A stretch of 64,000 nucleotides of DNA from Hydractinia symbiolongicarpus. Its lineage: Eukaryota > Cnidaria > Hydrozoa > Anthoathecata > Hydractiniidae. Positions 1 to 64,000 of this stretch are shown in pieces; positions within the stretch are counted from its first letter, which is position 1; each line of letters begins with the position of its first letter. Under the pieces are notes generated by a model. The model had not been told where the DNA came from. It searched no databases and saw nothing but the letters and a program-made list of their open reading frames with translations. The position numbers and the translations under genes were made by a program. The stretch spans positions 15,125,001-15,189,000 of the forward strand of contig NC_079875.1 in NCBI RefSeq assembly GCF_029227915.1, in the 5' to 3' direction.

Positions 1-44
1 AAATTAAAAAACAGAAAAAAATAAAAGTAGAGGTAACGAAAATA

Positions 45-450
45 AAGTTCTTTGGTTAGTGGAAAAAGTCAAGTTCTTGGTTGGTTGAGTAGTCAATCTA
101 TTTGGTTGTTTAAAATGTCAAGCTCTTTGGTTGGTTAAAAAGTCCTTCTCTTTGGTTGTTTGAAAGGTCAAAGTTTTTGATTGTTTAAAAAGTCAAGCCC
201 TTTAGTTGGTTAAAAAGTAAAGCTCATTGGTTGGTCAAAAATTCAAGCTCTTTGATTGGTTAAAAAGTCAAGCTCTTGGGTTGGTTAAAAGGTCAAGCTC
301 TTTGGTTGGTTAAAAGGTCAATCTCTTTACTTGATTAAAAAGTCAAGCTCTTTGGTTGGTTAAAAAGTCAAGCTCTTGGGTTGGTTAAAAGGTCAAGCTC
401 TTTGGTTGGTTAAGTCAAGGTCTTTGATTGTTTAAAAAGTCAAGTTTTTC
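45..450. repeat. 25-bp tandem repeat
   Basis: A degenerate tandem array with a unit of about 25 bp that reads approximately TTGGTTGGTTAAAAAGTCAA followed by GCTCT. About 16 copies with substitutions and one-base indels can be followed by eye. The strand is T/G-rich. No coding potential is seen. The array probably begins before the left edge of the window. Confidence 0.85.
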
Positions 451-479
451 AGTTTGCTTAGCTTTTACGAGAACAAGAC

Positions 480-640
480 TTGAGAGTGCTTGAATGACGT
501 CAAAATCCGCCTATGTTAGCAAAGCTTACACTTATTTTAGCACATAAATTTTAAAGATGATAATGTCCATTTAAAGTCATAGTAATAAAGAGCAGATAAA
601 ATCAACATTGACATGTTTACATAACTGTTTTGTGCTGATA
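480..640 (+). repeat. Duplicated upstream block A, copy 1 (CRE-like site)
   Basis: This block contains a perfect palindromic TGACGTCA at 495-502, then ATGTCCATTTAAAGTCAT, then AGATAAAATCAA and ACATAACTGTT. The same motifs occur in the same order at 7985-8160 (+) and, inverted, at 11995-12170. In copy 1 and in the inverted copy, block A is followed by block B and then by a gene of the MDKNSK family. TGACGTCA is the consensus CREB/ATF site. A role as a distal enhancer or as part of a duplicated gene unit is inference. Confidence 0.6.
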
Positions 641-800
641 TAACTGATATCTAGTAATAGAAATGTTAGCACTTTTAGATTTCATTTTACATTTCTCAAA
701 TTGTTTTGAATGACAGTGGATTTATAAAGAATTAAGGCTAAATCAGTCAACTATCTACTTATCGGTAAAAAAGTCGGTTAAAAAAGCCGGTAAGAATTTC

Positions 801-838
801 AGTAACCAAATATCGTCCAAGCACGATATTTGGTTACT
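801..838. repeat. Perfect hairpin, 16-bp arms
   Basis: AGTAACCAAATATCGT (801-816) and its exact reverse complement (823-838) flank a 6-base loop. No adjacent gene is visible. It could be the core of a fold-back element. Confidence 0.8.
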
Positions 839-1269
839 TGTTACCTTCGTCCTTCTAGTTTTTACCAACTAAATTTTTAAGAACATATGCACATTGGCTA
901 TAAGAATGCTGACTAGTAAGAAGGATTGTATAAACATCAAGGAAATGTCTATTTGGTTTTAAATTAGGCCTTAAATTTTGATTGTACAAATCAGATTAAA
1001 TTGCATCTTGATGTATATCGACGTTCTACAGTTATTTTTAACCTACTAGTCAGTGGCCAGTGGATAAATTCACGAATTTTTTGTCCTTTATTTACCGCAT
1101 TTATTGTGCCTCACTACTGCGATTGCCATTTTGCGTGACAGACGGACGTATACGGGTAGGGTATTATAATATGATGAAATATATATATTAAAATGTAAAT
1201 AATGAGCAGTTAAACTCATTACTATTTTTTGACCGTGGATGACGTGCATACAAAATTTTATTATGAAGT

Positions 1270-1420
1270 TAGGTGTTATATTTGCTTTAATATTTATAAG
1301 TTTTTTTAAGTTTCAAGAATAGAACAATCTTTATTTTTTGAGTAATTGTAACGTAATGTCAACGTAACGGTTTTATTTATTGTAAAATGACGCATTAAAA
1401 AAAATGTACTAACTTTACGT
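1270..1420 (+). repeat. Duplicated upstream block B, copy 1
   Basis: This block carries a motif close to GTCAAYRTAACGGTTTTAT followed by a GACRCATTAAAA-like string. The same pair of motifs is found at 9705-9860 (+) and, inverted, at 10915-11000. Together with block A it marks a segmental duplication that includes the small MDKNSK-family gene. Confidence 0.55.
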
Positions 1421-3327
1421 ATTTTTGAAATTACTGATGATTTACGAAACTGCCTACTGTCCTCAGCAGAAAAATGCACGTCGACACCATGTATAATTCT
1501 TTATCAATATTTTTGGTGGTATAATATAAAATATCCATTGTGTGTTGCATAATTCTTTCATTTTTTTTCCAGTAAATTGTTTGGTAAATACTTCATTTGA
1601 GACGATGTCAAATCTTTTAATAATAAAATTTTGATTTTTAAAGCAATTATTTTCTGTTTTGAATGCTTTGTGGTATATACCAAACGCGCTAGTTTTTGCG
1701 CAATAGCGGATAATAAGGCTGAACAGATATCAGCTTTCTTTGAACAAAACCCTTATGGTCCCATAAAGCTATAATTTTTGTTATTATATTACGCAAAACC
1801 GCTATATTTATGTTTCGGGTTTGGTTCGACCTTGCCACTTGACGTAAGCATTAAGAACCGTTAAATAAACAAAACATTTTTTGATAAAAAATCACAGTAA
1901 GCGAAAACAAATTTTAATCTTCTTTTGATTAAAAAGTTATTTCAACTTTTTGTTTGTTTAAGAAATTTTCGCATAACCCTCTTCATGAATCACGATACAT
2001 ATCACAAAAAATTCCGCATTTCACTGGACGTGTATGTTATTATCTTATCACAAATGGCTGTAGCTTATGCTATAAAAATGTAGCTTTCATAATTCTACAT
2101 ATACTTTAATAATTATTGATATGAAGCAAAGAACAGGAGTAACTACATCGCAATGCAGATATAACTAGCCTTTTAAGACAGAGATGGTAATGAAAAAGGA
2201 GGTTTCTCTCCGAAGAATAAGAAGCCACTGGAGAACTTCTGTATTCTCCCCGGGCCCTTGAGTAAGCATCCCCTGCCTCCTGCAAGACACCAGCCGCATT
2301 CATTGACACCATCCGCCAAAACCAATAACTTTTGTTAAACGTTGGAAAAAGAAGAGTTATACAAAATAGCAACCTAATGATGACATCATTTATAACGTAA
2401 ACCTTATTTCCTATTACTGATTCGATTAGACAACAACAACACGTCATTATTGTTGTATCATTTTTACCACAATTTCACTGGTATAACTTTGAAAATCTTG
2501 AGAAAGTATAAACCAATCATAGTTATACTTATTATGACGAACAATTTGTTCAGTACGAGTACAAAATAAAGGGGGGAGGTAAGAAAGATAATTGCAAATA
2601 CGTTTAGTCGCCTAAAAGCAATGCGATGGTAAAAATCGTGCATATTCATGCACATCCACTAACTCTTTTCGTCTCCTGACTGTAGAATTTCCATGTTATC
2701 GGTTAGTATGTGAAAGTACAAATTTTTTATAATATCTGATCATCATGAAATACAGATAGTAAAGATAGCAATTACCTGTAATTGGTTTCAGAGCAAATGT
2801 CGATTGGAAGGATTCGAATGTGAAATAATGTACGAAAGAGAAGACTTACTGTCGAAGGTTACAGCGGTGTACGAAAGGGAAAACGAGATCTATATATTTG
2901 TTGCATTCTTTCTATGTACCAGATAAACAGCCTTTGATTTTATGCAAGATTGCCTGACAACCACAATAATAATAAACTTCTGCTTCATGGAATATTAGCA
3001 ACTCCTTTCAAAATTTAAAATTACGTAGATAGGTCTAGTTGATCAAAAGAATTTAAAAATAACTCATCTTTTGGAACTTTTGAAGTTGATTAAGGGAAAT
3101 TAAGGCCTCTGGGAAAGTACGCTATGGAACTTTACTTTTTACGCTTCACACTCTGTAATAATTTCCTAGGAAGCATATAGAATCCTAGGAAAAAACTTAT
3201 CGCCTTATCACGTTTCTTTGAGTGTGTCATATTACCATTGAGACAATAATATAAATTTGTTTTATTTACAAGTCACAAAGTCACATTTTACTAAATTGTG
3301 AATTCTTCATGTGAGTATATTTTTATA
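1421..3327. other. AT-rich non-coding stretch
   Basis: No ORF with recognisable protein features and no clear repeat was found. Open frames near 2106-2655 on the minus strand have no domain-like composition and start or stop arbitrarily. This stretch separates blocks A and B from the proximal promoter of the first MDKNSK gene. Confidence 0.5.
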
Positions 3328-3414
3328 AAGCATGATCAAACAGGATTTCCAAAATTTTGAAATATAACATGCGTAAGACACGACAGAACTTTTGGCTCTG
3401 ACGTATCTTATTTG
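3328..3414 (+). promoter_or_regulatory. Conserved upstream block of MDKNSK gene 1
   Basis: This 87 bp block aligns with the inverted block 18348-18437 upstream of gene 3. Shared strings in order are AAGCATGAT, TTCCAAA, the 17-base core ACATGCGTAAGACACGA (3367-3383, exact in both), then TCTGACGTAT and TTATTTG. The core lies about 281 bp before the ATG here and about 268 bp before it in gene 3. Conservation of sequence and spacing suggests a core promoter or enhancer. No equivalent was seen upstream of gene 2. Confidence 0.6.
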
Positions 3415-3663
3415 AGTCTTATCAAGTACGTTAGAATTTAATTTCTGATTGTGCATGGGATCAAGTTTCAAGCAGGAGACTATATATTTGTGGTTAACAT
3501 TTAAAAAAAAACAGTTAGTTTAAGATTTTCGCATGTCATAACCGATATAATATTATATAATGTTTTAGTATGTTATTGTATCTTTGCATTCATAAATAAA
3601 TGTATCTATTTTAAATTTAGTGTTAAATGTTTCAATTTTAGTGTTAAAAAGTAAAATAAAACA

Positions 3664-3849
3664 ATGGATAAAAATTCAAAAGCCATTAAAAGTGCTGCGG
3701 CTTCGTTGCGAAAAATGGGCGATAGTTTGCAAAAGAAAAATGACGCAAAAAAGAAAACTTATTCTTCATCATCATCTTCATCTTCTTCGTCAAAAACCAA
3801 ATCAGGTTACGGAAGTAGCTACACAAAGAACAAGAAGACTGGTAAATGA
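3664..3849 (+). CDS. Small Ser/Lys-rich protein, MDKNSK family copy 1 (61 aa)
   Basis: Intact 61-residue ORF with ATG start and TGA stop. The N-terminal half is charged and potentially helical (IKSAAASLRKMGDSLQKK). It is followed by Lys-rich residues, an uninterrupted run of about ten serines, a Gly/Tyr/Ser patch and a basic C-terminus. There is no signal peptide, membrane segment or cysteine. Two paralogues of 61 and 63 residues occur at 10155-10340 and 17921-18112, which argues that the frame is real. A pyrimidine-rich tract ending in TTTTAG lies about 22 bases before the ATG, as in the other copies, so a spliced leader or 5'UTR intron is plausible. I do not recognise the family. The basic, disordered tail could bind nucleic acid or be phosphorylated, but that is speculation. 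Confidence 0.75.
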   Translation: MDKNSKAIKSAAASLRKMGDSLQKKNDAKKKTYSSSSSSSSSSKTKSGYGSSYTKNKKTGK

Positions 3850-4680
3850 AGAAGGGGAAAGTACTTGGTAATACTGCATGTCAGTAAAGTTTGATTCAAC
3901 CAGAAGGCAAATCTCTGTTTAAAAAAGAGATGACATACAAATTATTCTTAATAGAGTTACGTAATTCCATGCTTTTATAGTATGTGGCTAGACCGAGTGG
4001 TAGAGTTGTTAAGACGCTATTGGGATTAATTGCAGAACGATGCGAAAGAATACATGTGTATGAAATAATAATCGGCAACAAAGAACTACACCAGCGAGAT
4101 AACAACATTATAAATAAATATAAACGCTTTTTTGTAAAGTGATTGATACAAGCAACAAGCAGCAAATACGCAACAGTTAAGCCTGTAACTGAGAGAAATA
4201 TAAACAACAGCAACCGCCAGCTTTGTGGTGCTTCTAAAAAAGAATTTATTGTGAATATACTGCATTTTTTATTTGTTGTAGTAACTGTGATTCAATAGAT
4301 CAAAGCGTAATTTTTAGAAATATGATTTTTTTTTTGAATTTGTAAAATCCAATACCTACAATTCACATTTTTCTTACAACATGTGGATTTTTAACAGTAC
4401 ATATCCTTGGAATTTTAAAGGCCACTTCATGTTTTAAGACCATGTTTAATCCTACTACGTTTGTTAATGCCATTAACATCAAAAAGATTGGAGATCAAAA
4501 GTTCGTTTTAATTCCGATCATGTGAAACGCAGAGCAAATGGTTAAGGATACCCCCAATACTTCTTAAATATAACTCCTACAGGTGTTTTTCTAAAGTTAA
4601 GAACACTGTTATCAATGTGGATCCTGTGTTCTGAAAGTATGCGTTAGATATACACCAGCATTGCCTACCCCATTTTTTCC

Positions 4681-4796
4681 ACATGACATGGGTTGACCCG
4701 TGTGGTAAAAGTATTTGCTAAACATTCCCGCTCTTTGGACCTAACCATGTACCTTGTGATTACAAAGCAAACTCCATAATCACTAGGCTAGGTATT
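4681..4796 (-). mobile_element. Degenerate tRNA-derived SINE fragment
   Basis: On the minus strand, CCTAGCCTAGTGATTATGG resembles a tRNA 5' half with an A-box. Further on, TTTGTAATCACAAGG resembles an anticodon arm, and GGTTAGGTCC is a decayed B-box (consensus GGTTCRANYCC). The same layout is better preserved at 21165-21431. It is too diverged to be a functional tRNA. Confidence 0.45.
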
Positions 4797-4966
4797 GTAA
4801 AGGTATTGTTTTAAAATATGAAAATGAGAGAAAAATCGCAAACCGTTTTCATTTAGCGTCACCCAAAAGGTTCAGGATTGTATAAAATTAAAAAATGTTA
4901 ACTCATTCTATTGTTGTGTAGACGTTGCGTTTTTTCTTAGTTTTTGCATTAAACCGTATATACATA

Positions 4967-5045
4967 CAGTTGACTATCTCTATCTCGAACTCGCAAGGGA
5001 CCAGAAAATTTGTTCGAGATAGAGAAAGTTCGAGATAGAGAAAAA
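4967..5045. repeat. Left TIR and subterminal repeats of pogo-like element
   Basis: The terminal CAGTTGACTATCTCTATCTC is inverted at the right end with few mismatches. It is followed by two GTTCGAGATAGAGA copies at about 5012-5040. The right counterpart spans about 7545-7742 and has about six such copies. Confidence 0.85.
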
Positions 5046-5193
5046 TTGACAAAAATTGGATTTTTTCGTAAAAAACGTATTTTTAACCTTCAGTGTATCG
5101 GGAGTTGATAGAGGTCAATGAGAGATGTTAAAATGTTAATATTCAATGCACAAGACTTCTTTTAAAATAAATACATAAAATAAATTTACAGCT

Positions 5194-7400
5194 TCATTTA
5201 AAGAAATCGGTTATGTCTTTTTGTTTAAGTGATGCCACTCTGTCTTCATTATACATTTTTTCGAATTTGGAGATAAGCATTTGCATTTCATTGCCTTTTT
5301 CGCAACACATTGCTAGATCTTTCAAAAGATCAATACTACACTCGACTTTTGATCTTGATGGTTTTTCGACAACTATATCAAATGAATCATCCTCCATGTC
5401 ACTGCCATCGTCTTCAGCTTCGTCGTCCTGAGATTTCCGAAATTCATCAATGATATCCTCATTAGAGATTTGAGGGGCGGTTGCGATAACCTCATCATCC
5501 AAGGTCAGAAGATCATTAGCACTGAGATCATTTGGTACCAATGATGGATCAGCCTCTCTTAAATCATCCAAACTTTCTTGAAGATCTTTAAATGGGTCAT
5601 CCGAATCAGCAATAGCATCCTGTTGTCCTGTAGAAGAGATTCCAGATTTCTTAAAACAATTGATGATGGTTTGTTTAGTTACAGCCTCCCAAGAATCAGC
5701 CAGTATCTTCATTCCGCTTAAAATTGAAATCTTTGGCAAAGGTTTGTTGTTCTCCAAAGCACTGCACAGCAAACGTACAACTCTCCTTCGGTAATGCGCT
5801 TTTAGACTTCGTATGACACCTTGTCCATCGGTTGCAACACTGACGTTGTGTTAGGGGGCAAAAAAACGAGATGAATGTTTGTTAAGTTCGAGATCGATGG
5901 GTGTGCTGGACATTTGTCGATTATAAGAACGATTTTTCTCCCGTCTACACGAAACGTTTGGTCCAGTTTCCGGACCCAGTTTTCAAATATTTCACTATCC
6001 ATCCAACTTTTCTTTTGTGATGTGTATTGGCAAGGGAGATGTTTGATGTTATTAAAGCAGCGAGGCTTTTTTGATTTGCCAATGACGAACATTGGTAACT
6101 TTTCTCCAGTAGCACTTGCTGCGGCCATTCCAGTGAATCTCAACTTGCTCTTCTTCCCCCCAGAACACTTTTCTCCTTTGAGGTGGTATGTTTTCTCGGG
6201 AAGACATTGGTAAAACAAACCAAATTCGTCTGCGTTGAAAGTGTCCTCCAATTTGTAATTCGACAGAATGGTTGGGAGCGAGGTTTCGTTCCAGGAGCTT
6301 GTCATTTGATTTGTAACTGACTTACATTCACCACCGATAACTTTCAAGGAAATGCTGTGCCTGAAAAAGTAAATAAATAAAATTGTTTCGTGTAAAGCAG
6401 CCCTTAATATTAATCGAACATAACACAATCGAACATAAATTTTAAGATTGGTTCGATTCGATTCATATCTGTTTACAAATTATATTGTTGAACACGTGGA
6501 ATGTAGTAGAATCTGTAATGAACAATATGGCTATAAATTTACTGGGACAAGAAATTGAATTAACTGAAAATATGCCACTCGTCGTTTTGTCTTCCACTGA
6601 CATTACATCTTACATAAAAGGGTACCATGTTTACAAAAGTTTATGGACACCAGTCCAACAAGAAAAACTACAAGGAGAAATGGAACCTCACAACCCTGTC
6701 GACAAATACGCTGTAGCCGTTAAAAAAGATGGGAAACTAGTCGGACATTTGCCGTTAGGAGAAAATGGAAAGTTTGCTAAAACCATATTTTATTTTCTCC
6801 GTGCTGATCAATTTGGGAGATGTGATATAACTGTTACTGGAAATGCAGTTAATCTTGGAGATGGTGATGGAATGCAGGTCCCCTGTGTTCTAAGCTTATC
6901 CGGGCAAAAGTCAATGGTAGAGATTTTGAAAAAACAGAAGCTGTAATTTTAGTGTTTGATATGTAATCACGTTGTTTTTATACACGAAATGAAAATTATA
7001 ACTATGTTATTTACCTTTTTTTCCATTTGTCCAGCCAACCATCGGAAGCCTTGAAACTTGAACAATCAAAGTTTTTAGCAAAACTGAGTGCCTTTTCTTT
7101 TATCAAATTGCCATTGATCGGAATGTTTTGGCTTCTTTGAACAGTAAAACATTTGAAAACAGCCTTGTCTATCTGCTCATAATCACAGCCTCGAACCTTT
7201 TTCGAACCAGACGCGGTTTTTTGTTCTTCCAAGCTTTGTAGGATCTTATGTTTTTTTTTCATCCAAGTTGAAATTGTATTTTTGGGGATCCCGTATTTTT
7301 CTGCTGCCTCCTTGTTTGACATTCCTTTCTCGATTTCCCGAATTATTTGAAATTTTTGAATTAAAGAAACGTTATTGAGTTTTCTTTTTAAAGCCGACAT
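5194..7400 (-). pseudogene. Tigger-like transposase, two exons, one frameshift
   Basis: Exon 1 (7400 to 7015) encodes a CENP-B-type helix-turn-helix (KEAAEKYGIPKNTISTW) and a second Tc5/CENP-B DNA-binding motif ending SDGWLDKWKK. The donor G|GTAAAT begins at 7014. The acceptor, a T-rich tract ending CAG at 6361, joins exon 2 (6360 to 5194) in phase and rebuilds an Arg codon before HSISLK, so the intron is 654 nt. Exon 2 has the DDE_1 motifs NADEFGLFY, LIIDKCPAHP and LQPMD. Thirty residues separate the last two Asp residues. Lys replaces the usual Asn after the second Asp. Immediately after the third Asp a one-base deletion (about 5818-5822) shifts the frame. The C-terminal acidic region and KQKDITDFFK end, typical of Tigger/Jerky-like proteins, continue in the other frame to 5194. 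No other disruption was seen, so inactivation looks recent. Confidence 0.85.
6518..6946 (+). CDS. HIRAN-domain protein nested antisense in transposase intron
   Basis: The first in-frame ATG, at 6518, gives 142 residues and a TAA stop. The segment from GYHVYKSLWTPV through NPVDKYAVAVKKDGKLVGHLP to PCVLSLSG matches the HIRAN-type domain pattern: aromatic GYHVY opening, N-x-x-D-x-YAVAV, then VGHLP. HIRAN domains bind 3' ends of single-stranded DNA in HLTF-type fork remodellers and often occur alone in cnidarian proteins. No helicase, RING or nuclease domain is attached. The ORF lies entirely inside the 654-nt intron of the transposase, on the opposite strand. It is unbroken although the transposase is frameshifted. 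It may be a passenger that helps repair or replicate the element, or an independently acquired gene; function is inference. In-frame codons continue upstream to 6485 without an ATG, so an upstream exon is possible. Confidence 0.75.
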   Translation: MNNMAINLLGQEIELTENMPLVVLSSTDITSYIKGYHVYKSLWTPVQQEKLQGEMEPHNPVDKYAVAVKKDGKLVGHLPLGENGKFAKTIFYFLRADQFGRCDITVTGNAVNLGDGDGMQVPCVLSLSGQKSMVEILKKQKL

Positions 7401-7984
7401 CTTCACCTCAAGAAGGTTTCTGGTTCAAAGCACTGTAAACAATGTTTTGTGAGTGACTTTAGAATTCGAACGTCAAACATTTTCGTTCGAAAATGGAACA
7501 TTTTAATTCGATTTTTAGTGTAAATAGGTTCTTAAATCCGGAAAAGTTCGAGATAGAGAGAGAAACAGTCAGACGGGACCGAGATTTTGGTTCGAGATAG
7601 AGAGGTATTCGAGATAGAGAGGTTCGAGATAAAGAGAGGAAAATAGCTTAGAGCCTACACAAATGTCCAAGGGACCGAGACTTTGGTTCGAGATAGAGAG
7701 ATGTTCGAGATAGAGGGTAGTCGAGATAGAGAGAGTCAACTGTATCAGAACATTTTCTAATTTAAAACTTTTTTGTGTTTTCATTTAAAAGGTGCCTGCA
7801 ACAACCGTATCTTTTCCTCATCTTTCCTGCTTGACTCTTTGTTAGTAAAAACGTACGAGTTTCAACCTGTTATTCTGCATATATTATTTACGGTATCAAA
7901 ATCAATATCGCGTCAAAATGTTTCTTAACAAGTTTAAGTTTTTCGCTTGAAATCATTCCTCTGGCTTTGTTGCTACAAGAGCTT

Positions 7985-8160
7985 GCTTAAAAGCTTCAAT
8001 GACGTCAAACACACCCATTTCAGTAATGTTAACTGTTATTGTATCACTAAAAACTTGTTTTAGATGCTCAAGATAAATGTATATGATGTCCATTTAAAGT
8101 CATGGTACGGAAGGGCAGATAAAATCAATACTGCGGTGTTGACATAACTGTTCTATGTTG
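7985..8160 (+). repeat. Duplicated upstream block A, copy 2
   Basis: TGACGTCA at 8000-8007, ATGTCCATTTAAAGTCAT, AGATAAAATCAA and ACATAACTGTT appear in the same order as at 480-640. This arm faces the inverted copy at 11995-12170. No MDKNSK gene was found on the plus strand downstream of it. Confidence 0.6.
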
Positions 8161-8250
8161 ACATAACTGTTCTATGTTGACATAACTGTTCTATGTTGAC
8201 ATAACTGTTCTATGTTGACATAACTGTTCTATGTTGACATAACTGTTCTG
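8142..8250. repeat. 19-bp tandem repeat expanded from block A
   Basis: About 5.7 nearly perfect copies of ACATAACTGTTCTATGTTG. The unit is an expansion of the ACATAACTGTT motif present once or twice in the other block A copies, so the array arose locally by slippage. Confidence 0.9.
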
Positions 8251-9704
8251 TTGTTTATTTATAAATTCTTCTCAGCTGCAGCGTTTTTAAAAACATTAAC
8301 TCAAAGATTTTATGTCATGCATCTTAAAGTTTTTTTAAAGAGAAACTGAGACTGGTTGCAATAATCAATTCCACAATAAACTGGTCGTCGTGCTTACATC
8401 CTGAATTTGCTTAAATTATTACAAATAGATTAGCTACCCAATCTCCTTTACTCGAGAAAGTAGAGATACTGGTATCAGAAAACACTAAGAAGGATGCTTA
8501 CATGGTTCTATTTTTGCCTTGCAGCTTGTTCTTCCTTTTTAGGTTTGATGGTTGATGGTTTGAAATTGCATCTTTATTTACACGGTGTTTATACACACGT
8601 TGTCTAATCGTTTGTCAAAATAACACCAAAGTTATTCGAAAAAGCGGTGGTTCGATTTAATCAAAAGTTGCAATATTCTTTTGACGAGTACACAACAAAA
8701 TTCCTGCCGATTATGACATGGCTATAATTTTGAAGGTCTCTTTTTGATCATTTTTTTGGGGAACTCTTGTTGTTTTAGAAATATTTGTTTCTTACATGTC
8801 TTTACATATGAAGATGAATTTACTGACACGTCTTTAGCCATATATAAGTCTTAAATAGACCAGTTTTAAGATTGTGGCTACAGTGAGGAGCATCCTTGCT
8901 AGCTATAGTTAGCTATATTCATCCTTTCCTGTTAAGTGCTTTAATTAGTAGGGTATTTTGTTTTCATTATAGTGTACATTATTTTTTATTCCAATATTTC
9001 CTGAAATCGCAACCACTCGCATACATGCTTCTATATAATCATTATCCTACAACCGAGAATATCTGTTGAATCTTTTACTTTATTCTACAGACCATAATTA
9101 GGACCCTGTACGTAAACTTTCACCCGTAAGATTTAAGGATCGAGGATCGTTCGAGTAACCATTGCTTGCTTACAAGCATTTTTTCCTTTCTTTAAATACC
9201 CAAAAAGGCTATATATGTATAGATAAATAAAGAAATATTTTAACTGCAACAACTTCAACAATATTTTCCCCTTCTTCGTAACCTTTTTCTTTGCACTCTC
9301 ATGTGGATGCGTGAATATGAAATTATTGTCGCACGCAAAGTGTATCTTGGATAGTCAATCCTAAACAATAAACTGGGATACACACTTTTTTGAAGCCAAA
9401 TCTAGTTAGGGTTCTTTTCATTATCAGCAAGACGTTTAGTTGACAATCGAATAAAAAGACACTTTCTATTCTCTAACAATCGATGTTCTACGATATGAAG
9501 TATCAAACGTCAAAGGAGATACCTGCTAAATCTGTAACTTTGGTTTACATTCTTTTATTTGTCACCGGTAAGCTCTTGAAGAATATATATATTGAACGAT
9601 AGATATGCGGAAAAAATGCTAAAATCATGTGCGAAAAGATTTCAAAGTAAACTGCTATGCGCATAAAATAAATTTTAGCAACTACAAAACATTATAAAAT
9701 CAGA
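8251..9704. other. AT-rich non-coding stretch
   Basis: No recognisable gene or repeat was found here. It separates block A copy 2 from block B copy 2. Confidence 0.4.
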
Positions 9705-9860
9705 TGTCATATTTGCCATATGCTTATGAAGTGTTTGAAGAATTTCAAAAATATATACAAGTAGTTATAACGTCATGTCAATATAACGGTTTTATTTATC
9801 GCGAGGTGATGATGACACATTAAAATGAACTTGCCACACTTTATTGAAAGTTAATTAAGA
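9705..9860 (+). repeat. Duplicated upstream block B, copy 2
   Basis: ATGTCAATATAACGGTTTTA and GACACATTAAAATG match the copies at 1270-1420 and 10915-11000. It forms the left arm of a head-to-head palindrome of duplicated blocks with gene 2 near the centre. Confidence 0.6.
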
Positions 9861-10154
9861 TTTTTATATAAAGTAACTTTCTAACCTGCAATGTGCAGAA
9901 ACACATTTAAATCATAAAACATACAATTTGTACAACATAAAAATCACAATAAGTTGGCAATCTCGCCAGAATGTCTTTTTCATTCTAATTGTCATTTTCC
10001 CTTATAATCGTTCAAAACAACGGATGTCTGTGCACGTCTTGATGAAATTGAAACATGCTCGTTGTTATTTCAGCAGTCATTTTTTTAACATCCTCATAAA
10101 GATCGTTTTCAGCGACTTCGCTTATGAGAAACATCATCTTCCAGCAAATGTCAT

Positions 10155-10340
10155 CTACTTTCCATTTTTTTTCGTTTTACTGGTACTACTGTAGCTTGTC
10201 TTGTTTTTGTATGATGATGAAGATGACGAAGAAGATGTTGAGGAATATTTCTTCTTGGTTTCGTATTTCTTTTGTAAACTATCTCCCATTTTTCTTAAAG
10301 AAGCACCAGTACTTTTAATAGATTTTGAGTTTTTATCCAT
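10155..10340 (-). CDS. Small Ser/Lys-rich protein, MDKNSK family copy 2 (61 aa)
   Basis: Intact 61-residue ORF whose ATG is at 10340-10338. The frame stays open upstream to 10391, but paralogue alignment fixes the start at MDKNSK. It shares SLRKMGDSLQKK with the other two copies, followed by a Lys-rich stretch, a Ser/Thr tract with an eight-serine core, a Lys/Tyr/Ser patch and a KKNGK basic end. A T-rich tract ending TTGCAG lies about 20 bases before the ATG, as expected for a splice acceptor. Upstream, block B (10915-11000) and block A (11995-12170) lie inverted in the same order as for gene 1. The proximal block shared by genes 1 and 3 was not found here. Function unknown. Confidence 0.75.
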   Translation of the reverse strand: MDKNSKSIKSTGASLRKMGDSLQKKYETKKKYSSTSSSSSSSSYKNKTSYSSTSKTKKNGK

Positions 10341-10914
10341 ATTGATTCCGTTTTTTATTACTGCAAGCTCTATAAAATAAAAACAAAACAATTTGTACGT
10401 CTTAAATAGTATTACGCCTAGCTAAAATTTATACATTTGTAGTATAGGAGCAATTACCCTAGAAGAACCAGATCTTTGATGGAGCAAATTCAAAAATAAT
10501 TTATAAAGAATATAATTTGCCACTTACTTTTGGAACGAATGTATTTTCTTTAGTTGACCAATAGTAGTGGCAAACTCCAATCTTAATATATAAGATTACT
10601 GCAATAAATTGATCCTTTAGGCTATTCTTCTAGCGTAGGCTTTAAAAACGTCATCAAGAAACAAGTTTAACTAGTTTTAGTAAGTATAGTTATTACTTAC
10701 ATATTCTATTTTACATATTACATATTCTGTAGTTTGCGCAATATTTCTGATGATACAGAGTATGATAAACAGTGATTATTTTTTTTTTTACAGAATGCAC
10801 AAATCTTAAATTTATGATTCATATGATTGAAACTTACTGTTTCTGTACATTTAAGGTTAGAAAATCCTACGTAAGGTTTAAGTTATTTTACATAAAAATG
10901 TTAATTATTTTCAA

Positions 10915-11000
10915 TGAAGTTTGGAATTTTCACACTCTTTTTTAATGTGTCATTCTAAGATACATAAAACCGTTATATTGACATAGCGTTATGATTACTT
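10915..11000 (-). repeat. Duplicated upstream block B, copy 3 (inverted)
   Basis: The reverse complement contains ATGTCAATATAACGGTTTTA and GACACATTAAAA, as in the other two copies. It lies about 600 bp upstream of MDKNSK gene 2 in that gene's orientation. Confidence 0.6.
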
Positions 11001-11994
11001 GAAAATATCTTTGTTGATCTATTTTTGTCATTTTTTAAGAAGTTATAAATTCTATGCAAAGATAAATTTTCTACTAACCTCTAAGCACAGAAATTGGCGT
11101 AGTGTGATGAACAAATTTTGTGAAATTATTTTTGTGTGGTGTAAATATAAAAGAACCACATTATCATCCCTTCTCCCACCGACCCTAAATTACTCCAATT
11201 GGCAACCTTTTATTTTAGTTCAACGGCGTGTATAGCCGTGTTCTCTGCCACCAATAAAAAAAAATAAAAGGCAAAATTCAAACAGAAATAGAGATGGTTA
11301 TTAAAAATATGTTACAAATTCTATAGTAATATGTTGGGTTGATACTTTGTTTAACATAGTTTTGTTCATGCGTTCTTATAGTTAATCTTAGTTTATCTTA
11401 TGGTTAACGAGAAAGAGAAATATACTCGTAGCAAATATAAAGTCACATAGCAACGGCGAAACAAAGGCCGATAAGGATCAGTTTTTATGCGCTAACAGCT
11501 TTGAGAAATTCTCTACTTGACAGGTAGGCTCGGCCAATAATTTGAACCGTGTTTGGGAACAATCATAAGGGAGGGATTCATTTCATTTGTTTCATTTTAA
11601 AAATAAAAAACGAAGTTGCTGACCTTTACATTATTTAGTGAAAAAATACAAAACTGTTGCAGACATGCCATGCTATGATATGTAGGTCAGGACATCTTAA
11701 AAGACATTGCGAGGAATCTCAAATAAGGCAAAGTTTGGACCAATTAAACAAAAAAAACCAAGCATTTATTCATACCGCCACTGAGAAGGGTCATAACTCT
11801 CTGTCTCATTCCTCATTCCCTTTTTGCATAGTATATCTTTAGGCAGAGTCAAGTCTCTAAAATAGCTATTATTCGATTTTTTTCGGGGCATCTCTACATT
11901 GTTTTGAAAAAATGTCTATGCATGCTAAAAGTGCAGAGTTGTTACATTTTTTGTTGACGTTACAACTTTTTACTTGTAAATAGAACAGTTATGT
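11001..11994. other. Non-coding stretch upstream of gene 2
   Basis: No supported gene. A plus-strand open frame at 11657-11842 has one Cys-x-His-like cluster but no complete zinc finger and was rejected. Confidence 0.4.
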
Positions 11995-12170
11995 AAACAT
12001 AAAACAGTTATGTTAAACTCTCCATGTTGATTTTACCTTCTCTTTAATTTTTAAGGCCTTAAATGGAAATTATCGTGTTGGGAACTTAGGTAGCATTGGT
12101 ATCATGTTTGAACATGACGTCATTTGAGTACATTGCTCCTAACACTTGCTCCTAATGTATTTTTGGCAAA
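11995..12170 (-). repeat. Duplicated upstream block A, copy 3 (inverted)
   Basis: The minus strand carries TGACGTCA (12115-12122), a CCATTTAAGGCCTTAAA-like string, a decayed GTAAAATCAA match and two ACATAACTGTT motifs. The order is the same as in copies 1 and 2. Confidence 0.55.
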
Positions 12171-12824
12171 TTATCTTTAAAAAACACGAGAAGGTGAAGA
12201 TGTTCAAAATAATAACTTGAGTTTAATTAAGGCATTTGAGCCAAAATAGATTGAAATTTTTGAATTAAATGTCTTTTTGTTTATTTATTTGATACTTCAA
12301 TTTTCTTGCCTTGTTGTCTCTAATGATGTGAAGTTTTATTACCTCGATATATGAAACCAAGAGTTTAAATATGCAGATGTTCCAAGACTCTTTGATAAAA
12401 AGGCATGTTGTTATTATTTATAGAGAAAAAGTGAGGAAAGATAAAGTTTACCACCAATAAAAAAACAAGCTGAACAACTTGAAAAGTTGCGTGGTAATTT
12501 CTTTTTTTAATATATCCTGATTGGTTCTTAAGATTTTGGACTTAGAAGTTCCACTAATTATGCATGACATCATGAACTAAATCTGAGTGGCTGCTGTATT
12601 TAACAGTTTTGATAAGCAATATAGGCTTAAAACTGTATGGTCATTTACTTCGGCGTTTTCAGTACTTTACATAAATTTTAGTATTTAGTTGCTATAATCA
12701 TGCTCAATAAAACGCAACTAAATGTTTCAAACCTAGTTCATGACATCATAATTTTTCATAATTTGCAAAACTTTCAACACATATATGTCAAAAACTACTA
12801 AAATTTTTTCCAAAAGAAAAAAAG

Positions 12825-12964
12825 ATTACTGTGGAAAGTTTATCATTTCTTGAACATGATAGTTTAGTAGGCGACGTTTCGGGAGATCCTTCTCCCATCA
12901 TCGGGCAAAGTAAAATGATGTTGCGCATGTATTTATATAATTGCAGAGGATCGAAATTCATAAC
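12825..12964. repeat. Left terminal repeat of Penelope-like element
   Basis: Begins ATTACTGTGGAAAGTTTATC and ends near GGATCGAAATTCATAA. It contains GCGACGTTTCGGGAGATCC and CTTCTCCCATCATCGGG. On the minus strand these form a perfect six-pair stem GGGAGA/TCTCCC with an AGGA loop, bracketed by CGATGA and GAAAC. Confidence 0.85.
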
Positions 12965-13014
12965 AGATTCAATGATGATACACAAACGGGTATAAAAAAG
13001 AGCAAAATTTCTGC

Positions 13015-14773
13015 ATGACATCAGCTTCAATTCCAAAGAAAGAAATAGTTGCGAAAGTGGAAGAGGCAATTAAAGATCTACCAAAAGAAGAGGCTGACAC
13101 AGTGAGAGCTAAAGTATGCCTCACGCTACAGAAATGCAAAACACCAAAGGACAATTTGCAAAAATCTGAAAGACTGTCATTGAAGAATCCAAAGAAGGAG
13201 AAAGATATGATAATCCTACCGGCAGACAAGGGGAGAACAACGGTTATCATGAATACACTTGACTACATCAACAGGTGCAACGAACACATCAACAACGGCC
13301 CTTACAAACTTCTCAAGAAAGATCCCACAGAATTCATCAAACGAGAAACGAGGAACATCTTAATGGAGTTGAAGAGAAAAGAATACATCTACGATAAGCA
13401 GTATTACCGACTGAAACCTTGTGACGGACCACCACCGCGATTTTACGGACTATCAAAAATTCATAAACGGGGAAATCCAATTCGACCAATAGTCTCCTGC
13501 ACTGGAACACCGTTATACAACCTATCAAAATTTGTTGCTTCCATCAAATTCACAGTAAGTGACCACAGCAAAAACTTAAAAGACTTTTCGGAATACATCA
13601 GAGAAATAAAGATAGCAGACGACGAATGCATGGTATCATTTGATGTCACATCACTCCACACAAATGTTCCCATAAAAGACACCTTAAACATCATTAAAGA
13701 CCTTATCGAAAACAATTCTGCATTCGGTGAAAAGACAAAGATTCCAGTACCGGTTTTTTGCGTTTGGTCGAACTTGTTCTAACCAAAACATGGTATCTGT
13801 TAAATAAGAACTTCTACACTCAAACAGACGGAGTTGCCATAGGAGGCCCTGCATCATCAGTAGTCGCAGAAATATACATGCAAGCACACGAGACAACAGC
13901 ATTAGTCACATCAGACAGACGTCCAAAGGTTTGGAAAAGATTTGTTGACGACGTATTCGCCATAATCAAAAGATCTCATCTAGAAGAGTTCCATGAACAC
14001 ATCAACGGCATTACATCGACAAATCAAATTCACTGTTGAGCTTGAACACGATGGAAGTATCGCTTTTCTGGACACTTTGGTCAAACGCAAGAATGGTTCC
14101 ATTTCAGTTTCAGTGTATCGTAAATCAACACACACTGACCAGTACCTTAACATCGAATCAAACCATCAGAAATCTTGCAAATTCGACGTGTAAGAAATGC
14201 ATTAATCGCAAATGATACAGTCATAAAGTCATCACGCAAGTAGAAAAAAAAATGAAGATAAGATGCAACGGAGACAACAAGGAAACATCAGAGGAATTTA
14301 TCGCATCAGCATTCCTACCCTTCGTACCAGGTACCAGCGAGATCCTTCGTCGAGTTTTAAGGCAACACAAGATCAAATGCATTCTTACCTCTAAAGACAC
14401 CCTAAGAAGCACTTTGTCTAAACCAAAAAACAAAATAAACCTGGAAGAACAAAGCAATGTTGTTTACAAAATCCCGTGTAAAGATTGTGATGCAGTGTAT
14501 ATAGGCGAAACAAAAAGAAAGTTTAAGCAACGAGTACAAGAACATATGCGCGCAGTGAGAAACGGAGATGTGAAGAAAAACGAAATTGCGGACCACAGCT
14601 GGAGCAGAAGTCATCAGTTTAATTGGGATGAGAAGGAAAACATTGACAGAGAATCCAGAACAACGGCCAGGAAGATTAAAGAAACCATCAACAGTGTAGA
14701 ACGTAACAAACACATAAACAGCATCTCGTATCAACTTCCTGAGATTTGGTTACCAGCCCTACAGAAGAAGTAG
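13015..14773 (+). pseudogene. Penelope-like reverse transcriptase and GIY-YIG endonuclease, frameshifted
   Basis: Fragments in order: 13015-13782 has ILPADKGRTTVIM, FYGLSKIHKRGNPIRPIVS and MVSFDVTSLHTNVPI. The frame then changes at 13758-14039 to TDGVAIGGPASSVVAEIYM and the catalytic KRFVDDVFAII. A third frame at 13993-14193 carries [21 protein letters not shown] fourth at 14252-14773 carries CKDCDAVYIGETKRKFKQR, the GIY-YIG-type core, then EHMRAVR and an ADHSW motif. At least three frame breaks (about 13750-13785, 14000-14040 and 14190-14250) make this copy inactive in autonomous form. The N-terminus is not complete, as the frame is open just before the first ATG. Retrotransposon function, acting in the nucleus, is family knowledge. 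Confidence 0.85.
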
Positions 14774-14849
14774 TTACCTACATCCAGGTCCGAAAATGTT
14801 AATTACCGTAATTAACTGTAATTATCAGCTCGTTTCTGATTGGTTAATT

Positions 14850-14976
14850 TTTATGAATTTCGATCCTCTGCAATTATATAAATACATGCGCAACATCCTT
14901 TACTTTGCCCGATGATGGGAGAAGGATCTCTCCCTGAACTATCATGTTCAAAAAATGATAAACTTTCCACAGTAAT
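14850..14976. repeat. Right terminal repeat of Penelope-like element
   Basis: Inverted copy of 12825-12964 ending ATAAACTTTCCACAGTAAT. The stem region has lost the GAAACGTCGCC part, leaving CTCTCCCTGAACTATCATG. Confidence 0.85.
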
Positions 14977-15599
14977 ATGAATATTGAACAGACAAACCGA
15001 AATAATATATTCAATGAAAATAAGATTCTTAGATAACTTTCACAAATCTTTTATATCAGGCTAACTTTGTTTTTCGAGAGAGGTAAGCTGTAAACAACGT
15101 GTCATACACACATTATTTTACTTTATTGTCAAAGAAAGTCAGTCATTTTTAGCTCCTCAGAAATCCCCCAAGTATTGTCGAGCCTGCCCCATATTTTACC
15201 AGGCCAAATTTTTGCAAGACTCACCACTTAGCATACTGTGAAACCCAATTACGAAAAAACAATTTCAGGGCAAAATACAAGCCAGATCGCTCATTCTGAA
15301 GGCTTATCAATTAATATAGGCAAAATTATTTTTCAAAAAGGCCTGAAAAAGAATATAATATTTTCATCAAATTTGTCAGTTGAAAAACAAGACTTAAAAT
15401 GGAAAATTCTTGACATTTCTTTGGACAAGAAATCTTCATGAACAAAAGATAGTTGCCCCAAAATCCCAAGTTAAAAGACATGTAGAAGGGTGAAATTGAA
15501 TTTCCGGAATTGCTCAACGTATATTATAAGTATCTGATCCTACGTACTGATAAGGGGAGGGAACAATATGAACCGTTTTCTCTCCATCAGTGAAGCACA

Positions 15600-15960
15600 G
15601 TGGTTAAAAAAACTAAAGGAAAACTTGAGAAGTATCCGATGCTTGGTCTAGCAATGAAAAGTTTGTTAGTAAAATGATGATTGGAATTTTGAACAAACAT
15701 TTAAATAAACCATGTGAGATGTTGTCCAACAGTGGGTTTGGTAGTGGAGTTGCATGGGACAACTTTGATCGATTTGTTTAAGAAAATAGTGACAAGGACA
15801 CTTCACGCGACACAGTAAGGATAGCATACCAAACTGATGTTTTGCATTTCGTCTATGCTTCGATAGCAAATAGAAGTGAAGAAAGAAGGAAATGGAGATT
15901 TAATTATGAACCAACGCGCCTTTCCGCAAAGTCCCAAGTTAATAACGTCTGTTTTTTTTT
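15600..15960 (+). pseudogene. Fragment of a repetitive protein-coding gene, unidentified
   Basis: In one forward frame the translation reads MLSNSGFGSGVAWDNFDRFV, a stop, then DKDTSRDTVRIAYQTDV and NRSEERRKWRFNYEP. This has protein-like composition and a WDNFDRFV motif. I recall similar strings in repetitive, uncharacterised cnidarian ORFs, but this cannot be checked here. The fragment has an in-frame stop and no clear start, so it is a remnant. Confidence 0.35.
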
Positions 15961-15999
15961 CCAAATGACGTTCCACTGCTAAAGAAACAAAAATCATTA

Positions 16000-17920
16000 A
16001 AACAAAAAGCGAAAGATGGGTTTAAAAAAGACGGAAAAAGTATGTCGTTGTAGTTCTACCGAATGTATTGACACTGTTCAGGGTTGATCTTGACTAACCA
16101 CCTGGGATGGGTCTTCTGATCATGACGAATATGAAGACACTGAATCATTATCAAGCCTTGCTGTGTATGTGAATTATTGGTTATGCTTGATACAAATTTA
16201 GGGGGATTTTCAGGGACTAAAAATAAGTGCTTTGACCTGCATCCCCCCCCCCCCCTCCAACTCCTCCCCCCACTCCCCGCTGGAATTTTTGGTAAGTTCT
16301 TTCGAATTTGAGTTTCACAGTATAATGATGATATTCTGGCAAATGATTGGCTTGGTGAAATATAAAGTATGCTTGACATTATTTTAGGGAAGTTTTTTCA
16401 GTGACTAATTATGAGTCATTTACCTGCATTTCTCCCTGGAATCTTTGGTAAGATTCTCGTACTGGAATTTCACAATGCAACAGTAATGTTCTGACAAAAA
16501 TTTGTCTGTGTAAAATATGGGGTAACCTACCTGCAAATTTGGGGATAACATAGGAGGATCTAACAACGTCAGCATCACATCTTGTAAAATATGATTCGCA
16601 TGTAGCCTTGGAATTTTAACTTTGTAATTTATCGGGTGGGGTAATTTTTTTAGGTCTCATGTCCAACCCCACCACAATAAAGCCAACTGACCACTTCTTT
16701 GTGAGACTCTAACACCACATAACTATCAAACAAAATGGCTAAACCTTTTGAAGAAAATGAGGTAACTTTATCCGCTTTGAGCTCTAAGTCTATTCGGTAT
16801 TTTTCACTGAAACGTAAAGTCGACAATAGAGACGGATCCTTTTCGTTTCCTGGATACTGAAATTATTTACAGTGGTAACTGTTTTAAAATAAACTCTTTT
16901 AGCAAGAAAAACACACTGTCCAGATACTGGAAATGAGCTATGCTGCCAACGTAATTCTTTTCTCTGTGAGTTACACAAACTACGTGGGCAACCATGTCCG
17001 TTCTCTCAAGCTAATAGGCGAAACGATACAAATAGAGCTAATAAAATGTCAGAATTTCAAAATCAGAACCAGCTAATAATGTTACCACAACACTCTTTTT
17101 AGGGCAAAATTTTTAATCTTCACCATAAGAAGGAAAGGAAGGAAAAATTTAGAAACATTCTATGCAAAGTCATTAAGACCGGTTCTTAACAAAAACGTTA
17201 AATGTTGTTATAAACCAGTCGGTAGCCCGTCCTTGAAATATCGCATTTCGTGTATCAAACCGTTTTGCTCGCAGACAGACAGACAGAATACGGCTATTAT
17301 TAGTATAGAAATTGTTACTTTGTCAATTTAATGTCTTTTCTGTTCACCCCGTTTTCTTTATAGTCCTTTGAGAGTCTAAAAATTGTAAATGGTTTTATGA
17401 TCCGAACAGTGTTATTATACCTGATGATGTCAGATTTTTACCTACGAAAAGCTTCGTACTATTATTGTAAATTTTTGAAAGTTTATATTTTTATGTTGCA
17501 GAAGTTTCTTTCTCTCTCAGGCTTAAACTGTTACTCACTTGCTGAGGACATTCAAAATGGAAAGATTAAAATGATGTTTTGCTCGCTCAATTAGGCTTCA
17601 ACAGAAATTGGACTTTAAGTTAGGTTTAAGCACTTTTTTCGTGTAAATCTTACATAGCTATTGCAAAATCAGAGTTTGATAAACTTACAATGTGTATTTT
17701 CAATATCGTTTCTCCTCTAAAATAATTACTGCTACTGATTTCATTTCTCATTTATTATTTCTAATTGTTCTGTAGATGATTTAGAAAAGATCTTCTGTTG
17801 TGATGTTTCCATTGGGGTGACATTATGATCGCTCAATTCGTTTTCTACTCTCCATTGAACGACCTTGCTGGCGGACAGGTTCATCAAATCTTTATAGCAC
17901 TATTCACTATTTGCTTTTCT
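16000..17920. other. Non-coding stretch with a C-tract
   Basis: No gene is supported. It contains a run of about 14 C followed by C-rich sequence (about 16243-16280). It also contains a (GACA)n-like tract followed by ATACGGCTATTATTAGTATA (about 17273-17310), an end typical of small dispersed repeats. Confidence 0.4.
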
Positions 17921-18112
17921 TCATTTTCCAGTTTTCTTGTTCTTCGTATAACTATTCCCGTAAATGGACTTGCTTTTCGAAGAAGAAGAAGAAGATGATG
18001 AAAAATACGAAGAATTTGTTTTCTTTTTGACATCACTTTTCTTTTGCAAACTGTCACCCATTTTTCGCAACGAAATTGCTGCACTTTTGATAGCTTTTGA
18101 ATTTTTATCCAT
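17921..18112 (-). CDS. Small Ser/Lys-rich protein, MDKNSK family copy 3 (63 aa)
   Basis: Intact 63-residue ORF starting at 18112. The first 27 residues are nearly identical to gene 1 (MDKNSKAIKSAA, then SLRKMGDSLQKKSDVKKK). A serine-rich region interrupted by Tyr and Phe follows, then a KSKSIYGNSYTKNKKTGK end very close to gene 1. A T-rich tract ending TTTTCAG about 20 bases before the ATG suggests a splice acceptor. The proximal block 18348-18437 upstream is conserved with gene 1. Genes 1 and 3 are closer to each other than to gene 2, so gene 2 diverged first or evolves faster. Function unknown. Confidence 0.75.
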   Translation of the reverse strand: MDKNSKAIKSAAISLRKMGDSLQKKSDVKKKTNSSYFSSSSSSSSKSKSIYGNSYTKNKKTGK

Positions 18113-18347
18113 GATTTTGTTTTTACATTAACTGAAAAAGAATAATGTAAAAAAATATAGGAACATAATATAAGAACATAATGAAAATGATGACATAATG
18201 AAATAGACAATGTTGTGCGAGATGAGCTAAACGGCTTGTTTGTTAAATGTTCTCAAAGTACATGCTGGACTCGAATATATATCATCTTGTTTGAAATATG
18301 ATACACCCAAAAGTTGGAAGTCAATTTATCAATGTGGGTCATAACAC

Positions 18348-18437
18348 CAAATAAAAATACGTCAGAACAAAAAATTCTATCGTGTCTTACGCATGTCGTT
18401 CTTTCAAAAAGTTTGGAAGCTATGATCTATCATGCTT
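18348..18437 (-). promoter_or_regulatory. Conserved upstream block of MDKNSK gene 3
   Basis: The reverse complement aligns with 3328-3414. The core ACATGCGTAAGACACGA (18380-18396) is identical, flanked by AAGCATGAT, TTCCAAA and TCTGACGTAT at similar spacing. The core lies 268 bp before the start codon. Confidence 0.6.
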
Positions 18438-18439
18438 TG

Positions 18440-21160
18440 TACAGACCTATTTTGTCATTATATTTACAGGATGTTTAAATCAGGAATTCCTAAATAACAA
18501 TTTTTCGTCAATGACATATTTGTGTACATAAGTTTTCACAGGTTTTGTGGCTTATCCGGAGTATGCTTGTCTATATATCCACAGGAGATGTCTATGGATC
18601 AATTTTTGGACTTAAATGTTTAAGTGTGTCACAGAAATTAACAATGATATAATGTTTTGGAAGTACTCATATTAGCTAACTGTTATGTTGGAGAAGTAAT
18701 CATTTTTGTAAACATGTTGATGTCATTGATGTTCTATATATAGTAACATATTTGCGTTATATTCTTGATTGCGTGCAAATAAAACTTTATGAAAGAAATG
18801 AAAAGAAAAAATAACTTCAAAAAAGCTTTTGTTTGTTTTTAGTTTGTTCTTTAAAATTACGATCCATTGGCAATTTAAGGAAAAACCAATGCAAATGAAA
18901 AAGAGAAAGAAAAAAATAAAGAAAATCTGGTATGGCAAAAAAAGATATGTTTAAAAAGGTACCCTCTGACTGTTGATCCAAAAAAAGAAGTAAAATTTTC
19001 AGCCCAGGTCTTTCTCCAGTTTTCTTCAGCGGTACTGGCGTATTTCTTAAATTCATTTATTCCCCAAAAAGGTTGGAATATATGGAAAGTAATAATAATA
19101 ATAAGGTTCTGACAATGACATTAATTTATCAATATTGGCTTAGAATTTAGTATTTACCGTAATTCAAAACACCCAACAACGCTCAAACATGCTTACGTCA
19201 GCATGCTGCACACACTCAAAATCTCAAAACAACTAAGACGAGTCTAAACATGTTACGGATAAAAAAGCACTACACTGAAAATTTGAAAGAATGTTAATTC
19301 AAACACATGAACATATGCATGAATCAAAATCATTTAAGTAAGGTCATTTTCTATTTTTTAGGCTCGCAAATGAAAACCTACCTATTTTGGCATGAAGAGT
19401 TACAATTCATAACTCAGTAAAAATACAACTGGCTCTTAGTACAGCTGCATTGAAAAGGACAGCGTTAGATATGTATCTATGATTGCTTAGGCTGTAAAAA
19501 GTTAAAAAAAAGTAGCGCAAGGCAATAACGGCTAACAAGGTAGCTATTGTTAGTGCAAGTGGGTCAACACATGTTCAATGCTGGAAAGGGGATATTTAAG
19601 AAAAGGTCTGATACCACAAGTGTTCCACAGGCGCTAATTAACAATTCCAGTAAAAATATTGCTTACATCAGCATTGATATTTGAGATATATTATTTTGAG
19701 ATCAACGAACTATATTAAATTACTTTCAATAGCATTTTTAAAAATAGTGGAGCCATTGCATCGCACTCGTCAGTTTGACGCTATATAACTTGACTAGAAA
19801 AAATTGACGTCTTTCTTTCCGTAGTCCGCCTAGGATCAAAGTTAGTTAACTTTCTAAAAACTGGACTAAATCATTCATTTCGGATCCTATAGATTAAAAG
19901 ACGTTATCAAAAAACTTTTAAACCCTGCTAAATCCTTCACCACTCATCGAAAGCTAGTCCTATACATTATTATTTTTTTTTAATTTTTTTTTTACTCACA
20001 CCAAAAAAAAATAATTTATATTTTTTCCCTCGTTTCATTGTGATTTATATTTTTTCCTCCACAAGTGTGCATACTTTGTTGTTTTCAACATCAACAATAC
20101 ATTTGTGAGAACTTTTCAATCTCTGACGCAAGTTGAGACAATTATGTCACCATGAATCGTTTGCTGTCTCATGTCATACTGTCACTGTTGCCAATGAAGG
20201 TGACAATTCGATGTAAAAAACTATGACGTTCCTGTTTGGTTAGTCATCCTAAAAAATAAAATTATAAGCCAAATTTCTTCTCTTCTTCTCTAGTATACAG
20301 TGTAACAATGTTTTAATTCGTTTATGGAGTAAAAAAGTACTTCTTGAAGGAAAATGTGACCATTGACTGAGCGAATTAGCGAAAATTATATAAAATTATT
20401 CGTAAATTGCAGGTTAAAATTCTATAGAGGGCAGAAAATGATTTTACTAGTTACTTTTGACACTTGCTGGTGCAGCATAACTAGCTTTTTAGTTATAAAC
20501 AAGATGTAAGATGCTACAGTTCGAAGTAATATACTAACAGCTCAGTTAATAACAGCTATAATATATAAATGATTCAAATATTCAAATATTCAACCTTTCT
20601 TAAAAATATTGTTTTTTTGTTGTTTATGCCTATTTTTTGGACAGTGTACCATTTGATCATTTTGGAGTTTGCCAGTAAATTAACCAAATACCATTTAATT
20701 AAGCAACATGAGTATCGTGTATTTAAATAGTATTCCGTCTAAATAAACTTTATTTTCTTTTACTAGACAGTAAAAGACAGGTAGTCTCTTAATGTCTTAG
20801 CTAGTTTATCATCAAAAATATATAAAGTTTTTGTTCCCCTCTGCCGTCCTAATATGAGTTGGTCTGTTTAAAAAAATATCAATTGGATTTTTGAAATAAA
20901 TCCTAATCTTGTGTTGCAGAAAACTTTATGCTTTTTTACAAGGCGAGCCTAAATTTGGAGATTGTATACATTCAGTTTTTTCTGCTTAGAAGTCTTTTAA
21001 TTTAGACTACAGAAAACGAAAGGAATGGTTTAAAAGGTTCCACAAGTTATGTTCACATTTTATAGAAGAATTACCCATCGTTCTGTATAAGAATGTTTTG
21101 CACAGCTTTTTGCAGTATAATTTTTAACCAAAGCCTGTTTGAGCTGATGCCATTTTTATT
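18440..21160. other. AT-rich non-coding stretch
   Basis: No supported gene. Several A/T homopolymer tracts occur (for example 19970-20000). Short minus-strand open frames near 18720-19060 are low complexity. Confidence 0.4.
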
Positions 21161-21164
21161 CAAT

Positions 21165-21431
21165 TTTGTTAAGGTAAGTAAGTAACGGAAAGTTTTAATT
21201 ACCTCCCAACGGTTGGCTCTTCCTCCCCTCCGACTGTAACTATGTTACATTACCGCCAGAGATACGTATAGCATTGCTCTAACTAGCTTGCCTGCCACAC
21301 AAGCCGGTTAGCGGTCAATAGATGGCACCAAATGGGCCGACAACACCACATATAAAGTGCGCTGGAGTGGGGACTCGAACCTGAAACCTTATGATTACAA
21401 GTCGAATGCGCAACCACTACACCATCTCCGC
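21165..21431 (-). mobile_element. tRNA-derived SINE
   Basis: Reading the minus strand from 21431, GCGGAGATGGTGTAGTGGTT gives a tRNA 5' end with an A-box. CGACTTGTAATCATAAGG forms an anticodon-arm-like segment, and GGTTCGAGTCC is a consensus B-box. Sequence unrelated to tRNA follows for about 200 bp, ending near ACTTACTTACCTTAA, which resembles a short tail repeat. A tRNA head fused to an unrelated body is the SINE signature, with an internal RNA polymerase III promoter. Related decayed heads occur at 27868-27927 and possibly 4681-4796. Confidence 0.75.
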
Positions 21432-21980
21432 TTGTCAATAAAAATACGATCCTGTAAAATTTAATTTAAATAACCTATTACATTATTTGAAAGCTCTCAA
21501 AAAAGTAAATAATAGTTACTTCAGGAAGTTTACCAAATTTGCTAAATTTTTGCTAGATATTTGCGCAATTATGTTGCAAAAAGGTAAAAAATGACCCGTG
21601 TTGCCTAATAACTCGAAAAGGGCAGAATTGTGCCATCCTCAAGGCCTTTTTAATTCTAATAGCTTTTACTTTTATTAGTTTTTGAGAATTTTAGAACTCC
21701 ATAAGAAACCTCTCATAACTTTTAAATTAAGCCGTTTTTTACAAAAGCCGACCATAAAATCTGGTGGTAAAAAAATTTGAAATCTTTGTGGTATATATTA
21801 AGGGACAATAACCCTTTTTAGCCGTTCAAACAGATAAATTTTTCCTGAAAGTATTGACCTTCAGGCATTTAGAAGCAATTGTTTAATTTATTAATTTGGC
21901 GAGTCAGCAGATATACTCATAAATATGCGATAAGGAAGAAAAAAGTAGCTTTCACAAGCTTCAACGTTTTACAACCTCAT

Positions 21981-22130
21981 CAGGGGCGGATCTAGCATAT
22001 TTTCTTTGTAAGAAAATTTGAATATACAGCTGGGGGTCTTGGGGGGCGCTGTAAGCCCTCCAAGCTGGGTCTGGGGCGGAGCCCCAGAAGCTTTCGCTAA
22101 AACGGGCTTTGCGAACCCTGAAATAGGCTT
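21981..22130 (+). mobile_element. hAT-like terminal fragment (CAGGGGCGGATC end)
   Basis: Starts CAGGGGCGGATCTAG, a common hAT-type terminal sequence. A G/C-rich stretch follows with GGGGGTCTTGGGGGGCGCTG and GGGGCGGAGCCCCAG, far from the AT-rich background. The opposite end was not found nearby, so this is a solo or truncated end. Assignment rests on terminal similarity only. Confidence 0.4.
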
Positions 22131-22516
22131 AAACGGGGACAAAAAACAACCTCGTATGCAGACGTTTTAGACCTTGATAACAGAAACGAAACATTCTCAT
22201 AAACGCCGCAGCTCCGCATAAACACTTCAAATAGAAAAAGAATGACAACTTAAATGTATTTCGTTAGCATAAATCATTTTTAGACTGTTTCGCCCAATGT
22301 CAGGGCTCGTCAGCATGCCTAGGACAAACGAAAAATAGATTGAAAATATAGTCCGTTAAGCCCGACATGGACAGTCATAATGCCGCTCCGGAAACCAGGT
22401 ACTGTCGGCTGGAGTCAGGCCGAGCCCGGAATAAGGAAAATTTATTTATAGAAAGAAGTTATTGTTAAAGTGGAAGTAAATAAATGGCTCTGTCAACTGC
22501 ACGCACAGGAATTAAT

Positions 22517-22690
22517 TATCATTGCAGCTAGCTGTTTTGTCACATCATCGTATGATGATTGTAAAATTTTCAGAGGGTTGAGTATTATCATTACAGCTTG
22601 CTGTTTTGTTACATCATCGTATGATGATTGTAAAATTTGCAGAGGGTTAAGTATTATCATTGCAGCTTGCTGTTTTGTCACATCATCGCA
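22517..22690. repeat. 69-bp tandem repeat, 2.5 copies
   Basis: The unit runs from TTATCATTGCAGC through CATCGTATGATGATTG to GAGGGTTGAGTA. The 69 bp length is divisible by three, so open frames persist on both strands with a 23-residue period. These frames are a by-product of the repeat, not evidence for a gene. Each unit contains the palindrome CATCGTATGATG. Confidence 0.85.
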
Positions 22691-23470
22691 AAAACAAATG
22701 TACTGTATATAACTACTGTAAGAAGGTAAATGAAAAAAACTAAAAAGAAGGTAATTGGATTCATAACGTTATCATCACCTTCATCACCACCACGTAAAAT
22801 TTAAGCATTCGAGAAAGCTTAGAAGGAAAAAAAAGACTTAGTTACCCCTTGACCCAGGTACTGTCAGCGGAGCCTACTGAGCCCGGGGAGTCATGATTTT
22901 TCATTGACTTCTGTTTTAAAACAAACCTTGGGTTGCTAGTATCAAAAGGGTTACGGAAAACTTTTCTTTTTTAATATTTTTCTGACAATAAACTTTTGTT
23001 TATTTTGAAACAAATCTCACTACCATATGATGCAGCATCTAGCTGCTGTCAAAAGAATATATTCTAAAACAAAAAATTCCGTTTAAAGCTGTATGATTTA
23101 CAAAGCTCGTGGTAAAATTATAAAGAGAAACGAAGATGTATGAGAATTTAGAGCTCTCGGAGTGAGGCGCTATGAAAATCGGAAGTTATTTTTACGTTAT
23201 GCGCCATCTTTCTTGTTATTAACATTTCTCTTGTATAATTACGTCATTTCTTTCTGTATTTTTTCACGAAGTCGTGGCACGGAAGCTATATTTGGCACAT
23301 TAATTAATTATTCACGACATTTTAGTTTAAGCTTGGTTTCCACGTAACGCTAACTAGCGCTAACGAGCAGTAACTTTTTTTGAGCGGTAACTAGCGGGAA
23401 CTTTTATGTTTCCACATAGCTATAGCTAACGGTAATTATTGTTAATCTTTATGTTTACTTTTTATTAACC

Positions 23471-23786
23471 TCAATTTTTTGAAGCTTCAGTTGAAAGCAT
23501 GGATTCAGAGGAAGAGGATTTAGCTTTACTTGGATATTTTTTATTTTTGATGAAGAGGAAAAGAAAAAAAGAAAACATCGTTCTTGGGTTCGTCATTAAC
23601 ATACCGTTGCATACAAATTCTAGCTGATATGCAACTTCATTCCAAGCATTCTCAACAACTGTTTTATCTTTATACTCCTTCTTAGATTTGTCGTACAAAC
23701 ACGGTATTTTTTTTTTTTTGAACAGCTTCAGATAACTCGTTGTTTTTTTAATTACTGAGAGCTCGTCTTCTTATTTTTTCAGCCAT
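23471..23786 (-). pseudogene. MADF-domain DNA-binding protein remnant
   Basis: From an ATG at 23786, MAEKIRRRALSN is followed by a stop. The downstream frame KNNELSEAVQ leads into PCLYDKSKKEYKDKTVVENA and WNEVAYQLEF. This matches the MADF pattern: a P-x-LYD opening, Y-K-D, then AW-x-x-[IV]A. The end is low complexity, with FFLFLF and a serine-rich tail. An A-run in the coding strand may have slipped. It probably derives from the surrounding transposon. Confidence 0.5.
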
Positions 23787-23938
23787 TTTTTCATAAAAAC
23801 AGTTTTTACATACAAATAACACTTTGTTACAATAAAACTTCTCTATTTAAGATACGAAATATAAAAAAAAATTGTCCACTTTCGAAAAAAAAAAGACTTT
23901 CCATCACTTTCTGAACAAAGAAAAAATATGAATGTTGG

Positions 23939-23992
23939 GCGATAACTAAGGCTAAATATGAAAAAAAAATCATATTTAGCGCTAGTTATCGC
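23939..23992. repeat. Inverted repeat, 23-bp arms
   Basis: GCGATAACTAAGGCTAAATA (23939 onward) and its inverted partner ending at 23992 differ at two positions and are separated by eight A. It lies at the right edge of the MADF remnant. Confidence 0.75.
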
Positions 23993-24222
23993 GTTTTTCA
24001 GTTTCCACTAAAGAAAAAGTTATCGCTCATTTAGCTTTAAAGACGAATTGTCAAAGCTAAATATTTTTGGTAAAAGATAATAGTAATCTATCTATAAAAT
24101 CGTGACAAGTGTGGTCTAACACAGAAAAATATGGATTTAAAGTCTGAAAATAACCGTAGTAACGAATTATATATTTTTTGATTTTAAAAATGGTTACTGC
24201 CACCTTAGCAATTAAACACTTA

Positions 24223-24647
24223 AGGCTAAAATACACGGTAAGTTTAAACGGACCGTTTAGTTGTAAGAAAAAAACTTATAAGTTTCGTTGCAGGTAATAT
24301 ACCTGTCTACCTGTCTGTTTAGATAAATTGTATAAGTTTTTTTAAAAAAACCCTCTTTTTACAATGAATACCAAAGGAAAACACGTAAATATTCCGTGGC
24401 GGGTATTGTTATAGCAGCAGCAGGGTAAATGTTTGAAGAAAAAAAGCGGTTATAATTAAAAATTGAAAAAATATGCTCAAATCTTTAATTTAAACAATAG
24501 CTCATTAATCATCAAAAGTTGAACATGTCCAACTTTTAAAAAAAACTTATAAAACCGAAAAAAGTTGTACATCTTTGCTGTTTACACGGTAAGTTTTTTT
24601 TATCTTACATTTAAAGGTCCATTTAAACTTACCGTGTATTTTAGCCT
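24223..24647. mobile_element. 425-bp MITE, Harbinger-like, TTA target duplication
   Basis: Terminal inverted repeats start AGGCTAAAATACACGGTAAG and extend about 31 bp with one mismatch. Each end is flanked by TTA (24220-24222 and 24648-24650). A 3-bp TWA duplication is characteristic of PIF/Harbinger. No coding frame lies inside, so it must have been moved in trans. Confidence 0.8.
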
Positions 24648-25140
24648 TTAGACACATCTTAGATTTTTAAAATCTTTTAAAATAGAAATTTATGGTAACA
24701 AGAAAAATTTCTAAAAAAAAAAAAATTAGAATATTTATAGAAAATTTACAAAATCGTTTGTGTTTGAGAAATGGCGCTTTTTTGATCTTACTATCATTTT
24801 CAACAGACAATGATTGAGCATTTCTTTTTAGTGATCAAATAATCCAGAAAGCAATCTTTAGGTATGCTTTTGATCTCTGCATATACTTTCTTAAAAAAGC
24901 AAACCATAGCCAAAATATGTTATCAAGGTAAAGAAACTCTCGCTTTGATTAAAAGAGAAAGTTCTTTATGATCGAAAACTATACCTGAAGAATTTCACGA
25001 TACTGGAAACTTAAGGAAAAGTTGGGAATATTTCAATATTAGAGAAAAAATGCAACTAGTGAGTTTTAAGGATACTTCAATGAAGTTATTGTTTCTGCTA
25101 AATCAATACCGTTGAAGTGGAGTCGATATTGTTTGGTAAA

Positions 25141-26154
25141 ATGGAAAATTGGAAGATATTTGATTTACAAATTCCTGTACCTCACAGAATAGACGTACCA
25201 ACTTACAGAACGTGGCCTGATGAGTTGAGTGCTGTAGAGTTTACAGATTATGATCAGTTTGATAGCCTGTCACATGTAACAACGGTTCAAAATGCGATTG
25301 ACATAGTAACATCCTAACCGTGAAAGCCATCCTTTGCATAACAAAGACATCATTTGGGTGTCTCCAACAGAATTAGAAGAGCTGTCTTACACTCGATACG
25401 GAAATATTTGATTCTCGGAAACAGCATTAAACCAATACAGCAACTATAACTTTTATGTTATTGAATTCATAAATTACGTAAGTACGAGAGCTGTAAGGAT
25501 CCTAATTACCGACACAGAATGCAACAACCTTGCTTCTTTCCAATGGTCCCATTAAATTTGAAAATGGTGAATCGGAAAAGGCGGGGAGATACATGCACAA
25601 TGGTGGACTATCAAAAATGTAACCGTGGAAATTCTAATGGAGAATATACCAGCATTTGAGGAGTTTTGTTACGTGCCTTGCACATCTCCACAACCAATTA
25701 TCAGAGACGGTAAGGTTGTAGTTAATAGAGCTGTTCCTGATGACGATGTGCTGGGCCATTTATTCTTTTGTTTACTAGCCTATGAAAATCAACAACGTGA
25801 AGGCACTTTACGAAGTAATTTGCGCAACATTAATTACGATGGTTTAATAGAAGAAATAAAGGAATGTACCGCAATAATGATGAGAATCCTGATCCCAATC
25901 AAAATACTCATGAAAACATCGACGAAACTGATGCAAATATGAATGCTAACCAATGCTTAAGGAACATTCATTTTAAAGAAACTTTCGAATTTAAACAATG
26001 GCAAGACTATGATCGTAAACAAAAAAAAGAAATCTCAAACCTTTGGCCAACAGAATCGCCTTGCGCGTATACTTGTGTTCAATTAATTTGCCATGGTATT
26101 TCTGAAATGAAGAAAAATAACAATAAAATTTTGTTAGACTGTTTACACAGGTAA
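25141..26154 (+). pseudogene. Unidentified protein-coding gene, frameshifted
   Basis: Three open segments read as one decayed protein. Segment 25141-25317 opens MENWKIFDLQIPVPHRID and contains SLSHVTTVQNAIDIVTS. A second frame around 25346-25500 has IIWVSPTELEELSYTRYGN, an in-frame TGA, then NYNFYVIEFINYVSTRAVRI. Segment 25625-25860 has PAFEEFCYVPCTSPQPIIRD and LGHLFFCLLAYENQQREG. After another shift a polar tail ends near 26154. The composition is clearly protein-like, but I do not recognise a catalytic motif. The HVT...NAIDIV...WVSP arrangement is loosely like ADP-ribosyltransferase folds, a weak guess. Confidence 0.45.
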
Positions 26155-26159
26155 TGGAT

Positions 26160-27860
26160 ATATTCTTTAGCGTGTTCAAAAATGATGAACAGAAGAAAGT
26201 TGTTGGGAAATCTTTAATTGATTTCGTGAAGAGGACAAAGGAATTGCATTAGGACAAAAGAGAAATCGGTAACTATGCGAGTCAAGAGATATCTTTTAAT
26301 TTAGAATTGCATCGCTAAAATGGAAGCAAAGAGAAACATGATAAACGATACATAATCAAACTTTAGCAACACTGCCAGACATTTTCTTCCATGTTTTTTG
26401 TTTTATGCCATCTCTGGTCTTTAAGATTTAACAACTTCGAGTCTTCTGTTATCTTTCGTAGTAACAAGATGTATGCAGAGTTTCTATTGTTAGTCATTCC
26501 AAGCATTCTAAAAGTAGTACGTTTTTTCTATGTATATCACAAATCATCACAATTTTGAAGTTTAAGCCTTAGCCAACGGGACAGGGATATATCCTGAGAA
26601 AAATTGAGTAGTAATAGCCCCACAGTTTGGACCACTTTAACTTCTAGGGACTGCTTTGTTATGGAAGGGTGTATCCAGGCTACTTCATATATACTATTTT
26701 TTTTGTTGTTTCATATATTATCATATATATAATATATTATCATATATTATTTCATATATTCATATATTATACTAAAGTTGCTTGAAATTTTGCGAAAATT
26801 AGAAGATTTGAGTGTAGAGTGGTTTTTAATGAAAAAAATGTATTACTTTACTTCAAATAAATATATGTAGCGTGTTTACTTAAACGCTCATTTTAGTATG
26901 TACAACAGTTCTTTTTCTTACCACAATATAACGTTTAACAAATAAACACTAATAGCCCATGAGCTGGACCATATTTTCGGCTCAACTCATAGGAATAAGC
27001 CAAAAATGGTTTTTTGTTATCCTTAAGGTCTCTACATACCGAAAAGGTACGATAACCTGGGTAATTCGGTAGCTTTTGCAAAAATTCAGAGGGTTCATGA
27101 AAAATGACCCTTAAACCCTTATCATGTGCAAATGGAAATTACATCTTAAAGTTAAAAGGCAATAGCAATAATTCTTGTTTTTATACCAGAGAGAAAAGCA
27201 TTTGACGAGCCCTGCTTTCAGTGTTAAAAAATAATTTTCTATCATATACAAACGTTTATACGGCAGCCTCATTTACAGGGATTTTGCCTTTATAATAATT
27301 TTCTGATAACTCGACATTTGGCTGGAGATTCTGAAAACAAAAATAACAAAAATATCTTTTAATTTATCTCTTAAACACAGACTCAGACTGCCACTGGTGA
27401 CATGATTAACATAATGCAAGCACAAAATGGTGGACAACCGCGCATCGTCAGCAGGAAAATAAGTTATAAATTGCCAAAATATCAGCAGCAGTTTCAACAT
27501 TTGGTGGGTAAGTTTGTTTTCATGCTTGTTGCTATGGGGATAATGATGGCAAAATCTTACGCATTCTTGTACCCAGACCTCTAAAAGAGCTGTGTGACAT
27601 AGTTTGAGTCTTATGTGTTGTTTTAGCAACAGAATACTCTCAGTCTTTTAACTAAGTTTCTTAACCTGATTTTAAAAATGCTAAAATTTAGTAAAAGTAC
27701 TATCCCGCTGCCCCAAGTTCTTTATTGTTCTAACAAACCTAAAAAACCACAGTTTGACAATGTTCATCATAATTTAACTTCGATTCAAAAGAATGTTCAT
27801 GATCCTGGATATCCTAATTATACCGAATTTTTAGTGTTCTTACTTGCCGTATGCTGACAT
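26160..27860. other. AT-rich non-coding stretch
   Basis: No supported gene. A tract of TATTATCATATAT-like repeats lies at about 26700-26770. Confidence 0.4.
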
Positions 27861-27867
27861 CCGTAAA

Positions 27868-27927
27868 TAGCGTTTATGTTGAAACTTTATGAATAAAAGC
27901 CGTATGCGCTAACTACACCATCTCCAA
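27868..27927 (-). mobile_element. Decayed tRNA-SINE head
   Basis: On the minus strand, GGAGATGGTGTAGTTAGCGC and then TTCATAAAGTTTCA match the first half of the SINE at 21165-21431. The B-box half is lost. Confidence 0.55.
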
Positions 27928-29511
27928 TAATATTGCGAGTAATCACAAAGTGAAAAGAAGAACAGATTAAACATGTGGATATAGTTAGCTCGTATGCCAA
28001 AATAATAAAACAACCAATACGTCTGGTGGAATTTGCAGATTGTTGTTTGGACAGACGGTCAACGACGACGTATTTTTGTTTTCCTCTTATACTACGATCG
28101 TGTGCTTTAAAGAAATGGCAGTTGCCATCCCTCGAAAACAAAAATAGCATCGCCTGTAGTTCTGCATTGACAGATGTGTAGGTCGGGTGAAAAGCGTTAA
28201 AATGCGCTAACCGAAGTTTCTCGATGTCCGCAAAACAACTAAAGGGACGGTCTGCAAAGGTCCAGAAAATCGAGAGATTAGGCCATGTTGATGTTAGCAT
28301 AGATTATCACAGGTTGAAGTGGCGGGTCAAACCAAAGAATCTAATAGCATAGTCAATAATTCTTATCTATTGATAAGAACCCAAGTCCCTTGCAAACATT
28401 GACAAGTGAACCATGACAATTCAAAGCGCGTGAGTCTACTATGAAAAGACCGTAAATTATTACTTATAGGAATTATCTTTAAAATTAAGCATTTATTTCT
28501 AAAACATTTTTGAACACGGTTGTAGCAAAGATGTAATTCGCCCCGTAATGTAAAAAGTTTAATTATACGTCCATATCTTGCGCTATCTCGAACATCCAAA
28601 TTCAATTGAAAAAAAGAAAGTGTAGATGCTAAACATAAATTAAAAAAGTCAGGCCACTAAAAGAACTGGAATGAAAAAAAACAAAATATTATCGCTTTAA
28701 GAAAATGTACGCCCAGAATCTAAAGAATTTAGAAGATTAAAAGAAAATTGGAGGATAAAGTACTCCAAAATACCTTCCCATGGAATTTGCCTTTTTAGGG
28801 CCCAAAGGACCCTGGGAACAAAATAGTAATACCACGCAGTGAACTTTAAAAAATTATTGTAAGAAGAGCAGTGGATGTAAAAAACGATATTGCGCGGGTC
28901 ACAGGGGACCCGGGACAGGCGCAGGGCCGAAACAACGAAAATTTCGTTACTACGGTGGTACTTGAACAGCCGTAGTAATTTGCCCATGCGTGCGACGGAT
29001 TTAGTTTCAGAATTTTGCGGAATTAAATTTTGTGGTTCGTAAAATTTTTCGCGAAAGGTTATTAAGTAAGTAATTATTTGCGGTACAAACGGTTTTATAA
29101 TTTAAGTGCGCGAATCTTACCTTCGAATTTTCTTTCGCTTTAAATACCCCTCCCAAAAAAGTGAACTATTAACTAGACTTAAAGCAAACGAAGTGTATGG
29201 TGAACACTATTTTTTCCGTAGTTTTAAGAAGAAAAGTTTCTTATGTGGTTTTTCAATAAAAGAAGGCGAAATTTTATGAAATTAACAACATTGAGTTTGT
29301 AAGTGTCCAATCTCTACAAACAAGTAACGATGAAGAAAAACTACATTTTACAGTTTTTCAACAGGAGAAAACGCAATTTTTAAGGCAGTGTCTTATCACA
29401 GTCTTTTTATTTTTGATAAATAAGCTGTAGAAGATGAAGTTTCTTAGTTTTTGGCTACTTAGTAATGGGTTTTTTATAAACTAATTACTTTTAAAAGAGA
29501 TTTTACTTTAA

Positions 29512-29572
29512 CCTTGTTCCCAGGGCTTGTTTCACTTTTTTGATTTCTGGGGCGAGACACCTTGAACGAGGA
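29512..29572. mobile_element. Mini-element of the CCTCG-CCCAGG family
   Basis: CCTTGTTCCCAGGGCTTG at the left is matched by an inverted, diverged CTTGAACGAGG at the right. It resembles an end-only derivative of the 53796-55589 element. Confidence 0.4.
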
Positions 29573-30055
29573 GACGTTAATTGAATTTTTTCGCCATTAA
29601 TTTTACCTGTTAAATTTTATTTATTTTATGAGATGACGCTTTGGACGAAAAGTCACCGGATTAAACCCTAGTTCAAAAAAAATATGAAAAATTTTTCCCC
29701 CTTTTTAAGCCTGAATACAGTTAACATTTTTCATGTCCTCACCAATATTTTCATGTCCTCACCAATAACTTTATACCCTTTATATTAATCCTATGGTTAA
29801 GAGTTCACATTTCCGATCAAAAATAGAAGAAAAAACTGGCGTTTAGCTGTCGCATTTCTCACATGTCACGTGACCTACCCGGGTTTTAAAGAGAACGTGC
29901 ATAAACACGAAGAAATGCGTTTTGTCGTTCAAAAGGACGCACATCTACTCATGTTACAAGCTTTAGGAAACACAAAAATACCTTGTAATTAGTTCATTGT
30001 TTATTACGCAGCTTGTACCCCGCGACACGAGTACATGTTTTTCCAAGTAAGCAAA

Positions 30056-30147
30056 CTCATTCCCAGGGAATTTTGCTTTCCTTTTTAATTTGATAGCGCG
30101 CTTCGTAATATCGGCTCAGAGGTCAAGAGACCCTGGGGACGAGGATG
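30056..30147. mobile_element. Mini-element of the CCTCG-CCCAGG family
   Basis: CTCATTCCCAGGGAATTTTG on the left and GAGACCCTGGGGACGAGGAT on the right form inverted ends around about 50 bp with no coding potential. Confidence 0.5.
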
Positions 30148-30573
30148 CCAGGTGAGATCAAGTAAATAAAAAAAATGTTTAAGTATAGGAACTTGAAAGC
30201 GCACTTTTAATGAGCAGACAAATTATTTTGTTTTGAGAAAATTTCGTTGCTAGCAGCAAAAAAAAAAATGATTTCAACTTTGGCTTTGGATTGGAACAAA
30301 TGTGGTTATTAACGAATCCGATTTAAAAAAACATAATTTGCACAACCAATCAGATTAGAGAAAATAGTTTACGTTCAATGTGTTAAAACGAATTTTCCGG
30401 TCGGTCTCGCTCACGGCTTTCTTACACCTTTCTCGTCGCAACATCTCGGACTACCTGAGACAAAATTCTTAGGGAATAAGTGCGATTTTTTCCGTCGAGT
30501 GAATTTTCTCGACATATCCTTTTCCCCTAAAAACAACATTCCACTACTAATGTGCCTAACTAAAGGGACTATT

Positions 30574-30645
30574 CAACCTCGTCCCCAGGTACGGAGATGT
30601 CCCGTGAGAATATTATAGGCGTAGAAAAGACCTAGGGATGAAGTT
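30574..30645. mobile_element. Mini-element of the CCTCG-CCCAGG family (72 bp)
   Basis: CAACCTCGTCCCCAGG at the left and CCTAGGGATGAAGTTG at the right are inverted relatives. The left end matches the right TIR of the RecQ-bearing element at 16 of 16 positions. Confidence 0.55.
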
Positions 30646-32479
30646 GGAGACTATTTTGTGGCTATTTTTGTTTTGCCTGACAACCTTCATCCATTGATTA
30701 TGAGTGCCAATTTTAGATGAATAACTGAATTAAAATAAATTTTGAAGAAAAAAAAACCCAGTGTGAATTTTATTCCACTTTGAGCGTTCGTTGTATGCAT
30801 ACCTTGCGATTCTATGGTCTCAAAGGACATCTAGGTTATGGGAGTCTCATATAAGTGAATTTTTATGGGAATTTGGTTGTGCTAAAGATTCATTTTTCTG
30901 GAGACTAGGTCTTTTTATGTATATCTATTTTTAAATGAAATTTATTGTACTGCAGAGAATACTCTTCTTCTCAGAGACTAAAACAAATTTTTTTTAAAAA
31001 AAAAGCAATAAAAAAACGTTTAATAAGAAGAGCTATGAAATTAACATCATTGTTCAACTTGGCGGCAATTTCTGAACAAGTGGGTTGAAACAAAGTGGCG
31101 CTATTAGAAATTAATTTGTGACTCGAGGTAGAAGCAAAAAAAGCCTTGAAAGTTGAAAAAAAGGTAAGTAGCAAAAATTGTGTATTTCGCAAGTAAAAAC
31201 ATTGTCGTAAGGAAATAAAATAAAATTATGTATAGAAAATTGCTGTGAAAAAACATTTCGTAAACAAAAGGTAAAAAAAATTCTGTAAAAAAATATTTGT
31301 CAAGAAATATATTTCTTTTTTTTTATTCCTTTAAAAGTTTGTTTGGAAAGTTAAAAAATTAATTTTAGCTGGAACTATAATATTCGCGATATATATATAT
31401 ATATTTTTTTTTTAAAAAAAAGTCTTTTCCTGAACTTAGCAAGTAATATTCCGTGAGACGGAAATGTTTTGAAATAATGCCCTAAGGGAAATGAAATTTT
31501 CAAATCACAGTAATAAAAAAGTATTAATTTTAATTAACTTGTATTATAATCCCTCTAGGTAATAAAATTGCATGATTTAATCACCTACAGAGAATTACAA
31601 TACAAAAAGAAGAATAAACTGGATGACGAGAAGATATAAAAAGTCACGAATTTTGCGTAAAAAGAATTTAATGACATTTTTGTAGACGACTAACAATCGC
31701 TGAAATAATTGGTAAAAATTAAAATGTGGAAAATACGATGTTATTTAAAAACATGGCTAAATTAATAAGGTAAGAACTAAAATCAAACAATTTTTCAATG
31801 TTTTTACAAATAAATTTTTTTTTTTGTGATGGTCTTTCATAGAGACTAAAAAAATTAAAAAAATGGAATTTCGTGATAAAGTTATTTCCTGCACATATTC
31901 CAAATAACATGATAGCACGTTAGTTGTTTTTTAGCTCAAAAATTTTAATTTCAGATTTATAACCAGTACACTGAAACAGACGAGCAACCCACTGCAACAT
32001 TTCGATGTCATACTTTAGTAAGGACGCACTTACCCTTATTTTTCTTATTTATTTATGTGTTTATGTGTTTATTTATTTGTTTGTTTGTGAATCTTAGGTC
32101 ATAGTTTTAAAAACTCCCCAGGGCTCTTTTCTCTTTCTGATAATATTGCGAGGCAAAATAGAAGAAATATCAAATAGCCCTAGGTACGAGGTTGATTTAC
32201 AAGGCATTTTGTTCAATAAAAAGCACTTTGATGCCATGATAATATTAACGTATTATCTTAGACTCGCTGATTTAATGCATGACTGGTTCTCTCGATTGTT
32301 TTTGCCAAGTTGTATTAACACCCACATTCGATTTTTTAACTCAAAAAGTTCTCCTCTTTAAATTTCCTGTTAAAAATGTTAAGTTCATTATGATAAAGAA
32401 TGTTCTAGTTATTCGGTGATTCTAAAAAGAAATGACTCGCTTTTGTTATACAATACTTAACAAAAACTTAATAATAATT

Positions 32480-33760
32480 GTTTGGTTGATTGGATTATTT
32501 TTTTCTTGCTTGGTTTTTAAGTTGGTTTGTTAGTTGCTTTATTTTTAAGTTGGTTTATTAGTTGCTTTATTTTCCTTTGTGGGTTGGTCGGTTGGTTAGT
32601 TAGATTTTTTTGGTTAGTTGCTTGGTTGGTTAGTAAGACGGTTGTTGGTTGTTTTAATTTTTTCAAGGTTTTTCATTGGTTGGTTAGTTGGTTCATCGAT
32701 CGGTTGGTTGATCGATTGGTTAGTTGATCGATTGGTTGGTTTATTTGTTTTGCTTTTAGGTTGGTTAGTTGATTTAATTTGTTGTTTGGTTGGTTGATCG
32801 ATTGGTTGGTTTGTTTGTCTTGCTTTTAGGTTGGTTATTTGATTTAATTTGTTGGTTAGTTGGTTGATCGATTTGTTGGTTTGTTTGTTTTGCTTTTAGG
32901 TTGGTTAGTTGATTTAATTTGTTGGTTAGTTAGTTATTGGCAATAACTAACTAACCAATTTAGTTGGTTGGTTTTTGGTTGGCTTGTTGATTTCATTTTT
33001 TTGGTAGTTGCTTGGTTGGTCGATTGGTTGGTAAGTTAGTTGATTAGTTTTCTGGTTTCTCCTTTTAGGTTGATTGGTTGATTTAATTTATTTGTAGTGG
33101 GGTGGTTGGTTTTATTTTTTGTTTGGTTTTTGGTAGCTTGGTTGGTAAGGTTGTTGATTGCCGTAATTTTTTCGGGTTAGTTGCTTGGTTCGTTGGTTAG
33201 TTGATTGGTTTTGTTTGTTTTTGCTTCTAGGTTGTATGGTTCTTAAGTGGTTGATTAGATAGTAAGCTGGTTGGAAAGTAAGCTGGTTGGTTGATTGGTT
33301 GGTTTGTTGATTGCTTAGTAAGTTGGTTAGTTGGTTGGTAAGTTATTTGTTTGTTTTTCGGTTAGTTGAATGGTTTAATTTTTTCGGTGGTTGGTTGATT
33401 GAAGTTGAGATTGTTTGCTTTCTTGTTTGTTTTTTTTTGTTTGTCTGTTGGTTTGTTGGTTGGTTTGTTTGCTTGTCTTTGTTTGTTGGTTTGTTGGTTT
33501 GTTTGTTGGTTTGTTTGCTTGTCTTTGTGTGTTGGTTTGTTGGTTTGTTGGTTTGTTTGTTGGTTTGTTTGCTTGTCTTTGTTTTTTGGTTTGTTTTTGT
33601 TTGTTTGTTTTCTCATATTTTCTCTTGTTGTTTTTTTGCTTTTTTGATTTGTTAGTTAAATGATTGGATTGTTTATTTGTTTGCTTGTTTTTTATGTCCG
33701 TTTGATTACTTCGTGAGTTTGTTTCTTTGTTTTAGGTTGATTTTTTTGTTTTATATCTTC
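32480..33760. repeat. G/T-rich simple-repeat tract
   Basis: About 1.3 kb of TTGGTTGG, TTGATCGATTGG and TTTGTTTGTTGG motifs. The plus strand is almost free of A and C in long stretches. Around 33430-33600 a regular TTGGTTTGTTGGTTTG/CTTGTCTTTG pattern keeps several frames open on both strands. These frames (Cys/Leu/Val-rich or Lys/Gln/Asn-rich) are artefacts of composition. Confidence 0.85.
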
Positions 33761-34140
33761 TTTTTTGCCATATAGTACGAATTTTCTATTTTTTTTCTCG
33801 TATATCTCTTACTTCAATGCTTTCTTTCTTTTTTTCTTAATTATTTCGAGTAAGGATGCATGCCAAGCACCAATTATGTTTAGATCATTTGAGAAGGAAC
33901 ATTGTTGTTGATACAAGAAACAAGAAGGAGGATGAATAGTAAAACACATTGTCCGGTGAAGATGAAAAAGAAGAGAGGAAGTAGAAGAAAGAAGAAACAT
34001 CGTGAAAAGAAGATTGATGGTGACAAAACAAAACCAGAAGAAGGATGAATGGTCTAACCATTGGCCAGTGAAGATAAAAAGAAAGCAAAAAGAAAGAACC
34101 TGTTTATCAAGTACAATTTTTTTCTCCTTTGTTTCTGTTT

Positions 34141-34240
34141 CGCGCTTAAGGTAAGTTTCTAAGTAAGTAGGCAGGTAGGCAGGATTGCGCGCTTAAGGTA
34201 GGGAGGTCTCTAAGTAAGTAGGCAGGTAGGCAGGTTTAGG
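34141..34240. repeat. 47-bp tandem duplication
   Basis: Two copies of a unit that starts CGCGCTTAAGGTA and contains CTAAGTAAGTAGGCAGG, beginning at 34141 and 34188. The second copy carries a small GGGAGGT insertion. Confidence 0.75.
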
Positions 34241-35117
34241 TAAGGGACGCGTCTTTCATTTTATATTCTATCTCTACTGCTTACTTTTCACGATAAGTTA
34301 GGTGGTCTCAAAAGATAAGCAGTTAAGCAGTCAGGTCTGTTTATTTATTTATATGTTTATTTGTTTATACTTTATGCCTGTGTCATAAAATGATCTTGCC
34401 ATAAACATCGTTTTGCTATTCCTAATACATGTAACGTGCACGTGTTTTAAGTGTTGTTTTGAAATCATACTTAGTCTTAAGTTTACCCCACAAACGAAGG
34501 TAGTCCGAATAAGCTGCTTTTTTATTTATTGAAAAGATAAATTTATATTAACAAAAAAATTTTTATCCAAAAAAAATAATATCAAAATGTGTTATTTAAA
34601 AAGCTTACTCGGACTTTTGGCAACTGACAGCAACCTTCGGACGCCCAAGTTTGTTTCAAAAACATGTTTTTTGAAGCAAACTTATTTTTTGTTTTATTCA
34701 CACACACCAAATGTCAGTTGTCAACACATTTAGTGTACTGGTAAGTCATACATTTTTCTACATCAAGAAAGAAGAAAGAAGATAAAGAAAGGACGGATGG
34801 ACGAAAGGAAAAAAGAAGAGAAAGAAAAAAAGGACAGAAAGAAGTCAAAGAAAGCGAAGAAGGAAAAAAAGAGAAGAAAGGAAGAAAAAAAAGAAACAAA
34901 GACGATTGATTACATACTTGACATTCACAGAATTACTTTGTGGTTAACAGAAGAAATAATGTATTTAATTCCCGACATGCATTGATCACCCCGGAATGTT
35001 CACTTAAAAAAACGCAATAACAAATGCACAATATAACGCTGCCTTGCCTTCGGACCCAAAACATGTCAATCTATCAATTAAAGAAACTAAAGCGCATGAA
35101 TATATGCTTTAATGCTG

Positions 35118-38100
35118 CCCTGACAAAACAAGTAAATATATATCCTGACTTGGCACCTAAACCACTTAAATATTTATCTGAAGGCGGTCCCGACTGGAGA
35201 CCTAAAACAAGTAAATATATTTGAAGGCTGTCCCTACTTGGGACCTAAACAGATAAATATACATTTAAAGGCTGTCCCGACTTGGGACTTAGAAACAAGT
35301 AAATATATATTTCAAGGCTGTCCCGACTTAGGACTTAGAAAACAAGTAAATATATATTTGAAGGCTGTCCCTACTTAGGACTTACAAAACAAGTAAATAT
35401 ATATTTGAAGGCTGTCCCTACATGGGACCTAAAACACATAAATATACATTTGAAGGTTGGCCCGTGTTGGGACCTAAAACACATAAATACACATTTGAAG
35501 GTTGTTTCGACTTAGAACCTAAAACGCATAAATACATATTTGAAGGCTGTCCCTACTTGAGAAATAAAACACATAAACATATATTTGAAGGCTGTCCCTA
35601 GTTGGGACCTAAAACACATAAATATACATTTAAAAGTTGCCCAGCGTTGGGACCTATAACGCATAAATATATATTTAAAGGCCGTCCCTACTTGGGACCT
35701 AAAATGCATAAATACACATTTGAAGGCTGTCCCGACTTGGAACCTAAATCAAGTAAATATGTATATGAAAGCTATCCTGACTAGATACCTAAAAACACAA
35801 GTATACATTTAAGGGCTGTCCTGTCTTGGGACCTATAACTCATGCATATATATACTTGAAGGCTGCCCCGACTTTGGACCTAAAACAAGTAAATATATAT
35901 TTAAAGGCCGTCCCTACTTGGGACCTAAAACACATAAACATACATTTGAAGGCTGTCCCTAGTTGGCACCTAAAACACATAAACATACATTTGAAGGTTG
36001 TCCCGACTTGGGACTTAGAAAACAAGTAAATATAAATTTGAAAGCTGTCCCTACTTGGGACCTAAACCACATAAATATACATTTGAAGGCTGTCCCGACT
36101 TAGGACTTAGAAAACAAGTAAATATATATTTAAAGACTGTCCCTGGTGGGGACCTAAAACACATAAATACACATTTGAAAGCTGTTCCGACTTAGAACCT
36201 AAAACGCATAAATACATATTGGAAGGCTGTCCCTACTTGGGACCTAAAACACATAAACATACATTTGAAGGCTGTCCCGACTTAGGACTTAGAAAACAAG
36301 CAAATATATATTTGAGGGCTGTCCCTGTTGGGGACCTAAAACACATAAATATATGTATGTGAAGGCTATCCTGACTAGATATCTAAAAACACAAGTATTC
36401 ATTTGAGGGCTGTCCTGTCTTGGGACCTGTAACTCATGCATATATATTTGAAGGCTGTCCCTACTTAGGACCTAATACACATAAACATACATTTAAAGGC
36501 CGTCCCTACTTGGGACCTAAAACACATAAACATACATTTAAAGGCTGTCCCGACTTGGGACCTGAAACAAGTAAATATGTATGTGAAGGCTATCCTGACT
36601 AGATATCTAAAAACACAAGTATTCATTTGAGGGCTGTCCTGTCTTGGGACCTGTAACTCATGCATATATATTTGAAGGCTGTCCCTACTTGGGACCTAAT
36701 ACACATAAACATACATTTAAAGGCCGTCCCTACTTGGGACCTAAAACACATAAACATACATTTAAAGGCTGTCCCGACTTAGGACAAAAAACAAGTAAAT
36801 ATATATTTGAAGGCTGTCCCGACTTGGGACTTAGAAAACAAGTAAATATAAAATTAAAGGCTGTCCCTACTTGGGACCTAAAACACATAAATATACATTT
36901 GAAGGCTGTCCCGACTTGGGACTTAGAAAACAAGTAAATATATATTTGAAGGCTGTCCCTGGTGGGGACCTAAAACACATAAATATAGATTTGAAGGCTG
37001 TCCTGACTTGTGACCTGAAACAAGTAAATATGTATGTGAAGGCTATCCTGACTAGATATCTAAAAACACAAGTATACATTTGAGGGCTGTCCTGTCTTGG
37101 GACCTATAACTCATGCATATATATATTTGAAAGCTGTCCCGACTTTGGACCTAAAACAAGTAAATATATATTTAAAGGCCGTCCCTACTTGGGACCTAAA
37201 ACACATAAACATACATTTAAAGGCTGTCCCGACTTAGGACAAAAAACAAGTAAATATATATTTGAAGGCTGTCCCGACTTGGGACTTAGAAAACAAGTAA
37301 ATATAAAATTGAAGGCTGTCCCTACTTGGGACCTAAAACACATAAATATACATTTGAAGGCTGTCCCGACTTGGGACTTAGAAAACAAGTAAATATATAT
37401 TTGAAGGCTGTCCCTGGTGGGGACCTAAAACACATAAATATAGATTTGAAGGCTGTCCTGACTTGTGACCTGAAACAAGTAAATATGTATGTGAAGGCTA
37501 TCCTGACTAGATATCTAAAAACACAAGTATACATTTTAGGGTTATCCTGTCTTGGGACCTAAAAAATGTAAACATAGTTTGAAAGCTGTCCCTATTTGGG
37601 ACCTAAAACATGTAAACATATATTTGAAGGCTGTCCCGACTTTGGACCTAAAACAAGTAAATATATATTTAAAGGCCGTCCCTACTTGGGACCTAAAACA
37701 CATAAACATACATTTAAAGGCTGTCCCGACTTAGGACAAAAAACAAGTAAATATATATTTGAAGGCTGTCCCGACTTGGGACTTAGAAAACAAGTAAATA
37801 TAAAATTGAAGGCTGTCCCGACTTGGAACCTAAAACACGTAAATATACATTTGAAGGCTGTCCAAATTTTGGACCTAAAACACGTAAATATACATTTGAA
37901 AGCTGTTCCAACTGGGAACCTAAAACACATAAATATACATTTGAAGGCTGTCCCGACCTGGAACCTAAAACAAGTAAATATATATTTAAAGGCCGTCCCT
38001 ACTTGGGACCTAAAACACATAAACCTACATTTGAAGGCTGTCCCTAGTTGGAACCTAAAACACATAAATATACATTTGAAGGCTGTTCCGACTTGGAACT

Positions 38101-38200
38101 TAGAAAACAAGTAAATATATTTTTGAAGGTTGTTCCAACTTCGGACCTTAAACGCATAAATATATATTTGAAGGCTGTCCTTACTTGGGACCTAAAACAA
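35118..38200. repeat. 45-bp satellite array with higher-order structure
   Basis: About 65-70 copies of a unit made of TTGGGACCTAAAACACATAA, then ATATACATTTGAAGG, then CTGTCCCTAC. The two main variants differ in AAACACATAAA versus AAACAAGTAAA. A 224 bp block (five units) repeats at 36421 and 36645. A 455 bp block (ten units) repeats at about 36765 and 37220, nearly identical. The 45 bp length is 15 codons, so frames such as GPKTHKYTFEGCPDL stay open for up to 172 residues in several frames and on both strands. That pattern points to satellite DNA rather than a gene. Confidence 0.9.
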
Positions 38201-39829
38201 GAAGTGCGACAAGGTTTTACTAGGTTCAAAGTTAGAATCATCATTGCAATGAGAAGTTTATGGTTTGTTTGTGAAAGAGAATTTGACAAAAGTAGTTGTT
38301 CTGGTATTACTATATGGTGAAAAGATTTTAATTTATGGTTTATTCTGTAAGATGAATGGCAATATTCAAGGTATCATACATTTATGTTACAAACCACAAC
38401 CCAAGAGCTGAAGGAAAATGTAGTCGATAATAACCGTTTTTCAATTGGATTTTGTGTAACCCATTGGCCTTGGGTTGTGATATTTTCATTCTATTGAGAG
38501 GTTTTGCGTGCGCCTATTTTTTTGTGTTTATTTATAATTATATTGATTAAATTATGCGGCGTTTGAAAGGTAGAGTGGGTGGGGGGGTCGGGAGAACCCG
38601 GGGTGGGGGGGGACAGGAGTCAAAGTGCGTTTATTTAATTTATAAATTATTATTGTTATTATTATTGTGTATGCGCGGAAGGTTTTCGTTGTTTTTATTC
38701 TTTTGTATTATATATTATAGAAATTCTGTACAGTGTTGACAAACACTACAGAATTTCAAGCCCCTAAACTTAAGACATAGTTAATTTCAAAACAACACAA
38801 CAGCGGCGGCGGTTTTTCTCAAGATTTTTTCACCAAGACGCAGTTGGCATCTGAAATACCAAAGTTTCTCCAGCATAAAAGAAGATATGGTGGTAAGTCA
38901 AACGTTGATTTTCTCAAACTTAATCTTAGTTACAACTTACATTTTTAATTATAGACTGTTGATCCTATCAATAACAATATTGCGGAATAGAATGTAATTA
39001 TAAACCATAAATTTGACAGAGAAAAGTCGACAGAGTAGAAGAGCATGTGTATTTATGATAACGATTTGGTTGGTATGAGGACTGGCGAAAATGAATCAGA
39101 TTTGACCAACAAATGGCAGCAATTTTGTGACCAAAAGACGCATATTTTTCAAACAAATCGGTACGTATGAAAGGTACGTATGCTTGTAACTACTAAAACA
39201 TCAAGTGTAAAATTCTTTGGCTCTGATTTTCCGTGTTGCTTTTGTCGGTCTCGGTATTTATCATTCAATGAGTATGTATTTAAAACACACATTGGACTTT
39301 GGAGGTTTCGTATGTATATGGTGGATTTGTGTTAGAAGTGTCCATGAGTGGTCCGTAGTATTGTGAATGCCTTCTAAAGAAGAGTTCTAGTTTAGAAGAA
39401 TGGCAGCAATTATGAAATCAAAATTGTTTTCAAAAAGAACGGTACGTATAAGAAGTAAGTATACTTGCAACCAAACATTAAATTCAAAATTGTTTGCTTT
39501 TTAATTTCTTCTAGTCTCTGTACTTTTCAATGTATTCGAAAAAAGTGAAACTGATGTGTCAATATGAAATAGCTTTGTACACACAATGCATAATTGTAGT
39601 TAGTATTTGGTATTAATATGTCAAGGCATAGAAACTTTTCAAGTATTTTTTAGGGTGATCTTCAAAAAATATAAGATAAAAACAATGATCTGACTGAAAT
39701 GCAATAACAACCAAAGAATCTTGTAATATGAGGAAGTTTCAGCCGTATACAGCGTCAAATACAGTTAACTGATGAACACCATTACCTATAACATAAATTA
39801 ATCATGTGAGCATCCTTGAAAAGACTGCA
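38201..39829. other. Non-coding stretch
   Basis: No supported gene. It includes a G-rich patch (about 38576-38620) and a diverged duplication of GGTACGTATGAAAGGTACGT-like sequence (about 39160-39185 and 39440-39470). Confidence 0.4.
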
Positions 39830-41000
39830 CATCTTTCCAAACCTTTAAGACTTCATTTCAACTGAAATGCAATAATCACACACAAGAAACCATTACCACA
39901 AATGGTACAAAAACATACTCAGTCTTTTTTTTTAACAAATTACAAAACTTTAAGACTTCATTTCAACTGAAATGCAATAATCACACACCAGAAACAATTA
40001 CCACAAATGGTACAAAAACATACGCAGTCTTTTTTTTAACAAATTACAAAACTTTAAGACTTTAAATTGTAGTAAAGTGCAATAATTATGACACCAAAAG
40101 AAAATATTGCCATCAATGCTGCAAAAAAATACACAGTCTTTTCATAACAATTTACAAACATGACTTCAATTTAAGTAAAGTGCAATAATTATCACAGACA
40201 GAAAATTCCAACCAAACCACGAATCAAATACAATACTGATCATACAAAAATAGAATGTACCCTAACCAGCATTGCAATGACCTACACAATTTTTTTTCGT
40301 CAGACCACAGTCCTAACAATATACAAATATTTACAACTGCAACTTAAGTAAAATGTTAAAGTGGTCGCAGTGTATTGTAAGTAATCCTGAAAATACAAAC
40401 ACAGCTTGTTCATTACACCACATGCTATAACAAATTACAAATAGAAATTTTGTAAACCAATCTTGAATGACTTTTTTTTCATATCACTGCATCCCACAAT
40501 AAATTACGACCAGTTAGGTCTGTATTGAAATGCAATAAATATCACATGAAAAGAATATAGTAACAACAAATTACAAACCTTTAATTGAAATAGAACGAAT
40601 AGCCGTCACACGAAAAGAATATTCTAACCAAACGTGGAAATACATGCACAGTTTGGTCGCAACAATGTTTACTACAACAAAGTACGGACCTAAAAGACTT
40701 AAATTTAAGTGAAATTATTATTAGCCGAAAAGACTATTCTAACCAATTTTAAAAAACACTTATACTTAGTTTGTTAGTAACACTGCATAGCATACAAGTT
40801 GCAAACTTTTAAGAACTTAATTAAGGTGAAACGAATAGCCGTCACATGAAACGAATGTTCTGTACAAACATGATAAGACTTACACAGTTTGTCCAAAATA
40901 AAGAATAAATTTTAATACCTTATTTCATATGAAATGCAACAATTATCCATAAGAATTATTGTGGTAATCAATACTGCAAATATATAAACGTTCGTAGCCC
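39830..41000. repeat. Old tandem repeat, period about 105 bp
   Basis: Successive units contain AAACTTTAAGACTTCATTTC, then GAAATGCAATAATCACACAC, ACCACAAATGGTACAAAAAC, CAGTCTTTTTT and AACAAATTAC. The units near 39840, 39949 and 40050 are close to each other. Later ones diverge progressively toward 41000. No coding potential is seen. Confidence 0.7.
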
Positions 41001-41437
41001 TTCATGCTATTAACAAACCAAAACTTTCCTCAATACATCAAAAATTTACTAGCTGCTACACTACAAAGCAACAAAGATTTAATTAAACATTGAATGTCTA
41101 AGACTTGGTGTTCTAGGAAACAAATTTCTACTTAATGTACTGAGATTTTCTTTCTCAACGTTCTTACAAAATGATGTAATATTCAAAATTTTGAAGTCAA
41201 ACTTTACATTCATGCGTTCGTACAAACAACCTAATGTATCCAGCTCTTCAAGTTTCTACAAATTGACCTCTGCTCGAAAGAGGAGTGGGTTAAACTGAGG
41301 ATATACATACTCACAACAATGCTGTGAAACTTATCACATTACAGTTGCCTGGTATTTCTTTTTTTCTCACTGGATATCACATTATTAATTATTTTTCTGA
41401 ATTTTCTTTTTCCATTGTTGTTTCTTTATTTCCTTTT

Positions 41438-41698
41438 CTATATTTTCATGTTAATACCATACTTCACCATTATATCTATTACTTCCATTATCCATGTTCC
41501 CTGTTCGTCATTCAAGTTCTCCTTCATTATTTCCTGTACCAATCTCTTTTCATCTGATGTTACTATTTGCTGCAACAGCATAAATCTCCTTTCTTCAATC
41601 CTCTGTTGCATTGTCCAGTAGCAAGCCTCAATTAGTATACGTGGTGTCCTTCTCACAAATAACGTGAATACCCAAACCTCCTTGATATGACATAGCAT
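41438..41698 (-). pseudogene. Possible 3' remnant of a non-LTR retrotransposon
   Basis: The minus-strand frame includes TPRILIEACYWTMQQRIEER, then RFMLLQQIVTSDEKRLVQEI, then GTWIMEVIDIMVKYGI. This resembles the segment after the reverse transcriptase domain in some cnidarian non-LTR elements (pattern: R-x-M-x-L-x-x-I then GDW). No RT catalytic motif is present. The identification rests on a remembered pattern and is uncertain. Confidence 0.3.
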
Positions 41699-41939
41699 AT
41701 TCTAATTAAAGCGGATGTCACTGAACACTAAATACTTACGCTTTACCCCAAGACTGCCCCCCCCCCCCCACTCCCCCAAAAAAGAACACCACAAAAACAA
41801 ACTACATTATACAGCCAACACAATAAAAAAATAAAATCAGGACATTCCATAAAAATATCTACACTATAAACGCCCCAAAAACAGAAACTGCATGAAATCC
41901 CCGACACTCTATAAAATATGTGACAATCAACCACTCCAA

Positions 41940-42225
41940 AGAACTCCTACACTCCATACTCAATAAAAATCTCAAAACTCTATAAAAACCACAACACAAT
42001 CACAATAAAAACCCAACACTCCATAACAACTCCGACACTCCATAACAACCCAACACTCGCCATAGCTCTCCATAACAACCCCATCTTTTCCGAATAACCC
42101 CGACTTTCCACAACATTCCCAACTTTTTATAACAACTCTAACTCTCTATAACAACTCCAACTCTCTATAACAACTCCAACTCTCTATAACAACTCCAACT
42201 CTCTATAACAACTCCAACTCTACTC
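41940..42225. repeat. Tandem repeat of CTCTATAACAACTCC type
   Basis: From 42132 there are about five copies of a 19-bp unit AACTCTCTATAACAACTCC. Upstream, looser variants (ACTCCATAACAACC) extend back to about 41940. It abuts the 20-bp minisatellite. Confidence 0.8.
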
Positions 42226-45200
42226 CAACCGTTATTTTACTTCGTTTTCCGTCCCTTTTCCATTCCTTTAATCCGTTCTTCATCATTCTACTTTGTTCTT
42301 TATTTATTTAATTCTTTTCCCATTATTTTACTCCATCATTTTATTTCGTTCTCCGTTATTTTACTTCTTTCCACATTATTTTAATTCGTCCTCCATTATT
42401 CTAATTCGTTCTTCATTATTTAATTCGATCTCCATTATTTTACTTCTTTATAAATTATTTTATTCTTTCTCCATTATTTGAATTCGTCTTCTGTTATTTT
42501 ACTGCTTTCCCCATTATTTGACTTAGTTCTCCCTTACTCCACTTCCTTCTCCATTATTTTAATTCGTTCTCCATTATTTTACTTCGTTCTCCGTTATTTT
42601 AGTTCGTTCTCCGTTATTTTAATTCGTTCTCCATTATTTTAATTCGTTCTCCATTATTTTACTTCGTTCTCCGTTATTTCAATTCGTTCTCCATTATTTT
42701 AATTCGTTCTCCATTACTTTACTTCTTTCTCCATTATTTTAATTCGTTCTCCATTATTTTTCTTCGTTCTCCGTTATTTTAGTTCGTTCTCCGTTATTTT
42801 AGTTCGTTCTCCGTTATTTTAATTCGTTCTCCGTTATTTTAATTCGTTCTCCATTATTTTAATTCGTTCCCCATTATTTTAACATCGCTCTCCGTTATTT
42901 TAACATCGCTCTCCGTTATTTTACTTCGTTTTCCGTCCCTTTTCCATTCCTTTAATCCGTTCTTCATCATTCTACTTCGTTCTTTATTATTTTAATTCTT
43001 TTCCCATTATTTTACTCCATCATTTTATTTCGTTCTCCGTTATTTTACTTCTTTCCACATTATTTTAATTCGTCCTCCATTATTCTAATTCGTTCTTCAT
43101 TATTTAATTCAATCTCCATTATTTTACTTCTTTATAAATTATTTTATTCTTTCTCCATTATTTGAATTCGTTTTCTGTTATTTTACTGCTTTCCCCATTA
43201 TTTGACTTCGTTCTCCATTACTCCACTTCCTTCCCCATTACTCCACTTCCTTCTCCATTATTTTAATTCGTTCTCCGTTATTTAGTTCGTTCTCCGTTAT
43301 TTTAATTCGTTCTCCATTATTTTAATTCGTTCTCCATTACTCCACTTCCTTCTCCATTACTTTACTTCGTTCTCCGTTATTTTAGTTCGTTCTCCATTAT
43401 TTTAGTTCGTTCTCCGTTATTTTAATTCGTCCTCCGTTATTTTAACATCGCTCTCCGTTATTTTAACATCGCTCTCCGTTATTTTAACATCGCTCTCCGT
43501 TATTTTAACATCGCTTTCCGTTATTTTAGTTCGTTCTCCGTTATTTTAATTCGTTCTCCGTTATTTTAATTCGTTCTCCATTATTTTAACATCGCTCTCC
43601 ATTATTTTAACATCGCTCTCTGTTATTTTAACATCGCTCTCCGTTATTTTACTTCGTTTTCCGTCCCTTTTCCATTCCTTTAATCCGTTCTTCATCATTC
43701 TACTTTGTTCTTTATTTATTTAATTCTTTTCCCATTATTTTACTCCATCATTTTATTTCGTTCTCCGTTATTTTACTTCTTTCCACATTATTTTAATTCG
43801 TCCTCCATTATTCTAATTCGTTCTTCATTATTTAATTCGATCTCCATTATTTTACTTCTTTATAAATTATTTTGTTCTTTCTCCATTATTTGAATTCGTT
43901 TTCTGTTATTTTACTGCTTTCCCCATTATTTGACTTCGTTCTCCCTAACTCCACTTCCTTCTCCATTATTTTAATTCGTTCTCCATTATTTTACTTCGTT
44001 CTCCGTTATTTTACTTCTTTCCACATTATTTTAATTCCTTCTCCATTATTTTAATTCGTTCTCCATTATTTTAATTCGATCTCCATTATTTTACTTCTTT
44101 ATAAATTATTTTATTCTTTCTCCATTATTTGAATTCGTTTTCTGTTATTTTACTGCTTTCCCCATTATTTGACTTCGTTCTCCCTAACTCCACTTCCTTC
44201 TCCATTATTTTAATTCGTTCTCCATTATTTTAATTCGATCTCCATTATTTTACTTCTTTATAAATTATTTTATTCTTTCTCCATTATTTGAATTCGTTTT
44301 CTGTTATTTTACTTCTTTCTCCATTATTTTACTTCTTTCTCCATTATTTTACTTATTTTTCTATTATTTCAATTCGTTCTCCATTATTTTAATTCGTTCT
44401 TCATCATTTTAATTCGTTCTCCATTATTTTAATTCGTTCTCCATTATTTTACTTCGTTCTCCGTTATTTTACTTCTTTCTCCATTATTTTACTTCTTTCT
44501 CTATTACTTTACTTCTTTCTTTATTATTTTACTTCTTTTTCCATCATTATACTTCTTTCTCAATTATTTTAATTCGTTCTCCTTTATTTTATTTCGTTCT
44601 CCATTATTATACTTCTTTAAAAATTATTTTATTCTTTCTCCATTATTTTACTTCTTTCTCCATTATTTTACTTCGTTCTCCGTTATTTTACTTCTTTCCC
44701 CATTATTTGACTTCGTTCTCCATTACTCCACTTCCATCTCCATTATTTTAATTCGTTCTCCATTATTTTACTTCGTTCTCCGTTATTTTACTTCGTTCTC
44801 CGTTATTTTACTTCGTTCTCCGTTATTTTACTTCTTTCTCCATTACTTTACTTCTTTTTCTATTACTTTACTTCTTTCTCAAATATTTTACTTCTTTCTC
44901 TATTACTTTACTTCTTTCTTTATTATTTTACTTCGTTCTCCGTTATTTTACTTCGTTCTCCGTTATTTTACTTCTTTCTCCATTACTTTACTTCTTTTTC
45001 TATTATTTTACTTCTTTCTCCATTATTTTACTTCTTTCTCCATTATTTTACTTCTTTCTCCATTATTTTACTTCTTTCTCCATTATTTTACTTATTTTTC
45101 TATTATTTCAATTCGTTCTCCATTATTTTAATTCGTTCTTCATTATTTTAATTCGTTCTCCGTTATTTTACTTCGTTCTCCGTTATTTTACTTCGTTCTC

Positions 45201-45870
45201 CGTTATTTTACTTCTTTCTCCATTACTTTACTTCTTTTTCTATTACTTTACTTCTTTCTCAATTATTTTACTTCTTTCTCTATTACTTTACTTCTTTCTT
45301 TATTATTTTACTTCGTTCTCCGTTATTTTACTTCGTTCTCCGTTATTTTACTTCTTTCTCCATTACTTTACTTCTTTTTCTATTATTTTACTTCTTTCTC
45401 AATTATTTTACTTCTTTCTCCATTATTTTACTTCTTTCTCCATTATTTTACTTATTTCTCTATCATTTTAATTCGTTCTTCATTATTTTGATTCGTTCTT
45501 CATTATTTTAATTCGTTCTTCTTTATTTTAATTCGTTTTCCATTATTTTACTTCGTTCTCCATTATTTTACTTCGTTTTTCATTATTTTAATTCGTTCTT
45601 CATTATTTTAATTCGTTCTCCATTATAATAATTCGTTCTCCATTATTTTAATTATTTCACCATTATTTTACTTCTTTCTCCGTTATTATACTTCTTTCTC
45701 CATTATTTTACTTCGCTCTCCATTATTTCACCTCTTTCTCCATTATTTTGATTTGTTTTCCATTATTTGATTTGTTTTCCATTATTTTATATAGCAATCT
45801 CCATTATTTTGATTTGTTTTCCATTATTAATTTGTTCTCCATTAATTTATATGGATCTCTATCTTTTTAC
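42226..45870. repeat. 20-bp T/C-rich minisatellite, 3.6 kb
   Basis: About 180 copies of ATTCGTTCTCCATTATTTTA with variants at the C/G of CTCCRTT and at AATTCG, ACTTCG, ACTTCT or ACATCG. A marker block around CGTTTTCCGTCCCTTTTCC occurs at 42241, 42924 and 43653. A block of several hundred bp from 42241 recurs almost unchanged 1412 bp later, so longer segments were duplicated within the array. Open frames rich in Ser, Phe, Ile and Leu are artefacts. Confidence 0.9.
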
Positions 45871-47573
45871 TTCTCTGTCTATTATTTTTCGTTCTTCTTT
45901 TTACTTACTTTGGTGTTTGGTATTATTGTTATTCGTGTCGTTCGTTGGGAATATTGTCTGTCTTGTTTTGTGTGAGGGTGGGATTGAGCAACTGTAAGTA
46001 ACGTGTTTGTTTTGTTTGTGTCGTGTAAGTGTTGTCGCAGGGTGAGAAAACGTAAATGTTACATCAGTCTAATATTTTAGCGTACGCTTGAAAATTCAGA
46101 TTTTGAAGAAAATTATAAGCAACAAAAAATCTTTAGGAACTGATTGTTTTTTGTTGTTGCTCGGGTGGCGAACTGCAAAATCCGATGACTGGCCTTCTCG
46201 TGGCGCAGTTTGTTAAGCAAAGTCAATTTCTATTTGTGGTATTTTTTTATTATTCTTTTTGTCTTATAATTACGTTTAGATATTATTGTCATTGACTTTG
46301 TAAACCAACAGTCACGGTAATACGCTACTTAACCCTATTTATACAGGGATCTTTTCGTATTTATGTCCTGGAGGAGGATAGAGTGACTTAACCCCTTCTC
46401 TTTTGCTCTGTTGGTTTTGTTTCTAATGTTCACAATTTTTGCTATGACGTCAAACAAGTGTTACGAAATACAGAAGAATTTTTCCTTGACGGCCTTCTGT
46501 AACAAGTTTGCCATGGGTGTTTCCTCAAAAAGTTGCCAATTAGAAAGTTTTTAAAATTATCAAAGATTTGCTTTGCTGAAGTTGGATTTTAGGATTTATA
46601 ATGAAAAGTGGTTTGGTGATAGATTTCTCCCTCCCAGTATAAATTGGGTTAATACACGCATCTTGCATGTCAAAATTGTCAAAATTAGGCTGAATCATAC
46701 ATATTTCCCGTATTGGGATTTTGTGCCTGTCAGCACGAAGTAGTTAAAATACTTCGCAGGGCCCAACATACATCTGATTGGGGGAAGGCATTTAGAACAC
46801 ACAGATTACTTCTTATTAAATAGACTAGTCATTAAGCATTAGAAAAACAGGCTATCCCGTCGGCAAAGTATTTACTCCTCAGATTACCCGAAAGGAAACT
46901 ATTTTTAATAAACAGAATATGAACATTATTTATAGTGCCTAGTCGTTAACCGGTGGATTCTCCACCGGCTCATCAATCAGAACAGAATAACGTAACACTT
47001 TGCATGGTTAATGAATAAAGCTGCATGCAGCCGTTCACACAAAATACGTATCATTAACCCACAAAAAAATCTATTCCTGTTATAACATTTACATATTTTC
47101 TAACGATCAGCTGTTCTGGGTCTTCTAAAGACCTGTCTAAAACATAGAAGCTAAAACCCTGAATTTGAGGACCAATAAATAAACCTGATTATTTTAACTG
47201 TAGAAATAAAAATAGATACTCTTCAAACTCGTCATTCTCACTTTACTTTTACATTAACAGGCTCAAAACCTTCACGGAGCAATCTCTAAGCAACAACAAT
47301 ACAAAAGCCTAAAACATTAAACCTCAGCTAAAATTTTGTTGCTTATATAAACGCACGCTTAAGCTTCATCTTTCCCACAAAATGCTGCTTATAAGTAGAA
47401 AGAGCGTGTAAACTTAAATCATGCGCAATAGCATATACGCATTTAATCTGGTCTACGCTAAACAATTTTTGCGACGATTTTTTTTATGAAATACTGCGAT
47501 TAATTGAAAGCTTTTGGATAAATCACTTATGCACCCGTATTTTAGACTTTGTATTTCCCGTGTCCGTAAATAG
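45871..47573. other. Non-coding stretch
   Basis: No supported gene. It contains one TGACGTCA site near 46444 and a short palindrome CCGGTGGATTCTCCACCGG near 46951. Confidence 0.4.
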
Positions 47574-47861
47574 AATACGGCTATTGATAAAATAGACTAT
47601 TTTATCGGGGAAAAACTGAGGTAAATGTTTGCCAAGAAAAAAGGTAGTCGAGGGAAAGAAAGTCCCTAGTGTATAGAATTAGTCGCTTATCCCGACTAAT
47701 AATTGCTATTATGATTCCATAATACGGCTATTAATAATATGAACTCTTTTATCGGGAAGGTAAATGTTTGACGGGAAATATAAGTAGTCGAGGTAAATTT
47801 TAGTCAATATTGCATAGCATTACTCGCTTCCCCTGACTAATAATTGTTATTGTGATGTCAT
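47574..47861. repeat. Diverged tandem duplication, about 145 bp
   Basis: Two copies begin AATACGGCTATT at 47574 and 47721. They share TTTTATCGGG, GGTAAATGTTTG, AGTAGTCGAGG and CTGACTAATAATTG in order with about 75-80 percent similarity by eye. Confidence 0.75.
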
Positions 47862-50117
47862 CCTCTTCATCGTTGTTTTATTCATTGTTATCGTTGCCGC
47901 TTCTGTAATCATCAAAGTTCATTAGTTAATATAAAAACTTCTTGATTTGCTAAAACAAAATTGGAACATTTCACAGAAAAATAGACAGGTAGTAAAGTTT
48001 CGGTGGATTTTTTTCGGCTTAAAGTTAGTCAGGAAAAATTATAGTCACTGAACCTCAAATTTGTCACATTTCTCTCTCTGCGATGAGGTTAGCCAAGCGA
48101 TAAAACCTCTTCGACGTTGAACATCAGGTTGAGCGCTTAGGTACTGTTAAGATGTGCTGCGCAATTAGGTGGAGCGCTGTAGTACATATATACGGTACGT
48201 CCAGTGAAGTGATTCAGATCTAATATATATGTAAATGTTTCCCACAACTTTACCGGAGATAAAAACATAGGTTACAATCTGTTGTTACCCCGTCATAACC
48301 CCGTTAAAAACAGTCAAACAGCTTTTGTTATTTTGCAGAATTTGCGGAAGGTAAAAAATTAACCGTGTGTAGAACTTGTTACAGGTAAACCATGGCGCAC
48401 ATCTATATACACTGCTTACATTAGTGCGCTATATAAGGCATAATACTCTCTTATTGGTTAAAAAAAATAACAGGTTCGGCTGATAACTGAGCAAATATAT
48501 TTTGTGGAATAAGTATTTGTGAAATTTGCAGCTACCCAACGGCATTTAGCATCAGGTTACTTGAAAAAATTTATAGCCAACTGCATTTAAGCTGCATTCA
48601 AATATTAGATAATAGCATAGCTAGCTACATCCCTAATCAAATTGGTGAGAATTTCTTGCTGTACTCATAAACAGAATCGCCGATAAAAATGCGTCCTAAA
48701 TTAATGCAGTTTTCGATTTGTTTCCTAAAGAAGTGTGTAAATTTCAAAGAAATAAAAGCTGCACTGCAATCGTTTTGAATTAGCTAGAAGAGACTAGCTG
48801 CCGTCCCATAGATAAATTCACAGGTTCGGCATCCTTCGCTAGTTGCGGTATGATTTTGCGCAAAGACGGAAAAACAAAACAACGGGTTAAGTCACAAATG
48901 AACTGTGCCACACATTCATTTGGATCGCTTTAATACAGGTATGCAGTATGTGATAAATCAAGTGAAGCAGATAAATATTATAGTGTTTGGGGTGCAATAT
49001 ATTCTTTAAAAGTAACTTCCCCACGATTTCAGCGGAAATAAAAGAAACTGTTTACCCCGTCGTAGTGAAGTAAAAATTTATATGTATGGCTTATAGCCAA
49101 GTTACTGGCAAAAAGGGGATGAAAAAAATGCGTGGAAGCCAGAAGAAGACGAGCCTAGAAATGTGTTTAATCTGTTTTTGTGATTTGACGATTAAGCCAG
49201 TTTGTAAATAGAAGTTTTTATATACTATTAGAAAAAAAATTACATCGTTAAGAAACAATTTTCTATCATAAGAAATATAGGCCACTTTTTTATAAGATCA
49301 TAAATCACGAATTGCGAAAGTTTATCTCGCCAAATTTTTCCATTTTATATTTCGCGAGTCTCCGAATAAAGTATTATAAAATTGCATTGTTGGTTGTGAA
49401 AATTACAAAAAATATGTAAGACTGTTCTTATATTTTATAAATTTATTGGGAGGACAACTACCCCTAGGTCATTACCGTCTATAAAAGAATAATTTTAAAA
49501 ACTAGTCGCTAGTTTATGAAAAAATCCTTGAGTTTTTTTTTGTCTATTCCATGTATTTATCACATCGTTATTTGGTGCATTCTTCTTCGCCTGTTACCAT
49601 GAATTAATATAATTACCCTGCTGTTAATTTTTATTAAAAACACGGTGCTACCATTTTGAAGGAACGGACAGAAATATGGGTAGTATTATTATAGGAAAGT
49701 GTTAATAAAAACCTTGATTATTACGATGAAGAAAAGCTAAACGCGTCAGAAAGATGAGTGTTGGCTCGATTCTTGAAAAATAATATCTGTGAAAATTTAT
49801 GACGTTAAGTACAGCCCGAAACCCTGGAAGTAGAGTTTTGCGCCCCACCCCACTCATCCTGAACAGAGTTTAGTTCAAAAAATGTAAGGACCACTATGGT
49901 GGAGAGCTAACATTAAAAGAAGATCTAAATCTTAGGTCGACGTTACCAATGTACATAAAATAGGTTTTATATGGTTGACGGTTTGAAGTAAAGATAATGG
50001 CGTCCTGATTTGGTTTTCTTTACGATGTGCCCCTAAAGTGTTTCATTAATTTAACGTATGGTGTATCCATGATAACGTCTGAAATCTATTATGGCATGCA
50101 TTTCAAAGAGCTCCCAT
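47862..50117. other. Non-coding stretch
   Basis: No supported gene. A weak tRNA-like A-box (TTAGCCAAGCGA, near 48090) is present without a convincing B-box. Confidence 0.35.
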
Positions 50118-50161
50118 TAATATGTTACAAGCTGTTCGGGCGCACAGCTTGTAACATATTA
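50118..50161. repeat. Perfect hairpin, 18-bp arms
   Basis: TAATATGTTACAAGCTGT and its exact reverse complement are separated by TCGGGCGC. It is not part of a recognised element. Confidence 0.8.
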
Positions 50162-50251
50162 CAGAAATGACTTACAGAAATTTCAGAAGGACTGCGCAAA
50201 AGACTGAGCAATCACCAATCATATCTTTCAAGCCCTTTTCATAGTGGAGTT

Positions 50252-50320
50252 CAACTTTGTCCCCAGGGATCTTTTGTTTCTGACAATTTGGGACAACGAG
50301 ATTCCTGTGGACGAGGTTAG
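50252..50320. mobile_element. Mini-element of the CCTCG-CCCAGG family (69 bp)
   Basis: CAACTTTGTCCCCAGGGATC on the left and TTCCTGTGGACGAGGTT on the right form the inverted ends. The centre folds back, as in the termini of the two larger elements to the right. Confidence 0.5.
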
Positions 50321-50339
50321 ACGGAGCTCCCTGTAATGT

Positions 50340-52090
50340 CTCACCGCGTCGTAGTTTTCCGGGGTAAATGTTAGATAAAATACAAATTTCAATGACACGA
50401 CCGTCACTCAAACTTCAATTTTCTCGTATTTCTAGCGTAACAACTCGCCGTAAAAATACTTGCGCAACTTATGCATGTGTTTCCCCCCAAGATGTTAAGA
50501 ATTAAAAAAAGTAAATTGACAGCTTCGCAGGGATTCTGATGTAAAGAACTTGCCTTTAATTAGTTTCTTTCTGCAAATCCAATAAATATCACGGCCAACA
50601 AAAAGAATTTTATTTACAGAATGTTTTGTCAATCAAAGGTGTAGTAAAGAAAGTTTTTGGAATGTTAGAGCTGAAATTTACAAAACAGAGTGGAAAAATT
50701 ATCTTAAAAAAACGTTTTAATCCAGCCGTAAAAAATATTTAAAAAAATACCCCTTGCTTAAAAAAATAAATTTCCTAAAACGGCAATCATATCCCGCGAA
50801 ATGTTTCGGGATTGCTGTTTATTGACGAAATGAGCCAGAATTTTATTTTAAAGATGGTACTACAGGTGCTAAATTTTAAACTTTTGAATCAACGGTAGCT
50901 ATTTATTTTATTTTGCAATTCAGAATTTTATCAGATTTTTTGTCAGCACTTGTTTCATTGAGCTTTGGTGTTTTCTTCGCGGTCAACGTCGAAATTCTAA
51001 GTAGAATTTTTATAAGTGGACACAAGTTGCAGTATTTATGCCCAGAGCATAGCGCATGCGCGGGAGATTCTTCCTAAATAATCTGAAATTGACATATCTG
51101 GATTGGCTGCCATCTAGTGGTTCGTTGACCGTATGGACATACCTTAGTTCTTGCTGCATATAACCAACTATTTATTGATTTTTGCAAAGATAACTTTTTG
51201 GTGAATTTTTTATTTAAATTAAAGGGCTGTCTTAACTCAATAGACAGTCCAAAACAGTCAGAATTGGGAAAAAGTGCCAACAGATTTGCAAAGCTAATTT
51301 CATGCTAAAAACCTTAAATTGTTCAAGTCGCAAAAAAAAGGAAATTCTCGAATTGATTTTTCTTTTTTTTCACCTCACGGAAATAGTCAACAATCAAGGT
51401 ACGTGGTCATTTTTAAAATGAGAAAGTCTCCTTTTTAGACAAAAGCTTATCTATGATGACTACATCAGCGAGAGCAATGAATTTCTGTCACGGAAAAATT
51501 ATTTCCAGAGTACTATTCCAATGTAAATCAAAAATATTTCCAAAGGGGATTGCTTAGAAGAATGTGCCTACGCAATAACTTGATTTGAAGGCGTATTACG
51601 GAGTTTCATACCGCGCAGGTCTGGGCACTAGCGGAACGCTTTGTAGGGACAAATTTTTGGCTTCTTTTCTTTTTTCTCGATAGCCCAAATAATTTTCATG
51701 GTCAGTTTTTCACAACTATTGTGGTTAGTGCTGCGAAGAGAGGCAGAAATGCAAAATCCTGCCTGATGTTTCTTCAACGAATTTTTTGCTTTTAACTGAC
51801 GTTTTAACTTTTAATAACACGTTTAAATGGTGTTGCTAGCCCTCTTTGTAGTATGTTGACATGGGTAAGATGTTGGAATCGAGGAATACTTAAATTACTA
51901 ACTGTTAAAGAGAGACAGGAGAAGACAATGTTGATGTTGATTTTAGCAGCTAGTTATAGCTGTAGCAAGCTACATATTACATACATTTTGTGTTGTGAGC
52001 AATAAAGTAATGGTTAAAAAGAAACACTATTCTATTATTATCATTCCACTTTCGCAAAAAGGAACAAAAATTACAGCTAGCTAGAAAGAC
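50340..52090. other. Non-coding stretch with a dispersed fragment
   Basis: No supported gene. At about 51611-51652, ACCGCGCAGGTCTG, CACTAGCG and TGTAGGGACAAA match, in inverted orientation, a segment at about 63335-63378. This indicates a dispersed repeat of unknown type. Confidence 0.45.
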
Positions 52091-52094
52091 TTAA

Positions 52095-52825
52095 CCCTAT
52101 TCGGTCCGCCCCCCCTCCTTTCAGTTTTTTTTAATAATTCCTTATTGCTATGTTATATGGCTATGAAACTTACTGAGTTTTAATATTTATCTATTAGACG
52201 GCTGCATGCCAAATTTTTTGGACCCATACTTTCAGAGTCTTGATATTGGCAATTACTCGAAACTACCCCTAAAAATCTCAATCAAATCCTTATAATGGGG
52301 AGAATTTAATAACTTCTGTTAGGATTATCTTTAGAACTTGAAACTTGCAACACAACTTTGTTTTATTAAGAAAAATCATTTTGCATAATTTGAACACGTG
52401 ATTAATCCGATTCCCCGATTTTTTCGGATTTTACCCGAAAATCGGAAAAACGGGATTTTCGGGCAATTTTTGGCAATTTTTTATGCGATCCACGTAAAAA
52501 CCAGAAAATAGGTTAAATAACTTTTATTTACCTTTCTAAAACTTCAAACAGAATGCAAAAATTCGCTCTGGAACAAAAGTAATTAAACTTTAGGCAGATA
52601 GTGGCATTTTTAACAAATTTAAAGCTTCTCATGACGTCACGAAAAATATGCTGACGCAAACAAAAACTTACTGCTGCCATTTTGTTCATTTTATGACGTA
52701 CTATAGGCGTGCCAAGTTTGATTTAATTTAAACGACCCTTTCAAAAGTTATTGAGGGGGGGGGGGGGGGGCGATTCCCCCTCCTCCCGGTCATAGTATGT
52801 TCCAAAAACCCCGGACCGAATAGGG
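52095..52825. mobile_element. 731-bp piggyBac-like MITE with TTAA duplications
   Basis: TIRs CCCTATTCGGTCCG are perfect over 14 bp and flanked by TTAA on each side (52091-52094 and 52826-52829). A CCC start with TTAA target is characteristic of piggyBac; Kolobok also uses TTAA. There is no transposase frame. The interior includes a long G-run (about 52756-52770) and a fold-back around CCGAAAATCGG. Confidence 0.8.
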
Positions 52826-53611
52826 TTAAAGGAAGTTTTTCTACAGTGAGCTATTAGCTAGCTAGCTATATGGATCTGGAAGTTTGACATGGATTAACGT
52901 GGTAGAGCATTTAATAACGGATTTATTTGCAAAGTATAGCTAACTAGCTATATAAAAAAGAGCACAGATGAAATCGATTGAAAATAAAATACACACTTCA
53001 ATGATACTAATGACTGGGTTGGACTTTTTGTTAGAAATTACTATTGTATATATCATATTACATAACTAGCTAGGAAAGGATATATATATAATAGCATTTG
53101 GCACTGTATTACTGTTAATTTTTTTGTTCTCAATTTTGGTTAAATGCAAGAATACATTTTGGCAAGGTCCTCTTTCCAATGTTGTTATAGCTATAGTAAT
53201 TTTTGTACGCTGACGTAAGAAAACATTTTGCACATATTTTGCACAATTCTGCCAAATTGGCAACTGAAATTGTTTGACGAAAGTCGCGAAAATTGTTTAA
53301 AAAGTTATTTTCCATTTATTTGTTTATTTTAACCACAGTATATTAATTGAAATTATTCCAATGCACAATTGAGGCGTAGCAATTTTCAAGGTTAAGTTGG
53401 TGTTCGAACTGCACTGTTTGATGTTTCTTGAAGTTGAGTGATATTAGAAATGATTTTTTATGATCCTATTTTTAGCATCTGGGCACTTGCCCACCTAAAT
53501 ATCTGATTACTGTACGAATAAGACTACGATATATGAGTGACCCAGTGACCCCTCTCAGAAAAACAACTCGAGACAGATACAGCTAGCTTTAACAATTTGA
53601 TTGAGAATATT

Positions 53612-53649
53612 TATTTTTATACACCAAATTAATTTGGTGTATAAAAATA
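53612..53649. repeat. Perfect 38-bp palindrome without spacer
   Basis: TATTTTTATACACCAAATT is followed directly by its exact reverse complement. Spacer-free palindromes of this length are usually unstable, so persistence suggests recent origin or tolerance. Confidence 0.85.
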
Positions 53650-53795
53650 TAGGTAGCCCAGCCCTGGTTAGATAAATAAAGTATCTAGCAAACACAAAAT
53701 AAGAACTTTTGGAATTTTAATATAATAATTGTAATATTATAGGTATATGCTTAATGAGCTACTTTATTTTTTCTGTGCTAGTAGCTATATAAATT

Positions 53796-55589
53796 CAACC
53801 TCGATCCCAGGGCCTGTAGCGTTTTTTGATATGAGGATGAAACGCGTACGAGGCCCTGGTACATCAGACTTACTCAACCAATGAAATTGCGTGTGGCTTT
53901 TTTAAATTATGTTGAAAAGATAATTAATGCAGAAGTTTTTTTGCAAGCACTGCATTTTTTATCAACAACAAAAATGTCGATAAGCATTACGAAGATTTTG
54001 GTTACTTGTTTATGAAGAAAATATTTATTAATTCACGTTATTTTTGACTTCCTGGCATCGTTTACAAAGCTGTTCAAAATTTTTAAACATTGCTTTTATT
54101 TCCTTACTGATAATGAAAAATGCAGCTGACAACTCAAATGGAATAGTGCGACGAACATCCTGTCCTGCGAACTTTCGTTGGGACACAATACTTAATTTGT
54201 TTTCATATGCTAAAATGTAAAGAAAAACTTCGTACAGATGAAACTTTGTAGTGTGTAAGCTGACTAACTGGCTAGATGCTGTTGGCTTAAAGATGCACAA
54301 ACACAACAATGACAACCAATTTTTCTTACAATGACACATGTGTCAAGAGATATCTTTTAACAAACTTTTTGGACAAAATACTAGCTAAAGTATTGAAAAA
54401 TAAATGGAAATAAATAAGGGAATAAAGTATAGCTAGCTGTAATAAATAAAAATATATATACACAAGAAATCACAACTATATAACGTACTGTTTTTAGGCA
54501 ATGAGAAAGAAGATATCACAACACATAAGGTTTATGGTGGGTGTGTTAAAGTACGTAGGTTTCATGCTGAAGCAAACTTAAAACGGTTTAGTGAAATTTT
54601 CGGATGTATTGGAACCTCAAATATCGCAATTATGCAAACTAATACTGTCGTAAATGTGAAACAAAATTAAAGATTTTCCGCCAGTTTTTTTAAATAAGCT
54701 TTCAGAAAAATAACATTGTAAAGAGCGTTATATCATCACCAAAAACTCATTAATGTCATTTTGTTTTAAACACCTAGTGCTGATATTATGTCCAGTATAA
54801 TATAATCTTGCCAATGCTTCTTGCCCTCATCGACCAGACCGTCCAAATTGCTGCATATATATACATTCAATGGTATTCAATGGTACTTGGTGGACTTATA
54901 TGGTAGATTTGTTTAATAATGGTGCATAAACTCCTATGACAAGAGCAGAGGTTGCTATAATAAACCAAACGTCAGATCTTCCTTTGCAACTTCAAGAAGA
55001 ATTTGGTTTTACATGGTCTTTGTTTGTGGTGTGTAAAGCTGCACAATTCACTTGATCTTTAATAATTGCATTTGGTAGCTACCTAACAGTTCAAAAATTA
55101 AACTCATATGCTTTGATAAAAGTCCAATGACGTCCTTGTCCTCACACTATTGACTCTAAACATTTGACTTCTTATAGTCAGGAAAATTTCGGCGCTCTAA
55201 AGATCTCTGAATTTTCTCCAACATTGCTAAGAAGTGGTGTCCATCCTTTCATTTCTTATTTTTCAGCTGGTGTAAATTATTCTATAATATTTATAAGTAC
55301 CGTAGTTTTTACTACATGTATAATACACCACAAAATGACTAGAAAGTCACTAAAGGTTGTATCTATTCTGGAATTGTATGGTGTATAGCTAGGTACCTCT
55401 ACCTAAAAAACCCAGCAAAACACTTTACAAATTTACGCCACTAAAACACAATCTTTGATTGAAACGTCACGCATACATTAATTCTCTCCACATGCTTAAT
55501 TTTGGACGAATTTTAGGTCTGTTGTACCAGGGCATCGTACGCGTTTCATTCTCATATCAAAAACGATACAGGCCCTGGGATCGAGGTTG
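53796..55589. mobile_element. 1.8-kb TIR transposon, 8-bp target duplication ATATAAAT
   Basis: Both ends begin CAACCTCGATCCCAGGGCCT and stay similar for about 75 bp in inverted orientation. They are flanked by ATATAAAT (53787-53794 and 55590-55597), with one extra T inside the left copy. Within each TIR, CCCAGGGCCT pairs with the inner AGGCCCTGG or a near match, so the terminus itself folds into a hairpin. An 8-bp duplication fits hAT or P-like transposases. No transposase was recognised, so this copy is probably non-autonomous. It belongs to the same family as the RecQ-bearing element 300 bp to the right. Confidence 0.8.
54028..54339 (-). CDS. Hypothetical 103-aa ORF inside the 1.8-kb transposon
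   Basis: ATG-initiated open frame containing KFAGQDVRRTIPFELSAAFF and KAMFKNFEQLCKRCQEVKN. The C-terminal half is charged with a Cys pair; the N-terminal half is hydrophobic with Cys. No domain was recognised. It may be an exon remnant of the element's own gene, or chance. Confidence 0.25.
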   Translation of the reverse strand: MCHCKKNWLSLLCLCIFKPTASSQLVSLHTTKFHLYEVFLYILAYENKLSIVSQRKFAGQDVRRTIPFELSAAFFIISKEIKAMFKNFEQLCKRCQEVKNNVN

Positions 55590-56025
55590 ATATAAATCTT
55601 ATAAATGACATGCTAACAATTCCTATTTGATAAGCACTGTGATATTTTTAAGACAATAGTAAAAGCCTGTGATGTAACTAGCTACAAAAAATATGGTTTC
55701 TTTCTCTTTTTACTGCCAACTGTTCATGATAAGTGTACCCACAAATTGAAGCAACTAATAACAAGGTAACATCTCGAGCATTCATAATATACACTCTTAT
55801 GTTAGTACTGAGTATCCTTCCCTTAAATAATTGTAAGATCAATATACCGCACCAGTTTAAAAATGTAAATACAAAGAAAAAGGTGACTAATTCAAGCTCG
55901 ACCCCAGCACCTTTTACCGTGGCGTCGAAAAGGCGCTGGCACAGGCTGGTCACGTGGGCATCAAATGAACCAGATTCTGGTTCATTTTTAATTTATGCAA
56001 ATTCTGCATATTTACGATTTTGGCG

Positions 56026-57815
56026 ATGGGCTGGGAAGATGTGGTACGTGTTTTCAAGCGGCTGAATAATTTTTTGAAAAGTATGAAAAGTTGCCCTCGT
56101 TTATTTTGAAACCAAAACAAGTTCAATGTTTCGAGTATTTAGGAGAAGGACACCACGTTATAGCTGTTTTGCCTACTGGGTTTGGTAAATCGTTAATTTA
56201 TCAACTTTTACCCGACTTTGTTCCAGAACGAAAGGCAGGCAATATTGTACTTGTTGTCTCTCCTTTAACATCAATTATTCAAGATCAGTTAGTAAATTTA
56301 AGTAAAGTAGGCATTGAATGTGGTATCTTACAACTCGAAGACCAAGCTAATAGCCAGAGATACGAACCCTTGTTTGAGGAAGATTTGAATGATGCATCAA
56401 ATTCTGTTTTTAAAATTTCAAAAAGCATTGTTGCAGGCAAATGTAAAATTTTATTTGCACATCCAGAGTCTCTGTTATCAGATCAGGGAAGGAAGATATT
56501 ACGATCAAAAATTTATGAGGAAAATGTTGTGGCTTGTGTGATAGACGAGGCGCATTGTGTGGAATTATGGTGAGTATAGCCAGCTAGCTAGTTTTCTTTG
56601 TATAACATAACATAACAAAAATCTACATACATAGCTATTATAAAAATAATATGCCTTAAATATAGCAACTAAATATATATAAACAAACTAATATATATTA
56701 TATATCCATTTGAAAAAGTTTCACAAACAAAATATATGTATATGTATAGCTATAATAATTGAATAATATAAATCTATCACCATAATACAGTTAAGCAAAA
56801 AAATTGATGAATTACTGTATGTTATATCTAGGGGTGAAGAATTTCGTACAGAATTTCAAAACTTATCAGTTTTTCAAGCATTCTTCCCTCACAGTATCAT
56901 GTTAGCTTTGACTGCAACTGCTTCACCAACGAAATTACGTAATTTAAAAAAAGCTTTGAAAATAGAAAATTGCAAAGTGGTTACTGCAAATCCAAATCGT
57001 AAAAGCATTTTTTTAAAAAAGAAATAAGAATGAGTAATTGCAAAGGTTTAGCAGGATATGAGGATATATTACTACCTATCGCAACAGAGTTAAAGCACAA
57101 AAAACAAAACTGCCCTATGACAATTATTTATTTAAAGTTAAAATATTGTGCCTATGCATACAGATTGTTTGAAAGAATTTTGGGTGAGGATCAATATGTT
57201 GATCATAAAAAACATCCATCTTCTCGACTTTTTAATCAGTATCACTCACCACAAACAAAGTTGATGAAAACAACTTTTTTAGAAGAAATAAAACGTGAAA
57301 ACTCTAGAATAAGAATAATTTTTGCCACAGCACTTGGTATGGGTGTCAACACACCATTTGTCATAAAGATTATACATATTTCTCCCCCGTCCAACATTGA
57401 ATCGTACATTCAAGAAATTGGACGGGCAGCCGGACGTGGTCAACCAGCAGAAGCAATATTGTATTACAATAATTCAGACATTTCAACGAATAAAAAAAAT
57501 GTTGACCAGCATATGAAAGAATTTTGTGACTTGACAACTTGTTTAAGAAGTTTTTTACAAAATTATTTTGGCTTCAAACACACAAAACAAGAATTTTGTT
57601 GTTGCAACTGTGAAATTCTATCCTTGGAAAGTAGAAAAGCAAAAGAAATCAAGAAACCTTCACCCTTTATTGACAAAGGTTTTCTGCCTGACTTGGAATT
57701 ATTGATCAATAAATTAAACACAAGAGCTGATCCATTGTTTGCTGATATATGCACTGCTAACACATATGCTAAAATAATAGTTCAAACTCGGAAACGTTTA
57801 ATCCACATGTTCTGA
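56026..57815 (+). pseudogene. RecQ-like ATP-dependent DNA helicase, two exons, frameshifted
   Basis: A probable ATG at 56026 (MGWEDVVRVFKRLNN) leads, after a one-base shift in a T-run near 56070, into LPSFILKPKQVQCFEYLGEG. Walker A is LPTGFGKSLIYQ, motif Ia VVSPLTSIIQDQ and motif II VIDEAHCVELW. Exon 1 ends at 56569 before GTGAGT. The 262-nt intron ends CTAG at 56831, and exon 2 restores the Trp codon. Motif III is ALTATAS. A second shift in an A-run near 57012-57020 enters 57030-57815 with motif V IIFATALGMGVNT, motif VI QEIGRAAGRGQP (usual RecQ form GRAGRDG) and a Cys cluster, FCCCNCE, matching the RecQ zinc-binding region. The frame stops at 57815. No HRDC domain is visible. RecQ helicases unwind 3'-5' in DNA repair; here the gene lies inside a transposon. 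Confidence 0.8.
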
Positions 57816-57910
57816 ATATTTTGTGATGTAAGGATTTTTCCTTTCCACTTTTTAAAAAAATTCTGGTCAAGTGATGTGCTGATGTTTCTTCAGCACAAAT
57901 TCGACACACT

Positions 57911-58049
57911 TGTAGTGTCGGAGACTGCATATATACAGACTGTTATATATTTGTATATGTAAGGCACGGAGTGAAGTGTACATAGCCTCTTTGTATTTAA
58001 CTATATTACGAGACACACGTGTTATTTCTTGTCCTGCTGGTATCTCTCA
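57911..58049 (+). repeat. 5' LTR of gypsy element
   Basis: 139 bp, TGTAGTGTCGG to TATCTCTCA, identical to the 3' LTR. It contains TATATAC and TATATATT tracts that could act as core promoter. Confidence 0.95.
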
Positions 58050-58051
58050 TT

Positions 58052-58069
58052 TGGCGACGAGGATTGGAT
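58052..58069 (+). other. Primer binding site of gypsy element
   Basis: TGGCGACGAGGATTGGAT starts two bases after the 5' LTR. TGG matches the CCA end of a tRNA. Which tRNA primes cannot be settled here. Confidence 0.75.
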
Positions 58070-58310
58070 TTTATACAAAGAAAATTTACCACAACATTTC
58101 AGAAACATTGTCAGATAAGTACAAATACGTTTTCAACCTTGTACTGAATTCTTGTACCGTTTGGAAGAAAACTGTTACGCTCAAGCTGCGTCGCTCGCCA
58201 GGAGCCACCTCCGCCATTTTTTTTGTACTACGGCTACGACTTTACGTAGGACATCACCACGCTCAACCAAATTAGGCTTCAAGTGTTGTGTGCGTAAAAC
58301 ATAAACAAAT

Positions 58311-61300
58311 ATGGCGCATGCCTTAGCGAATCTTCGCTCGTGTGTGCAAGAATTTCAACTACAGGATCACGAAGAAACTACTTCAAACATACACAAGCGT
58401 TGGTGTATGTGGGTAGAAAATTTGGAATATTGTTTTACTTTTGAAGGACTAGATACAGTACCGACAGAAGATGGGGCTGTCTCACCAGAAGTTAAGAAAA
58501 AAGCAGCGCTCCTAGCCTTAGGCGGCCATCAGTTGCGGGAGCTCTACAACACCCTCGAAGATACAGGGACGACATACACTGAGGCAAAGAGGAAGATCGA
58601 AGAGCATTTCAAAGGTTCAAAGAATCTCACTGCAGAAAGATACAAATTTTTCTGCATGAGACCACTCTCAACTCAAGAAACTCATGATCAATGGGTTACT
58701 CGTTTAAAGACTAAAGCAAGAGACTGTGAATTTGATCAAATGAACATGAAGGAAGCAATTAAGTTGGTGGTTACTCTACACACACCGATTCCTAAATTGC
58801 AAACAGCTGTCATAAGAGATGATATGACTTTCGAGCAAATGATGAAACTGGCACAATCTATGGAGCTGGCTCACCGAGAAGTTAGCTACATGAAGGCAAA
58901 CACGATGGAACCTCATAATACTCATTCGGCGGAGAATATCGACCTTAACAAATTGGCACATTATGCTGATCAGCAAGGTATGCGGCTGGCACCAAAGAAG
59001 CCTGCCAACAAATCAACAAAAATGGTTGAGTTGTGTCGTTATTGTGGAGAAACGACACCACACAAAGGAAGTTGCAAAGCAAGAGGTGCCACATGTAATA
59101 ACTGTGGCAAGAAAAATCATTTTTCACGAGTTTGTGAAAGCAAGAAAGTCAACTTGCTTATTGCACAGCCAGGACCACAAGGAGGGTCATTTTACGAATA
59201 TGGGGCAACAGAAATTAAACTTGATGCAGTGAAGGAGAAGCTACGAACCACCTGTGAAAACTATCCATCCACTGTAATCGAGGTAAACATCGACAACACC
59301 AGGATCACTATGCAAGTAGATTCGGGGGCAGATGCAAATGTAATTCCATGGAATGTTTATGAAGAACACTTAAAACACATTCCTCTTCGATCAACCAAGG
59401 CAAAACTGCAACCATACAACTCAGTTACATTACCAATCAAGGGGGCGTTTGAGGCACAAATCACTGCCAACAACAACAACAATGTCCAGGCTACCTTTTA
59501 TGTAACAGAGGGAGCTGCTGCACAAAGTTTAATGGGCAAATACACAGCTTTCGATTTAGATGTATTGGCTATCAATGTAAATCACCTTGACAACCAACAA
59601 ACTGTAAAACAGGTACACACCAAAGTACAACATCTAGATTATAGAGAAATGGCCAAACATCTAACTCCCATAGAGACATCGGTTGAACTTGAAAAGCAGC
59701 TTGAAGTCACAACACACAATCAAGAACAGAAGGTTGATGCAATTATGCACCACTTTGATGTAGTATTCAATGGCATTGGGAAGCATAAATATCGTCAGGT
59801 TCACCTTCATATTGATGAAACAGTTTGCCCAGTTGTGCAAGCGCAACGTCGTATTCCGTTTGCACACCGTGAAAAGTTGGAGACTCTGTTACAGGAGCTG
59901 GAAAAGGAAGATGTCATTGAACGGGTAGAGGGACCAACTGACTGGGTCTCCAACATTGTCATAACACCAAAAGCCGATCCAACACAAATTAGAATGAGTA
60001 TTGACATGACTACCGCCAATAAAGCAATTCAACGCACGCGTCATGTCATACCAACGATTGAGGAACTTAGATACAGAATGAATGGGGCATGCCATTTTTC
60101 TAAGCTGGACATGAACCATGGTTATAATCAATTTGAAATTGATGACTCATCTCGATACGTCACAGTGTTTTACACTCATAAAGGCCTACGTCAATTCAAG
60201 CGACTCAACTTTGGAACCAATTCAGCTGCAGAAGTATTCCATGACGAAATGACTAACACTTTAGCTGACATCCAACAGGCTGCTAACATCTATGATGACA
60301 TCATTGTATTTGGTCGTACTCAACGAGAACATGATTTAACATTAATCCAGGTTCTACAACGACTAGCAGACTGTGGATTAACATTAGGACGATCCAAATG
60401 TCAACTTAATGTGACATCTGTTAAATTTTTTGGTTTAATATTCTCGGCTAGTGGTATATCACCGGATCCTGCCAAGGTGACTGCGCTTGATGCCATGACA
60501 GCACCTTCAAATGCAACGGAAGTGAGATCCTTTCTAGGCATGACCAATTTCAGCTGTACCTTTATTCCTGGTTATGCCAACATTACTGCACCTTTACGAC
60601 AACTAACATGTAAAGGCCAAGTTTTTGAGTGGACAGATGAGTGCAACACTGCATACAACAAGCTCAAGGAAGTTTTGAAGCAACACACAACAATGGCTTA
60701 TTTTGATCCCTGTAAGGACACCAAGCTTATTGTAGACGGATCGAAGAAGGATGGTCTTGCTTCCATCCTTGCCCAGAGAGATCCTCAAGACAACATCTTT
60801 AAGCCTATTCGTTATGACAGTAGAGCTACTACACCTACCGAAAGGAATTACTCACAACTAGAGATTGAAAGCCTTGCTCTCGTTTTTGGAACAATGAAGA
60901 ACCACATATATCTGTATGGGCTTCCCCAATATACTGCCAGTACAGATCATCAACCTTTACTAGCCTTGTATAAGCAAACGAAGCAGGACATGCCAGCACG
61001 TATTCTGAGGCATAAACTAAAACTACAAGGCTACAATTTCCAGCTAATACACGAACCTGGTTCAGTCAACCCATCTGATTATCTTTCTCGCCATCCACAG
61101 CAAAAGCAGGCTCCATCCCAACAAGAAAGTGAATTTCCTTTATACTTAGTCACCAATGCTGTCATGAGAAGTGATTCAGCTATTACCACTGATATGATTG
61201 TGCAAGCAACGTTGGAAGATCCCACGCTTCAATCTCTTGCCATTGCTGTACGACAAGGATACATTGACAAGAGGCAGAAAGAGCTACAACCCTACAAAGC

Positions 61301-62609
61301 CATCTTCAAAGAAATCAGTGTGGACGATTCAGGTATTATATTGCGAGGAGACAGGATCATTATACCGTCACAGCTACAACAGAAAACTGTACAGCTAGCG
61401 CACGAAGGCCATCAAGGCATAGTGAAATGCAAACAACTCATCAGAAGCACTATGTGGTTTCCAGGAATAGATGCTATGGTGGAGGCATCTGTAGCATTTT
61501 GCAACCCGTGTCAAGCTGCAACGGATACGAAACAACAAGAACCAATGAAAGCTTCTTCACTACCAGAACAACCCTGGATTAAACTTAACACTGACCTATT
61601 TGGGCCAATCGAGGGTGGTAATGAGTACCTACTAGTTGTACAAGACATGTATTCTCGTTACCCTGCTGTAGAGGTCGTTCACGCCACATCTGCACAATCA
61701 GTACTGCCAGCCATGGATCGCATTTTTGCACTTTTTGGAATTCCGGAATATCTAGGGTCAGATAACGGCCCGCCTTACAGTAGCACAACATTTGCAAGCT
61801 ATGCCAAATACATGGGATTCAAGCATGGTCCGAAAATACCCCTAGCACCATGGACGAATGGCATGGTAGAGAACTTTATGCACAATCTCAAGAAGCTCTT
61901 GCAAACGTCTTTGCAGGAACACCTGAACTGGAGACACGAATTACAGCGCTTACTGCGGGCATACCGGGGCACTCCACATACAGTGACGGGTCGCAGTCCA
62001 GCAGAGGTTCTATTCAATGGCAGACAATACAGAACCCGGTTGCCTGCTGTACGCCGCGCTGAAAGGCCAAAGTTCCACACCGAAATATCAGCCAAGCAGG
62101 GGGCAAGACAAACCTCGATGAAAAAATATGCTGACCGAAAAGCATATGTTGCAGAGAGCGAGCTACAAGTGGGTGATTGGGTTATGTATCGCCAAAAGCA
62201 ACAAAAGAAGAGTGATACGCCCTACTGTGGAACCCCACATCGCATTATCAAAAAGGTTGGTGGCAGAGTCACTGCAGAGTGGGATAGACATGTCATCACA
62301 CGGCATAGCACCTTTTTCAAGAAAATTCCCAATCACCCAGGGAAAGAAAGGAGTCAGAAACTATTCACGAAATCAACATCTGTAGCAGACTGCGATATAC
62401 CACCGTTAACTTGTGAAAGAGACGCGGACAAAGACGCAGTAACCAGTGAAGATGAAAGTATGCAAACCGTGGAGTATGAAGTAGAGGAAGATTGGAATAA
62501 TCTCGATCAAGAAATTGCGATGGAACAAGTTAGAAGATCTACACGTGAACGAATGAAGCCGTCAAAGCTAACAGAATACGAAGTAGATCTCCCAGAGTCT
62601 TTGAAATAA
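58311..62609 (+). CDS. Gag-Pol polyprotein of Ty3/gypsy retrotransposon (1432 aa)
   Basis: Single uninterrupted ORF, ATG at 58311. The Gag part ends in two zinc knuckles: a variant C242-C245-H251-C255 and a canonical C261-C264-H269-C274. The retropepsin motif DSGAD begins at residue 337. Reverse transcriptase follows, with the YDD catalytic box at 661-663. RNase H begins around 800, with Asp 809 in the VDGS motif. Integrase has an HHCC zinc region (H1031, H1034, C1064, C1067) and the catalytic triad D1095, D1151, E1187, which is DD35E spacing. An acidic C-terminus follows without a recognisable chromodomain. Gag and Pol are fused with no frameshift or stop between them. All catalytic residues checked are present, so this copy may be active. 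It encodes the enzymes for reverse transcription in cytoplasmic particles and for nuclear integration. Confidence 0.95.
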   Translation: MAHALANLRSCVQEFQLQDHEETTSNIHKRWCMWVENLEYCFTFEGLDTVPTEDGAVSPEVKKKAALLALGGHQLRELYNTLEDTGTTYTEAKRKIEEHFKGSKNLTAERYKFFCMRPLSTQETHDQWVTRLKTKARDCEFDQMNMKEAIKLVVTLHTPIPKLQTAVIRDDMTFEQMMKLAQSMELAHREVSYMKANTMEPHNTHSAENIDLNKLAHYADQQGMRLAPKKPANKSTKMVELCRYCGETTPHKGSCKARGATCNNCGKKNHFSRVCESKKVNLLIAQPGPQGGSFYEYGATEIKLDAVKEKLRTTCENYPSTVIEVNIDNTRITMQVDSGADANVIPWNVYEEHLKHIPLRSTKAKLQPYNSVTLPIKGAFEAQITANNNNNVQATFYVTEGAAAQSLMGKYTAFDLDVLAINVNHLDNQQTVKQVHTKVQHLDYREMAKHLTPIETSVELEKQLEVTTHNQEQKVDAIMHHFDVVFNGIGKHKYRQVHLHIDETVCPVVQAQRRIPFAHREKLETLLQELEKEDVIERVEGPTDWVSNIVITPKADPTQIRMSIDMTTANKAIQRTRHVIPTIEELRYRMNGACHFSKLDMNHGYNQFEIDDSSRYVTVFYTHKGLRQFKRLNFGTNSAAEVFHDEMTNTLADIQQAANIYDDIIVFGRTQREHDLTLIQVLQRLADCGLTLGRSKCQLNVTSVKFFGLIFSASGISPDPAKVTALDAMTAPSNATEVRSFLGMTNFSCTFIPGYANITAPLRQLTCKGQVFEWTDECNTAYNKLKEVLKQHTTMAYFDPCKDTKLIVDGSKKDGLASILAQRDPQDNIFKPIRYDSRATTPTERNYSQLEIESLALVFGTMKNHIYLYGLPQYTASTDHQPLLALYKQTKQDMPARILRHKLKLQGYNFQLIHEPGSVNPSDYLSRHPQQKQAPSQQESEFPLYLVTNAVMRSDSAITTDMIVQATLEDPTLQSLAIAVRQGYIDKRQKELQPYKAIFKEISVDDSGIILRGDRIIIPSQLQQKTVQLAHEGHQGIVKCKQLIRSTMWFPGIDAMVEASVAFCNPCQAATDTKQQEPMKASSLPEQPWIKLNTDLFGPIEGGNEYLLVVQDMYSRYPAVEVVHATSAQSVLPAMDRIFALFGIPEYLGSDNGPPYSSTTFASYAKYMGFKHGPKIPLAPWTNGMVENFMHNLKKLLQTSLQEHLNWRHELQRLLRAYRGTPHTVTGRSPAEVLFNGRQYRTRLPAVRRAERPKFHTEISAKQGARQTSMKKYADRKAYVAESELQVGDWVMYRQKQQKKSDTPYCGTPHRIIKKVGGRVTAEWDRHVITRHSTFFKKIPNHPGKERSQKLFTKSTSVADCDIPPLTCERDADKDAVTSEDESMQTVEYEVEEDWNNLDQEIAMEQVRRSTRERMKPSKLTEYEVDLPESLK

Positions 62610-62621
62610 AAAGGGGAGTAA
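62607..62621 (+). other. Polypurine tract of gypsy element
   Basis: A/G-rich AAAAAGGGGAGTAA directly before the 3' LTR, where plus-strand DNA synthesis is primed. It overlaps the end of the Gag-Pol stop codon. Confidence 0.8.
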
Positions 62622-62760
62622 TGTAGTGTCGGAGACTGCATATATACAGACTGTTATATATTTGTATATGTAAGGCACGGAGTGAAGTGTACATAGCCTC
62701 TTTGTATTTAACTATATTACGAGACACACGTGTTATTTCTTGTCCTGCTGGTATCTCTCA
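62622..62760 (+). repeat. 3' LTR of gypsy element
   Basis: 139 bp, identical on inspection to 57911-58049, and followed by the ACACT duplication. Confidence 0.95.
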
Positions 62761-62765
62761 ACACT

Positions 62766-63160
62766 CCTTTGCCACCTTTATAAACTTTTTTAGGCGTAGA
62801 TGGCAACATCTTTTGCAACGAGAGATTAACAAGAAGAGCACCTGCAACACTTCACTTCTCTCTCGAGCCATATTTATGAATGCATTACCTAGCTGGCTAG
62901 CAACATCACCGACTACTTTTTAACAAAAAATATCGTATATTTGAAAGAAATTCTTACTTTAGCTAAGACATCTTAAAAAAAAGGTGGAGGAAATGAGATT
63001 AAAAAGGAAAAATAATGCTTTTTAAGGATTTAAAACCACCAACAACAACGACGCCACATCTTCCGGTGCCATATTTGTTTATGTATCACTTTTAGGATTT
63101 TTGCTGACGCCAGCTAAAAGTGTTGCATAATTAGGGTAACGCCGTGGGCCAATCAGATGC
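62766..63160 (+). other. Tail of the RecQ-bearing transposon downstream of the gypsy insertion
   Basis: If the gypsy insertion is ignored, an open frame crosses the old junction and continues as FATFINFFRRRWQHLLQREI to SWLATSPTTF before a stop near 62923. It may be a C-terminal exon of the element's gene or chance. The rest is AT-rich. Confidence 0.3.
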
Positions 63161-63265
63161 GATACGGTGACCAGCCTGGTCCAGGGCTATTTCGCTAGAA
63201 CTATCAGAAAGCGCAGCGCCGTTGAGAAGCAAATAGTCCTGGGGACGAGGTTGTGACTAATTCTC

Positions 63266-63303
63266 TGCTGGGGAAAACATGCAGCAGCATGTTTTCCCCA
63301 GCA
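63266..63303. repeat. Perfect hairpin, 17-bp arms, next to the transposon end
   Basis: TGCTGGGGAAAACATGC and its exact complement surround a 4-base loop. It begins five bases after the right target duplication of the RecQ-bearing element. Confidence 0.8.
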
Positions 63304-63858
63304 AATTCCTTACGCTTTGCGGAGGACTTAACATTTTGTCCCTACACGCGCTTCGCTAGTGCAGACCTGCGCGGTAATACCAAGTGTTGCTCAAAGCGTA
63401 CTGTAGTGGAGATACTCAGAAAATAAAAAATCTTGGCAATTTGTAAACTTGTGAACCATAGATCAAATTCGATATTTTACGTTTTGAAATTGAAATTCTA
63501 ACTCTTTTTGAGAAAGGAATAAACTGTTTGAATTAAACTTCTTTTTTTTTTGAAATTCAGTACGACATGATTCTGCTAACTGGTGCTGATAAATAAAATT
63601 CACTATATCTTTTATATGTTTTTGTTAGTATTTCCACTTACCAATAATTGTTCTGACATAAATGTTATCTTCTCGACCAGGATTTCACCTCGTCATATTG
63701 GGGCGCTAAAAAATCGGATAACCATTTCTTCTCCGATGGCGATAGTTCCTTAGTGAGAACGAATTTGGAATCTTTACTTTCGAGGTGGTTGATACTAGTT
63801 TTTTCAAAATCTCTCTTCGGACTTCGTAGAAAGGCTTTTCTCATATTATTTCTTATAT
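63304..63858. other. Non-coding stretch with dispersed fragment
   Basis: About 63335-63378 matches 51611-51652 in inverted orientation. No gene seen. Confidence 0.4.
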
Positions 63859-64000
63859 TAACATGATAGTTTAGTAGGCGACGTTTCGGGAGATCCTTCT
63901 CCCATCATCGGGCAAAGTAAAATGATGTTGCGCATGTATTTATATAATTTCAGAGGATCGAAATTCATAAAAATTAACCAATCAGAAACGAGCTGATAAT
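63859..64000 (-). mobile_element. Terminal repeat of a second Penelope-like element
   Basis: AACATGATAGTTTAGTAGGC through AATCAGAAACGAGCTGATAA matches the reverse complement of the right end of the element at 12825-14976. It also retains the GCGACGTTTCGGG segment of that element's left repeat. The rest of this element lies beyond the window, probably on the minus strand. Confidence 0.75.

Follow-up and report, generated by a model that had tools for sequence, protein, structure and literature searches.

The transposon at positions 55893 to 63253 of the window, the 64,000-nucleotide stretch of Hydractinia symbiolongicarpus DNA analysed here, is very probably a non-autonomous copy, shortened by internal deletion, of a DNA transposon of the AcademH type with two genes, an assessment that includes the inferred mechanism set out below. 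Longer relatives in the same genome are about 6.0 to 6.1 kb in length and have CAACCTCG..CCCAGG-type inverted ends. They carry a gene, divided into at least two exons, for a superfamily-2 helicase that is RecQ-like and about 500 residues long. It faces a second, transposase-like gene on the opposite strand, whose protein has a zf-AD zinc finger at its N terminus and then a DUF6589 part. The transposon seems to contain only a helicase because most of the transposase gene is deleted in the window copy.

Structure of the window copy

The inverted ends that the preliminary description had placed at 55893 and 63253 are present (Table 1). When CAA...TTG is taken as the ends, both flanks agree at 9/9 positions, whereas the 8-bp register gives only 2/8; the exact 8-bp duplication proposed previously is therefore one of 9 bp. 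Subtracting the nested gypsy element and one ACACT leaves a parent element of 2506 bp, in agreement with the earlier figure of about 2.5 kb. A perfect 17-bp hairpin is located directly beyond the right target-site duplication (63266-63303).

Table 1. Features of the RecQ-bearing elements, in window coordinates
Feature	Position	Strand	Basis or remark
Second element, same end type, CAACCTCGATCCCAGGG on both sides	53796..55589	.	duplication ATATAAATt/c, 8/9
RecQ helicase remnant in second element	54695..55056	-	E 2e-11
Left target-site duplication TGACTAATT (9 bp)	55884..55892	.	flank comparison
Left terminal inverted repeat CAAGCTCGACCCCAGC	55893..55908	+	other genomic copies start here
RecQ-like helicase exon 1	56026..56569	+	start codon set by comparison to P0001; frame broken near 56071
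Helicase intron (GT...AG)	56570..56831	+	spliced out in the gene models of P0001 and P0008
RecQ-like helicase exon 2, to deletion scar	56832..57783	+	frame slip near 57010
Deletion scar	57776..57783	.	overlap between two homology blocks
Transposase-gene remnant, inner part of zf-AD exon	57787..57909	-	87% to P0203; Pfam zf-AD on L115 copy
Nested gypsy LTR element	57911..62760	+	LTRs 57911-58049 and 62622-62760
Transposase-gene remnant, start of zf-AD exon (MLPSTPKKVYKGGK...)	62766..62812	-	95% to P0203
Right terminal inverted repeat CAACCTCGTCCCCAGG (as read on minus strand)	63238..63253	-	inward from 63253
Right target-site duplication TGACTAATT	63254..63262	.	

The spliced RecQ-like helicase gene reported earlier does lie inside the element, with its reading frame broken at two places. 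Pfam matches to its two coding pieces are above the cut-off for DEAD (E = 3e-14) and Helicase_C (E = 2.8e-7), and below it for RecQ_Zn_bind (E = 8.4e-4; 20.5 bits, with a cut-off of 25). The top PDB matches are RecQ-family helicases. Relatives for which RecQ_Zn_bind is listed include P0004, P0010 and P0011; RQC and HRDC domains are listed for none of the relatives P0001 to P0100.

P0001, a protein of 509 residues from another locus in H. symbiolongicarpus, is 92% identical to the window helicase, with 98% of the query covered. Further homologues are about 42-58% identical in Hydractinia, 45-54% in the octocoral Dendronephthya (P0002, P0011, P0013, P0015 and P0018) and about 30-40% in molluscs. 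A quick tree of 39 rows groups the window copy with P0001 (SH-aLRT 100). In this tree, 25 rows, mainly from animals and metagenomes, separate from bacterial RecQ as well as from a fish/amphioxus group (SH-aLRT 91). Two long branches, P0093 (Mytilus) and P0095, fall outside the 25. Searches with the helicase found only distant RecQ, without informative context, at 64 loci in prokaryotic genomes (23-31% identical over long matches) and five loci in viral contigs (25-27%); three short prokaryotic matches reach 40-42%. A literature search for Hydractinia together with RecQ found nothing relevant.

At the deletion scar, the window copy lacks 3004 bp of the longer C8 copy and 1097 bp of the copy L115. 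The preliminary description had seen no transposase and had taken the helicase to be the sole recognizable gene. However, two stretches of a zf-AD exon survive on the minus strand, both similar to the transposase-like protein P0203. Transposase exons are kept in the window copy and in L115, and both are therefore deletion products. The nested gypsy element, also recognized earlier, has identical LTRs of 139 bp each and is flanked by ACACT, a duplication of 5 bp (57906-57910 and 62761-62765). It is inserted between the two zf-AD remnants, that is, in the residual transposase exon.

The partner gene

At three loci (L118, L119 and L121), the copies contain an additional gene on the opposite strand, convergent with the helicase gene. 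Pfam searches of parts of this gene detect zf-AD (E = 1.9e-9 in L118 and 3.5e-11 in L115) and DUF6589 (E = 5.2e-9 in L118). Among six fragments compared with Pfam, these two models alone exceed the cut-off; models for hAT, MULE and Kolobok are absent up to E = 1. A database search with the 606-residue open reading frame of L121 retrieved 124 proteins, and DUF6589 is present in 119 of the 120 listed. Longer proteins that combine zf-AD with DUF6589 are found in Hydractinia (P0122 and P0203), Clytia (P0202) and Dendronephthya (P0233-P0235). P0203 matches its own locus on C8, where a copy belonging to the window's subfamily is located. Three other DUF6589 proteins (P0125, P0138 and P0146) are 59% identical to the L121 query and represent clusters of 292, 529 and 236 members.

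The predicted fold of the DUF6589 protein is closest, at middling Z scores, to those of RNase-H-like DDE transposases, with hAT Hermes and RAG1 nearest to its core. A transposase role for DUF6589 is suggested. The conserved residues D328, D507 and E756 or E762 of P0122 are candidates for a catalytic role. A plain Foldseek search of the predicted fold against the PDB gave no match under E = 0.001, and DUF6589, alone or with 'transposase', was not found in the literature searched. We give even chances to a more specific proposal, in which DUF6589 (PF20231) would be the DDE core of the transposase in transposons that carry RecQ, joined to zf-AD in cnidarians, and would form an obligate pair with the convergent RecQ helicase, which would be required for transposition with staggered cuts of 9 or 10 bp.

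Copies in the Hydractinia genome

The H. symbiolongicarpus assembly (480.9 Mb), in which the window occupies positions 15125001-15189000 of contig C1, contains many related sequences. A search with P0001, in which 84 of 469 candidates were scored, gave at least 163 exon matches. Copies with these ends were also found: the first 133 bp of the element have 40 scored genomic copies (of 78 candidates), which are 86-100% identical, and 35 of the 40 begin at base 1. When the window element is compared with 53 loci, the homology of the copies starts at 55890-55894 and stops at 63253; the exceptions at the left boundary are L099, which matches from 55886, and one locus (L089/L096/L117) that matches only from 56025. 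Copies are 3599 bp (L115), 2607 bp (L116) and 2588 bp (L122) long, or 626-755 bp (L091, L112-L114 and L100), and the 9-bp flanks match at 8/9 or 9/9 positions.

A second helicase subfamily (L102-L110) has an exact end beside the helicase in 9/9 loci. L103 and L106 may represent one duplicated insertion, because an identical 12 bp precedes the end in both. In a scan for ends at up to two mismatches, 27 of 33 partly overlapping loci (L115-L122 and L090-L114) have at least one end, and none was detected in L090, L096, L098, L099, L111 and L117; the shuffled control gave 0.023 per 10 kb.

Duplication length was compared among 20 elements with two ends, whose end pairs we picked ourselves; three of the 20 (L091, L112 and L114) have common flanks and do not count as independent. 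The best length is 9 bp in 16 elements and 10 bp in four (10/10, 10/10, 8/10 and 7/10). Over all 20, the mean flank match is 0.26 at 8 bp, which is the chance level, vs 0.79 at 9 bp. The weakest of the 16 is win50252, with only 5/9.

Pairing of helicase and transposase genes

Three long elements in which both genes are present were measured, at C8 14769042-14775052 (6011 bp, duplication 8/9, with about 0.5 kb extra within the helicase region), C11 25367140-25373228 (6089 bp, 9/9) and C13 10220424-10226492 (6069 bp, 9/9).

A helicase lies within 4 kb of 38 of the 58 listed transposase loci (58 of 325 candidates scored), against a chance expectation of about 0.1. Every one of the 38 pairs is convergent; some loci are near-identical repeats of one another. 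No partner is listed for the other 20 transposase loci or for 41 of 79 helicase loci. The count used 85 helicase rows hand-picked among the matches listed (without additional exons from loci already represented), 74 transposase rows and 40 end rows. Near the 40 scored ends of the window type, a listed helicase is found within 4 kb at 21, a transposase at 13 and either one at 25.

Other features of the window

The second RecQ-bearing element is located about 300 bp upstream of the main one. Across the whole window, RecQ matches occur only in these two elements (11 helicase proteins, E up to 0.001). The public gene model LOC130654739 (P0008), at 54936-57024, combines segments from two distinct transposons and probably represents an annotation artefact; it matches 55838-55984 and 56142-56570 at 98-100%. 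Ends like those of the RecQ-bearing elements also bound very short elements at 30574-30646 (9-bp flanks 8/9), 30052-30147 (7/9) and 50252-50319 (5/9). A genome-wide pattern search for very short two-ended elements gave 67 matches (33 forward and 34 reverse, with palindromic places counted twice), and its reversed control gave 0.

Pfam detects a minus-strand DDE_1 transposase at 5802-6479; this region, together with 7011-7424, is presumably pogo/Tigger-like. Open reading frames at 12979-14773 have the look of what we take to be a Penelope-type reverse transcriptase; the one at 12979-13782 has no match in Pfam. At 36611-38191 and 44413-45975, repetitive sequence stays open over long stretches in more than one phase, a pattern that tandem repeats give.

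Classification

Elements of the hAT superfamily duplicate 8 bp, and Kolobok elements target TTAA. We know of no helicase in hAT or in MuDR. The 8-bp class (hAT or P) to which the preliminary description had referred the element does not apply, because the duplications fit 9 or 10 bp; the 8-bp register of hAT elements such as Hermes does not fit the window family. The duplications of the family are also of varied sequence, in contrast to the TTAA of Kolobok.

AcademH belongs to the Academ superfamily and is cited in an excerpt of PMC10045372 (from Kojima 2020, Mob DNA 11:15) as having a helicase in DNA transposons of animals and fungi. The same excerpt gives it target duplications of 9 or 10 bp, and links them to the helicase. 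A RecQ helicase in Academ is likewise mentioned in a part of PMC3627910 that cites Kapitonov et al., and helicases of fungal AcademH and KolobokH are described in a section of PMC10799480. Because a helicase occurs together with 9- or 10-bp duplications, and terminal inverted repeats are present as well, we class the window element as AcademH-like, by comparison with the published descriptions of AcademH. The window family shares with it a superfamily-2 helicase of the RecQ type, the duplication lengths (20 elements, 16 at 9 bp and four at 10 bp, together with the 8/9, 9/9 and 9/9 of the long elements) and the presence of terminal inverted repeats. The window copy differs in being without most of its transposase gene.

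It is rather unlikely that the family is instead a RecQ-bearing element of another superfamily, whether KolobokH-like, MuDR-like or unnamed. KolobokH also has a RecQ helicase, which accompanies a DDD/E transposase, and duplications of 9 bp are described for certain elements that have been assigned to MuDR (in the part of PMC3627910 concerned; 4-10 bp for MuDR in that of PMC10045372), close to the length of about 9 bp in the window family. The predicted transposase core, being closest to hAT Hermes and RAG1, would also be compatible with another superfamily. However, the KolobokH helicase lies downstream of the transposase domain, and KolobokH is reported only from fungi, in the pertinent passages of PMC9587614, whereas the genes of the window family are convergent. 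The six fragments compared with Pfam match no MULE model up to E = 1, nor one for hAT or Kolobok, and the combination of a helicase with 9 or 10 bp is the one stated for AcademH in PMC10045372.

Role of the helicase

A decayed host RecQ pseudogene that lies by chance amid unrelated repeat ends has practically no probability. Several short elements with similar ends do occur in the window, but the copies refute this reading: their homology stops at both ends, and there are 40 scored 5'-end copies. The exact 9-bp duplication also speaks against it, and the neighbouring second element has a RecQ of its own. The helicase belongs to the transposon, as the preliminary description had proposed, because 21 of the 40 scored ends have a helicase and all nine L102-L110 loci have an exact end beside one.

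Two roles had been suggested for the helicase, as the element's own mobility factor or as cargo moved by a transposase in trans. The former fits better, because helicase and transposase genes occur in one arrangement at 38 of the 58 listed loci. The family has a transposase-like gene of its own. Capture of a host RecQ gene that is then unused in transposition is improbable. RecQ helicases are repair enzymes of the host, and some elements have a helicase without a transposase match, for example, L120 (2806 bp, duplication 10/10, no P0122 match at E = 0.01). However, L120 may be a further deletion copy, and pairing and convergent orientation (38/38) are repeated across diverged subfamilies. This recurrent pairing and the helicase relatives in octocoral and molluscs suggest that the helicase is an old built-in gene of the element.

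L120, with its perfect duplication, might also be taken to represent a lineage in which the helicase itself drives movement without a transposase, as in the earlier reading of the window copy. Such a lineage is very improbable: the transposase exons retained in the window copy and L115 largely refute it for the window copy, and we know of no helicase that carries out strand transfer.

The analysis shows the gene pairing, the ends, the duplications of 9 or 10 bp and the large number of copies. From there, we infer a mechanism for the AcademH-type element in which the zf-AD protein would bind or bridge the ends, and the DDE core would excise the element and join it to target DNA cut with a stagger of 9 or 10 bp. 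The helicase might open or remodel DNA at the ends or the target, or perhaps aid resolution of the products. In the window copy, a deletion took the tail of the helicase and most of the transposase gene, and the gypsy element landed in the leftover zinc-finger exon. Any movement of the window copy after the deletion would need proteins from other copies.

Implications

The window element is a known kind of transposon, AcademH-like, in a decayed copy, and what looked like a helicase-only transposon is explained by deletion from an element with both helicase and transposase genes. Several long relatives with both genes are present in the one genome, and the element provides a well-supported example, in an animal, of a DNA transposon that has a RecQ helicase as a built-in part. 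The hydroid families would allow testing of why such an element carries its own RecQ helicase.
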